DNA from: Trebouxia sp. TZW2008
Lineage: Eukaryota > Chlorophyta > Trebouxiophyceae > Trebouxiales > Trebouxiaceae
Direction of reading: 5' to 3'
Assembly (NCBI GenBank): GCA_002118135.1
Contig: BDIU01000008.1
Span: 62,001-126,000, forward strand
Length of the DNA: 64,000 nt
The position numbers and the translations under genes were made by a program. Every line of letters begins with the position of its first letter. Within the stretch, counting starts at the first letter, position 1. Shown here one piece after another: positions 1 to 64,000 of the stretch. The notes under the pieces were generated by a model. It was given only the letters and a program-made list of their open reading frames with translations, did not search any database and had not been told where the DNA came from.

Positions 1-1620
1 ATGTGTCTGCTGCTTGGCCAGCCTAGATCGCCAATCTGAAAATGTCTTTCAGTGCAACGCTTGTCAGCACACTGCTTTCGGTGCTGTTGCACAGCCTGTA
101 GGCACTTATTCACTTTGACTGTGGCTTTTTATCCGTTGCCAATGTAGTCAGTAGCAGAAGAAGCTTTGCTAGGCTTTTTGACCAGATTGAGAGGGCAATC
201 TTGGATGCCTGCCATAGTTCAAAAGGCGTATTACCAATGCTTGCCTGTTGAGGACTGATGTGGTGACGCAACATGTCTTCAAGAACTTTATTCATGTGTT
301 CTGTCTGTCCTTCTGACTGTAGGTGTTAAGCAGTTGTCTCACCGTGCACAGCGCCCACAAGCTCACAGATGGCAGCAATGAATTTGTTTATGAACTCTGG
401 TCAGACGCAAGGGCAACCCATGCAGTTTCCAGACCATGTGTACAAACATTCTAGCCATGTCTTTAGCAGTGAATGTCATTTTGGCAAGGAGCAATGTGAG
501 CCTTTGTGGTAAGCTTGCCAACCGCAATCAGGACAGCTGTGTGACCTTTCTATGTTTGTGGCAGGCTGACTACGCGATCAGCAGTGATATCATCCCATGT
601 GCCTTCTGGGGTTGGAACAGGCATGAGCTTCCCAGCAGGCGGCTGAATGGAGGCCTCGTTCTGCTGGCATGTCTTGCAGCCTTTGACATATTCCTTGATG
701 TCTGTGGACATTCTAGGCCAGGGTACATGCGTTGCGCATTGTGGCGGGTCCTATGATGTACTGCATGGCTTGAGTATTGAGCAACATATAGCTCTTGCAG
801 AATGCTCTGCTTGAGATCACTTACATCTGGCACAACTAAAGCATCACCTCGGGAGTACAATCCCTTTTGCACATCAAGCCATGCTGTGTTACTGCCTTTA
901 GCAAACCAATGGTCTGTTGTGTAGCCCTGAATGATTTGACTGAGCAGATCCTGATCTGCCTTGGCCTGCAGCACTGTCAGCTTCAACGTCAGGTTCTGCA
1001 GCCTCAGTTGTTGCAGTCTTGTTGCCAGCTGTTGCACTGCGTCTGACTAAGTCTGACTGCAGCCAGCTAGGGTAGCATGTCAAGCAGTGGCAATCAAGTT
1101 GGTTGTGCCCTGACCGCTGCAAGCACCATTGTAGCAACTTGTGAAGGGTGTCTACTGATAGTGACACCTACATTGAATCTGCCTCACAGATCTAGGTGGA
1201 GGTCTATATTTGTAGGTGAAGTGGAAGCGTGAGAGCCTCTCAGCCCACCGGGCTTGCCTTGGCGAGAGCAGGGTTTTGGTGGCGAAGAAGGTGTTGGGAC
1301 TGTGATAGTTTACAACTGTGAATTCTGTCCCAACTAGGTAACACCTCCATGACTCCAATGCGTGTATGACAGCAAGGAGTTCTTGCTCACCTACAGCATA
1401 CCTCGACTCTGCGTCTTCCGTACGCTTGCCCTCAAATGCATGGGCCGACCGTCCTGCATGAGGGCAGCGCCTAAACCCACTCCAGAGGCATCGCAGATGA
1501 CCTCAAATGGTCACTCCAGGTCTGGTAAGGCCAGCACTGGGGCCTTACAAAGCGCATATTTAGGCCCCAGCCCTGCATCTGTCAAAAATGTGATCTGTCA
1601 CAAATCACTGGTGTATACTC
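1..1620 (-). mobile_element. Degenerate Ty3/gypsy retrotransposon fragment (RNase H to integrase)
   Basis: Read on the minus strand, the segment runs in the order expected for a Ty3/gypsy pol gene. It starts with an RNase H region near 1620-1480 (ALPDLE, a stop, then FEVICDASG). The RNase H continues at 1430-1190 (AVGEQELLAVIHALESWRCY, then LLSPRQARWAERLSRF). The integrase HHCC-like segment lies near 870-700, and the integrase core end near 390-200 (SEGQTEHMNKVLEDMLRHH). The copy is dead: the frame changes several times, and a TAA stop stands where the usual Tyr of the TAYHPQ-type motif is expected. The 5' half (gag, protease, RT core) and both LTRs are not visible; the element either continues beyond position 1 or is truncated. 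The Ty3/gypsy call is confident; the boundaries are approximate. Confidence 0.85.
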
Positions 1621-2722
1621 TACACCCCCTGCTTGCGCGTCAAAACTCTTTCTTGCGCTCTTATTTGCATTCACGCTTGCTGATTGCCCGCATATTGCTA
1701 CACAGCAGCATCGGCTGAGCCAGCTGAACAGCGCTGAGGGAGCCCTTGCATGTATTCTGGCCAGCCATAAAGCAGGCACAGCTTACTCACTGGCCGTCTT
1801 CAGCACAAGTGCAAGACACCTGGGGTAAATCAACTGTCAAAAGGAATCAACTTTTGGTTCCCCAAGGCAAGGCGCCAGTACTGGTCTCCACCGCCAGTAG
1901 CGCTGCTGCAGTACAGTCAGTTGAGGTAGATGCGCTTTTTTGGGGGGCAAGCCTCAGCCTGACAGGATAGTGACTGGCCCAGGCAGCAAGCTTAAGCCGC
2001 GGCTGCAGCTGCAGAGGCTAGACAATGGAACAGCTCGGCAGCAGCCAATGCACGCCATCAGCTATGCAATGCGCTGAGCAACTGTTGCTGTGACAGCCAC
2101 CTGAGGACAAGTCGACTGCAGCACTATAGCTAGTCAAGACAGCTCACTGCGTCAGCAAATGCACAATGCGGCGAATGTGCCAAGTGCTTGCCTCCTAAGC
2201 CTGAGAAAATTTGCGCGCGAAATCAGCAGAGGCTTGCTGCATAATGCTAAGAGAGAGAGAAGAGAGAATAATTTTACATGCTTTAGCCAGCCAACAAGGC
2301 TGATCACATGTGCCACACTGTGGCAATGACTATGCCAGCAGTCTATGACATAGTGAAACACCCCCAAAAAAAGCGCGCATGTTATAACCGCAGCTCTCAA
2401 ACAGGCCTAATCAGGACTTGAAGTGCTGATTGCGGTTGTAACCTCTTACGTAAGCATAGTAGAGTGTGTTGCGTTCAGTAAATTGACTCAAATCGGCAGC
2501 GACGTCGGAAGCGACCTCGGATTCTAACGCGACACCTGATGGTGTGGTGGGCACTTTGAAGGCCACAAAGCAGCAAGGACAGGCTAAACACTGAGGCAAC
2601 ACGCAATCTGTGTGGCAACGATGTGCGAAGATCGCTGTGCTCGCCGCTAGAATCGCGATCACCACCAGAACGTTGGCAGAATTTGGACCACATGAAGCAG
2701 TGCAGACTAAACTGACTGCGCA
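1621..2722. other. Intergenic, no gene seen
   Basis: No supported exon was found on either strand. Open frames here are short and without recognisable motifs. The stretch just upstream of 2723 presumably contains the promoter and 5' UTR of the next gene, but no clear core element could be singled out. Confidence 0.5.
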
Positions 2723-3507
2723 ATGGTGTTCATAGCAGCCGCCTTGGCAGCGGTAGGGGCTGCGGCCATTGCCGGTGCAGTGCGTGAGTCCAAGTCGTGG
2801 CGGAGTGAGGTCGGGGCATGGAGGGTTCTCACGTCACAGGTGTCCAACGTCTGGGACAAGCGTGTTGCGGCCGTGAACCACGTCTGGGATCAGCGCGTTG
2901 CGGCCGTGAACAACACCTGGGACAAACGGGTCGAGACTGAGTTTCGAGAGACCCGAGCGCTTGCTGAGCGAGTGAGTGCAGCATGGCGCAACAAAGCTGA
3001 GCGTGAGTAGCCACTATAGGTCGTTCAGTACATGCGCATATGCGTGCGTGCGCACATATGTGCTGCACAGCTGCAGTCAGCTACTAGCCATCTGAAGTTT
3101 TTAACACGTTGTTTGCTGAGGTACCTTTAGGGCAAAGCGGATAACGTCTGCGCTTGCGAACACCGTCTCCTGAAAGGACTCGCTTGTGTTTGCAGGGACG
3201 CTGCAAGTAGCTGACGACGCACTGTATCGAGTTGCAGGTATGCTGTGCAGCGCCCGCCTGTCAACTGCCGTCAGATGTGCGTGCCAATTAAGCGTGTCAA
3301 CTAAGCGTATCAAGTGTTGCAGACATCCAACAAGACATGAACTCGTTAGTGACAGGAGCTGCTCCTTGCTTGAAGGTACTCTTGCTATTCTTGCTTGCAC
3401 TTTTTATTCCTAATGCCCCAATCAATTCATCGCTGCAGAGTCCTCATGTAGCTTCAACTGGCGCACATTACATTGCCAGCAATTACAAAGGGCTGTCCTC
3501 GATGTAG
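2723..3507 (+). CDS. Small membrane-anchored protein with 11-residue coiled-coil repeats, unknown function
   Basis: Exon 1 (2723-3002) starts at an ATG and opens with an alanine-rich hydrophobic segment (FIAAALAAVGAAAIAG, residues 3-18) that can be a signal anchor or membrane helix. It then has three near-identical 11-residue units built on WDKRVAAVN, followed by a charged stretch (RETRALAERVSAAWRNKAER) likely to be helical. Exons 2 (3196-3237) and 3 (3323-3375) join in phase across GT-AG introns; a CGG codon is split between exons 1 and 2. A fourth exon from 3439 would end at a TAG at 3505-3507, giving about 148 residues. Splicing past that point into the downstream DM9/lectin exons cannot be excluded. 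The repeats are also near-identical at DNA level (33 bp), which indicates recent in-frame expansion. No family is recognised. Confidence 0.5.
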
Positions 3508-4926
3508 CAACGCTAGTCGTATATGGGCTCTGCAATTAGCTGCGTTACATCGCCCATCACCCTTTTCGTTACACTCGAGACCTTGTGCAAGCCCAGTGCT
3601 GCCTGTGCCTCGTTGTCATGGATGATCATGCGTGCCACATATATACCATGCACCCTGTGCAGCAAGCTTAGCTACAGTGCGAACAACTGCTTATGCTATT
3701 GTCTGCATTTGGTAACAGCTGACAGATGTGTGCTGGGTTGCAGTTTTGGCTGACTACTAGTGTGATCAGCAGCAGTTCGCTGTTCATGATGTTGTCTGCT
3801 GTGGCATGCCAATACCTTTTGGCAGGCTTTGAAAGTCGTTCAATCACGCTCATATTCAGAGCTGCAGCTCTGGTGCTCCTAGCATTGCTTGGTCTGCTGT
3901 GGCTTCGGCTTCAAAACCTCATCCACCGTGGCCGCTGTGACTCGCAAGACTGGAAGTACTGGCAGGTGTGCAGCCTTGATGGTGATAACTGTGTCACAGT
4001 ATGCATGCGCACATGTAGCCACGCACCTGTTGACCATCTGTGCTTTGATGCTGATATGCGTATATGTATCATATATATGACTGCCCTGCATGTCATGAAG
4101 TGGCATGCCACATGCAGCGCAGCAACTTCAGATGCTTGGTAAATTTCAGTGTGCCTTTGTTGTACCCAGCTGCCATGGCTTTTCAAGTATGATGTCATCG
4201 CTTGTAGAATTCCGAAATGTCCCCAGAAAGTCAACAAGCATGGGAAACCGTACATGGTGCACCTATAGAATCCCTGGCTGCCAAAATCAAGACAATTAAA
4301 ATTCCTGGTCATGGTGTCACAAGAGTTTGCCTTGGCCGAGCTCGGACCCCTCGTCATGGCATTCAAGTTGGGCACGCCTCAGCCGAAGACAGATTTTTAC
4401 TATGCTTCTAGCGGCAAAAGCGCATGGTGCCAAATAGATCAGGTGACGTGCAGCGCTGCATCACCCAGGCAATGGCCCTTACCGCTGCCCTGACAATGAC
4501 CCTTAATGATAACGATCATCATCATCACACTTTCCAGCATATACTGCTAGGTGTGTGTGGCACAAGTCTTATCTCGCCAGGCAGGCTTGTCTTGAGTGTT
4601 GCGGCAAGGACACCTGATGTTCAACTAATGAAAGTCAAACAAAACAACCCTGAACGCCACGCACTCTACAACCTGCTTTCTGCACAAACGGTTTTCCACT
4701 GAACAAGGAGAGTCCATTGCAAGGACATGCATTGAAAGCCATGGGGACTTGCTGTCATACATATGTTGTGCTTGCACAGCTAGTTTTATGTAGTTCAAGG
4801 GAGTGACAAGGTGTCAGGCATGCATAAGCTTGGCATGTCGTCCTGTCCATGCACTCTGGTGGTGATTTGTGTGTCTACATGCTTCATGTTGCATCAAAAT
4901 CCATTCATTGACCTGGGTAGCTGCAG
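3508..4926 (+). other. Region with uncertain exons upstream of the DM9 domain
   Basis: There is one plausible coding stretch on the plus strand at about 4290-4440. It reads VSQEFALAELGPLVMAFKLG, then TDFYYASSGKSAWCQIDQ, and ends at a CAG|gtgacg donor. It has no recognised domain and its acceptor is unclear. A segment near 3521-3565 is repeated near 6384-6430 (both contain tatgggctctgcaat), so parts of this region were copied. Nothing else is supported. Confidence 0.3.
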
Positions 4927-6235
4927 AGCTTGCCAAAGATCAACAACATGTGCAGGATCAGACCTTGCCAGATACTTTTCTCGTTTGGCTGCCTGACCTG
5001 TGCTTGTTCAAGGCAAGTCCAATGAGCCAGTCTGGCTTTAGGTCTTGCACCCGGACTAAACAAACGGTTGGTCAGCTGAATGACTACAGCAATGCTCACC
5101 TACAGTTGTGCCTCCTTGCTTCAGGTCAATTGATTGACTACAGCAATGCTCACTCACAGTTGTGCCTCCTTGCTTCAGGTGTTGAAAAACCCTGAGGATT
5201 TCGACTGGGTTGCACTCCGCAATGGCATACCCTTCACGGCTGTGCGGGTGGGTATTGAAATTGAGAGGCAGCCGCTGTATGCTGCCCTTTGCAACCATAA
5301 GGGGACCATGATACCAGGCAAAGCTGGACATCACATCACCAGCTTAGGAAAACCAGCTGGCCTATATGGTGATGGGTATCTCTCTGATTCAGACAACACC
5401 TTTATCATGTGCGCAAGACTAGGTGTCAGACCTGTTCCCCAGTGGATTTCTCAGGAACCTGAACAGCCATATACTAAGCCAGTCACACCAACAGGCACAC
5501 TTGATGCAGCTTCCATCAACATCGACAACAAAACCGTCTGCGATTTGGACGGCAGCCCCAGCTTTGTTGCACGGGCCATCATCAAGACCCTTGGCCAAAA
5601 GGTGGGGAAGTCTTCTGCCACCCTTTTGCACCTGCATTTTGGGCTGGAGAGCAGAGAGGCGCGGTCTTTTGAGCCCTATGAGGTGAGCCATCCAAGCTGA
5701 AAAGTATCAAGCTGCACGTTCAGCAATGCAGTCAAGAGTGTTGTCATTTTGCAAGTCAGGAAAGTGCACCGCAGCAGCTTGTGTAGGAGCCTTGCTCTCA
5801 TGACGACTGCGCTCCACACTGGCTCAATGTCATCACTGCATTTGCCGTCAGCATACTTCAAGCGCTTCAGGCACAGACTTGTATATTCTTGGCTGTGCTG
5901 ACTTGCACCGCACCATGTTTGGCAAGTGCATCGAGCTCTAAAGCAAACATGTACCTGTATGGTTATCAATCATCAGGCTGTCATGCATGCTGCCCTGTTG
6001 TGATGCATCAAATCAGCTGCACAGTCTCATTGCTTGACTGCTGCAAGCTTGGTAGAGCAACCTGACGATGTGGCCAAGGCTGTCATTGGTTACATTCCTG
6101 ATTGCAGATACTACGTAACCCCAATGATTTTGACTGGAAGCCAGCTGGTTCAGCTGGCATCAGATGGCCACAAGACGCTGTTCCAATGGGAATGGACAGA
6201 TTTGGATCCACAATCTATGCTGCGCTATGTTACAC
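4927..6235 (+). CDS. DM9-like (DUF3421) domain protein exons, putative mannose-binding
   Basis: Exons visible are 4927-5012 (ELAKDQQHVQDQTLPDTF, with a GC donor after TTCAAG), 5179-5682 and about 6045-6235 (IPDCRYYVTPMILTGSQL; donor gtaagc). The middle exon resembles one DM9 repeat. It begins with W-V-A-L-R-N-G-I-P, followed by A-V-R-V-G, then PLYAALCNHKGTMIPGKA and a Gly-rich G-L-Y-G-D-G-Y stretch. DM9 proteins of animals (for example the oyster CGL1 type) bind mannose. Whether this copy keeps a sugar site cannot be judged by eye. A further piece at about 6530-6650 (VPGMAITDSTQKKGFAASYS) is probably another exon. The B-lectin exons follow 0.8 kb downstream on the same strand, so these may be parts of one gene; an unresolved phase mismatch near 6045 and 6530 leaves this open. 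No start codon is assigned. Confidence 0.5.
5072..5178 (+). repeat. Two-copy tandem duplication of a 3' splice site (about 54 bp unit)
   Basis: Two adjacent units both contain tgactacagcaatgctca and end in ttgtgcctccttgcttcag. The first ends at about 5124 and the second at 5178, the acceptor of the DM9 exon. The intron therefore carries two nearly identical acceptors. Confidence 0.85.
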
Positions 6236-7410
6236 GTAAGCACACTATTGCAACTCGACAATTTGCTTGCAAATTTTGGCATGTAGACGGCGTTGTTTAG
6301 CTTATGTCAGCAGTTTACATGCGTGCTCATAAGCTTTTGAGCAGTTTGCTGTGCAAGAGTTCAGCTTTGTAGCGATTTGGCTGCATATGGGCTCTGCAAT
6401 CAGCTTGCTTACATTGGCCGCTCCCTTTTTCTACAGCCTATGATGCTGACATGATGGTTGTGCGTACACTTGTGCGTCTCGTGTTCTTTTTGGTGTTTAT
6501 TGTTGGGAAACACTTCAACTACAATGCAGGGGGCTCGAGAAGCCAGTCATTGTGCCAGGCATGGCTATCACAGACTCAACGCAAAAGAAGGGCTTTGCTG
6601 CATCATACTCATATGCTGGGCGCCATCTTGAGGCCAAAAGCAAAGTCTTAATCATGTGCTACAAAAGGGTACGACCCTCATTTGCCACACTGATGATCTG
6701 CAAATTGCTGCTGGACAGACCTTGTTGTGCGAGCATCTATTATTGGCTAGCACAGACTGTGATCATTTCAATGATGGCTTACAGCACACACCTGATTTGA
6801 TTCTGTTCCTGTTTGCCATATGATGAAGGTGCTGCATGCCACTACAAGCTAGCATTCAGGCCAGCATGTTGGGAGTCAGGCTGCAGGCTAGCTGGTCTGA
6901 CTTGAACCCTATGTCACATATGTGCCATCGTGCAGCATGCAAGCTCGCTGCTGTGTCACGGCCATCATCCCATTACATTGTCACCCTCACCCCCACCCCC
7001 ACCCCAAACCCCACCCCGAACCCCAAACCCACCCTCACCCCGACCCCAACCCCAACCCTCACCACCACCCTCACCACCATCCTCACCCTCACCCTCACCA
7101 CCACCCTCACCACCACCCTCCTCACCCTCACCCTCACCACCACCCTCACCACCACCACCACCACCACCACCACCACCATCATCATCACCACTTCTACCAT
7201 CAGTTAGTTTAGCATCTGCATCTTCAATTGCTTCTTCATCATTATTTTGTCATCTGCTTCTTGACTACGTTCTCATTCTTTGTCCTCATCTTCTCCTTCT
7301 GCATCATCATCTTGTGCCTCATCTTCCTCTTTGTCTCTGTCTTGATCTGTTTGTATTTGTGAGAGGCTTGCAAACCCTGCAAGATGTACATGGAGACGTC
7401 TGCTGTGTAG
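6236..7410 (+). other. Intronic or intergenic stretch between the DM9-like and B-lectin exons
   Basis: It contains one candidate exon (about 6530-6650, see the DM9-like entry), a low-complexity tract listed separately, and a T/C-rich tract (7210-7350) reaching towards the acceptor at 7410. No start codon for the lectin could be placed here, so it is unclear whether a gene boundary lies in this interval. Confidence 0.35.
6979..7200 (+). repeat. CCCTCA/CCCCAC/CCA low-complexity array
   Basis: About 220 bp of C-rich short repeats: units of CCCCAC and CCCTCACC, then CACCACCAT, and finally a near-pure CCA run. All six frames are open or repetitive, so the apparent His-rich and Pro-rich reading frames are by-products of the repeat. 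The lack of G on this strand makes it strongly strand-asymmetric. Confidence 0.9.
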
Positions 7411-9952
7411 GTAGCTGAGAAACCTCGTCAGGGCACCCTACACAGTGAGACAGGAGAAAGTTTGAAGGACAACCAAGTGCTGTACTCCAGCAATGGCAAA
7501 TTTGCCTTGCAACTGCAACAAGACTGTGGTAAACTCACCCTCTATGACTTGGACACTATTTTCAACATTGATAGCAACAAGACACAGCGCTGGGCAAGCT
7601 GGGAATATGTTCCATCGGCAGTCAGGCCTCACTCAGGACCTTACAAACTCTCATTTGAAGCTGACCACAGAAGCATGTCTGTCCGGGATGCACAAGGTTG
7701 CATCTGGAACAGTCAGACCTGGCGCAGCATTGTGGCGCCTGTACACCTCGATTTACAAGATGACGGCGTCTTGGTTCTGAGAGGCAGTGATGGAGCGGTG
7801 GCATGGACCAAGTAAGGATCACCACTTTTGCATTCACCTCCTGCGACAGCAGTCACACGTCCTTGAAAGCCATGCTGTAACTGCAAGTCATTTATTAAAA
7901 TCATTTGCAACCTCCTGTAACAGCTGTCACTTGTCGTTTAAAGCCATGCTGGGATCGCAAACCCGTTTTTCCACATCATTTGCAACCTCCTGCATCAGCA
8001 GTCATGAGTCATTCATAGTCCATCTGTTTTTGCAAAGTCGCCTTGGTCAAGCCATTTGCAACTAATCTGTGCACTATGCTAAGAAATTTGCATTTCAAGT
8101 CATTGCCTTGCACAACCACTGCTCAACTGTGATGCAGCTCTACCTACAGCACAACAGTTGTGTTGTAGATCAGCCATATGATTGTCTGCATAGCATGTGC
8201 CCCCGTGGCATATCAAACATGTCGCATCAGCACCTATACATTTGTGTTGCAATCTAAGTATCAAGATATAGCAGAAGAATACATTTGTGTTGCAATCTTG
8301 GGTGACAAAAGATATAGCAGAAGAAGTTGGGTGACAAGATATAGCAGAAGAAGTTTGTTGTCATGTTACAAGGACCAAGCCGCAATGCATGCTGTAGCAG
8401 AGTGTGTGAGTGTTGTCACCTTTGTTTCCTTGCTAACATCAAAAGGGTTTGTCTGTGCAAACACACCCCACAAGATGTTTTAGGCAAATTCATGAACGCG
8501 CAAGCTTTGCTGCTGCAGCACGCAACCCGCTGACAATCTGTACGGTGACCTGGAAGCCATCCCAGGTGGTGAGGTTCTTATGGAGGGCCGGACGTTGTTT
8601 TCTAACAGCGGTACATATGGTATCATCATCCAAGAATTTGGGCACTTGGTCCTCAGACACTACGGCAAAGCCTTTGACATCCATTCTGGTGATGAAGTCC
8701 TGTGGAGTACTCAGGGGTTGGGACCCGACCAGCACCTGGGCCCGTACACCCTCCGCCTCTCCTCATTTGATCAGGTTCTGCGCCTGTTCAATTCAAAAGA
8801 TTGGGCATATTGGTACAGCAAAACCTGGAAGGAACGAGAAACGCGCCCTCCAGTGCGCCTTCAGTTGCTTGACGATGGAAATTTGGTGGTATGGGATTCC
8901 AAAGGATACTGCTTCTGGATGCGGTAGGCTACATTGCTCGTGCCTTCAGGGTTGCAACTCGGGTTTGTTTGAGTCTGTGTTGCAACCACGCAGTCACATG
9001 AGTCTGCGGTCTGAGTCTCTGTCTCTGACTGTGTGTGCCTCTGTCTCTGTGTCTGACTCAGAGTCTGTTGCTGTGTCTGTATTGTCTATGTTGACCTGTG
9101 TGCTCTTGTGCTGGTGTTTGCATAATGGCAAAATCATTGACATGATGTTTGCAGTTTTGTGTTTGCTGTTTGGTTGACAAATCACTGCTGTACAAAGTGT
9201 CAAGTGAATCAGCATGAGCATGTACTGTGTGCATGCGCGACAATGCTAATGCTGTAATGAAGCAACAAACATTTGCCGTGAACATATGCTATTTGATCAC
9301 CTTGCTTTGGCTTATGGCCAGATCTTGCCCTGAACTGCAAACGAAGTCAACATAGGGCAAGATGCTAGCATCATTGAGCTGCCAAAGGTGTTTCAACAGG
9401 TCTACAGCATAGAGTTCAGCAAGCTTGTGGCTTTATGTGTCTGCTACATGCATGCAGCATGCATGCTGCAGCTAAGATGGCAATGTGATGCATATATAGG
9501 GTCTTGATATGACACATCTGTGCTGCTGTTGCAGGCATGATACAAGTAGATTGTATGGAGAATGCGCAGCAGTGTCGTTCTTCTGTCAGGAGAATAATTT
9601 CTTCTCTCAAAATGGCAAGTTCAGTCTCAACATGCAAGCCGATGGCAATTTGGTTCTGTACCAATTGAATGAGAGATACAAGACAGAGCAGCACATCAGA
9701 CCTCTTCGTCAGACACCTGTTTGGAGCACTGACACCTGGAATCATCCGGAAGAAACCAAGGGGTTCCATGTACAAAGGGATCATAACATGTGCGTATATG
9801 CTGGGCACACTTGTATATGGGCCAGCCTGAGTCATAATGATTATTACGACCGAGTCCGAGCTGTGGGAGGGCATGTCTATCTTGTCTTACAAGATGACGG
9901 CAACTTGGTCCTGTTTGACAAGCTTGACAACTTAGTTTGGGCCGCAAGATGA
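7411..9952 (+). CDS. Triple bulb-type (mannose-specific) lectin-domain protein
   Basis: Three B-lectin domains are each encoded by one exon: 7411-7811, 8519-8923 and 9535-9952 (stop TGA). Donor AA|gtaagg joins to C, and GCG|gtaggc joins to G, so the reading frame is kept through both introns. Domain 1 begins GTLHSETGESL and contains LYSSNGKFALQLQQD. Domain 2 has EGRTLFSNSG and LQLLDDGNLVVWD. Domain 3 has FSQNGKFSLNMQADGNLVLY and LVLQDDGNLVLFD. Known B-lectins bind mannose through QxDxNxVxY. Only domain 3 has an intact copy (QADGNLVLY) and a near-complete second one; domains 1 and 2 are degenerate at this motif (QQDCGKLTLY and QEFGHLVLR). The protein is at least 408 residues. The 5' exon is not identified; the DM9-like exons upstream are candidates. 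A role in cell-surface or microbe recognition is inferred from the family only. Confidence 0.85.
7834..8066 (+). repeat. About 75 bp tandem repeat, three units, in the first lectin intron
   Basis: Units share the phrases tttgcaacctcctg, cagcagtca/cagctgtca and aaagccatgctg, recurring near 7840, 7910 and 7985. They lie directly after the donor of the first B-lectin exon. A second short repeat around agatatagcagaagaa occurs three times between 8264 and 8355 in the same intron. Confidence 0.75.
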
Positions 9953-11702
9953 GTCAATGGCAAATTTGGAGGAGACTCATGTTCGCTGCATGCTGGTTTC
10001 GGAGTTCTTTTGCTCTGAAGCAGGCATGCAAGAACTTCTGTTCATGCATGTCATTGAGCCTGATCCTGCAGCCACAGTGCAGCATGCACAGACACTACTT
10101 CACTCATCATTTTGTGCAGTATTTACATTGTGGCTGTCGGCATTTTGGTTTGCATTGTCAAGTTCGTGGCCGTTTCTTGTGCTGTAAGGAGTCAGATGCA
10201 TATCTAGGGCAAATGGCACAGACAGATCATCATTCTTTCAAGCCAAGATATAAGACAAGAGGGGTCAGCTGTTTTGTGCTGCAGCATTTGGCAAAGCATT
10301 ACAGTGTGTGCAGACATAGGTGTCATTCTTTCAAGCCAAGATATAAGACAAGAAAGGTCAGCTGTTTTGTGCTGCAGCATTTGGCAAAGCATCACAGTGT
10401 GTGCAGACAGAGGTGTTTGTAATTGTATGCAAGGGGTTCCTACCTGACATCATCTTGGTACTAGCATGCAGCAAGTAGCCTGTCAGCAGATAGAATTGTG
10501 AGTAGTAATGTGTACAACTCACTTGCCAGCATTAGTAGCAGCATGGTGCTGCAGTCAGTCATTTGAGCATTTCATCTGGAAGTGCATGCAGGGTTCTGCG
10601 CAGAGGCAGTGTATCATACTGGATGTCACGTGCATTGTAATACGCGAACATAGGTACAAGGGTCCTACCTTGTACAATTCGCACATTCTTGGCATTATAC
10701 CCCTGGCACGTCAGTCATTGAGCGTTGTATGTTTGCACTGCAGACACCTAGCAAATGAGCATGCTTGGTACTCTTTTGGTATTATCCTGCATGGACATTC
10801 TGAGTGTCAAGAGCCTGTATCTCTGTTAGGGGAGAAGACGGATGCCATTCGCGCGTGACTTTGGCCTTCGTGGGTCATCAATCTTACTCAAGACCTTGGT
10901 ATGTAATCAAGCAAAGCATGGAAAAGCAGACTCAGCATGAAACTTCTGAGTCATTGCCAACACATCAGCTGCAGCTTGACTCCTGGACGTGTAGATGTTG
11001 GACCAACTGCTACACGTCTGTCATGCAGCCCTCACCAGCTTTGCACACAGTAAGTTAGCTTTCAACCCGTGAGACACTTGAGCACAGCAATCTCGTCCAA
11101 AGCATTTCGTTCTCCAACGGATGTTCAGCCAGCTGACCAGCAAGAGGAAGACGAATGCGAGTCAATCCGTCAAAGAAGAGTGTCAGTCACTGAGTCACTT
11201 ACAACAAGCCGCTTGCTGAGCAGCCAAACAGGAAAGAGTGTTCATCTGCAACAGCTGCAGGATCTTACAATACATATATTGACATTACACCCTTAAAAAC
11301 CTGAAGCAGCTGGACAGCTAGATGAGACACTGCATGTTACAGAAAACTAACTCAACTAAACCAACAAGGCTTTGCCTCCACATGAGAGTCAATCTCGTCT
11401 TGCACTCTGCACTGCTTGAGCCATTTGACAAGCCATCTCAACGACGTCACCAGCAACAAGCAGCAAAAGACCCACCCTGATGCGTGTGAGCAAAGCAGTT
11501 GGCGCTGTGTTGCAATCCAATAGGCAACATCATGAAGTCGCACAATTCTTCAGCAATGTACAGTTTATAACAAGCAGAAACACTGCAAACAAGCCGTTGC
11601 TCACAATCAATCTTGATCTTCTCTGGGTCTGAATTGAAAGCTCACAGACATGCATGCACAAGCCTGACAGATTTTTATGTTCTGACGCAACCATGGGCAG
11701 CT
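9953..11702. other. Mostly non-coding stretch between the lectin gene and the SAP gene
   Basis: No convincing gene. A plus-strand open stretch at 11069-11296 (AFRSPTDVQPADQQEEDECE) has a protein-like composition, but no start codon context or splice partners were found. A minus-strand piece near 11455-11390 could be a final exon of the SAP gene. The two genes converge here, so 3' UTRs are expected. Confidence 0.35.
10229..10415 (+). repeat. Two-copy tandem repeat of about 92 bp
   Basis: The sequence from cattctttcaagccaagat through gcagcatttggcaaagcat and gtgtgtgcagaca occurs twice in direct succession, near 10232 and 10324, with only a few differences. It lies in non-coding DNA just downstream of the lectin gene. 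Confidence 0.9.
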
Positions 11703-14700
11703 TTATGACTGCATATGTACAACTGAATGGATGGACACTTGACGAACCTTGTGCTCACATCCAAATGGAGCTTTGAAATGGAGCACTGCATCATAGATTC
11801 GGCTGTGTCCTGAGTATCCATGCTGCTTGAGCGTTGCTCCAAAAGTGACGTCGTCCGCTACAGAACAGGCACCATCTTGACATTTCAGACTGCTGACATG
11901 CCAGCTGACATGCCAGCTAAGCAGACAGAGAACCACAGCCTGCCATGCTTTGGCAAATGGCGTTTTGCAGCTTTGAACGCGCATCTTTAGCTACTCTTGC
12001 AGTGGCTGCAGCCACTAGGCTGGCCACATCATACTCTGCCTGAGCATTGCTCAAAGCTTTGCGCCTCGCTTCTTTCTCTTTGTGGGCTGTACTGCTGGCC
12101 AACCTGGCCTGCCTAGCTTCTCCGTCCAAGGTATCAAGGATCGCAACCCTGGCACGGAGCTTGGACTGAACCTGCTTGCAACAGGCAGAGGCTTGTGCAT
12201 ACGAGGTCTGTCTGCAGAAAGATGGTGTGCAGTGCAACCGCTCAGGAATGGCGTTAGTTCTAGAAAGTCACGACCAGAAATCTGGAGTTGCCTAAAGTTG
12301 TGCACAGCTGGTGACTCTGACCAGGTGTAGCATGGCGCACCAAGACAGCTCATTACACATCTTGCAAACAGACAACAGCTTTGCTGACGCAGGTGCAGCT
12401 GTTCAAAAATGCAGAAGACACCAACACTGCATGAAGGTGCAGACACACACCGCGTGATGTGAATGCTTTGCAAATGCAGATGACACCAACACTGTGTGAA
12501 GGTGCAGACACACACCACTACAGTTTCGTGTTTTGAAGATGACAGAAAGATGTCGCACCTCAGCCAAAGTTTGAGACAAGTCTGAGCCGCTGAGGCTGAG
12601 GTCCTCAACAGCATGAGCGCTTGCTGAATCAACAGATGGAGCAGGGGCTGTTGTAGAAGGGTGCTCAGCCTGCATGTGCATATCTTCCCGTGAAGGTGCA
12701 GACAATGTGCATGCCTTGGAAAGGACAGAAACGATGTTGTCTCAGCAAAAGTGTGAGACAAGTCTGAACCGCTCAGGCTGAGGCCCTCAACAGCATGAGC
12801 GCTTGCTGAATCATCAGACTGAGCTGTATGCGCTGCCGTAGAAGGGTGTTCAGCCCGCATGTGCATATCTTCACATCTCAGCAGCAGCAGATGGGTAACT
12901 ATATCCTGCTTACGCTGCTTACTATTTTGTTTTCATTTCATTCAAAACGCGTGCTAGACAGGCTCAGCAGGCCCAGTTAGGTGCATACCGAAGCAACCAA
13001 CTGTCTCCAATCATCTCAGTCCTGTGCTGTGCTGACCTTATACCATTTGTACTCAACATGGAGGGAAGAAAGGGCCTTGTACAGGCGGGTCTCTACATAC
13101 TGCTTACACTGGTTGCTAAATGCTTGCTTATGGCCTGTATGATATCGCTTCATCAGTGATGCATGACACACCTGAAGCTGATGAGAATCACATAGTCACT
13201 TACAGCTGCTAAGGGAGAAGATTGTTAATGAATGCAGCCTAAACAAGCCAAGCAGGCATGACTGATGATGTGTTGAGGGCCAGAAGTCATCACAATTGTC
13301 ACTCAGCACGGTCTCTTGAACTAAAGCCAGCATGTCTGCGACAGGCTTAAGGCAAGCTGCAAACAGAGAGTAGATGCGCCAAAGTGGCACGAACAGCTTG
13401 CAGTATGGTCTATTGAGCCTTTATACATGGCAGACAATGTGTAGATGGCCCATTTTTTCCCTCTGTGTTCAATACAATTGGTTGTAGGTTAGCACAGGAC
13501 CAAACTGGTTGGAGACAGTTGATTGCTCCAGTACATACCTAGCTGGGCCTGGTGAGCGTGTCTAGCACTGAGTGAGTGAGTGAGCGAGTGAGTGAGTGAG
13601 TGGGTGGGTGGGTGGGTGGGTGAGTGCGTGGGTGAGTGAGTGAGTGAGTGAGTGAGTGAGTGAGTGAGTGAGTGTGAACAGCTCATGCCACATGACTCTA
13701 GCTTTGCCAAAGGGCTGACAGCAACAAGCAGCCTTCACAAGCATCAGATACAGGACCTTCTCTTTGTGAGGACGTTTGATGCAAGGACACTCAAGGTAGA
13801 CACATTCTCAATGTAAAGACAATGTCATTGGGACCAATCATTGTTGTCTGACTGCAATGGCACCTGTCAGTAAGAACAACTTGATGTGAGGACAATCTGC
13901 TTGGTAGCCAAAGCAATTGTTACAAAGAGAAGTAACTGTAGAAGACTGCGAGGAAAGTTTGATTGCATACCTTTGCAAGCTGATGTGGAATGGTGTTGTG
14001 AGGGTGATCCAGGTCTGCTGCAATTGATGAGGCTTCACTGCTTTCACCATCGGAACTATCTGTCTCAGAGCTGCAACTTTCCTCTGAAGCAGACTGCATA
14101 CAAAACACACAAATCAAGGCTGCTATCATGATTTGGGTGCAGCAACTGCAGTACCCGTGCAGATGCTGCTCAACTTATTTGCGCTGATGTATATGATGTA
14201 ATGTGTCACAAGCCCTTGCAGGAATTCCAATGTAATGACGGTGTCTGATTCTGGGCAGAGCATGCAAGTCGCGTTGTGAGGCCACGTGCCAGAGGTGTTT
14301 AATTGGAGGTGCATACATTTGGCAGCTGCAGCTGTCAGGCAAAGCACATGACTAAGCATGACACACACGCTATGATGGTTCAATGACCATGCTGCTCACT
14401 CAAGAGCAGGGAAAAGTTGTTGTGTTGCACCAACAATCGTGATCCTTACATGTTCACTCATGCCCGCATTTGCCACAGCTGCAGCACCCTCCTCTGCATC
14501 TTCATCACTGTGAATGCCCTGCACCAACAGCTCTGCAGGCTGTTGCGTTTGTCCAAGGACCATGCAACAGTGCTTTGCTGAAAAGGAGGCTCTGATAGTA
14601 TGCATGATGCCTGCCTGCTGTCTGATGGACAGCAATGTGCACAGATAGCAGTCTCCAGCAAAGGCAGTGTCGATGGTTGCTTGCAAGCCCAGCACCATGT

Positions 14701-17700
14701 GACACACAAGAGAATGCAGCAACACTGACCCCTTTGTATGTATTGCCCAAGCCATTTGGCCTGTGTTGTCGGCAATGCAACATTGATAGCATTGCAGCTT
14801 GCATAACAAAATAGTAGGCAAAATGCACGCGCCTGACACATGAACTAGGTATGACTGTAATTTTGCAACACTTCCTCACTGTACATGTCAGATCACATAC
14901 CGCATGTACAGCTGGTGCAATACAGTCAGCTGATGCCGGGCGTCCGTCCAGACCTGCAGAAGCTGAATCTGCAGTGACGTGCACATCAGAGGCCAATGCA
15001 TGCTCTTCCTGCAAATGCAAAGGTTTACATTGGGCCTGGCAATTGAGGCAAGACACATTTCTAATAAACGCCGCAATGTCAGTAACACCAGTACTGAGCA
15101 GCCCATAAGAAAGATGAGTGAGGCAGCTGATACAGCAGGTGCAAAGCAGCAGATTCAGGTGCTTTGCAAACAGTAGCCTCTTGATAGCATGATATATCAG
15201 CATGACATACAAGACCCAACTTATATGCCAAAGTCATTTGCACAACTTGACCACTTTGAGCTTGCCAATTGAGCAGGTTTTACACAGCATAGCGTGGACA
15301 ATCAAGCCAGAGTGTTGCAATGTCAGCATGACACAGAGAGCTATTGGCCTGCACAATGCCATGAGTTCCTTGAGATGGACTGTGTATCAACAGACTTGCA
15401 TCATCATCTTCTGCCATCTGTTGCTCCAGGGTCAGTTCAAAAAATCTCTCTGCTAACTGCGCTTTTGTGATCTGCTTGCTGAAATGCCAAAATGAGACAC
15501 AAACCCTACAGGCTTGCACGATCCCATGTGTGCTGCCTGGTAGTCTATTTATCTGCAGACTCACCTCATCATGTTCAGCAATCTCTTGCTTCAGGGTAAC
15601 TTGAAAAGGCTCACTGCTAACCACACTTTATGAGCTGCTTGCCATGTGCTGAAATGCCAAAATAAGACACAGAGCCTACAGGCTTGCGAGATCCCGTAAG
15701 TGCTGTCTGGTCGTCTATTTATCTGCAGACTCACCTCATCATGTTCAGCAATCTGTTGCTTCAGGGCCACGTGAAAAGGCTCACTGCTAATTGCATTTTT
15801 GGAGCTGCTTGCCATGTGCTGAAATGCCAAAATAAGACACAGAGCCTACAGGCTTGCAGAATGTCATGGGTGCTGTCTGGCACTTGATTTATCTGCAGAC
15901 TCACCTCATCATCTTCTGCCATCTGATGCATGAGGGCCTTTTGGAAGAGGTTCTCTACTAGGTCGTCCTTTTTATTCTGCTTGCCATGTCGCAAGCCATG
16001 AGCTTTGCACCAAGCTTTCAGCTGTTCCTGCGAGATTATGCAAAGCCTGAGTGCACACGGATGGGCAGTCAAGCAGTAGCATTTGCTAGATGGAAGTAGA
16101 CATTCTGCTAGTAACACTAACCTTATGGTGACGCCCCAGTTCTTCTTGACCCATCTCCCAAATCACAGCCAGCTTTGGCACCGCTGCGGGCGATGCTGTG
16201 TCTTGTTGTGAAGGCCAAAACTTCACACCAAAAGTGCCCCTTGCTCTCTTTGGCTGATTTTTCGCACCAGAGGTAACCTTTGCTCTCTTTGGCTGAGGCC
16301 TCACACCAAGAATGCGCTGTCCACTTCTTGGCTTGGTGCAGTGGATCTGCAAGGCCAACAACACACGTCCAACAGCAATCTCAGTCATGATACAAATGAA
16401 GGATGACATATGATGACAAGAGCAGTATGTGTGTGTGATACAAGCTTGACAGGCTGGTTTGCTTGTGCATAACAGTGAGGATGTCTGATGTTCAAAAATT
16501 GGTTGGAGACAGTTGATTGCTTCTGTACACACCTAGATGTGCCTGCTGAGCCTGTGTAGCCCACGTTTACAATGTATGAAAAAATGAATGTACCAAAACT
16601 GCAGGCCCCACAGGCTACAATGCTAGCACAGACTGCACTCGTGCGCTGCATGTCAGCATGCATACCAACTTGCATATCAGCATGTACATCAGCATACACC
16701 AGGGTTGCTGAGGATGTTGTCTAGCAGATGACACATTAGCTGCTTGGCAGGCCTTCACAGCATAATGTGTGCAGTGTTTCATGTTGAAACCTGTGTTGGG
16801 TCAGGTGCTCCTGGTTCAGCTTGTATAGGCTCAATTCCAGCATTGGCTCTTTCAACAGATGCTTTGTGGTACGCCGCAAAAGCATGTGCCCTGCTTGCAA
16901 GACAACACTACCTCAAGGTTGCTGTGACAGTTATGTAGAACGCAGGCACAAGAAATGTCAACAATGTTTCATGCATCAGGCAAGACTTGACGTACGACCA
17001 AGCAGCAACTGGTTGGTCATACCAGAACTGGCTGGGGACAGCTCATTCATTTGTTCACTCTAAACGTGTGCTAGACAGGCTCAGCAGGCCCAGCTAAGTC
17101 CGCACCGGGGCAATGAACTGTCTCCATTTTGACCCTATGCTGTCCTGAATCATTTGTACTGGGCATGAAGGGATGGCTGGAGACAGTTGATTGCTCCAGT
17201 ACATACCTAGCTGGGCCTACTGAGCCTGTCTAGCATGCAATTTGAATAAAATGCATGAAGCAGCAAGCTGTGAAGCCACAAAGGCAGTGTATCTTCTGTT
17301 GACTATCAAATTATTTCAGAGAGAATCACTATGCAAAGGATGTGCACTCCTTTGAGTTGTTACATGCAACAGCACAGCAACAGCTTGGTGATCTACGTGA
17401 TGGCTGTCATTCTGGGACCCCAAAAGGACAATTTTTGCAAGTCAAGATAATCACTAAGAGTGCTGCTTGCACAGTCCGCTTGGTGGCGCCGTGTAATGCA
17501 TCCTTGATGCGCATTGATTGTTGTCTTAAGCAGCAAAAGTTGACTTACCATTCCTTGCCATCCTGAGCAAATGACGAATATGACCGCCATGTAGCTGTTT
17601 TGCCTTTCAGTTTGATTACGCCATCATGACCGTCGCGGTAGCATGTGGACAGTATGCTGTTTAACTGCTCAATGGCAAACTCTGGCCAGTTTTTCTGTTT

Positions 17701-18538
17701 GCACTCGTTTGCCAATTTCAGCATTGCTCCAGGAGATTTGAGAACGTGCTCTTTGAGTTCCTCCTCTTCTTCAAGATCAACCTCCATCACATCTTGTTCT
17801 GTGCCCATGTCCCTGCATAAATGCGAAGTCAATGATATATAGTCATCAGGTGCTGCCTGCCAATAAGAATGCGAGCAAGGGTCCAGCAAAGAATCATGTT
17901 AGCTGCAGTATACTTGTGCTTATCCAAACACTGCACAGCTAGCAATGTTTTGACACTAAAAAGCATCATTCTCAAGCTGAAAGTTGGCATGTTTGATGAC
18001 AGACGCAGCTTTCACAGCACCAAAACTCCCCTGAGACTGTGCACAATGAGACTTCAGGCGGTAACACATGGTGGGCGATTTCATGACTGACCATCAATGG
18101 TATTTGATGAGGCAATTTTCGCCCCTTGCAGTGCAAAAGCTTTATGTTGCTGAGCGCTCTGGAGAGCTGTGCAGACCTTTTGCAGGCCAAAGCCTGATCT
18201 TGACTTGAAGCCTTCCTTTTCTTGACACCTGTTTGTCCCACAGGTGTTTCAGGCTGGCAGGAACTTGGCTGAGCCGCGGCCTCATTTTTGGCATGATCTG
18301 ACTGGTTTGTAGCCGTTTCTTGAGCATGTTGCTGCGCTGGCTGGGCGCACAAGTCCTGAGCTGGAAGATCCTCTGCGTCAAAGAGCCTGGGAGCCTGGGA
18401 GCCTGGGAGCCTGTCTAAGATGCGAAGCTCATTTTGTATGTGCTGCTCCTCACGTGGCGTGTGATGCTGCTGATTTGGGTCCGGGGGGGCAAGCGTGTGC
18501 CTGCTGGCAAAGTCGTGAAGAGAGAACGGGGTTGCCAT
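11703..18538 (-). CDS. Nuclear SAP-domain protein with acidic and Cys-pair segments, function unknown
   Basis: Exon 1 starts at the ATG at 18538 (MATPFSLHDFASRHTLAPPD) and carries a basic nuclear-signal candidate (KKRKASS). An acidic exon lies near 17811-17560 (TEQDVMEVDLEEEEEL), then a basic repeat exon near 16340-16140 (QPKRAKVTSGAKNQPKRARG). The exon 16027-15905 reads EQLKAWCKAHGLRHGKQNKK then DDLVENLFQKAL, a good match to the SAP DNA-binding motif. Further candidate exons hold Cys pairs (near 15050, 14800-14480 and 14340-14230), an acidic Ser-rich stretch (near 14090, SETDSSDGESSEASS), a twice-copied exon (12866-12720 and 12700-12555), and a helical segment (12206-11940, EARRKALSNAQAEYDVASLV). 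Some exon phases could not be reconciled, so the 3' part and the one-gene assumption are uncertain. SAP proteins usually act on chromatin or RNA; no specific role is claimed. Confidence 0.5.
12555..12870 (-). repeat. Duplicated exon in the SAP gene
   Basis: Two minus-strand copies lie about 170 bp apart. One reads SASAHAVEGLSLSGSDLSHT and the other SASAHAVEDLSLSGSDLSQT. Both are preceded by an AEHPST motif and followed by similar intronic DNA, so the unit includes exon and intron sequence. A shorter pair (12415-12530) in the neighbouring intron repeats the phrase gaaggtgcagacacacacc. Confidence 0.8.
12933..13078 (+). repeat. Short interspersed repeat family, copy 1
   Basis: Starts with cattcaaaacg, then gtgctagacaggctcagcag, a gcataccgaagcaaccaact stretch and gtctccaat, and ends near catttgtactcaacatggag. 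It lies in an intron of the SAP gene. This is one of the fullest copies of the family described in the findings. Confidence 0.8.
13507..13569 (-). repeat. Short interspersed repeat family, copy 2 (minus, partial)
   Basis: Reverse orientation: ggttggagacagttgattgc, then tacatacctagctgggcc and gtgtctagcac. It directly abuts the GAGT microsatellite at 13570. Confidence 0.75.
13568..13674 (+). repeat. GAGT/GGGT tetranucleotide microsatellite
   Basis: About 107 bp of gagt units interrupted by gggt and gcgt variants. It sits at one end of an interspersed-repeat copy, as simple repeats often do next to retroposed elements. Confidence 0.95.
15391..15965 (-). repeat. Four-copy array of a SAP-gene exon end plus splice donor, 170 bp period
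   Basis: The motif ctcatcat(g/c)ttc (minus strand: gat-gat-gag then gtgagt) recurs at 15901, 15731, 15561 and 15391, exactly 170 bp apart. Copy 1 is the 3' end of the SAP exon (FQKALMHQMAEDDE). The others encode related ends (VALKQQIAEHDE, VTLKQEIAEHDE and LTLEQQMAEDDD). Three of the four retain the gag|gtgagtctgcag donor. Upstream intronic sequence is part of each unit. Confidence 0.9.
16501..16590 (-). repeat. Short interspersed repeat family, copy 3 (minus)
   Basis: Begins ggttggagacagttgattgc, continues tacacacctag and gcctgctgagcctgtgtag, and ends in aaaaaatgaatg. It lies in an intron of the SAP gene. Confidence 0.75.
16840..16995 (+). other. Open stretch with zinc-ligand spacing, sense opposite to the surrounding gene
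   Basis: Plus-strand frame reading RRKSMCPACKTTLPQ, then C-C and ERRHKKCQQCFMHQ. The CxxC plus HxxCxxC spacing could bind zinc. There is no start codon, splice partner or neighbour to support a gene, and it lies inside an intron of the minus-strand SAP gene. It may be a remnant of another gene or element. Confidence 0.25.
17041..17172 (+). repeat. Short interspersed repeat family, copy 4
   Basis: Near full length: gtgctagacaggctcagcag, then a gcaatgaactgtctcc stretch, ending catttgtactgggcatgaag. It is followed immediately by an inverted copy. Confidence 0.8.
17173..17257 (-). repeat. Short interspersed repeat family, copy 5 (inverted partner of copy 4)
   Basis: Runs ggctggagacagttgattgc, tacatacctagctgggcc, gagcctgtctagcat. 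Together with copy 4 it forms an inverted pair with almost no spacer, able to fold as a long hairpin in the SAP pre-mRNA. Confidence 0.8.
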
Positions 18539-19086
18539 CTACAGTTGTTCAAGTCAAATCGCGTCTTTGTTTCTGCAACACACCCAGAACTCGCTCCACG
18601 TACTCTTCAGACGGGCTGCGATACGAAACGGCGCCAAAAGATGGTCCATAGACACGGTGCTCGCAACGGACCGAGATTGTGTCTCAAACCCCAAACTTTG
18701 GGTGGGCACCCCCCCCCAACCCCCATTTTCTCTGTCATCGCAAGTCAAAGGCCAGATGCTTAGGCAGAAGCTCAGGCGCAGCAGCGCTGCCAGGCATATG
18801 CACGCTGCTAAGGCTTTGACGTTGGCTAATCAAATCATTGCTTAGCATTGCTGTTGTCCTCGAGAGTGTTGAAGTGGTTCTCGGCGAAGGATCTGCCTTT
18901 CTACTTGGCACGACGTGGTCAACACTCAGACTGTCGTGCAGCACCCGGCTCGCTGCCGCGGTCTTGCGACAACCGCCGATAGCCTCTGCTGTATTGCGTA
19001 GACCGCTTCGTCCACAGCGTTGGCTTGCGTCAGGCCGACCTAAGCGTGCTGCAACTTTCGATCCTACACCTCAGTCCTTGACAACG
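18539..19086. promoter_or_regulatory. Divergent intergenic region between the SAP gene and photolyase
   Basis: The two ATGs are 548 bp apart and point away from each other, so both promoters must lie here. A C-rich run sits at 18707-18725. The photolyase frame stays open upstream of its ATG to about 18838 with a basic, transit-like composition, but no in-frame ATG was found there. Confidence 0.6.
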
Positions 19087-22000
19087 ATGGCACGAGGTCG
19101 GAAGCGCAAGGGAGAAGAGCACGCTGAGAGCTCTGACAGCGAAAAGGCTATTTCAGATCCAGAAGAGACACCTGAAAGCCTAGAGGAAGAGGCAGGACCT
19201 AGTTCAGGCTCAGCAAAAAAGGGTCTTCATGTAAACCCGAAGCGCGTACGCGAGCTCAGAAGCGGCACTGTCAAGAAGGGACCTGTCGTCTACTGGCAAG
19301 TCGCGCGCAAGCGTCTGTCTGGCTGTTCCTTGCACCCTCACCATGGCTTCTGGCATCTTGTTGGCCTTGTAGTAGTCAGGTGCTGTGATCACTCAAGATT
19401 GCTTACCTGCAGGATGTCACGGGACCAGAGACACAGAGACAACTGGGCCCTTCTATATGCCTGTGAAGTTGCTGCGCGCTCAGATTCAAACGTTGTGGTT
19501 GTTTTTAACCTGGTAGGGGCTTTTCCTACTTGTGGCTTGCCATTAGGTACTCTGCAGAGGTAGAGCAAACATGCTTGATGTCCATCTTGCAGGTCAAAGA
19601 GTTTCTTGGCGCTGGTGCACGTCAGTGGGGCTTTCTTGTGCGGGGCCTGCGTCAAGTTGAGCCTGCACTCAAGGCCCTCAACATCCCATTCTACATGACC
19701 TACGGCAAGGCAGAGGACAATTTGCCACAATTGATGGATGACATCGGAGCTGCCCTACTGATTTGCGACTTTGTACCTGTGCGGGCTGCACGAGAGTGGC
19801 GAGAGAATGTAAGGCACAAGCTGTGTTGCACCATGTTTGCGCCGTCCATCCTCCATTGATTTGCAACTTTGTACCTGTGCGGGCTGCCCGAGAGTGGCGA
19901 GAGAATGTAAGGCACAAGCTGTGTTGCACCATGTTTGCGCCGTCCCAATCCTGCAGCATTTGCTGCGCTCGTTGTCCTTTCAAGCAGCATCCAAGTTAGT
20001 GCTGCTTGAATTACTTATTGCACTGTACCTCCATGATGCCATGACTCACCTTCAAAGCAGTTGACAGGGCCCTAGCTGCCTTGCTTTCCCATACTTGTCA
20101 AATGTCTTGTATGATGAAGCATATGGTCTGATTCTGTCTTCTGCTGTCTTGATGCCTTGATAATGTAAAGTGCATAGACCACTGCAGTGTGCCTTCCGCT
20201 GCAGTGCATGTGCCACTGCAGCCATCAGTACAGCTGATTGGTGTGAAAAGGTGGCGTGCAACTGGCCAGCAGACGTGCGCTAAGATGTTGTTTGCATGTG
20301 CTGTCACAACCATCAGAACAGCTGCTTGATGTCAGACTTTGGCGCGCAGACATGCTGAGCTGCCCATTCCCATGCGTGAGATGGACACATGCAGTTTGCC
20401 TGTACACATGTACTGAGCTGTTGATCCCCACTCATGGATCAAAATGGTGCAAGTTACCTGCAGACATGTGCTGAGCTGTCAATCCCCATTCATGAGATCA
20501 AAATGTGCATGTTGCCTGCAGAAGTGTGCTGAGCTGTCAACCCCCATGCATGAGTAAAAATTGTGCAACATGACTGCACATGTACTGGAGCTGTCAATCC
20601 CCATGCATGAGTTTGAAGTGTGCATGTTGCCAGCAGACATGTGCTGAGCTGTCAATCCCCATGCATGAGGTAGACACACACAACGTGGTCCCTGTCTGGG
20701 AAGCCAGCGACAAAAAGGAAACTGGCGCTCGTACCATCAGAAAGAAGATTCAATCCAAGCTGCCAGAATATCTTGAGGTGATCCTTTTGACCCTTAACCT
20801 TTGACGTTGTCAGGCTTGTGTCACGGCTAATGCCATACTCATGTGGCTATGACTGCCTCTAGACTCACTCTGTGTAGTGCAACGGCAAGTCTGGACCTAT
20901 GGTTTAGAACTGCAGCAGCATGATCATTAGAGGCATGTGCATACTGTATGTTGCATGTCTCCTACATTGTGCAGTGTTTTCATCTGTCTTTCGCTTTTGC
21001 TTTGCTAGCAAGCCCTGCTCAACGTGAGTGCAAATCCAGTTCAGCTGCATACAGCCTTGGTGACGCATGCCGTCCCCATGGCATCACTCTCATTGCTGTC
21101 AATCTACTTTAATGGGCTAGGGTCAATAGCCCAAGCTAGGCATGCTGTGCTAGGCATCCAGTAGACTAGGCTGTGCCATGTCACATATCGGCTATCATAA
21201 ACTGGTGCTGTCTAGGACTCTCCTGACATTGCAAAGCAGAAGAAACGTAGGCCAAGCATATGTCAGACAAAGTTTAAATGCTTTGCAGGACTTCCCTGAC
21301 ATTCCCAAGCAGAAGGAGTGGAAGTCCAAGCGCATGCCAGACAAGATTGACTGGGATGGTCTAATTGAGGAGGTGCTGCAGCGTGGCACAGATGTGCCTG
21401 AGGTTCCCTGGTGGAAGCCTGGAGAAGATGCAGCGTACGAGGTGACCTGCTCGCTCAAACCTCATTCTTCCCTGCTTCTTGACAAGTGACAGCCTTTCAA
21501 GACTACAACAGGGCTGCAAGCATGCCTTTGCCAGGACAAATAGACTGTTGTATTTATTGGAAATGCTTTCCTACTCAATACCTGTGGTCCAGATGTAACT
21601 GTTACTGGTGGCACCTGGACAAATGGACTGTTGTATTTGTTGCAAATGCTTTCCTGCTTGATAGTTGTGGTCCAGATGTACCTTTTCCTCGTGGAAACCT
21701 GGCAAGGTTGCAGCCTAAGAGGTGACCTACCTCACACCTGCTGGTTTTGACAAGTGACAGTCCTTGGGGACATAGGCTATCCCTGAAGCTGCACTGCTGC
21801 AGTACTTTGGAGCTCCTGTTCATTCTATACTTGACGTGCAGGCATGCATCCTAGTCAACTGCCATTGCAAAGACCTTTAATGATGAGCGGTCACTGAAGC
21901 AGTGTATTGTGCAATGCCATATTGCTTTGCAATGATTGCCCTGGTGGACTGGCAAGATAGGATGTCCGGGGCCACCACCTGGCGCCTGTGCTGAGACAAC

Positions 22001-25000
22001 TCTCAGTGTGTTTGTTACTGTTGTTGTTGCTGATCTTCAGCTGATTGGTTTCATCTGCAGGCGTTGAATGGCAAAGAGGGGTTCTTGACACCTGAGAGGC
22101 TCAAGAACTACAACACCATGCGAAATGATCCCTGCTCTCCCAAAGCGGTCTCCACACTGTCAGCCTATCTTCATTTTGGCAACCTGAGTGGCCAGAGGGT
22201 TGCACTGGAGGCCTCAAAGCACAGGAAGAAGTACAAGGTCTGCTTCTCACGCTCACCTCAGTTGCTATGCATTTTGGCCTGAGTGGCCAGAGAGCTGCAC
22301 CAGAGGCCTCAAAGCACAGGAAGAAGTACAAGGTCTGCTTCAAAAGCCAAGCTGTGCTGTGAGAGTGCTGTGCACGCAATCAAGCTTGTACAGCTTTCCT
22401 TACACAATGGTGATACTGCTGTGTGTGCAAGATTGACAATCCTGCAAGCAAACTTGCTGCTCTCCATCTGCAGTTTGATGGGAAGCCACCGTTCTACAGC
22501 AACTTTGCATGCATCATGCCCTAGACTCCAACAGCAACAGAGCCTTGCTCCTCACAGTTGAAAAGTAAAGCAGCCAAGTTGGTTTTGTTGAAGGCAGGGG
22601 AAGAGGTTTAGTCAAATGCTAAGTGTAGGTGGAACAGACAAGTCATGTTGCAGGATGCCGTGTACGCCTTTCTGGTTGAGATAGTGGCGCGGTGCGAGCT
22701 TTCATACAATTGTTGCCACTACCAGATCAGTGTCGTTGAAAAAACAAGGGGGCTGACTGTATGCTGAGCATTCACACAAGAGAATCTATCTCTTTTGCAG
22801 GATGCTGTGGATGCCTTCTTGGACGAGGTGGTGGTAGGATGTGAGCTGCCAGACAACTTCTGCCACTACCAGATCAGTGTCATTGCAAGAACAAACAGAG
22901 CGTTGACTATATGCTGAGCATCCATATGAAAGACTCACTTCCTTTTGCAGGATGCTGTGGATGCCTTCTTGGATCAGCTGATGGTAGTAAGACGTGAGCC
23001 GTCAGACAATTTCTGCCACTACCAGCTCAATGTTACGGAACAACAAACAAAGTGCCAAGTTTATGTTGAGCATTCACATGATTCTGTCTATTTTGCAGGA
23101 TGCTGTGGATGCCTTCTCAGATGAGGTAGTTATAAGAATTGAGCTGTCGGGTGACTCCTGCCACAACCAGATCAATGCCACTGAAGGGTTAAATACAGGG
23201 CTGACTATATGCTGAGCATTCACATAGCTCCGTCCTTTTTGCAGGATGCTGTGAATACCTTTTGGATGAGGTGGTGGTGAGACGTGAGCTTTCAGACAAC
23301 TTCTTTCACTAGCAAATCAATGTCATTGAAAGAACAAGCATAGGGCTGGATATATGCTGAGCATTCACATGACTCTGTCTCTTTTACAGGATGCTGTGGG
23401 TGCCTTCTCGGATGAAGTGGTGTTCAGGCCTGAGCCAACAGACAATTTCTGCCACTATCAGAAAAATGTTACGGAACAACAAATAAAAGCGCCATTTGGT
23501 TGCTGAACATTCACATGACTCTGGCCTTTCTGCAGGATGCTGTGGATGCTTTCCTGGACGAGGTGGTGGTGCGGCGCGAGCTGTCAGACAACTTCTGCCA
23601 CTACGAGCCCAACTATGACAACATCAAGGGTGCATCGCAGTGGGCTCAAGACAGCCTGGAAAAGCATAAGAGTGATGAGCGGGAATACATCTACACAATG
23701 TGAGTCTGGCATGCTTCATCATCATCATCACCATCAGCATCATCTACATGTATATTGGTGAGCCTCTTTGTCCCAGCTAGGTGCATACAGAAGCAATCAA
23801 GTGCCTCACAGTTCTGTCCAAAGCCATTTTGTGTCTGGCATGGCTGCTAGTGAGGTTTGGGGACCCATTTCAGTGCATTCAAAAGCAATAAACTGCCTCC
23901 AACAAGCGGTGCATTCATAAAAGCTGAGGGAAGCTGACACGTGACTCTCTCGTGATCCGCCTCCTCGCCACTCCTGACCATGAAGAGTGTAAACCAGCAA
24001 AGCAAACATCGCAATCACTGGCAAAATGCAACAGTGACGGCAGGGACATATGCTTTGCTTACTGCTTGGTGGATCAGGCTTGGCATCTGCGTGACGCATA
24101 TGTTATCATAGTATGCATGTGTCTTTGACAGTGTTGTACGCCGCACTTTGATCTACATGCATAGTCATGATGATATCCTCATTTCCCCCTATGTGACAAT
24201 CACAACTCAGTTCTCACACTGAGAACAAGTTATCTTTTGCCCCAGTGGTATGTGTCCTGCAGCGACCTGATTTCTTCATGCTGTAGGGAGCAGTTTGAGA
24301 AGGCAGAGACTGATGACGATTTGTGGAATGCAGCTCAGATGGAGATGGTGCATTTGGGCAAGATGCATGGCTTCATGCGCATGTACTGGGCCAAGAAGGT
24401 CTGCCTTCTCAACATCCGCTTCAACTTCTGCTGCTGCTGCTCAACTCAATACTGCCTGTCATGACACATGGAGCCCCCTCACACAGTGCCGCTCATGTCA
24501 GGGAGCCACCCACTGTTGTGTATGCCAAATTGTCCGCCGCACTGCAGCATGTTATAAGACATCCTCCTCAACTTTGACCTGTCATATCACATGAGACCTG
24601 TCATTGTGGGGCTGTTATGCCAGGCAGCTGTCTACTGACAGAGGCCTTGACCTGTCAATGATGGTGCACAGCTCTACAATCATGTTCCTCAGCATGTTCC
24701 TCAACATTTACAACGCCTGCTATGTGACACATGAAGGCCTTCGCTGGGGCATTTTTATGCAAGGGAGCTGCCCACTGACAGCAGCTGTTTTGTATGCCGC
24801 ATTGGCCGCAGCCCTGCAGCAATGCACCTTCAGACTGACTAGAGTCAGCACCAATGCACCATTTTGTGTGCATGATTGTGCAATGTTAAAGCTGTCAGCA
24901 TTGGAGCCAACAGAAGCTATCACTCCGAAGTGGCTACCACCTGCTGGCTGTGTCGTTCTGAGGATGCTTTCAGGCTTTGTTTTGGCAGCTGAGCCTGACA

Positions 25001-25962
25001 ACGAAGCAAACTCCACCTGCACTTTGGCAAGATGCATGACTTCATGCATGTGTACTGAGCCAAGAAGTGTTGCCTCCTCAACAGTCTCCTTGGCTTTGAC
25101 CTGTCATGACACATAGAGCCCGTGCCATGGGTCTGTTATGCCAGGCAGGTCTTCTGACATAGGCCTTCATGTATGCGTGATGGTGCGAAGCTTTGAAGCA
25201 CAATAGCTGCCGACATGTATAGAGGTGTCATAGCGTTACAGTCATCAGCATTGTAATCCGTGAAAAGCATCACATGCCAATAATATACTAGCTGATGCAA
25301 ATATCTTCAATTTGTCGTGACTGCCCTGAGGGCTGCTGCAGATTTTGGAATGGACACGCTCACCTGAGGAAGCATTGGAGATTTCCATCACGCTGAATGA
25401 CAAGTATGAGATGGACGGTCGCGACCCAAATGGCTATGTGGGCTGCATGTGGAGTTGCTGCGGAGTCCATGACATGGCAAGTCCTCTGAGATGTCACTCC
25501 TCATTGTCATCATCACCACGTGCTTTCTTGTGAGCATCTTTGACTTGGCCAGAAACATACAGAAGCAATGTACTGCCTCCACACAGTGCTGTCCAGAGCA
25601 AGTTCTGGGATGTACTTGCAATCACAAATACACACAGAATAAGCTCCATCATTTCTGTCTAGGCCAAGCTCACAGGATGCTCCATTTGCACCCATTTGAC
25701 TGACATCTGGGGACCTGCACAAGGGTGCATCACAGATTGTACTCTCAGCTGTTGACGCAACGAGAAACAACACTGCAGAGTCACTTGCAGGCTGTGTGCA
25801 ACTGATGCCTGTGTGCTGCAGGGTTGGACTGAGAGAGCAGTATTCGGCAAAGTTAGATACATGAACTACAACGGTTGCAAGCGCAAGTTTAATGTTCAGA
25901 AGTATATCGACATGGTCAAAGAGAAAGTGGAGGAGTTGCACAAAATACGTGGGGACAAGTGA
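19087..25962 (+). CDS. PHR2: Class II cyclobutane pyrimidine dimer photolyase
   Basis: A flavoprotein that uses blue/UV-A light to reverse cyclobutane pyrimidine dimers. Ten exons join in perfect phase: 19087-19295, 19413-19512, 19593-19808, 20637-20777, 21289-21441, 22061-22237, 23535-23699, 24291-24398, 25342-25476 and 25822-25962, giving 514 residues, the normal family length. Class II hallmarks are the N-terminal [17 protein letters not shown], the alpha/beta segment [48 protein letters not shown], and the FAD-domain stretch [19 protein letters not shown]. The C-terminal part reads [20 protein letters not shown]. The ATG at 19087 is followed by RGRKRK, a nuclear-signal candidate. Introns 1 and 9 appear to use GC donors (TG|gcaagt and ATG|gcaagt). 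Seven of the exon edges have flanking duplicate copies, listed separately. The symbol follows the algal name of this class. Confidence 0.96.
19760..19958 (+). repeat. Tandem duplication of photolyase exon 3 end and its donor (98 bp)
   Basis: The last about 48 bp of exon 3 (gactttgtacctgtgcggg through gagagaat) plus 50 bp of intron after |gtaaggcacaag are repeated immediately downstream with very few differences. The real donor is at 19809 and its copy at 19907. Near-identity suggests a recent event. Confidence 0.95.
20340..20680 (+). repeat. Six-copy array of photolyase exon 4 start and its acceptor (about 58 bp)
   Basis: The phrase gctgagctgtcaatccccat, with variants, recurs at about 20355, 20411, 20471, 20530, 20587 and 20646. 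Each is preceded by a ctgcag/cagcag acatgt acceptor-like context. The last copy is the true exon start (ACATGTGCTGAG, encoding [12 protein letters not shown]). The older copies have lost the frame. Confidence 0.92.
21205..21345 (+). repeat. Duplicated start of photolyase exon 5
   Basis: At about 21211 the intron contains aggactctcctgacattgc followed by aaagcagaag and gccaagcatatgtcagacaa. This is a diverged copy of the real exon 5 start at 21289 (gacttccctgacattccc, then aagcagaag). The offset is about 77 bp. Confidence 0.85.
21410..21770 (+). repeat. Duplicated end of photolyase exon 5 and intronic direct repeats
   Basis: The exon end tggaagcctggagaagatgc plus gaggtgacctgctcg, and the downstream ttgacaagtgacag, recur in diverged form near 21690-21765 (gtggaaacctggcaag, then gaggtgacctacctc and tgacaagtgacag). 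The intervening DNA holds a two-fold repeat of gacaaatagactgttgtatt. Confidence 0.8.
22165..22345 (+). repeat. Tandem duplication of photolyase exon 6 end and donor (about 95 bp)
   Basis: The segment cctgagtggccagag through gaggcctcaaagcacaggaa and tacaag|gtctgctt occurs twice. The real donor is at 22238 and the copy donor at 22333. Identity is high, and both donors look equally usable. Confidence 0.93.
22640..23640 (+). repeat. Seven-copy array of photolyase exon 7 start, about 147 bp period
   Basis: The sequence caggatgctgtggatgcctt and the following exon text (gacgaggtggtgg, gagctgtcagacaacttctg, ccactac) begins at 22654, 22801, 22951, 23099, 23244, 23390 and 23535; the steps are 147, 150, 148, 145, 146 and 145 bp. 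The unit is about 75-90 bp of exon plus about 60 bp of intron (gctgagcattcacatgactc, then a pyrimidine tract and cag). Only the last copy continues into the full exon ([13 protein letters not shown]). The others diverge after CCACTAC and hit stops. Confidence 0.97.
24355..25125 (+). repeat. Diverged copies of photolyase exon 8 end inside intron 8
   Basis: The exon 8 end (gcaagatgcatggcttcatg, then gtactgggccaagaag) and following intron text (gccttctcaacatccgcttc) recurs at about 25025 as gcaagatgcatgacttcatg, then gtactgagccaagaag. Between them, phrases such as tttgacctgtcatga and ctgttatgccaggcag recur several times, so intron 8 is itself built of diverged repeats. Confidence 0.8.
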
Positions 25963-26717
25963 GATGGGCCAGGCTTCCCTGATATCAGTACTACAGAGCC
26001 AGCGCAGTCCCCTGCTGCTGACGCACATACTTGCAGCATCGGTTGGTATGAGACCATTTGTCGACAGCAACATGTGGTAGCATGACAGCCTTGCTGGCAG
26101 CTTCAACCGGAATGCTGTTGGCTCACATGAAATTTGCAGCGATAGGGCCTTTTCAAGGTCAGACACAGGGTCATTTTGAAAGAACTGGCAGCGCCTATTA
26201 AGGGTCAAACTGAATGTTGTGAATGAGCATTGGCCTGCATACTTCTGTCTGACCTGAGCAGCAACACCTGCGCATCTTCTTGCCTTGATCACATGCATGC
26301 AAATACTGTCACTACTGCCTTCAGGATTTTGTTGTCTGTAGTGCTATGACTCTGCTGCCTGACACTGGGGAGCCTGTGTTGACTGAATTGAGGCTTTCAA
26401 CATCTGTAGTTGTAGAATTTTGTGGACTCTATGGTCATGCTGCGTTGCGACAACTTTATGGAGCATCTTGCGTAAAATATTGCAACAGCTTGGCAGGCAG
26501 ATCATTATGACTTTGACAAGTGGCAGGATCTGAGATTGCTATCTGAGCCCTAAGCTCAGCCCCAAAGGCTTTGAAATGCCCGAAGAACAGCCCGTTGCAT
26601 GAATGCCATGACTGCTGTGCGATGCAAAGTCGCGTGTTGCATCAGTCTGTACAGATTGCAAGGTCCACAGTGACTAGAACCTGCCTACGTTGCCGCTGCG
26701 CAGCACCGACCATCGTT
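25963..26717. other. Intergenic between photolyase and TrmA genes
   Basis: No gene seen. A long minus-strand open frame covers 25513-26298, but it runs antisense across the last photolyase exon and has no recognisable motif. Both neighbours are on the plus strand, so this interval should hold the photolyase 3' UTR and the TrmA promoter. Confidence 0.55.
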
Positions 26718-29700
26718 ATGCCGCCCAAGGTTCTGCTAGCGGCTCAGCCTGAAACGTATGACCAGCAGATTGGCGAGAAACGCAAGCGCATAGAGACTAT
26801 GTTTGCAAAATTTGACATTCCACAGTTGGAGGTCTACGAGTCTGAACGACAGAATTACAGGATGCGGTCAGTTTGCTTTTGCAAAGCCAATTGGCCAGCA
26901 AGTGCTTTGCTGGAAGTTGACAGTGAGGTGCACTTGAACAGGTCAGAGTTCAGAGTGTGGCATGAAGGCAATCAATGCCACTACATCATGTTCGACAAGG
27001 TTTGCAACTTACCATATATATTGGAATTCAGTAGTTAGCAGCTTGCGACAGAAGTACAGTGACTTCTCTGTGTAATGACTGCTTTGTTAACCAGAAAGCT
27101 GTCCTTACATTGAAATGTCCTTACACAGAGGGACCATCGCTGCCACAATGCAGTGATGGATTCCCAATTGCAATGTCCTTACATCAAGCACGTCCTTACA
27201 TCAAGTGTTCTTACACAGAGAAGTTACTGTACTGTGCTGACATAGGGTGAAGCTCAAGCAGCCAAAAGGATCAAGGTCACACAGTTTTCTGTCGGGAGTG
27301 TGTTACTCAATGAGCTCATGGCAGCAGTTATGGACCATGTCATTCCCAGGGACATCCTCAAGCAGAAGCTGTATCAAGTGAACTTTCACACCACCTTGAG
27401 CGGCGAAGCTATGGTCACGCTCATATACCACAAGCAGCTGAATGAGGAATGGAGAACAGCTGCGCTGGATTTGCGCTCAGTGCTCAGCAGCTGTCCTTCA
27501 TGCCCCAATGGCATTGTTTCAGTGATTGGGCGCAGCAAGAAGCAGAAAGTGGATCTGGACAGAAGCTATGTAGACGAGGTCATGACAGTGGACTTCAAGC
27601 AGTACAGCTATAGACAAGTGGAAGGAGCGTTTTCTCAACCAAATGGAGGTACTGACATCCACTGCATGTACCCCACTCACTGTGCTTGGCTTGTATGCCC
27701 TCTCTCTTAATAGGCATGTACAGGCTGCTTCAAGAGCAACAGCCAAAGCTTGCATGGAGCATTGCTATAGCTTGCAAATAATGCCAGCAGCAACTGCAGA
27801 TGTTTGCAGCATACATTGCAAGCAGTGCGCCACATGCATGCATGGTCTTGACAGTTGGTGCAATGTTATGGTCACCTGCAGGCTTGGTTGCTTGATTTAG
27901 CTGTCTCTCTAGACAGCCATATACAGGCTGCATTGAGTGCAACAGACAAGGTTTGAATGGAGCATTGATCTAACTCAAGAGCAATGCCAGCAGCAACTGC
28001 AGATGTTTGCAGACAGTGTGAGCCATGCGCCAAACGCATGGACAGTCTTGACTGTTGGCGCAATGTTACAGCCACCTGTAGGCTTGTTTGCTTGATCTAG
28101 CTGTCTCTTCAGACAGGCATGTACAGGCTGCATCAAGTGCAATAGCCAACGGAGTGCTGCTATTGCTTGTGAACAATGCCAGCAGCAACTGCAGACAGTG
28201 CAAGGAATTCTCCCTATGCATGTGTGATCTTGACTGGTGCAGTGTGTATGATCACCTGCAGGCTTATTTGCTGATCCAGCTGTCTCTTGACAAGCATACA
28301 CAGGCTGATCAAGTGCAACAGCCAAACTTTGCATGGAGCATTGATATAGCTTACAGCAATGCCAGCAGCAACTGCAGATGTTTGCAGCGCACAGTGCAAG
28401 CCATGCGCCACATGCATGCATGCTCTTGACTGTTGGCGCAATGTTACGGTCAGCTGCAGGCTTTTTTGCTTAATCCAGCTGTCTTCTCTAGACAGGCATA
28501 TACAGGCTGCATCAAGTGCAACAGTCACCTGAGTACTGCTATAGCTTGCGAGCAATGCCAGCAGCAACTGCAGACAGTGCAAGGTGTTGCCACATGCGTG
28601 CATGGTCTTGACTGGTGCAATGTCATGGTCACCTGCAGGCTTGTTTGCTTCATGTAGCTGTCTCTCTAGACATGCATAGCCAGGCTGCATCAAGTGCAAC
28701 AGCCACTGGAGTATTGTTTCAGCTTGTGAACAATGCCAGCAGCAACTGCAGACAGTCCAAGGAGTTCCCCACATGCATGCGTGATCTTAACTGGTGCAAT
28801 GTCATGGTCACCTGCAGGCTTGTTTGCTGATCCAGCTGTCTCTTGACAGGCATACGCAGGATGATCAAGTGCAGCAGCCAAAGTTTGCATGGAATATTGC
28901 TATAGCTTGTGAGCACTGCCAGCAGCAACCGCAGACAGTGCAAGAAGGTCCCCACATGCATGTATGATCTTGACCGGTGCAATGTCCTGGTCACCTGCAG
29001 GCTGGTTTGCTTAATCTAGCTGTCTCTCTAGACAGGTATGGAAAGGCTGCATTAAGTGCAACAGGAATTGGAGTGCTGCTATAGCTTTTGAATAATGCCA
29101 GCAGCAACTGCAGACAGTGCAAGGAGTTCCCCCAATGCATGCATGATACAATGTCATGGTTAACTGCAGGCACGTGTCAGCATATGCTAGCGTGGGCTCA
29201 GAAAGCTACCAAAGGATCTACAACAGACCTGCTTGAGCTGTATTGCGGCAATGGCAACTTCACTGTGGCTTTGGCAGAGAACTTCAGGTGGGCGTTAGCA
29301 AATCTGCTCACACACTGTCTTCTTTCACAATGAATGAGCCTCAACATGAGTGGCGGTTGGAATCTGATTGGGACTCTGCTTGAAAAGACCAGTGTGCTTG
29401 CTGAAGCATTTGTTGGCGTGTTGATAGCTGAGGTAGCAGTGCTGTTTACAGTGGTTGCGTTGACTGCAGCTTGTGCAACATTTCAGTGAATGGGCCTCAA
29501 CCTGACTGACTGTTGGTGTCTGATTAGCACGCTCATTGCAAACGCTAGCGTACTTTCTTCAGCATATGTAAGCATGATTGCAGTTGGAGGTAGCAGTGCT
29601 GTTTACATTGCTTATGTGAACTGCAGGAATGTGATTGCGACAGAGGTCTCCAAAGCCTCAGTGGCTGTTGCGCAACATAACTTGACAAGCAATGCAATCA

Positions 29701-30104
29701 CAAATGCAAGCGTCTTCAGAGTCTCCAGTGAAGAATTCACTGAGGCATGGAGAGGCGTTAGGCAACTGCACAGGCTGAGATCAGTGGACTTCAGCACTTT
29801 GAAGTTGGACACTCTGCTGATAGATCCACCAAGGGCTGGACTAGATGATGAATCTGTGCAGCTGTTGAAGGAGTTTAAGAATATAGTCTACATTTCCTGC
29901 AATCCTGACACCCTGCATGACAATCTGCAGAATGTGGCAGATACACACAAGATCAAGAGATTTGCCCTGTTTGATCAGTTTCCCTACACAGAGCACATTG
30001 AATGTGGAGTGTTTCTGCAGCGTGCTGCGCTTGCAGACTTGCCTGAAATTGAAAAGCTGCAGCAGGCTAGTAGTGATCAAGAACAAATTGTGTCAAGAAG
30101 CTGA
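26718..30104 (+). CDS. trmA: tRNA (uracil-5-)-methyltransferase, bacterial TrmA type
   Basis: Makes 5-methyluridine at tRNA position 54 using S-adenosylmethionine. Exons are 26718-26866, 26942-26999, 27246-27648, 29170-29287 and 29627-30104, all in phase, about 401 residues; TrmA is usually about 366. The N-terminus has [20 protein letters not shown] then SEFRVWHEG. The body has [19 protein letters not shown] and [13 protein letters not shown]. The SAM motif is [19 protein letters not shown]. The catalytic region carries the nucleophile Cys in [12 protein letters not shown], then [20 protein letters not shown] with the catalytic Glu. This resembles the gammaproteobacterial TrmA enzyme much more than eukaryotic TRM2, which suggests acquisition from bacteria, now with four introns. 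No obvious organelle signal is seen; the first residues are [15 protein letters not shown]. Intron 3 is filled by a 180 bp repeat array. Confidence 0.95.
27700..29169 (+). repeat. Intronic satellite of eight units of about 180-200 bp with acceptor-like ends
   Basis: Core phrases are caggctgcatcaagtgcaac, aatgccagcagcaactgcag and catggtcacctgcaggcttg. Acceptor-like CAG/TAG ends fall near 27881, 28081, 28261, 28459, 28638, 28817, 29000 and 29169, where the last is the real acceptor of exon 4. The array makes up nearly all of the 1.5 kb third intron of trmA. The unit does not include exon sequence, unlike the photolyase arrays. Confidence 0.95.
29425..29626 (+). repeat. Duplicated end of trmA intron 4
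   Basis: The segment gaggtagcagtgctgtttac, ending in gactgcag, is repeated about 157 bp later as ggaggtagcagtgctgttta ending in aactgcag at the real acceptor (29626). The phrases gcctcaacatgagtggcgg and gcctcaacctgactgactg further upstream show that the duplicated unit is most of the intron. Confidence 0.85.
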
Positions 30105-30771
30105 GTCTTCGCATCTGGCGTGTATATTCAGCACAGCTAATATTTTTGCAGATCTGCATACTTTCTGATACTGACATTGTTCATCCTTTCACCTGCACCT
30201 GCTTGCCGACCATACTTCCACCTCAGCTGATCGCACATGAGCTATCCCCATAGTATGTACGTGTGAAAGCAGTGCAGAATCCATTGCACTCCTGAAATTT
30301 AATCGATTGATGTCAGGCTTGCATGCAGCTCGCTTTTCATACATGCTTTTACACAAACGTCTGTTACAGATGTGCTTGTCTAAGCACAACGTCTTCATTT
30401 ATTGCCAAGTGCAGACAAGAAAACTGGCTAAATGACATACGCCTCTGTTGCTGGCCAGAAAACTGTCAGAACAGATTCAAAAGTGCACGTCACCAACAAT
30501 GCTTAAGAGGACCAAGTAAACGTTCGGTTGATCCTGAAGGTTCAAAAGACTCAAATGTCAAACGGCGTCACAGTTGCCTCTACTGAAGTATAATGAAATT
30601 CTGCGGAGACTAGGAAACCATCTACTTGGACTCTAACATACCACCATACCACGCAATTCCTGTAATGTACAGCTCACTGCTGCTCTCACTTTCTTGCTGG
30701 CTTATTTGCAGCAGATGAGATCTGGCACGTCCTACATCTAATCCTACAAAGCATGTGCAAGCTGACAAAGC
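30105..30771. other. Convergent 3' region between trmA and the 4,6-dehydratase
   Basis: Nothing coding is supported. The two flanking genes end toward each other here, so the interval should be 3' UTRs and terminators. Confidence 0.6.
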
Positions 30772-32500
<1,729 letters not shown>

Positions 32501-33026
32501 TGACACGACAGAAGTGTCAACGATGCAGGCAGTGAGAGCAACAAACACGCTTGCACGCGGGGTCGAGACCGAATTCACTTCAATGTGCTTCGAACCACCA
32601 TGCTATGATAAGCTCCGGTCAAGATTGGGGATTCATAAGGACTAGTAAACCAGGCGGCTCATGTAGCCCAGGGATGATGTTCGGGACTGATCACCGTCGT
32701 GACTAGGAATTCCAGAAAACGGATTCCGACAGGTGGAAGCCGCATGCAGAATGAGCTGGCAGTCGCTAGTGGCAGAGCACACCTACGCAAGTCACACTTT
32801 GCACTGAATTGCAAATGTACTCAAACGCATGTGTGAATGTCACACTACAGAAAAGTTGTCCAGTGTTTGAGGCAAAATTCAGTTCTCATAACCATCTGTA
32901 GTACTTAGTAAAGCGCAATAATTGTTGCGCTTGGTGAACAGCTAATACACCGGTAATTAATGCTGAGAGAATACTTCAGATATTCTCTCTTGTCTGCTTT
33001 TCAATGTTTTTGTGACAGAAAGAGAA
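32501..33026. other. Upstream region of the 4,6-dehydratase
   Basis: No coding potential. It should contain the dehydratase promoter and the 3' side of the LRR locus, which is also on the minus strand. The GC content falls around 32860-33010 (for example cgcaataattgttgc). Confidence 0.5.
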
Positions 33027-34708
33027 TCAATGAAAACCAACTGAGTAAGAACACCATCGCTGCTCATGATCAATGGAAACGTCAGTACAATTCAGCTTGG
33101 GCCATAGCCCACCTTCAAGCAGCTTGGTGGGCCACAGCTTGTCTTTGCGCAGCTGAAAAGAATGCCTCTTGTTGCCTCTCAAAGATTCTGGGCACTTCCA
33201 GCGAAGTCTACTGCAGGTCAAGTCTAAATGAAGTAGTTCAGGCCACTGTCCCTTGACCAACTTCATCAGTGCATCTACAGTCACTCTGAATCCTCCTAGC
33301 TCCAGCCTTTCTAGTCTTGGCCACCTGGCCTTTGCAAGGGCTTTCATGCAACTAATGCTCTCCATGTCTACCATTTCGGGGATCCTGCTGGCACGGCTTG
33401 CCCATTTGACAGAAGACTGTAGCTCAATGCCAGCACTTTCAGCTGTGGCAGGAAGATCTTAGACAGCTGCTGAACAGCTGCAGCATCCATGCCCTTACAC
33501 TTCTCTAGTAACAATTGCTGCAACAAAGGCATCTTGCCTGTCGCAACACACCCCATTGCTGCTGCATCCATCTTACTCCCTGACAGCCTCAGCTCTGTCA
33601 AGCAGGGCCAGTGCACCTTGGCAAAAGGCTGCAGTGCTGCCCCAGTGATGTCACAACCTGCAAGGTCTAGGCTGCCGAGATTGACATGCCATGACGTCAC
33701 AAGGCAAGCTGCCAGTGATTGACAGAACTGGGGCTGGAAAATACGGCAATGCTTCACTGCCGGAAGACCTCTGAGGGGGCCTACTGCATAGACGCAAGCC
33801 TGAGGAAAACCGATTGTGGCGGGGACTGATGGCCACTTGGCTGTGAAGATTAGTTCCTGCAGCTGTGGCCACTGACCAGCAAGCAAGCGTGTCATGGCCA
33901 CAGACTCTATGATACTACCAGCGTGCAATACTTTGAGGCTGGGCCAGATCCCCATGGACAAGTTGCGGAAGTCTTTGCCGCCCAGGTCGTTGCCAAAAAG
34001 GTCAATGAGCTCTAGTTTATGCCAGTCTGCATTTGTAATGTGGAAGAGGTCTTGGTAGTTCAAATTGCAGCTGTGCAATACTAGTCCCTTCAGACATGGC
34101 CACTTGCCACACTTGATTGCTGCCATGGCTGAGGTTGTCAGCTGGCTGTTGCTGAGGTTCAACTGTTTTAGCAGCGACCAGTCGCTGTCAGCTAGCTGTG
34201 TGGCGGTTGCTGTGCAAAATGGCAAGCTCAACTTCAGTGAAGACAGCTGCGGCAGCTGACCCATTGTCAGGGAGCACATCTGAGCCCAGTCGATCCTCTG
34301 CTGCAGCTCCAGCACCTTGAGGCCATGCTAGTGATTTTTGCCCAGCATGTAAAGGGCATAATGACTGGTTGCGTTGAACCTTATCACGCTGGCAAAACGG
34401 TGCACTGCAAGTCTCAGTTGTCTGCAGGTGCCCATCAGGCTCTTGAGGTGTGCTGGGCTGAGCCTCATCAGCATAGGGTCTATGCACAGGTTGATCAACC
34501 ACTCTGCAGACCGTGGTAGCACCAATACCCTGTTGTCAGTGGCTACCCTGACCCTCTGCACAGCAGACACAGAGCCATGAGTGCCATGCACACGCATGCA
34601 TATGCTTTGCAGCCCTTTGCTAATGACAATGCATTTGAGTTTGTCCATGCTGGTCATTATCCAACATGCAACACCAACCTGCTGCTTGCAACATGTTGCA
34701 CAGTACAA
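33027..34708 (-). pseudogene. Leucine-rich-repeat protein with F-box-like start, probably broken
   Basis: Minus-strand reading gives an F-box-like segment (RLSPAHLKSLMGTCRQLRLA) followed by about ten LRR units of about 30 residues. Examples are LKQLNLSNSQLTTSAMAAI, LKGLVLHSCNLNYQDLFHI, LGSLDLAGCDITGAAL and LTELRLSGSKMDAAAMGCV. The frame is interrupted by an in-frame TAG at 34328-34330 between the F-box part and the first LRR. It shifts by one near 33380-33400, where reading continues as SISCMKALAKARWPRLERLE. After about 33230 the repeats decay. A small intron ending at the TAG could rescue the first break, but no good donor was seen, and the second break has no room for an intron. A recently disabled member of a larger LRR family is likely; sequencing error is the alternative. 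Confidence 0.65.
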
Positions 34709-34831
34709 AAGATGCTTTCAGAAATGCACTGCTAGCTTTGCACTTTTGGTTTGCAAGCTGTATCAGCACTCATAAAGCCAATGTGGTTGAGTAGCACTGC
34801 CAGCTTGCATGGAACATGGTAGGTGGCGTGC

Positions 34832-36135
34832 TCAGGGACTGTCATCACATGAGCACACACTTGTGTAAAGCCATAACTGACGTATCAGGCATATGTCAGA
34901 CACCTTGCATGGAGGGCCATCACTGTCAGATGGCAAGGCTGGGCTTGGAAAGCTTGCGTCACAGGCCGCAGGGTTGATGCACATGTCCTGAAAAACAGCA
35001 AGACAAGACTGAGACAAAAGCATCAAAGGCATCAAGCATCAGCAGCTGCTCTTGTGTTGGGGTATACGCAATCTTCAAGCCCACACGTCAAAGTCTGCAT
35101 GGTGGCAAGCCTTGAAGTCCAATTTCTACCAATCACAGCACATTGACCCCATGCCATGTAAGAATAGGCACATGCAGCAACACTGCCTGACCCGTGTTGA
35201 TGCAGCCATGCAGCGGTTGCCACGAACTTGCCTTGAGGATTTTGCCCTCCACAGCAGCAGCAATGTCTTTGCCGTTAAGGGCCTTCACGTCCTTGGAAGC
35301 AGGATCACACAAGGCATTATAGAACTTGCGCTGCCAGCCCAGGCCCAAAGGCCTCAGCAAACTTCCGCTATGGTGCAGCAAAGCTTTGCCCTTCAGCTCA
35401 TGCTGACACACTGTCCTAGCTGGAGTCGTGTGGCAGGGGGCTTGGCTGATGCCCTGCGCAAAGGGATTCTGCTGCAAGCAAGTCTGCCAGTATAGCCATC
35501 TGATCCTCACTGGAAGGATCGAACAGGCTGGCCAGGAGCCCTCTGAACCACCCCTGCAGGGCAAACGTGACTCCAAATGATGACGACAACAAGCGCCTGA
35601 CCAAATCGAAAGTCGGATTGTGCGCTTGACATACCACAGCCTCGTTAGCAGTTTCCTTGCCCACAGCTTTCTGGTGTATAGACTGCATTTCCTACCAAGC
35701 ACAGCTGAATGTAGGCTGAAGCACCTGAAGCGACATCCGGCTGTGAAATTGTCCACGGCGTTGCGCTGTCTGTACAAGCTGAGACTGAAGTTAAGAGCCC
35801 AGCTTACCTTGCGTGTCTAAATGCCTTCGCGCGGCTGCACGCAAAATTTTCGACCCTGCAGCATTTGCCAAATTGCTATTGACAGCCAAGCCGCTGAGCA
35901 CTGGTGACGCTGATACTATGGCAAGTCTGTACAGCGTTGACTCGAGCTGGCTTGTGGCCAAGGATTTGGCCATCTTCTTCTGCTGCGAGATTCCTGCTTG
36001 ACACGGTGTCAGAGGAGCGACACCCCTTGAGAGCTTGCTCAAGCTCGACTGGCAAAAGAATTTGCGACGCCCGTATCTGCTTCCTGCAATCAAATGGTCG
36101 GCGTCGTGTGTTTTGCGCTTGACGAAATTGCGCAT
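34832..36135 (-). CDS. Unrecognised protein with a mitochondrial/plastid-like N-terminus
   Basis: The first ATG at 36135 opens a basic N-terminus rich in Ser and Arg (KFFCQSSLSKLSRGVAPLTP, then ILRAAARRHLDTQG), which could target an organelle. Exon 1 appears to end at 35808 with CAAG|gtaagc. A second exon at about 35690-35465 reads AHNPTFDLVRRLLSSSFGVT and GLLASLFDPSSEDQMAILAD. A third at about 35370-35215 reads GWQRKFYNALCDPASKDV and NGKDIAAAVEGKILKA. A fourth may lie near 34990-34880. I could not reconcile all intron phases and know no matching family. The coding strand is supported by consistent exon style and donor signals only. Confidence 0.4.
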
Positions 36136-36167
36136 AGGTGCCCTCAAAGTGTTGCATGTTTGACCTT

Positions 36168-36835
36168 TGACAGGGACCACGCAGCGATAGCGGCTTACTT
36201 CTCAAAGCCAACTCGGGGAAACCCCGTTTGCTGCATGCAAGATCCGCAAAAACTTCATTGAGGTATGCTTCAGGCGAAGCTTGCCAACTTGCCTAGCCAG
36301 GCTTGTGGTGCACAAGGCTGCTTCTGTTGAATGTGTTGATGCACTCTGTTTGACATGGCAGAAGGTCTAGAGGTGTTCTCAACAACCTGTATGCTTGATC
36401 ACTGAGCAGCATCTAGAGTCAGGACGCTTTGGCGGCTTACGGGTAATTTTTCTGAAAGCCAACTCGGGGAAGCTGTTGCTGCATGCAAGATCTGCAGAGC
36501 TGCTTACACCATAAACTTCATTGAGGTATGCTTCGGGTGAAGCTTGCTTGCTTGCCTAGCCAGGCTTGTGGTGCACAAGTCTGCTTCTCTTGAATGTGTT
36601 GATGCACTCTGTTTGACATGGCAGAAGGTCTAGAGGTATTCTCAACAACCTGTATGCTTGATTACTGAGCAGCATTTAGAGTCAGGACGCTTTGATGAGC
36701 TTCGACAGGGATCATGCAGCGACAGCGGCTTACGGGGAGTTTTTCTGAAAGCCAACTCGGGGAAGCTGTTGCTGCATGCAAGATCTGCAGAGCTGCTTAC
36801 ACCATAAACTTCATTGAGGTATGCTTCAGGCGAAG
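36168..36835 (+). repeat. Three-copy tandem array (251 and 292 bp spacing) carrying an exon end and donor
   Basis: The phrase aaagccaactcggggaa occurs at about 36205, 36456 and 36748. Each copy is followed by gctgcatgcaagatc, aacttcattgaggtatgctt and the intron-like gcctagccaggcttgtgg. In the third copy the frame is open from an ATG at 36714 (RQRLTGSFSESQLGEAVAAC to NFIE, then gtatgc). The last copy may thus be a real exon, possibly of the following element or of an unidentified gene. Confidence 0.85.
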
Positions 36836-36859
36836 CTTGCTTGCCTGCCTAGCCCGACC

Positions 36860-38515
36860 TTGTGATGCACAAGTGTTGGCTGAAACATTATTTGAGCATC
36901 TCACACAGCCTGACAAATTGCAGTCAGACCTACCACAGGCTTCTGCCAGTGCTACAGGTGCTATTGCTGGCGGTCACAGGTTTGCAGACTTTGAGACCAA
37001 TAGTGCATGTCAAGCGCCGCATGTTGCCAACAAAGCATACCAGATTGGCAGCAGTCAACCTGTTGTTGCATACATCTGTGCTAGCAGCGCACCAGACCTT
37101 GATGCCATTGTTCATGGCTTGGTTGCAGTGCAGGGACAAAGGAGCCAAAAATGAACAGCATGCAGTCCGCTTCTTGCCTGACATCGGGGCATCAGAAAGC
37201 TGTACATCTGAAGCTTGTGTCACTGGGATTTGGACAAACTTGACCAGACCAGATCAGAAAGTCTGTCCATGGCCAATGGCAGCGCTGCAGTCTCAACAGG
37301 CACAGTCATGCTTCACATTAGTCTTTAGAATCATTGGGATGAGTCAGTCTTCAAGGTCTTGCCCAGGAATATTAATTTCAATGTCGTATTGGGCAGTGAT
37401 TGGTGCAATATCACGAGCTGTGACATACTGTACTCAGTTGGAGTTGGTGTTACGAATCTTCTGTCACAGTCAACTGGCAGCTTTCAGGAGATTTTATGAC
37501 AGCCATTCAGTCATTGTACTATGAGTCCCATGACCTGCTCTGTTGGTCTAGACAGACGCATTCACTTTGATCAAACTATTGACACTCGCCATGTGAGGGC
37601 ACACAGACACCAACCCAGGCTGTGAGCACGACAGAATACAACTCATATTGGACCAATGTACAGATATCTTTCCGGATGATCTGGCTGCTGAAATTCCCAG
37701 TGTCACTGAGTAAGGTGTTCGTCACACCATCCCACTGAAAAATAACATCGTTTACCTCCTATGCACAAAACATACAATCTTATTCAGGCTGAGCTGAAGG
37801 AATATAAGCAAGAAGTCACTGCAATTTTGACAAAACTTTTGAAAGGGCGCATCCAGTCAAGCTGCAGCCCTTGTGTCCCCGGTGCTCTTTGTCCAGAATG
37901 CCACAGGGGGTCTTTGTATGCGCATCGACTTTAGCGGCTTGAATGAAAAGACTCTGAAGTACCACCATCCAATACCGCGCATCGACGAGCTGGTTGATAA
38001 GCTGCATAATTTACTCAGCTGAAGCCGGAGAATGTGGCTCAGAAGGGTTTCACAAGTCCTTGTGGTCTGTTTTCATTCAAGGTACTGTGCTTTGGTTTCA
38101 TCAATGCACTAAGTATGTTTCAGAACATCATAAATGACGTGTTGAAAGATGTCATTGACAAGTTTGTGCTAGTCTACCTTGATGACACTGTCGTTTTCAG
38201 CCAAAATGACGATGAGCACATGATGCACCTCAGAATTGTGCTGACACTGCTTCATAGACATACACTGTATGCCAAACTGTACACAGGTATAATTGTGAAG
38301 TCTGAGCCGAAATGCCTAGCCCACATCATCAGTGCTAAGGGCATTCAGGTGGATCTTTTCATCGAGTCCATAGTCAAGGAATGTTCAAGAGCAAGCATGA
38401 CCCTTGGTCTAGGCTGGCTTCACAAATGGGAAGACGCCATCCCAGAAAATCCTCAAATGAAGGCCCAGCTTGTAAGTGCTTCTGTGGGCACTGCCCCCGT
38501 GCGCATGTAGCAGTC
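36860..38515 (+). mobile_element. Degenerate Ty3/gypsy fragment, protease to reverse transcriptase
   Basis: The order runs left to right. An aspartic-protease-like stretch with D-I-G-A-S near 37175-37200 (VRFLPDIGASESCTSEACV) is followed by VVLGSDWCNITSCDILYS near 37385-37440. The RT entry follows near 37880-38010 (NATGGLCMRIDFSGLNEKTL, PIPRIDELVDKL). The RT core at 38034-38360 includes SPCGLFSFKVLCFGFINA, VYLDDTVVFS with the YLDD catalytic box, and KCLAHIISAKGIQVD. Frames change between these blocks, and the SAPF-type motif reads NALSMFQNIIND, so the copy is inactive. No LTRs, RNase H or integrase follow; the fragment is cut off at about 38.5 kb beside the last exon of the chlorophyllase-like gene. 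The fragment near position 1 carries the complementary RNase H-integrase part, but on the opposite strand. Confidence 0.85.
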
Positions 38516-38568
38516 TGGGATTTATTTGCAAGCGCCAGGCATGCAACAGTCAATGCCGCAGCAGGTAG

Positions 38569-41500
38569 TCATATGTTTTTGGTCTGTGATTGTATATCAA
38601 CATAAGGATCTGATACACAAGACAAGGCCTTCCTGACGGCAGTTTGCAGGCTCCCAATTTGCTGTGAAGGGTACGACTGAGATTCAGAAAACTGTTCACT
38701 GCTGCTGGTTCTCTCCAGGCTTGCTGGTACTGTGGCCTGCGCCCATGCTACCATGATGGCCTGTACATAGCGCATTGTCAGACTTCTGCAGACGGCATCA
38801 CGAGACTGAAGACCTGTTACATTGGTGTTCACTGAAAGCCGACATCATCACTCGTGTAGGCTTATGGTCACTTTGGCTGGTGAGCCTGCCCACACAGCCC
38901 TAGCAGGTTGACAACACAGCATTTGCACCACTTGTAGCTGTTGCAAGCAGTCCAGTCCTTGCATGCATTCATTTCACTTCATTCAACATGTGTGCCAGAC
39001 AGGCTCAGCAGGCCCAGCTAGGTACATACTGGATCACTGTCTCCAACAAGTTTGGTCCTGTAGTATCCTGAACCATTTCTATTGAGCATGAAGGAAGGTG
39101 AGGTCCTTATGCACGATTGTCTGCCAAGCATGCATGCTGTGTGCAGATGGTTACCTGACTGATTTGCCGTACAGAGTAGTCAGGGACTTGGCCCTGTGCA
39201 CACACTGCACGCTGCATGCTGGATTGCTTGTCTAGAAACTGAAAGTGACCAGCCTGCTGAACTGAGACCATCCAAGCCGGCGCTGTACAAGCATCATAAA
39301 ACAGCCTATGCAGAAATAGACCTTGTATCATATATGTCAGGAAGCCAAGCGGAGCCGTACACTCTTGATGCAAGTCTGCTGAAACATTGTGCTGGACAGA
39401 AAAGCTGTACTTTAACTCAGCTCGTTGCTGCTGTCTACATCTAGCTGGGTCATTGAAACTCATTTGAAAGCATGGCAATAGTAACGATGTCAGATTGCCA
39501 GAGTCTTGCTGTGAAAAGGCAAATGTGTTGCGCTGAAGAGATGCTTCAGCAGCTTGTGTGTGCACGACTCTGATGCTGCAGTCATATACATTTCATGTAT
39601 TCATTCTAGACGTATGCTAGGCAGGCTCAGCAGGCTCAGCTAGGTACATACAGAAGCAATCAACTGTCTCCAGCCAGTTCAGTCCTGCAGTCTGACCTGA
39701 AATTTGCAGCTTTTGGGGCACAGTCGCCACCTAGACCAGACCCCACCACAGCCAGAGGCACAGCCTTTCTGCCATCCGGTGTCTGCAGACATGATAGACT
39801 GAATTTGCAGGCATAGACATCTTACAAATCACATGCAAGATAGTGCTTCCCGCTGCTTGGCGTTCTGCCATCTGGTGTCTGCAATCATGTCAGGTGGACT
39901 TTGCAGGCATAGACACTTAGTGTCACGTGGTGACTTGATGCAAACAAGAGTCATTGGGCTAATACTTGCTACCAAGCACTTGGATTCCGTTGCATTTTGG
40001 CCATTTGGCTAGCTTGGTAGCAACGTGACACTTAGAAGTCACATGCAATATAGTGTTACCCTCAGCTTGCTGTTGACATGCAAGCAGTGAAAGAACAGCA
40101 CAACACTGCAAAATGTTGAACTGTATCGACTACTGCTGTTGTTGTGCCTGACAGCAGATGGCTTGAATGGCATACAAATTCCAGCGACATGAGCCAATGC
40201 ATGCAATGCAGCAAAGCAGTACACACAGGCTGCAGACTTCCTGCACAAGACCATTAGGTCAAGCCCTGGTCCCAATCCTTTTGCATACTGCAATGCTGCA
40301 CAAGCATAGCTTGGCTGGTACAGTTCAAGATTGATGTCAAGATGTTTTTGAGTAAAGCTTGTAGGTGATCACCTGCTTGTTGCCCAGGACTTTCAGGGCA
40401 TCAATGCCTGATGGGTAGCCAGGACCTAGGGGAGCGTACACTGTGTTGTCCACAGGGTCTAACAAGCACAGGGCAACAACTCGTGGGTCCACAGCAGCAG
40501 TCAGCACACTCAGCTTACCACCCTGCAGGTAGAAGCGTCACAAGCCCTGTATGTCGATGTGTATCTACTCACAAGCTGAAGCAGGGATGAGCATTCATTG
40601 ACCCGGTAGGGACAAACTTGATTTGAAGAGACAGAGCAAGAGTATTAGCAGGCATGAATTTCGGTGAAGGCAACAATGTGTCCGTTGTTGTTGGCGGGGC
40701 AAGGTCACCACGTCATGCGTCACAAGACATAGCAGCTTGACTGCTATTCTCAAGCTCAATGTCCAGCAGCTGTGGGGTTGTATTCTGAAGAGGTTATTCA
40801 TGTTTGCGACATGTGCAAGCACATTCTGTCATTCAAGACAACGTCACACACAGCTAGCAGTTATGTGAGCACGTGTAACACTATTGCTGTTACTACTGCT
40901 GTGAATATGATGTGATGTCAGCTCACCCTAGAGTGCCCGCACAGGTAAACCCGGGAGGTGTCTGAAACTTTGCTGATGACAGGATGACTGCCACACCAGT
41001 CTATAATCTCCTGTATGAACTTGACGCTGATGACATCATCTAGATTGTCCACAGCACTCTCGGCTGCAGCATTGCAAAGCATGTTGGAATACCGCATGTT
41101 GACTGATGAGATCCCTGTCATGCACATGTTCTGAAGCAGCAGGTGACAATGGCGTTGACATTGTCATCAACATTGACGCTCACTTTGACATGGGCATTGA
41201 CAACAACAGTGACAAAGACAGTGAAAGTGACAGTGACAGCGACAGTGGCAGCGACAGTAGCAGCAACAGTGGCAGAGACAGTGCAGTGACTTACCCTTGT
41301 CATATAGCACTGTAAGATAGCCCCAACTGGCCAGGCGCTCCGCGTATGAAAAGTAGCTGCTGCTTCCAACAAGAAAGCCTCCAGTCAGTATTGCAACAGG
41401 GTAAGGTGGTGGAGCACCTGCATCACAAAATTACAAGACTACAATAGAACATCTGTTGCACATCGCCATGCCTGCTAGTGTGGATGTGTAATTCAGGCAC

Positions 41501-42275
41501 ACAGCTGTGATGCTTGATTGGACTTTTTAGTGCTGAGTGGCAGTATCATTGACACTGTGGCAGTGACATTGCCGATATCATGCAATGACGCATACAGCAA
41601 CATTGCCCTGCCTTGGTGCAGCATTGGTCTCAGCAAGTTCTTCTGCAGTCACTTGTGTCCCCAGTGCATTCTTGTATGCAGCTGAGCTCATGGTAAGCAG
41701 CTGCGCTTACCAAAGGTACTGCCACCTTTTGGGCAGAAAATATCCAAGCGCAACAGGCATTGGGTGCCCAGACACTGAGGAAACAGCTTGTGACAGGTAT
41801 GCTCCAGCCTGGGCAGTCGTGCAATTCTGAAAGGGCCTGACGTTGAATAGTTTGGGTCAGCTGGAAATCCAGACAGTGGAGCATCTGATTCCACCACAGA
41901 CTGTGCACTGCCATCAAGCTGCAGTTGCAAAGTGCAGTCTGTGAAGTCAAGTCACAGACACGTGGCGTGACTAAAACGAGTTCTCAACAGTCTGCATACT
42001 TGATTCGCACCCGCAGTCATCGCTCCAAGGCTTGCTAGCAGCTGACGTCGACTCAAAGGGGCAGCAAGATCTGCGGAAACTTCAAGTGCACTTGCACAAG
42101 CACTGGCTGGCTGCGCACAAGCGCTGGCTGTATGTCTGCGTCGGCTCCGCCATCTGTGCTTTGGATGCTGCGTTCTGCTGATGAACCAGCTTTGCAGGCT
42201 GGCAACGGGACAGCCCGTGAGGGGAGAGGCGAGAGTAGGGCTAGAAGTGAGCGTCAGGCACTGATAAGAGCCCAT
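38569..42275 (-). CDS. Chlorophyllase-like alpha/beta hydrolase with plastid (lumen-type) transit peptide
   Basis: Chlorophyllase-family serine esterases remove phytol from chlorophyll-type pigments. Exon 1 (42275-42000) starts MGSYQCLTLTSSPTL. It is Ser/Ala/Arg-rich, then has SRRQLLASLGAMTAGA, a twin-arginine hydrophobic stretch as in lumen-targeting signals. A second exon ends SGPFRIARLPRLE (about 41820). Then come PPPYPVAILTGGFLVG and ERLASWGYLTVLYDK (about 41415-41300), DDVISVKFIQEIIDW and VYLCGHSR (to about 40930), and GGKLSVLTAAVDPRVVAL (from about 40525). The catalytic-His region is VSVQQAGHFQFLDKQS (about 39300-39230), and a final exon ends at 38569. The split GHSR|GGK is the chlorophyllase-type nucleophile elbow and GHFQFLD the expected His site. 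Two short interspersed repeats sit in the last intron. The substrate is inferred; related hydrolases exist. It diverges from STAY-GREEN. Confidence 0.8.
38965..39096 (+). repeat. Short interspersed repeat family, copy 6
   Basis: Near full length: cattcatttcacttcattc, then gccagacaggctcagcaggc and ctaggtacatac, actgtctccaac, ending catttctattgagcatgaag. It lies in the last intron of the chlorophyllase-like gene, antisense to it. Confidence 0.85.
39590..39705 (+). repeat. Short interspersed repeat family, copy 7
   Basis: Runs catgtattcattctagacg, aggcaggctcagcaggctca, gctaggtacatacagaagca, atcaactgtctccagcc. It lies in an intron of the chlorophyllase-like gene. Confidence 0.85.
41140..41290 (+). 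repeat. GACAGT-type hexanucleotide repeat
   Basis: About 150 bp of gacagtgac/gacattgac units in an intron of the chlorophyllase-like gene, between the exons encoding LYDK and DDVIS. Ser/Asp-rich open frames over it are a consequence of the repeat. Confidence 0.85.
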
Positions 42276-42781
42276 GAGGGAACCAAGCGATCATGAAGGG
42301 TACCTATCGAGCATCAGTCGCGCCATCTGCGCCCGACAGAACGACGCGATCGCTGCTTCCTCTTCGCGTCTAGTATAGGCGCTGCAAGTTCCCGTGCAGT
42401 GATCACAGCAGCTTCGAGAAAGCACGGTCTGGCTGTAGCTTTTCGTGCAGTGTCGCTTGTGCAATATCTGCAGAGGTAGCTCAAGTCTTTCCCGGATCGG
42501 AACAGTGTCTGCTGCCCGGCCTTGGGCTTGGCACCCTGCTTGGCACCTGTGCACAATCTGCGACTTCATCGGGAATCTGGCCAAAAGTGTCCTGTGATCT
42601 CATTGAGCCAAGACCGACGCACTTCCTGCTGAACATGGTTGGTGATTGACATGCAGTCCGCTTTAGCTTCGTAAGGATCGAGCAGCCGCTGGTAGCGCTT
42701 CTTGCTTGGCACTGCAGCGGTGGAGACACATACAAACTGCTGTTAATGTGAAGTGACGTGATCTGTGTGAGCGGTCCGGCC
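42276..42781. promoter_or_regulatory. Bidirectional promoter region of the chlorophyll-breakdown pair
   Basis: The ATGs of the chlorophyllase-like gene (42275, minus) and of STAY-GREEN (42782, plus) are 506 bp apart and divergent, so both 5' UTRs and promoters fit only here. No clear TATA or known light-response element was recognised by eye. Open frames on the minus strand across this interval have no recognisable product. Confidence 0.65.
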
Positions 42782-44494
42782 ATGAACCTTGGGGCCTGCA
42801 GGCCCTGCAATGCTGCTTCTACATTGGCCACTCGCCAATCGCTGCACAGTGGACCTGCGTCGGCGCTTGCCTCGACGTCGTACTTGGGGTTGCAGCAGTG
42901 TTGCGTGGACACAAGCAGGCTAAAAAGCAATAGTCAAGCTAGTTCCTCGGCCAAAGCCGCAGCCATCAAAACCTGGCAGCGTAGAACTCTTCACACGGTG
43001 AGCATTGACTGCAAAGAGCTGTGCACCATCCTAGTAGCCAGAGCTTCAATTGCCACTGGAAGCTGCAGCACTCTTTCCTTGCTGATTTTCATGAGATGCA
43101 TGCAGGAGTGCGCACTGCAGTCTGTTCCCTTCAAAGCAAGCAAATTGACAGTTCAGCGCTTTCCTGGAACTCTGCAATCAGGACCATATCCACAGTACCC
43201 CCGCCGCTACACCCTGACCCACAATGATTTGACTGGCCAGCTTTTATTGACAATTGGGCATCAGTACAATCAGAAGCAGTTGTCAGGATGGTATAACAGG
43301 CTGCTCAGGGATGAAATTTTGGCATACTGGCAATTCAGTGGCGATACGCCAATACTACATATTGAGTGCCATGTCAGTGGCGAGGAGACTTGGCTAGCAC
43401 CTCCTATCTTGCGCGACTATATTTTCCGCCGAGAAATGCCATTGGTAAGGACAATATTGGGCATGTGTCATATCATTTTGTCACACCCTTATACAGCCAT
43501 TTCTGCCAAGCCATCTGCAATCCGCCTAACCAGCAGCATGTTGCACCAGACCATCTTATGCAATTGCTGTTGACATGCAGGTATTAAATGTCATCAAATT
43601 TGCTGAGGCTGCATTGCTGGCTGATAACCCAGCCATGGCGAATGCTCAGATCATGGTGCATCTGGCATCACATGTGCAGGTGAGCTGCTGTGATATCTTT
43701 GCGGTGTTGTGATGCACCAGCACTTGGTTTGGTTTTGCAATCTTTCTCTCAGGACTGCAGGCATTGGTGCAGCGCAACCTGCATTGCTTACTCAGATCAA
43801 TTGCGTCTCAGTCAGCACTGTTGCAGAAATGCGCAAGACCTTTTTGCATTTCAGCCAGAGCGCCATTTAGCTTTTGTTTCTGTTGGATGAGCCTATTGCA
43901 ATGCTCTGTGATCTGCAGGCATACCATGTATCTGTGATGTGGGGCAGATTGTCAGACTGTAGCAGCTGGCGACCGCCGCCTCGGTGGAGCAGATTGAACA
44001 ATACTGCAACCCAAACAGCGGCCGCAGCACCATCCCTAGCTAGCCCTGTACAACCCACCAATCTAAGAGATGTAGCGCAGCAGAGCGCGGCATCGGCAGC
44101 TGCATGCGAGTCCTTGTTGGACCAGCCCTGCGTTCTGCCTAGCGCAGATCAGTCTAGCATGCATGGGTCCTCAGCAGAAAGTGCTCAAGCAGAAAGTGTT
44201 CGCAGACGTTGCCAGCAGCAACTTGACAGACATGACATTGCGTCGTTAGCAGAAGATGCTGGTGGGGACAATGATACTCCATCTGTGTCGAGGCCAGCGT
44301 CAGAAACCACTTTGCCCATTCTTTGGAGGTCCAAACAGATGTCAGCTGTCTACAGGCTGCATGCTGCCTCCGCAGCTGTAAGCGCAGTGTCAGGACATGC
44401 ATACGGTCATACTGGGTCTAGCGTTTCAGTAGGTCATGACTGCAAACCGTTTGGTCTGTCATATCATGTTCCGCCACGATTATGCAAGAGCTGA
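42782..44494 (+). CDS. SGR: STAY-GREEN magnesium dechelatase with a long C-terminal extension
   Basis: SGR removes Mg from chlorophyll a, giving pheophytin a, in the plastid. Exons 42782-42997, 43121-43444, 43581-43679 and 43919-44494 join in phase, giving 404 residues. The first 70 residues are Ser/Ala-rich and look like a transit peptide. The core runs FKASKLTVQRFPG, YTLTHNDLTGQLLLTIGHQY, QLSGWYNRLLRDEILAYW, ILHIECHVSGEETWL, LRDYIFRREMPLVLNVIKFA, QIMVHLASHVQ and AYHVSVMWGRLSD; this is the SGR fold block by block. From about residue 230 there is a 170-residue Ser/Ala/Gln-rich tail without the Cys-rich motif of land-plant SGRs. The start is the first in-frame ATG; an upstream GTG at 42758 is not needed. 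It lies opposite the chlorophyllase-like gene. Confidence 0.93.
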
Positions 44495-44952
44495 GGTTTC
44501 AGCTAGTTGACATGTACAATATTGCAATTGATGCTGTATGAATTTTGGTTCCATTTCAAGGTGATAGACATCTGGTACCCTTATTAGGCGTCCACTTCTG
44601 AATGTTTGCAGAGTAACCTCACTTTTGCAGCTTGGCTTCCCACCTGCAGATCAGAGAGCGTATGTGCAAATGTAACGCGTTCACTCATTCCACATCGAAA
44701 GGTCGGCCATGCGCCAGTGCAACCTTGTGCGTTATTGCAGGGCAGGAACAGGGCACGTGAGCAGAAGTGCCCTTGGTTGTATGCCAGAGTGTGCCACTCC
44801 GCCAGCTGCAGCTTCGTTGATGCTCAGGTTTCGCGGAATCAAGACTTGTACTCAGCCTCTCCAGACGCGTGTCATTGACCTGTTTGCGCTGACCGCCGCA
44901 TACGGCATAGGTTGCTGACTAAGTGATCACTGCGATCTTGGTCTCCCTGTAT
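44495..44952 (+). other. Intergenic between SGR and the WW-protein gene
   Basis: No supported exon. Short open frames on the plus strand (44606-44918) lack motifs. The stretch should include the SGR 3' UTR and the promoter of the WW gene. Confidence 0.5.
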
Positions 44953-45640
44953 ATGCCAAGTCCCATTGGCTCAATGTCAAGCCGTCAATACATAACATGC
45001 TCGGTTGGTTTTGCTCTGTTATTAATGGTGAGGAGCGTAAGCGGATGGGGTTTGGGCAAATCTCAGCCAGCTGCACAAGCAGAAGACTTGAAAGTGCTTC
45101 CACAATCAGGCTCTGGCAATGCTGCTCCTCTGCGAGACCATTATTACTGGAACGAGAAAACAGGTAAAGTTCATGGTTGTTGCTTGCCGCAAAGCGAGAT
45201 CTGAGTCACATGTTGACCTTCAGGAGAAACTCAGTGGGACCACCCAAACCCAACACACAAAACAGGTCAGGGATTTTCTACAAGAGCGCTGACTCCCCTT
45301 AGTCAAGTTGGATTGCCATTGTACTCAAAACGCGCTGGTCTTGCAGATGAAGGTCACGAATACTATGTTGACGCTGAGACAGGCAAGACAACGTGGTCCA
45401 AACCTGTTGATCTCGCCTGGGTCCAAGCTGACAGCACAGAACATGGCCGAGAGTACTTTCATAACACAATTACCAAGGTAAAGCTGTGATGCTAGACAGA
45501 CACAAATAGTGGTCACAGACTATTCTGTGTTGAACCCTATACTCCTGTGTGTGCTCAAGGAGTCTGTGTGGGAGAGACCCCTCAGCATGGCATGGCAAAA
45601 GGTTCCTATCAATGGGCCCAAATCTGGGGGAGAATTGTGA
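44953..45640 (+). CDS. Small protein with N-terminal hydrophobic signal and three WW-like repeats
   Basis: Exons 44953 (or 44974)-45163, 45224-45265, 45347-45477 and 45560-45640 join in phase, giving 147 residues from the ATG at 44974 or 154 from 44953. The N-terminus MSSRQYITCSVGFALLLMVRSV is a typical signal peptide or anchor. Three WW-type units follow: DHYYWNEKTGETQWDHP, HEYYVDAETGKTTWSKP and REYFHNTITKESVWERP. Each keeps the central aromatic pair, the second Trp and the final Pro. The first Trp of the canonical domain is missing in the first two, and a WVQ sits ahead of the third. WW domains bind Pro-rich ligands and normally work in cytosol or nucleus, so an exported or organelle-membrane form would be unusual. 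The gene converges with COQ9, leaving only 32 bp between stop codons. Confidence 0.8.
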
Positions 45641-45672
45641 GGTCCCTACTTCTTATTGAGGCCTGGTGGGCA

Positions 45673-47355
45673 TCAAACATAGAACACAAGCACCTCATCT
45701 GATTTGAGCTTGGCTGAAGAAGCGAGCCTGCTCTTATTGATGATCATCTTTGGTACTGAGCTGGATGATGCACAAGCAGCTGAGATAGTGTATTGCTGAC
45801 TTGCTGTACTACAGCCTTTGCTGAGGATCCCACCTGTGGTCACAGCACCAGAACTTGACCTTTGGACAACAACATTTGCAATCAGTAATGCCTGCAACAG
45901 CTTGACCCATGTGAAAGGCAGCGTGTAACCCTGTGAGCACTACATTGGCAGAAAATGAGCTGAAAAGTGCTTTGACTACCCATGGTGAGTACATCTGTCA
46001 ATCACAATGTGTGTTACCTGGCCCATGACTCTGCCAACTGTCATGACATCCTGAAGTCGCCTGTCTAGGACGTCCCAGGTGTCTGCAAATCCTGGAGAAT
46101 AGTCTGTGAGCATGTACAGCTCTGTTGCTGTATATACGCTGGCCAGCAGACCCCGCTTTGTATACCAGTTGTAGTCAGTGGATTTGTCACCAGCAGCATG
46201 CCATACATCATCAGTGATCTGAGCAATTTGTTTGATGGCATATGGGACGTTTCTAGGTTGCGCCCTGATGCTCAAAGCCTGTGCCCAAACATCTGCAAAG
46301 CCTCACATTGCTCACAAGCTTTCAGGCAACCTCTGCATTTCAGTGTAATACTGCAGACATCATGCTTACCAATGTATGGTGCATTCATTTCCAGCCGTAT
46401 TTTCAGGCCTTGCTTGACGCGCTGTACTGTGCGCAACTTCTGCCATTCTGCCTTTTGACTTTGCAGTATGCTTGTAAGCTCCATATTGCATTTGTCCTCA
46501 AAGTACTGCAGCAGCATGCATTATATTGCTGGCTGCAGAAGGTGCTGCTCCATGCAGGCAATGATAGCTCTTGCGTCCACACAGCAGCTCAGATGTGAGA
46601 GGCTTGAAGTGCTTATAGTCAGCTGAAATTGTGTAGACTTGCCTCAATGAGTTCAGCTGGGCCACGAGGAAGAAGACCTATGGCAGCTGGGGAGAGGCCT
46701 ATATGCTGAGCTCCAGCTATCAAGGCAGCATCAGTCCAACCCTTTTCAATCTGTATAAACGCAAATGAGCCTAGGAGACACTTCTCGCATAAACAAGCAA
46801 ATCAGTGGTGCATGTGTCGCATGATCAACTTGCTTCAGCATGTATGCATTACATGAAGCATTCAGTGCGCTGTGGGCTCTCTTGCACAGACATGACTAGC
46901 TTGCATTTGCTGTGTGTTGCGAGTTCAGGACATTAAGCAGGCCAGAAACGATTGAGCATCACCACATGGCCCAAGGCTGACTCGAGCAGCATTTCTCTGG
47001 TGTCCACGTCTGGATCGTAACTGCTCTGCCTGTTGTCATCGTTTTCAGAGGACGAGGATGAGCTGGACACATTGAAAGTTCCTCCTGAGAACTCTGCCGT
47101 AGAGGCAAATGTCCGGTCACCTCCCGTGAATGTGCTATCGCTACAAAGACATGTACTGCATTGAAAAGCTGCCTTGTTGGCGAAAATCGCTGTTGAGTAG
47201 CCTTGCCACTGATCTGACAGGCCGAGGTCAGCAGAGCTCACAGCCTCACAGAACCTTGGGGTGACTCGAGCAAGCTTGATGCACGTAAGCACAGACTGAT
47301 GGTGGCGCGCGCCCTTGAGTATAGTCTGCATGCTTGAGGCCCTGAACGTGAGCAT
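45673..47355 (-). CDS. COQ9: COQ9, ubiquinone biosynthesis lipid-binding protein
   Basis: COQ9 presents ubiquinone precursors to COQ7 on the mitochondrial inner membrane. The ATG at 47355 starts a basic, hydroxylated presequence (MLTFRASSMQTILKGARHHQ). A Ser-rich linker precedes REMLLESALGHV. Exon 2 (near 46745-46640) reads GWTDAALIAGAQHIGLSPAA and LLPRGPAELIE, the family signature. Further exons carry YFEDKCNMELTSILQSQKAE and VKQGLKIRLEMNAPYIGK (near 46510-46370), then IRAQPRNVPYAIKQIAQITD and DKSTDYNWYTKRGLLASVY with RLQDVMTVGRVMGQ (46270-46020). The last exon ends at 45673 with a Ser-rich tail. Order, motifs and length match COQ9 closely. It shares a 233 bp divergent promoter region with TrpRS. 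Confidence 0.92.
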
Positions 47356-47588
47356 CTGCGCGTTGCTATGCTACTTTGACTCGAAAGGCAGCTCAATTCT
47401 GTGGTGAGTTGAGTGTCAATATCAATGGTTTCGGAGCAGGACATCTACCTATTGACTGCACAAAGTTGCGCTGCTTATCAGTTGAACTTGCAAGTGTGCG
47501 TGATCAGCTGGTGCTTTCAGGCGCACAGTGTTGTTCCGAGGACCTTGTGTCAAGTGCTGCTTGTCAGTGGACGTTAGGCAATTTGCGC
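47356..47588. promoter_or_regulatory. Divergent promoter region of COQ9 and TrpRS
   Basis: Only 233 bp separate the COQ9 ATG (47355, minus) and the TrpRS ATG (47589, plus). The TrpRS frame stays open leftwards to 47376 without an upstream ATG. Both 5' UTRs must be short or overlapping. Confidence 0.6.
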
Positions 47589-50500
47589 ATGACGGGCGTG
47601 CCCGACGCACAGCCAAAACCGGCCGAGGACCAGGAGATACCCGGAGCACAAGCATCTCATACCGATCCAGATGCACAAGTGAGCTGGAGATGTTCAAGCA
47701 TTCCAAGCAGCCCATCGAAGCAAGAGAGTAAACGGTCTGAAATGCAGGTTATAACTCCTTGGGACGTCACTGGGGGTACAGATGGCAAGATAGACTATGA
47801 CAAGCTCATTAGAGAGGTACATGCTATGAGCGCATTGCCGGCATGCATGCAATCTAGATGTCCGCATAACACTGGCCCTATTGCTGCAGTTTGGAGTCAA
47901 TGCTATAGAAGAAGACTTGGTTCAGCGGTCAGCTGCCTTTGTTTGCTGTGAGAAATGGCAGAGATATTCTCACAAATGCAAACATTGCACTGTCATGTAT
48001 GATTGTTAATTTCCATGCACCATGCAGGGTGGAGAGACTAACAGGCAAACCTGCGCATCCCTTTCTGAAGCGACACGTCTTTTTTGCTCATCGGGATTTC
48101 AAGGAAATACTTGACTGCTATGAGAAAAAGATTCCCTTTTACCTTTACACTGGCAGGGTATGCTCTTTTGTCCTGCCAGCACACTGAGCATGCAGCCTGC
48201 ATTGAGCCTTACAAGCAAGTCACAACAGTTTTGATTGCCCCATTTGTGACTGCCTCAGCATAATGACAACACATATGTTCTGCCATGGGAGGATCAATAA
48301 TGTCTGTTTCTGTAGGGGCCATCATCAGAGGCATTACATCTTGGGCACTTGATACCCTTCATGTTCACACAGTATCTGCAAGAGGCCTTCCAGGTTCCCC
48401 TTGTAATACAGCTGACTGATGACGAGAAAGCATTATGGAGGCAAGCCGCCATCATGCGCATGCCAGCAATACATGTGCCTCAGCTTCACCCATTCAACCA
48501 TTATCTGAATTGAGTGTATTGATTGGAACACGCTTGCCAGGCTTCAGAACCCAGCGATTAGGTTAGATACATACAAACGCAATTTACTGCCTCCATGCAA
48601 ATTTCCTGTCAGAAATGTTTTGAACCAATTAACTTGGACATGTAAGGCAGACACGTCCTTGTACGCCATTTGCTGCCAAGTCTGTTGATGGGCACTGGAA
48701 ACCCCAGGACCTGACATTGACTCAACACATGTGGCTGGTCTTGATGTGCATGGTCTGCATGCAGAGGGCTTGACATCAAGGAGTCTCAGAGGCTTGCCAG
48801 AGAAAACTGCAAAGATATCATTGCCTGCGGCTTTGATGTGAACAGAACCTTCATATTCAGTGATTTTGGCTACATGGGCAATGGAGGGAGCGGCTTCTAT
48901 GAGAACATTGTCTCAATACAACGGTGAGCCTTTTTGCCTGCTGCAATACTCTATTATCTTGCACTTTTTGGCTCCTGGGAATTATCGCCCAGTTGACTTA
49001 GTCAGCAGAGCTTGTTTTGCCTTTAACTGATCCAACTTTGCCCCCGTTCAGCTGATGCTGCAGCATTTGCATGTTGCTTTGCATTGACTGCATGCTTGTT
49101 TCGGTTTCTACATGACACCGGCAAGGGCTAAGTGAGCAATGTCAGATTCTGTGGGCTGTATCAACAAGGTGCCCACCACCTGTCCACGTACTATTGCATG
49201 CTTGCATGGAAACTGCCTGGTGTGTTTGATAAGGTCAGAAGCACAAAACTTTGCCAGCAATCTTAGCTATCAAACTTTGCATGACAATTTATAAACCACC
49301 AAGCATTATAGAATGCTGTCCCATTTGCTGTATCAAGCACAGCATGCTGTCTGCGCAGTGCTGTGACCATGAACCAAGTGCGTGGCATCTTCGGCTTCAC
49401 CATGGAAAGCAACATTGGCAAGATAGCTTTTCCAGCAGTTCAGGCTGCGCCATCTTTCCCTACATCCTTTCCCCACATGTTTGGCAACAGGCGAGACCTG
49501 CGCTGCCTGATACCCTGTGCAATCGACCAGGACCCATACTTCAGAATGACCAGGTATCCTGCTTCCTGTGCATGTCTGCTTGCTTTATTGCTGCTGTGTT
49601 GCAACACATGTTGCAGAATGACCATTTATGCTGATTGCCGTGCTTGTCTTCTTGCGCCATTGCAGCTGCTCTGTGATGCATTCTTCACCATGATCAGGTG
49701 TGGATATTGTGCTTGTCCTGCTGCGTTGGTGCAGCCACTGTGAGATCCTGGCCCATAAGCCTTTGTGATCTATGGCAGCTCAAGCATTGATGTAGCTCGA
49801 CAACTTTGGACATTACTTGCATCATCAATGCCGTTCATGACGTGATGCAGAAAACTTTTGCTGAAGCAATGTACCTGATCTGCAGAGATGTAGCTCCAAG
49901 AATAGGGTATCAGAAACCAGCCTTGATAGAATCCAGATTCTTCCCAGCTTTGCAGGTATGTGCAAGCTTTAGGTGCCTTGATAGCCGCACAGATTTGTAC
50001 TGGCAATGCATCTTGAATCAGGACGCGCGCAACTGTAGCATGCTGTCAGTCTTGTGTGCAGCTGAAAGCCAAGCAGTGCAATACATGCAAAGTGTCCATG
50101 TGCAGGGGGAAAGTGGCAAAATGAGTGCTAGCGACGCAACATCTGCAATTTTCACAAGTGACACTCCAAAGCAAATAAAAGACAAGGTCAATCGATATGC
50201 CTTCTCTGGTGGCGGCACAACTGTTGAGGAACATAGAGCAAAAGGCAAGCACCTCCATCTCCATGTTGCATTGCATGCAGGCACTCTGATTGTATGATTG
50301 CAGACACATGTGTAGCATATCTGCTCAGTGCAATTCAGAACATTGTCAGCTTCAGATCCACTTGGTTTATGTGTTGAGGCTCACAATTCTTTGCAATTTT
50401 TGCCGTGCGACACTGTCAAGCATGCTCGCAAATCAAGCTGCAATATGCAGCTTCTGCTGCAAAGATTAGGCTGTAGAATGAACACATGTGTAACCTGTAG

Positions 50501-51053
50501 GATGCAATCTCGCTGTTGATGTCACCTGGAAGTATCTCAACTTTTTCCTGAGTGATGATGCCAAACTAAAGCATATAGAAGCAGAATATGGTTCAGGCCG
50601 AATGCTGACTGGAGAGGCCAAAGCAGAGCTTATCAAGGTATGCTGTTACGCTATTACACAAACCGTGTATTTGCTTCAGTTGTAGGCACGCTCAACATGC
50701 TGTATGCATTGTTGACATGCTGTACATGGTGTAGGGATGCGCATTCCCTGTGTCACGAGCAGCTTTTGAGCAGGATCATGCACAGGCACAAAGGCATAAC
50801 GCTTAGTTGTGATTGGCAATAAGCCTTTGGCTGGCTACAGTTGTGGACCTGATTGCATGAACAAGTGTTCACCCTTGTCAGGCATTCACGCCCAGGCATA
50901 TGCTGTCTTGAAGTGCATGCTTGCCTGCAGATTCTACAAGATCTGGTAGCAAGGCACCAGGCCGCCAGAGGCCTTGTGACAGACAGTGTGGTGGATGCAT
51001 TCATGGCGGTCAGACCTATGCAAGAAGTTTGCTTGCCCAGCAGAACTTCATGA
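47589..51053 (+). CDS. WARS: Tryptophanyl-tRNA synthetase, eukaryotic cytosolic type
   Basis: Class I synthetase charging tRNA-Trp. The ATG at 47589 gives [15 protein letters not shown]. The body has [40 protein letters not shown] across an intron, [19 protein letters not shown], and [20 protein letters not shown] with the HIGH-type motif LHLGH (near 48335). It continues with [52 protein letters not shown] and [20 protein letters not shown]. The KMSKS-type loop is [18 protein letters not shown] (near 50115), as in other eukaryotic cytosolic TrpRS. It ends [20 protein letters not shown] (stop at 51051-51053). About ten exons are visible; the N-terminal extension is short and lacks a WHEP domain. 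No transit peptide is evident. One exon end (FRMTR) has duplicate copies downstream. Confidence 0.95.
48533..48615 (+). repeat. Short interspersed repeat family, copy 8 (diverged)
   Basis: Runs cttgccaggcttcag, gattaggttagatacatac, aaacgcaatttactgcctcc. It lies in a TrpRS intron and is among the more diverged copies. Confidence 0.6.
49535..49705 (+). repeat. Three copies of a TrpRS exon end
   Basis: The exon end ttcagaatgaccag|gtat (49555) recurs as gcagaatgaccatttatgct (near 49615) and ttcaccatgatcag|gtgtgg (near 49697). The following intron phrase tgtcttgcttgctgc-like text also recurs. Spacing is about 70-80 bp. Confidence 0.75.
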
Positions 51054-51681
51054 AACTCCATGATCCGGAGCATGACAGTCTGGCAGCGCAATTTTCAGCA
51101 CAAGCATCGCAAGCAATGTGCTCCTGCAGGATTGGTGCAGTAGGAAGTTTGTTGCAGCTGCCAGCTGTGCATTTGTTGAAGAACAACGATCAGCATGCAT
51201 TGTGGCAGCTGCGTGTTGCTGCTAGCTAGGCTGATCAAGGGCCTAAGCGGTGAAAAAGATTTCAGAGAATCAACAGCTTGCCAAACATGATCAGAGCTGT
51301 CTGCACCTGCATGTTGACTTGCACTGCCACGCAATGCACGCCGTGCGATCCTCACGGAATAATGTACGGCATTGCACGCCTCACTCCGGCAAGAAGCGCA
51401 TGCCGTTGAACTGCACAAGAAACAGCCGTCGGTGAAGAAGGGACCACCTCAAACGCTTTGACAGTGCATCGCAAAGCCGCTTTCGTCTATTGCACTCGGT
51501 TCACGGTGTTGTTTGATTCCGCCTGAGCTTCGACGCAAATTAACAGTGCTGTCGCCTTGTACGGTATCCGGTGATACGTGCTGTAAGCAGCCTGCCCAGT
51601 TGGGAGAAGTTGTCTTGTTTGAGAGCTGCAGACGCTTGAGGTCATTGCTGACTAGTAGCAGGCAGCACTTCAGCATTGCAA
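51054..51681. other. Intergenic between TrpRS and the DEAD-box gene
   Basis: No coding evidence. Both neighbours are on the plus strand, so the left part is TrpRS 3' UTR and the right part (51450-51681) holds the helicase promoter and 5' UTR. Confidence 0.55.
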
Positions 51682-54820
<3,139 letters not shown>

Positions 54821-55419
54821 ACCTGCAATTTCTTGTTGTTAGAGCTCCATGTGTTTTGTTGACAAGCTGAATGTCACATATTGTGCTTTCAGCTGTCAGT
54901 ACTGATTGTCCACGCTAATCTTGATAAGGTCACATCAGGCTCAGCATGCCTGGGCTTCGCACACATTCTTCAAAACGATTTAGGCCCGATTGCACAATGA
55001 TTAACCGGTAGCACTTTGTCGTGGTAGGTTTATTGAGTCACCTTGTCCTTTTTGTTGCATCAGGAGCAAACGCTGTCATCATGTTTGTGAACCATCTCGA
55101 GTCGTTGTACCATGACAGAGAAGATCATGAATTCTGGTCAATGATTATCTGTGCGGTCCGGTGTGTGGTATGTTGCACATGATATTTCGGAGACCATGTC
55201 TTGCATGCGATCGAATGCTTCTGCGTAAGCAGCAGCATCAAGCGGTGATCATCAAGCGTGTGGTGAATGGTCATCGTGCAGCCACGCGTATGCATCCCTC
55301 TGCAGAGCATGCTATTGCTCTGAAGAAAACTACATGGCCATGCGCAGCGCAGCATTTTAGCTGCCCTGAATGGCAGACTGTAATTACTGAAATATGGGGT
55401 ACGTTACAAAACCAACATG
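54821..55419. other. Convergent 3' region between the helicase and STT3
   Basis: The two genes end toward each other. No open frame here has recognisable content. Expected to be 3' UTRs and terminators. Confidence 0.6.
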
Positions 55420-58400
55420 TCACAACCATGTTGGCGGTGTCCTTGATTTGCCACTTGGTGACACTCTCTTCAATGCAGATCTGCCTTTCTTTGAAGTGTC
55501 TGCTTGAACTCCTCTGCTAGGTTGATCTTTGACCTCATATATTCTGACCATCCAGTGCTCTGTTGTGTACACCTCCTCAAAGTACTTGAGCGAGATGTCA
55601 GTCACCCCTATGTTAGTGTTGCGCACTCTGTCAAACCCAAATCTACCTGTCACTAGCTGAGAAGCCTCTGCAAATCTGTAGTATGACATCTTGTACATGA
55701 TGCAATCCAGCATGGCCTGCAGCAAAACCACAGTGTTTCATCCCCTTACAGCACAACATACAGCAGAACACATGCAAAGGAATGATGCCAAGCTAAACCA
55801 TATACAAGACTGAAAGCTGCCATGCTACTGCGACCGTTGCTTGATGCATGCAGCGACTGCCACAGTATAAGATGCATTTAGTGATTGTTCTGACAGACGT
55901 GAGTGCAGCAGAAATGGCACGGCAGCAGCGGTCTGCATTGACGTGCACATGCCTGATGTCCACGACTTTGCAATGTCTGCAATTGCTTCAAGGATTGATA
56001 AGTCTGTAGGTTTGAAAGCAACAACAGGCACAGTCAGCTTTGCTACTGGTGCCTGGTTGGCCAAGTCTTCAACAGTGTACAAAATGGCGTGTTTAACAGT
56101 GTGTGAAACAGTGTGTGTGACAGTGTGTGTGACAGTGTGTGTGACAATGCAACACATGTATACAGCAATGATGTGATGGCACCCACCTTGCCAGCTTTGT
56201 CATCAATGGTGTATCCACGCTCCCCAAGGTAGTCTGGTTCCTTGATGTCAGGAAACACACCACCACCAATGCGCACCATCCACAGAAACTTGTTGATGTC
56301 ATCACTCGGGTATCTGCCATAGCAAAACGTCACTCAAGCACCAAGTTTGAACACAGCATGCCACAAAGATGCTGTGAAAGCCTCTATGAGTGTGCAGAGA
56401 TTGCGCCTTGCACTCAATTACAAGTGCAGACGACTAGAGTCTGCACTGCCACAAAACTTTGTCAACATTGGTTCTGCTAGGAGAAACAGCGTAGTGGGTT
56501 TGTGCATCAGTTCCACCAGTGTATGCGCAGCCTGTTGCTTACCTTGACCAACAATCAACTACAGCGCCTGGCACAGCTAGCAAGGTACATGATAGACTTC
56601 ATTAAATGCAGTCCACCATCATGTCAGCTCATCCTATGAAGCTGCCAAACACCACCAGCACTTACTCACATTCAGCTCTCTGTAGATCTGCCGCCTGTGC
56701 TAAATTGTATGACTTCTCATTGATATCAAAACATGTCAACTCACCCTATGAAACCGCCAAACACCACCAGCACATACTTGACATCCAGATCCCTGTAGAT
56801 CTGCCAGGCCTGTTCCTCAGGGGAGGCCATGGCCCGCCCCACTGTTGCTATGTGGGTGTTGTTCCAGGTGTTGTTGTCCACAATCACCGTCCTGTTGGCC
56901 ATTGCAGTTGTCTGATAGCCATAGTCCCACCAGCTGGCAACCTACACAGCCAGGTCAGTCAGATCTCACCCACTGCAAAACTTTCATTGCAACAGTCAAG
57001 AGGCTCAAGATTGAAGGGAGGCCTGCCATAGGGTTGAGAAATGTCAACACAGCATGTGATGCAGGCTGCAGGAGAATGGTCACTACGCAGATTACGCTCC
57101 CTTCTTGGCACAACTTCAGGAGGCATCTACATCCAGGCACAGGCTTCTTGACACGCTGGACAACAACTTGGTTGTGTATGCCAATTTGACAGCTGGTCAT
57201 GCACTACATGAGTGTCACATTTACAGCCAAAACCATGGTCCCATGAAAGTGTGTTTTGGAGCGATCAAAATGGTCTTCGCCCTGACTCTAGCCAGGTCAA
57301 CAGAGACTCACATTGCACTGCCATGCAAGAGAATATTGACTTATGTTGCACATCAAAACAATGGCTCTGTACATCAATCCTATGATACTACAAACTAGAA
57401 AGGGATTGTGCAGTGGACCTACCTTTGCTTCTTCATCAGTGTTGTGACGCAGCCAACCGTAGGCTTCCCTGAAGTCATCAAACACATGTACCCCACCCTG
57501 AGGGCTGCGAGACTGCAGCACTATGGAAGGAGCCGAGTACATCTCAGCGCTGACCCAACAGCAGTGGAAGACGTAGAAGACCAGCATACAGAAGAAGAAA
57601 AAGGCGCCCACAACTCCAACGTCTCTGGGCAGCTTGCTGTTGGGGTTGCCAAATAGGTTGAAGGCATTGAAAGGGGTGGCCTCACTGCTTCTGAGAGATG
57701 GGTCCTTCAGTTTGCCCTGCATATCAGAAGCAGATGGGGTCTTGTTGATGTCTGTAGGGAAGAAGTATTTCTGCCATTACAACGGCAAATGTTGCTTATT
57801 TGTGCTAGTTATTTGAACAATTGACATTGATCGAATGACTATGCATCAATCAGACAGGCCATGAGCATCCACGACTCTCTGAGCTTGAGTCTTATTAGAC
57901 AGTGATGACTTGCATGCATGAAACTCAAATGTAGACATCACACAGCCCAACAATGTCGCTGAGCTCAAGCAGCAGAGCAACAACCCAAGCATACACATGC
58001 AGGTCACGCTTGACAGGATGCAAACAGGCAAGTCTGAAGTGTGCTCAACCAATGTGATTTAATATGATATGAGTGGATCCAAAGTCCAATACAGGCTGTG
58101 GAGCTGCACCATAAAGCATCAACAGAAGCCAAAACCCACCTTGCCACAAGTCTTTTGGCAGGAGTCTCACAGGAATTGAAACATGCCAAACCGCATTGGC
58201 AGAGGTGTTTTGTCTCTTGCCAGTGGTAGTCGAATCTGCAGGCTGGTCTATTCCAGCCAACAGACTTTCCACAGACTCCAAGCAAGACTCAATACAGTAA
58301 GCAAACTATGCTCATCTTGGCAGAGGTCTTCTGTCCCTTGCACAAGACTGTTTGTGGACACGTTCCTCAGCCTCAATCACACATGCTTTACCTTGGCAGA

Positions 58401-61400
58401 GGTCTTGTGTCTCTTGCCAGTGGTAGTTGAGCTGGTACTGGAAACTGCAGGCTTGCTATCAGCAGGGTCCGCCCCATTTGCTGGAACAGCCTCCTCACCA
58501 TCGAGCCACTTTTTCACCAGGCTTACCCACCCCCCTGACCCCTCCTCGGGTCTGATAGACTTGCAGAAGGCGTTCAGGATCTGGTCTGCTGCAATGCCGC
58601 CCAGGCAGCAGGTTGCGGGGGCCAGCACCAGCATCAGACGCACCTGTACACAGACACCATATCAATCAATCAATCAAGCAGTCAAGCAACTGATCAATGA
58701 ATGCGTTTTAAGGCTCCTCAGGACCCAACAGGGGAGCTTTCAGGTGATGTCAGGGGGCAATCTATCTGAAAAGCTACTAGCATGACGGGGAAACTGGTGA
58801 CTACATGATGATCACTGCCCTGTTGGTGCATGTAAAATTATTCTCTCTCTTTCTAGCCTTAGTGCATGACAGAGCTGGCTGTGCCTGCATGCGCCACAAG
58901 CCAAGACCTGCTGAAACACCTTGTGAGCAAGACATGGCATGCCAGGCTCACCAGGCAATCAGGTCTCTGCATGCAGCACCAGCATTGCATGGAGGTGCTT
59001 CTGGCCATCAGCAGTGATTCAAGCAGGAAGAGTACTGAAGCAGGCTTTTGGAGCACTGGCAGTACAATTGGCGTGCATTGTGATAAGCAGCTGTCGCTTA
59101 GTCCAAGCTCACCATGACTCCTGAGAAGTAGACAGCTGTGACGCTGTACAGCACCAGACAGAAAGGGAGGCAGCAGTCAGGGGCCAGAAGCAGGCAATCA
59201 AGCCATGCAGAAATAGCGTTTGCGATGCAGTACGACAGTGAGACCCATCATGGCTCCTGAGAAGGAAAAAGAGGTCCACCATGACTCCAGAGAAGCAGTC
59301 AACTGTAATGTTCTACAGCCCCAAGCATAGGGAAGCATTGTTGAGAGACCAAAAACAGGCAATCAAGCCAGGCATGGGAAGTTTTGACATGATGCAGCAG
59401 GGCAGTGAGACCCATCATGAGTTCTAAACAGTAAGCAGAGACCTACCATGACGCCTGAGAAGTACATAGCTGTGACGCCATACAGCATGACGAATAGTGA
59501 GGCGTCAGTTAAGGGCTGGAAGCAGGTAAACAAGACATGCATGGGCAAGTTCACAGCATGCCACTCATGATGCGGGATGCTGACAAGACTCACCATGACT
59601 CCTGAGAAGTAGACAGCTGTGACGCCATACAGCACCAGGAACAGTGAGGCGTCAGTCAGCGGTCGGAAGCAGGCAATCAAACCCAAGGGAGCCAGCAGCA
59701 CCAGGATGTGCACGTCTGTAAAGTAGCTGTTCCAGGCGGGAGGCTGGTGCTCGCTGACACTAGCAATGATGGGGATGTACTTGGAAGCATAGGTGGGGTC
59801 CAACAGACTCAGACTGCGACCTGTCAGCAGAGAGTCAGGTCTGTAGTTGACATTTCACTAGGTTTTGAATGTCTGCTCTCCAGAGAGCGTAAAGCAAAGG
59901 CTTGTATGCAGCAGACTGAGGCTGCAGCCTGGAAGCAGCGCATTCATGTTGTTTTGCATGCCTTTCAAGTCTGCTGTTTCAGCCAGATTTGTGAACAGCA
60001 AACTCAGGTCATGATCTAGAAGCAAGAAACTGAGGATTTGGGTTGCATTCTGCATGCTGGTTGTATTTGCTCTGCAAGCAGCAGAGTTGGGGGAGTCCAG
60101 ACAGCATCACTCAAGCAGCTTGTGTTGCATGAAACATAGAACAGGCCATTCCTCAGCTGTCAGCATATACACTTGGATGTGTGCAAAGCACAAATGCTGA
60201 AGTGGGCCTGACTGCTGACCTGTCCAGCCAAAGGTTGGGGATGCTGCCACATAGCCCACCAGCAACACCAGCACAACTCCCAAAAGAGCCACCCCAGCAC
60301 TCAAGGACAGCGCCTTGGCAGCATTGTACGTCTTGGCAGGCAGAATATTCTGCATTGCACAGATTCATTCATTCATCATTTTGAACATGTGCTCAGCAGG
60401 CCCAGCTAGGTAGGTACTGCAGCAATCAACTGTCTCCAACCAGTCAGGTCCTATGTTATCCTGCAGCATTTGTATTGTATATTGTGACAGTCACAGGAAG
60501 TGCCATGCATGGTCTGCATGCTGAGTGAGATCAGCACCTCACATTGACTGAGGGACTGTGTGTTGCAGATGATAACAGTTACCATCACGTTCACAATGAT
60601 CATGCTATGTTCAGAAGTGCATGCGTGAGTGACAGCATCATTTGTGCCCACAGCAAGCACCGCCTGACAACTCTGGTTGAAATGGTATGACGGCGATGAA
60701 GTGGGCATGCTAGCATGAAGCAGACTCACGCACAGCAGACACAGTGTCGCATATGGCACACTGTTGATTGTGAAAGCATAGGCTCACCTTGATGAACTGC
60801 ATGCCCAATGCAGCATGCAACACCCCAAAAGCCAGGAAGCTGCCAAAGTGCTCTGACATGAGCACTGCGTTGAAGCCCACAACAGGAATGCTGGCGGCTT
60901 CAATGGTGCCCAATACAATGAAGGGGGCGTATGCCACGTATAGCTTGCTGTTGAGGCGGCCAAGAAAGATGCAGGCCAGGCAGTGAATCGGCAACAGGTT
61001 GATGATGAAGGAGTAACCGCCCCAGGACGCCACCTGCAATTGGTCACCAGTCGGCATTAGTAGGATGCAGTTTGGGTCGATGTCTTGACCCATGCATGAA
61101 AGCTGAACTTTGGATACATGTTGGCAGAGCACATATTGTCACAGATGGTTGTGGCAGTTGAAATGCTTTAACAGAGGTCTGAGGACCCTGATAGGTGGGT
61201 GTAGATGCAACGCCCTGCCTTCAAGCAATTCTGTATCAAGCAATCTTGCGTAATCAACAACAGGTGATTGCTGGGGAGATAAAGGTGTTTAAGGGCTCAC
61301 CATGTAGTAGTAGCCCAAGGCATTGGCAGTGGCCCACGCTAGTGAGCCTGTGTTGATGGTCTGCATACCAGATATGACTCAGGTCCACAACGCAAACAAC

Positions 61401-62437
61401 AATATATGACACTGCTGCATAAGCCAGGCATATTGGATGATGAAAGCAGCTGCATGAGTGGAGCTCATCTACACATGATCTGCTGGTGCTGTGCTGTATG
61501 CATATGCTGACAGTCACAGCTGACAGCATGTTACCTTGACATATAGAAAGAACACCAGCACAAGGGCAAAGATGGCAACTCCCTCATTGTCATAGGACCC
61601 AGCTACTGATCTTGAGATGTATGAGGGAACGCTTGCTGCAAACAGGGCAGCAAACAAGCCTGCACCCTGGCTGCGCACTTCGCTTGCCAGGAAGTAGGTT
61701 GTGAGTGCACAAAAGGCTGAAAACAGAGGGGCTGTGAACACACAGACCTGCAAACACATCAGTAGAATCACAACAGACAAATGACATGGAAAAGATCAAG
61801 AAAGGAGATGTCTACGCCGCTAGGGGTCAAAATGAAAGTCTCTGTCTACAGAGGCAGCCCGGGACTGGAAGATGTGCTTATATGAAGCAGGATCGCACAG
61901 AGTGCTGCAGCAAGGTACAGCAATGTGCAGCTTTGCAGATGCATATAGATACCTCCTGAACATGGATGGGTATGTTCAGAAAGTGCAGCACATTCCACAT
62001 CACTCCTGCTGTCCAAATCAGTCCCTGCACCAGTACAGCAAGAGGTGTGACAGGCGTCTACAAGTGAATGTTGCCAGTGATTGTGTCAGCATAGCTTTGC
62101 GTACTGGATAGACTGTTCCGCCAATGACTCGTCCTAGCGGATACCATGTCCGGTCGTCGAACCAATTCCACAAGTTGTAGAAGCCTCCTTTGGTCAGGAA
62201 TTGCGTGACTCGATAGTTGAAGTACGGATCAAACTCGTGTATCACGCTCTCATACTTGATAACGGAAAACAGACGCAGGCTGAACGCCAAAACACATATG
62301 CCAGCTAAAGCAAATCCGCACACGACATTTGCAGCGGCAGACCGCTGCAATCTTTTGGTTGATTCAGCAGTTGATGGCTCGGCAACCAATATGCGCTTAC
62401 TAGCTAGCGCCACCTGATTTGCGGCGGTGCCCAACAT
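55420..62437 (-). CDS. STT3: STT3, catalytic subunit of oligosaccharyltransferase
   Basis: Transfers the lipid-linked oligosaccharide to Asn in N-glycosylation sequons in the ER membrane. The ATG at 62437 begins [20 protein letters not shown]. Motifs along the minus strand are [18 protein letters not shown] with the conserved Asp (near 62240), [95 protein letters not shown], and [16 protein letters not shown] (near 59745). They continue with [20 protein letters not shown], the signature [18 protein letters not shown] (near 56935), [32 protein letters not shown] and [15 protein letters not shown]. The last exon ends at 55420 with a basic tail. At least 12 exons and multiple transmembrane segments are seen, as expected. 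Three exon ends have duplicate copies in the following introns. One, at the exon ending [12 protein letters not shown], leaves an open frame into its copy. Confidence 0.96.
56620..56800 (-). repeat. Duplicated STT3 exon end ([12 protein letters not shown])
   Basis: On the plus strand, caccctatgaaaccgccaaa and caccaccagcacatacttga (56743-56785) mark the real exon end and donor. A diverged copy, catcctatgaagctgccaaa and caccaccagcacttactcac, lies at 56630-56672, about 112 bp into the intron. Confidence 0.88.
58135..58445 (-). repeat. About four copies of an STT3 exon end ([12 protein letters not shown])
   Basis: The real exon end and donor read (plus strand) accttggcagaggtcttgtg, tctcttgccagtggtagt at 58390. 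Copies lie near 58312 (cttggcagaggtcttctgtc), 58193 (attggcagaggtgttttgtc) and 58138 (accttgccacaagtcttttg). The spacing is irregular (about 55-120 bp). Confidence 0.85.
59108..59695 (-). repeat. Four copies of an STT3 exon end ([13 protein letters not shown]), 147-171 bp apart
   Basis: The plus-strand phrase caccatgactcctgagaagt marks the exon end and donor at about 59593. Copies begin near 59447, 59278 and 59111. The first copy is 147 bp away, a multiple of three. The frame stays open through it, so intron retention would encode a second [20 protein letters not shown]. The older copies carry substitutions and stops. Confidence 0.92.
60364..60480 (+). repeat. Short interspersed repeat family, copy 9
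   Basis: Runs attcattcattcatcatttt, tgctcagcaggcccagctag, gtactgcagcaatcaactgt, ctccaacca and catttgtattgtatattg. It lies in an STT3 intron, antisense to the gene. Confidence 0.82.
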
Positions 62438-63049
62438 GGCACCCGCAGCCTGCTTTCGCGACTAAGGAGAGGCAATGATCACCTATGAGCGCATGCCTTG
62501 ATCTCTTTGTTGTGTAGCAAGAGCTCGTTGCGCTGTGTTGACCGGCATCAATGCAGTTGACCTAACAGCATTGACTTTTGAGGATTCAGACGCACACATT
62601 TTCAAGACATGAGTGCAGCATGCTTAATGTTTGGACGAACGCCCAAAAGCCTTGCGTCAGTGCTGCCAAGTCAAAGTGCTGATGCACTTGCCTGCAAAGC
62701 AAATGCAGCATGCTGTATTTTGTTTGCAGCAAGGGTCTGCCTGTGTACTGAGACACCTCAATAATCATGTCTGCACTAAGTTTAGGGGCAGGTGTCTCAC
62801 TTGGTGTAGACATGATGATCGCCAGCCAGCATGCAAGAATGATAGATGCATGTAAAGAACCACACTGGCGCAGTGCATTTACAACGGGTGGCTTGGCCAG
62901 GTGTCACGCAACACAAAATGGCAGTTTTAAAGATTGTAGACGCTTAACTCTAATGGCAACTGACTTGCTGCTTTCATATTGGTAGTCTTTACAGTCTGAT
63001 GTCAACGCGCCTCAGCATATATTGACAGCTATCAGGCAGTGTCAGTTGT
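62438..63049. other. Intergenic upstream of STT3
   Basis: It should contain the STT3 promoter (right of 62437) and the 3' UTR of the next minus-strand gene. No supported exon was seen. Confidence 0.5.
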
Positions 63050-64000
63050 CTAGAAGTCACTGTGGATCTTGCGGAACAAAACACCGATGGCCTGATTTTG
63101 TGCAATGCCACCATTGTACTCCCTGGGGTTGTACACTTTGATGATCCACATGATCACCAAAGCTGAGATGCCACAGAACCAGCCCAGCACAAAGCACAGC
63201 TTGCACATGTACTGCAGAGGCAGACCCTGCAACCAGACAAAAGCAGTCAGGCATCATGTGCTATTAGCAATGGTGTATCAAGCTGCTTCAATGCAGCCAC
63301 GCACTGTAACTGCCCAACTTCAGCACATGGCTGAACAGTGTGAATGCCTCTTTGCGAAAGGTTGCATGGTACATAGGTATGGCATAAGCAATCAATAAAC
63401 ATCAATGGCTTTGAAAATCATCAGCAAGCAAGTGTCAACCACCACCTTACTGGGCAGCATGTTGAATGAGCCAGAAACTTCAATCAGGGAATGGCATGCA
63501 TAGCAGAAGCAAGTGGAAGCGTACACAGCATTGCGAGTCAGGTCTTTGAAAATGGCTTACCCGGCCAAAGATAGCAAAGTGCAAGATGAGGTAAGGGGGA
63601 ATGGCGTTGTAGATGGCCCACAGCATGGAGATGCACAGAGGCGACAACACTGTGGCTCCAGTAAACAACTGCCAGATGGCCACTCCCTGCAGTCAGAGCC
63701 ATGTCAGGCAACTGCGTAACTTGCATTTGTGTGCCATGCACACTCAGCACAAGCTCATGCACGTCTGTGCATACCGTGTGTTGAACCATGCGTGTCACCA
63801 GACACCACATCATGTGCAGTTTTGCATTTGGCGCAATGGCAGACAAAGTAAAGAGAGAGCAAAACCACTTTGTCAAGACAGCAACAAAGCCTTGAGCTAC
63901 AGGTAGCAATGTGCAGTCAGACCCTCTCAGATGTAGCACTGTCTCATTGCATGTCATGGGTGACACAAGACAACCACAAGATACTGAAACTTTTCTGTGC
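63050..64000 (-). CDS. C-terminal membrane part of a probable family 2 (cellulose-synthase-like) glycosyltransferase
   Basis: Only the 3' end of the gene is in the window. Three exon pieces on the minus strand read as follows: FVAVLTKWFCSLFTLSAIAP to HMMWCLVTRMVQ (about 63893-63785), GVAIWQLFTGATVLSPLCIS then AIYNAIPPYLILHFAIFGR (about 63686-63565), and LPLQYMCKLCFVLGWFCGIS then ALVIMWIIKVYNPREYNGG (about 63230-63100). The stop is at 63050. The pieces are hydrophobic with several predicted membrane helices. The YNAIPPYL plus helix pattern resembles the membrane end of algal GT2 enzymes, but the catalytic domain lies outside the window, so the family call is tentative. The gene lies upstream of STT3 on the same strand, with no functional link shown. 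Confidence 0.45.

What the first reader, a model, noticed from the sequence alone, without database searches (positions are those of the whole stretch)
19760..25125. Photolyase introns are built from tandem copies of the exon edges next to them
In a gene whose ten exons assemble in perfect phase, seven exon edges are copied. The end of exon 3 occurs twice (98 bp), the start of exon 4 six times (58 bp), the start of exon 5 twice, the end of exon 5 twice, the end of exon 6 twice (95 bp), the start of exon 7 seven times (147 bp), and the end of exon 8 at least twice. Each unit spans a splice junction, so exon and intron sequence were copied together, and only the copy joined to the rest of the exon still reads. 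The same design recurs in the SAP, STT3, TrpRS and DM9 genes of this window. This implies a general process that tandemly duplicates DNA across exon-intron junctions and so lengthens introns. Intron gain by duplication of AGGT-containing DNA is a known idea; a genome filled with junction-spanning arrays is not something I can place.
Basis: partly seen in the sequence, partly recalled or inferred. Interest (0 to 1): 0.88.

Follow-up and report, generated by a model that had tools for sequence, protein, structure and literature searches.

The report
Tandem exon-edge copies lengthening algal introns
In this green alga (nearest relatives are lichen-forming Trebouxia) short stretches of DNA are often duplicated side by side inside genes, and where the stretch crosses the border of an exon the intron grows and is left holding dead copies of the exon's edge with usable-looking splice signals, which makes these genes a natural test of how cells choose the right splice site.

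Summary
The class II photolyase gene has ten exons that join in phase, and seven exon edges are repeated with their splice junctions in neighbouring introns. STT3, TrpRS (weakly) and the 'SAP' gene show the same; DM9 barely does. It is widespread: in 37 gene models (271 introns; 20 sampled stretches plus the window) 60 local direct-repeat components touch a splice junction, 26 are intron-only, 7 match exon interiors; 59 of 271 introns carry a junction component. Spacings are 63-223 bp for 58 of the 60.
A 'junction-targeted process' is only partly needed. A naive null rejects chance (P=4e-19), but simulated random tandem duplications, purged when they disrupt exons, give junction:intron-only ratios of 0.84-1.36 at realistic intron lengths, against 2.3 observed: a residue of 1.7-2.7-fold (P 0.035 to 2e-5). 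About 40% of junction components are incompletely aligned for a clean tandem repeat (simulated 11-20%). Best reading: widespread small tandem duplication, tolerated at junctions because the exon-attached splice site keeps the frame; most copies then drift. Tandem duplication across exon-intron boundaries is known singly; density and arrays are the new part.

The parts
19087..25962 (+). Class II CPD photolyase gene, 10 exons: 19087-19295, 19413-19512, 19593-19808, 20637-20777, 21289-21441, 22061-22237, 23536-23699, 24287-24398, 25342-25476, 25822-25962
   Evidence: PDB 2xry E=1.7e-34 on exons 1-3; spliced alignment to Trebouxia P0001 (82% identity) gives the same internal boundaries
19759..19955 (+). 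End of exon 3 plus donor, 2 copies, 98 bp; upstream copy is the exon, downstream copy is in intron 3
20346..20669 (+). 58-bp array of the acceptor and start of exon 4; the last copy is attached to the exon (20637-)
21206..21344 (+). Start of exon 5: intron copy 21206-21270, true edge 21279-21344
21383..21765 (+). End of exon 5 (21383-21496) and its intron copy 21667-21765; an 83-bp duplication 21531-21702 overlaps the copy
22172..22341 (+). End of exon 6 plus donor (22172-22246) and intron copy 22270-22341; true and copy donors have equal weight-matrix score (6.3)
22648..23612 (+). About 147-bp array of the acceptor and start of exon 7, seven copies; the last is attached to the exon; the six intron copies keep AG
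24349..25083 (+). End of exon 8 (24349-24414) and intron copy 25018-25083; the copy has lost GT
49542..49668 (+). TrpRS exon 7 end plus donor and a 55-nt intron copy that has lost GT (gene exons 47592-51050)
59104..59683 (-). STT3 exon 7 end (59584-59683) and copies in intron 7, about 147-bp spacing
58196..58430 (-). STT3 exon 8 end (58393-58430) and two short intron copies, 92% identity, neither with GT at the junction position
56620..56813 (-). STT3 exon 10 end (56732-56813) and one intron copy (56620-56698) that has lost GT
15312..15989 (-). 'SAP' gene: donor-side edge of exon 15905-16027 (85 of 123 nt) in a 164-172-bp array
   Evidence: gene model from my gene finder only
12533..12872 (-). 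'SAP' gene: exon 12559-12669 with both flanks, duplicated once (84%)
   Evidence: gene model from my gene finder only
5070..5180 (+). DM9 gene: 54-bp repeat of the acceptor region of exon 5179-5682, only 2-3 exon nt in the unit

Best explanation
The genome undergoes frequent small direct tandem duplications, about 60-220 bp long, placed largely at random in genes and outside them. Events inside exons are mostly removed by selection. Events inside introns are neutral. Events that cross a splice junction duplicate the exon edge with its splice site; they survive because the copy attached to the rest of the exon is still the one spliced (upstream donor, downstream acceptor), so the protein is unchanged and the other copy becomes intron. 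Repeated rounds give arrays and longer introns. Shown here: the copies, their junction-crossing, the spacing range, the direct orientation, recurrence in sampled loci, in-frame parent exons, and decay that is mostly but not wholly neutral-looking. Inferred: the mutational step (my candidate is fill-in of staggered breaks followed by end joining), that selection removes exon-internal events, and that exon definition lets the cell ignore decoy sites.
For: Direct repeats dominate: 232 direct pairs under 1 kb apart against 33 inverted pairs at any distance in 27 chunks. Spacing 63-223 bp, median 133.5, for 58 of 60 junction components (the other 2 are 400 bp or more apart); spacing mod 3 is 23:27:29 (remainders 0:1:2) over 79 components, so no reading-frame constraint on the unit. 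Repeat coverage: introns 13.6%, exons 10.1%, outside predicted genes 8.0%. The metaprofile over 214 introns shows no peak at the junction and a decline to 1-3% about 100 bp inside exons. Donor and acceptor edges are hit about equally, 27 and 29. Intron copies carry frame-breaking indels in 23 of 109 and stops in 9 of 68 testable. Random-duplication simulations give junction:intron-only ratios near 1 at realistic intron lengths (353:408 over 8 runs; 158:166 over 4; 361:336 over 8), so junction copies need no special targeting to be common. Six new stretches gave a like result, 11 junction and 5 intron-only. Small tandem duplications from fill-in of 3' overhangs plus end joining are demonstrated in mammalian cells (PMC8355091, passages read).
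Against: Observed 60:26 exceeds the nulls whose final introns are realistic (ratios 0.84-1.36; P 0.035 to 2e-5). Nulls with shorter starting introns come closer (340:246 and 417:226; single trials 23:13 and 45:18), but their final introns average 266-341 bp against 472 observed. In 40% of 58 junction components the aligned block is under 0.65 of the spacing, against 11-20% in simulation, so a clean tandem event is not visible there. Alignments stop within 13 nt of intron in 50% of copies against 25% simulated; among copies up to 12% diverged, 12 of 24 against 10 of 115. Third-codon-position differences are 48% against 41% simulated. Most gene models are predictions. No RNA was examined.
Confidence: 0.7

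Rival explanations
1. Duplication is biased to exon edges: breakpoints or repair templates favour splice junctions or exonic DNA (transcription- or splicing-linked breaks), so junction copies form more often than random placement gives.
For: Residual 1.7-2.7-fold excess over the nulls; 35:12 in the first random loci and 11:5 in new loci; with six doubtful components removed still 54:26, and 42:17 in random loci alone. Copies ending at the junction and incompletely aligned units.
Against: Coverage metaprofile has no peak at the junction, though decoys themselves raise the intron level. Residual significance depends on simulation settings. Most gene models come from my own gene finder; in the three verified genes the count is 11:3, too few to decide.
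Confidence: 0.15
2. Some copies are functional: alternative exons, or decoy splice sites kept for regulation.
For: Third-position share of differences is 48% (58% in the 24 copies up to 12% diverged) against 41% simulated. Dinucleotides are intact in 31 of 41 donor and 55 of 63 acceptor copies mapped at the junction, with median scores close to the true sites. The gene finder paired copies in the photolyase exon 7 array with nearby donors and called them small exons.
Against: In the five regions read by eye (STT3 exons 7, 8, 10; photolyase exon 6; L015) no strong partner site was scored beside the edge-only copies. Frame-breaking indels in 23 of 109, stops in 9 of 68. STT3 exon 8 and 10 copies and the photolyase exon 8 copy have no intact donor. 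Spacing is not a multiple of three. The C0006 photolyase aligns without internal gaps to the protein made without the copies.
Confidence: 0.1
3. The introns themselves were born by tandem duplication of AGGT-containing exon DNA (Rogers model).
For: Units carry both exon and splice signal; intron gain by a duplication crossing an intron-exon boundary is documented in potato (PMC4974935, abstract and results section read).
Against: Here one edge of an existing intron is copied into that intron, sometimes several times; the intron's two ends are not the two copies of one unit. Intron positions were not compared with relatives.
Confidence: 0.04
4. Assembly error or a mobile element (introner).
For: None found beyond the repetition itself.
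Against: In photolyase, TrpRS and STT3 the matched copies differ by about 5-31%. The photolyase exon 7 array matched only its own locus in the 68.5-Mb genome (best candidates only, so a lower bound). Copies match the adjacent exon and are in direct orientation. Read coverage could not be examined.
Confidence: 0.01

Closest known systems
[quoted passage not shown] Ma, Lan and Niu 2016, PMC4974935; abstract and results section read)
   Same: One tandem duplication containing intron end plus exon start; splicing signals inherited from the parental junction; that paper also notes an 83-bp duplication inside an intron
   Different: There a new intron and inserted exon result; here the old intron lengthens, the predicted protein stays the same, copies form arrays and many genes are affected
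Internal tandem repeats at human exon-intron boundaries (De Grassi and Ciccarelli 2009, PMC2812944, passages read; author names recalled)
   Same: Repeat units lie at exon-intron boundaries and can change splicing
   Different: Those are variable repeats among recent human paralogues with RNA support; here single genes, no RNA, and no evident isoform change
[quoted passage not shown] 2007); seen only as reference-list titles, content recalled
   Same: Genome-wide view of duplications inside genes
   Different: As I recall they centre on duplicated exons or intron creation, not on decoy junctions left in growing introns; not checked in the papers
Small tandem duplications by Pol alpha-primase fill-in and end joining (PMC8355091, passages read)
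   Same: Produces direct small tandem duplications, by the authors' account independent of repeats or homology
   Different: Shown in mammalian cells, the introduction speaking of insertions under 100 bp; spacings here reach 223 bp and I have no algal evidence for the mechanism

Membership tests
Intron gain by tandem duplication (AGGT model) | The intron runs from GT in the first copy to AG in the second copy of one duplicated exonic unit | tested here: not met
   In the three verified genes copies lie inside an intron next to one edge; donor-edge copies match the upstream exon end, acceptor-edge copies the downstream exon start
Intron gain by tandem duplication (AGGT model) | Intron absent from relatives | not tested
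   No algal relative genome was available in the tools; only relatives' proteins were seen
Small direct tandem duplication across exon-intron boundaries | Unit contains exon and intron sequence on both sides of one splice junction | tested here: met
   11 of 14 components in three homology-verified genes count as junction components; the rule allows a block to end up to 8 nt short of the junction, and the STT3 exon 8 matches have no intron nt
Small direct tandem duplication across exon-intron boundaries | Copies adjacent, block length equal to spacing | tested here: inconclusive
   In 60% of 58 junction components the aligned block is at least 0.65 of the spacing; the rest are shorter than simulated decay gives
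Mutually exclusive or cassette exons | Each copy has both splice sites and a conserved frame | tested here: not met
   Copies examined are mostly one edge only; indels and stops are present; a minority with a coding-like substitution pattern is not excluded
Introner elements | Same sequence inserted in many unrelated genes | tested here: not met
   The photolyase exon 7 array matched only its own locus in the genome; copies resemble the adjacent exon. Only this one array was searched genome-wide

The most novel reading that the evidence does not exclude
Duplication in this lineage is genuinely focused on exon edges: a transcription- or splicing-linked break-and-repair process copies an exon edge with its splice site into the intron, often with a spacer, at roughly twice the random rate, and some copies are kept under coding constraint as alternative edges.
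Probability: 0.15. Interest if true: 0.82.

Novelty: new variant of a known kind. Interest (0 to 1): 0.55.

Why it matters
It gives a concrete mutational route for intron lengthening without transposons and a large natural set of competing, near-identical splice sites (seven acceptors in a row before photolyase exon 7). If the protein is to stay intact the exon-attached site must win each time, which bears directly on exon versus intron definition in green algae. The arrays also warn annotators: my gene finder called decoy edges in the photolyase exon 7 array as exons.

Tried and rejected
Naive placement null (P=4e-19) rejected as misleading: it uses aligned length instead of spacing as unit size and ignores slower decay of exon-matched copies. 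First simulation trials with 230-bp starting introns gave 23:13 and 45:18, close to the observed ratio, but with final introns averaging 266 and 290 bp; I therefore matched intron lengths in later runs. Coverage metaprofile showed no junction peak, but intron coverage includes the decoys themselves, so it is not decisive alone. The sharp ending of similarity at splice sites looked like a copying rule; by eye the STT3 cases look like decayed copies, and I left it unexplained. Breakpoint microhomology: only three near-complete tandem pairs at 90% identity or more were found, one of them in a C-rich repeat, too few to use. Nucleosome-sized units: the spacing histogram is broad (63-223) and was not tested against a model. 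First gene-finder run over-predicted small exons and was replaced. First spliced aligner had a bug, fixed; only one search is used. Paper search found none; that found one unrelated paper.
Full report
WHAT IS THERE. The window lies in a 68.5-Mb genome of 527 contigs. Its photolyase is closest to Trebouxia sp. C0006 (82%) and C0009 (78%), STT3 to an unnamed 2.5-kb contig (87%) and Trebouxia C0010 (85%), TrpRS to Trebouxia C0009 (86%). The organism is therefore a Trebouxia or close kin (inference); I do not name the strain. The photolyase gene has ten exons (19087-25962) that join to 515 aa with no stop. A spliced-alignment program I wrote, using the C0006 protein and splice-site weights trained on this genome, returned the same internal boundaries; it ends a few codons before the stop. 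It also gave 11 exons for TrpRS and 12 for STT3, so 30 introns are homology-verified.

THE REPEATS. Self-comparison of the three verified genes found direct repeats: no inverted matches, and one match in total against reversed sequence. In photolyase the edges of exons 3 (end), 4 (start), 5 (start and end), 6 (end), 7 (start) and 8 (end) recur in the neighbouring introns; STT3 has exons 7, 8 and 10 (ends); TrpRS has exon 7 (end, weak). Three further components in photolyase are intron-only. The copy attached to the rest of the exon is the one that fits the protein; the C0006 photolyase aligns to it without internal gaps.

SAMPLE. I trained a small gene finder on the window and 14 other stretches, split its chains in the window into genes by hand, dropped predicted exons under 60 bp, and classified self-matches (same orientation, under 3 kb apart) by components. 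In 27 genes (214 introns; three genes homology-verified) there were 49 junction components, 21 intron-only and 7 in which an exon interior matches an intron. Matches lying mainly in exons on both sides were dropped before counting: 11 of 165 pairs (my sum over the 27 rows; not tallied for the later loci). Six new 10-kb stretches gave 11 junction and 5 intron-only in 10 genes and 57 introns. Together: 60, 26 and 7 of 93. Of 271 introns 84 hold a component and 59 a junction component; 23 of 37 genes have at least one junction component. The dynein gene in L008, with 18 introns averaging 268 bp, has none. In the 14 first stretches the reversed-sequence control gave 1 match in all. Pfam supported the eight random-locus proteins submitted (dynein, citrate-synthase-like, flavodiiron, PP2C, SMC, RNB, UbiE, UbiA) and the DM9 gene; the 'SAP' protein matched only Ish1 below its cut-off. 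I submitted 10 of the predicted proteins, not all.

IS THE JUNCTION SPECIAL? Placing units at random, not wholly in exons, predicts 15.4 junction components of 70, against 49 seen. That null is too weak: the unit is the spacing (median 133.5 bp), not far below intron length, and a copy of an exon edge has a constrained partner, so the pair decays more slowly than two intron copies. I simulated random tandem duplications with the observed spacings, rejecting exon-internal ones, with substitution and indel decay, and ran the same detection. Starting from the lengths of introns without repeats, eight runs gave 353:408 (final mean 486 bp); starting from 0.7 of those lengths 340:246 (341 bp); from 230 bp 417:226 (319 bp); the observed mean is 472 bp. 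Refined versions gave 158:166 in four runs and 361:336 in eight (Fisher OR 2.15, P=0.0018, against 60:26). Varying exon constraint, indels and history, six runs each, gave 312:336, 376:277, 312:308 and 353:419, that is ratios 0.93, 1.36, 1.01 and 0.84, P from 0.035 to 2e-5. Removing six components whose exon has under 40 nt outside the repeat leaves 54:26; against fixed null proportions of 0.482 and 0.576, P=0.0004 and 0.045 (this filter was not applied to the simulations). In the verified genes the count is 11:3. So much of the pattern needs no targeting, and a 1.7-2.7-fold residue is unexplained. The coverage metaprofile has no junction peak.

NATURE OF THE COPIES. Of 109 intron copies with at least 20 exon nt, differences from the true exon fall 293:242:497 on codon positions 1:2:3; 23 of 109 have a frame-breaking indel and 9 of 68 testable have a stop. 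Simulated neutral copies give 0.32:0.26:0.41, with stops in 20 of 120 and frame-breaking indels in 109 of 286 at an assumed indel rate, so real copies are somewhat more third-position-biased and carry fewer frame-breaks than that model; shared ancestry within arrays inflates the significance. Splice dinucleotides are intact in 31 of 41 donor and 55 of 63 acceptor copies whose alignment reaches the junction, with median weight-matrix scores of 5.6 against 6.0 and 6.3 against 6.4 for the true sites. The cell must therefore discriminate; choice of the exon-attached site is what exon definition predicts (inference).

UNEXPLAINED. Half of the copies stop resembling the true edge within 13 nt of intron, against a quarter in simulation, and among those up to 12% diverged 12 of 24 against 10 of 115. 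In 40% of 58 junction components the aligned block is under 0.65 of the spacing, against 13% simulated and 11-20%. Faster intron turnover, spacer insertion at formation, or coding constraint on a subset could each do this; I could not separate them.

COMPARISON WITH THE LITERATURE. Tandem duplication as a source of introns is reviewed in PMC3443670 (passages read). A duplication crossing an intron-exon boundary is described in potato (PMC4974935, abstract and results section), repeats at human exon-intron boundaries in PMC2812944 (passages), and Drosophila and fission-yeast intron gains by tandem duplication in PMC2891723 and PMC3629103 (passages). The Trebouxia 'A48' paper (PMC12712428, term search) has one occurrence of 'intron' and none of 'exon' or 'tandem' in its main text. 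My ten searches, judged from their listings, showed no description of junction-crossing arrays across a genome; the library holds open-licence papers only.

VERDICT. Real, widespread in the sampled genome and mostly described by known mutational and selective principles, with a modest junction excess and a sharp-ending pattern left open. New variant of a known kind.

On recount I mended the number of dropped pairs (11 of 165), the description of the 'SAP' exons, and added results that weigh against or qualify my reading (intron-only repeats in introns averaging 728 bp, the short-intron nulls, possible partner donors in the exon 7 array).

Noticed in passing
window 19296, 25477 (photolyase), 48441, 50245 (TrpRS): Four of 30 homology-verified introns start with GC instead of GT (GCAAG context), which seems a high share; the usual figure of about 1% is recalled.
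   Followed up: no
L008 1-10000: A dynein heavy chain gene with 18 introns averaging 268 bp and no detectable direct repeats, in contrast to most other sampled genes.
   Followed up: partly
window 571-1459, - strand: Predicted protein fragment resembling a retroelement integrase region (my reading; no domain search was completed on it).
   Followed up: no
window 27809-29147: A tandem array of about 179 bp units in introns of a gene that looks to me like a tRNA methyltransferase (no domain search); counted as intron-only.
   Followed up: no
window photolyase and TrpRS genes: In Trebouxia sp. C0009 the two best matches carry nearby locus tags (ABBQ38_001097 and ABBQ38_001090), suggesting conserved neighbourhood.
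   Followed up: no
L011 322-1447: Repeated exon-like units; the gene finder reads several as exons, so real protein repeats and decoys cannot be told apart without RNA.
   Followed up: no
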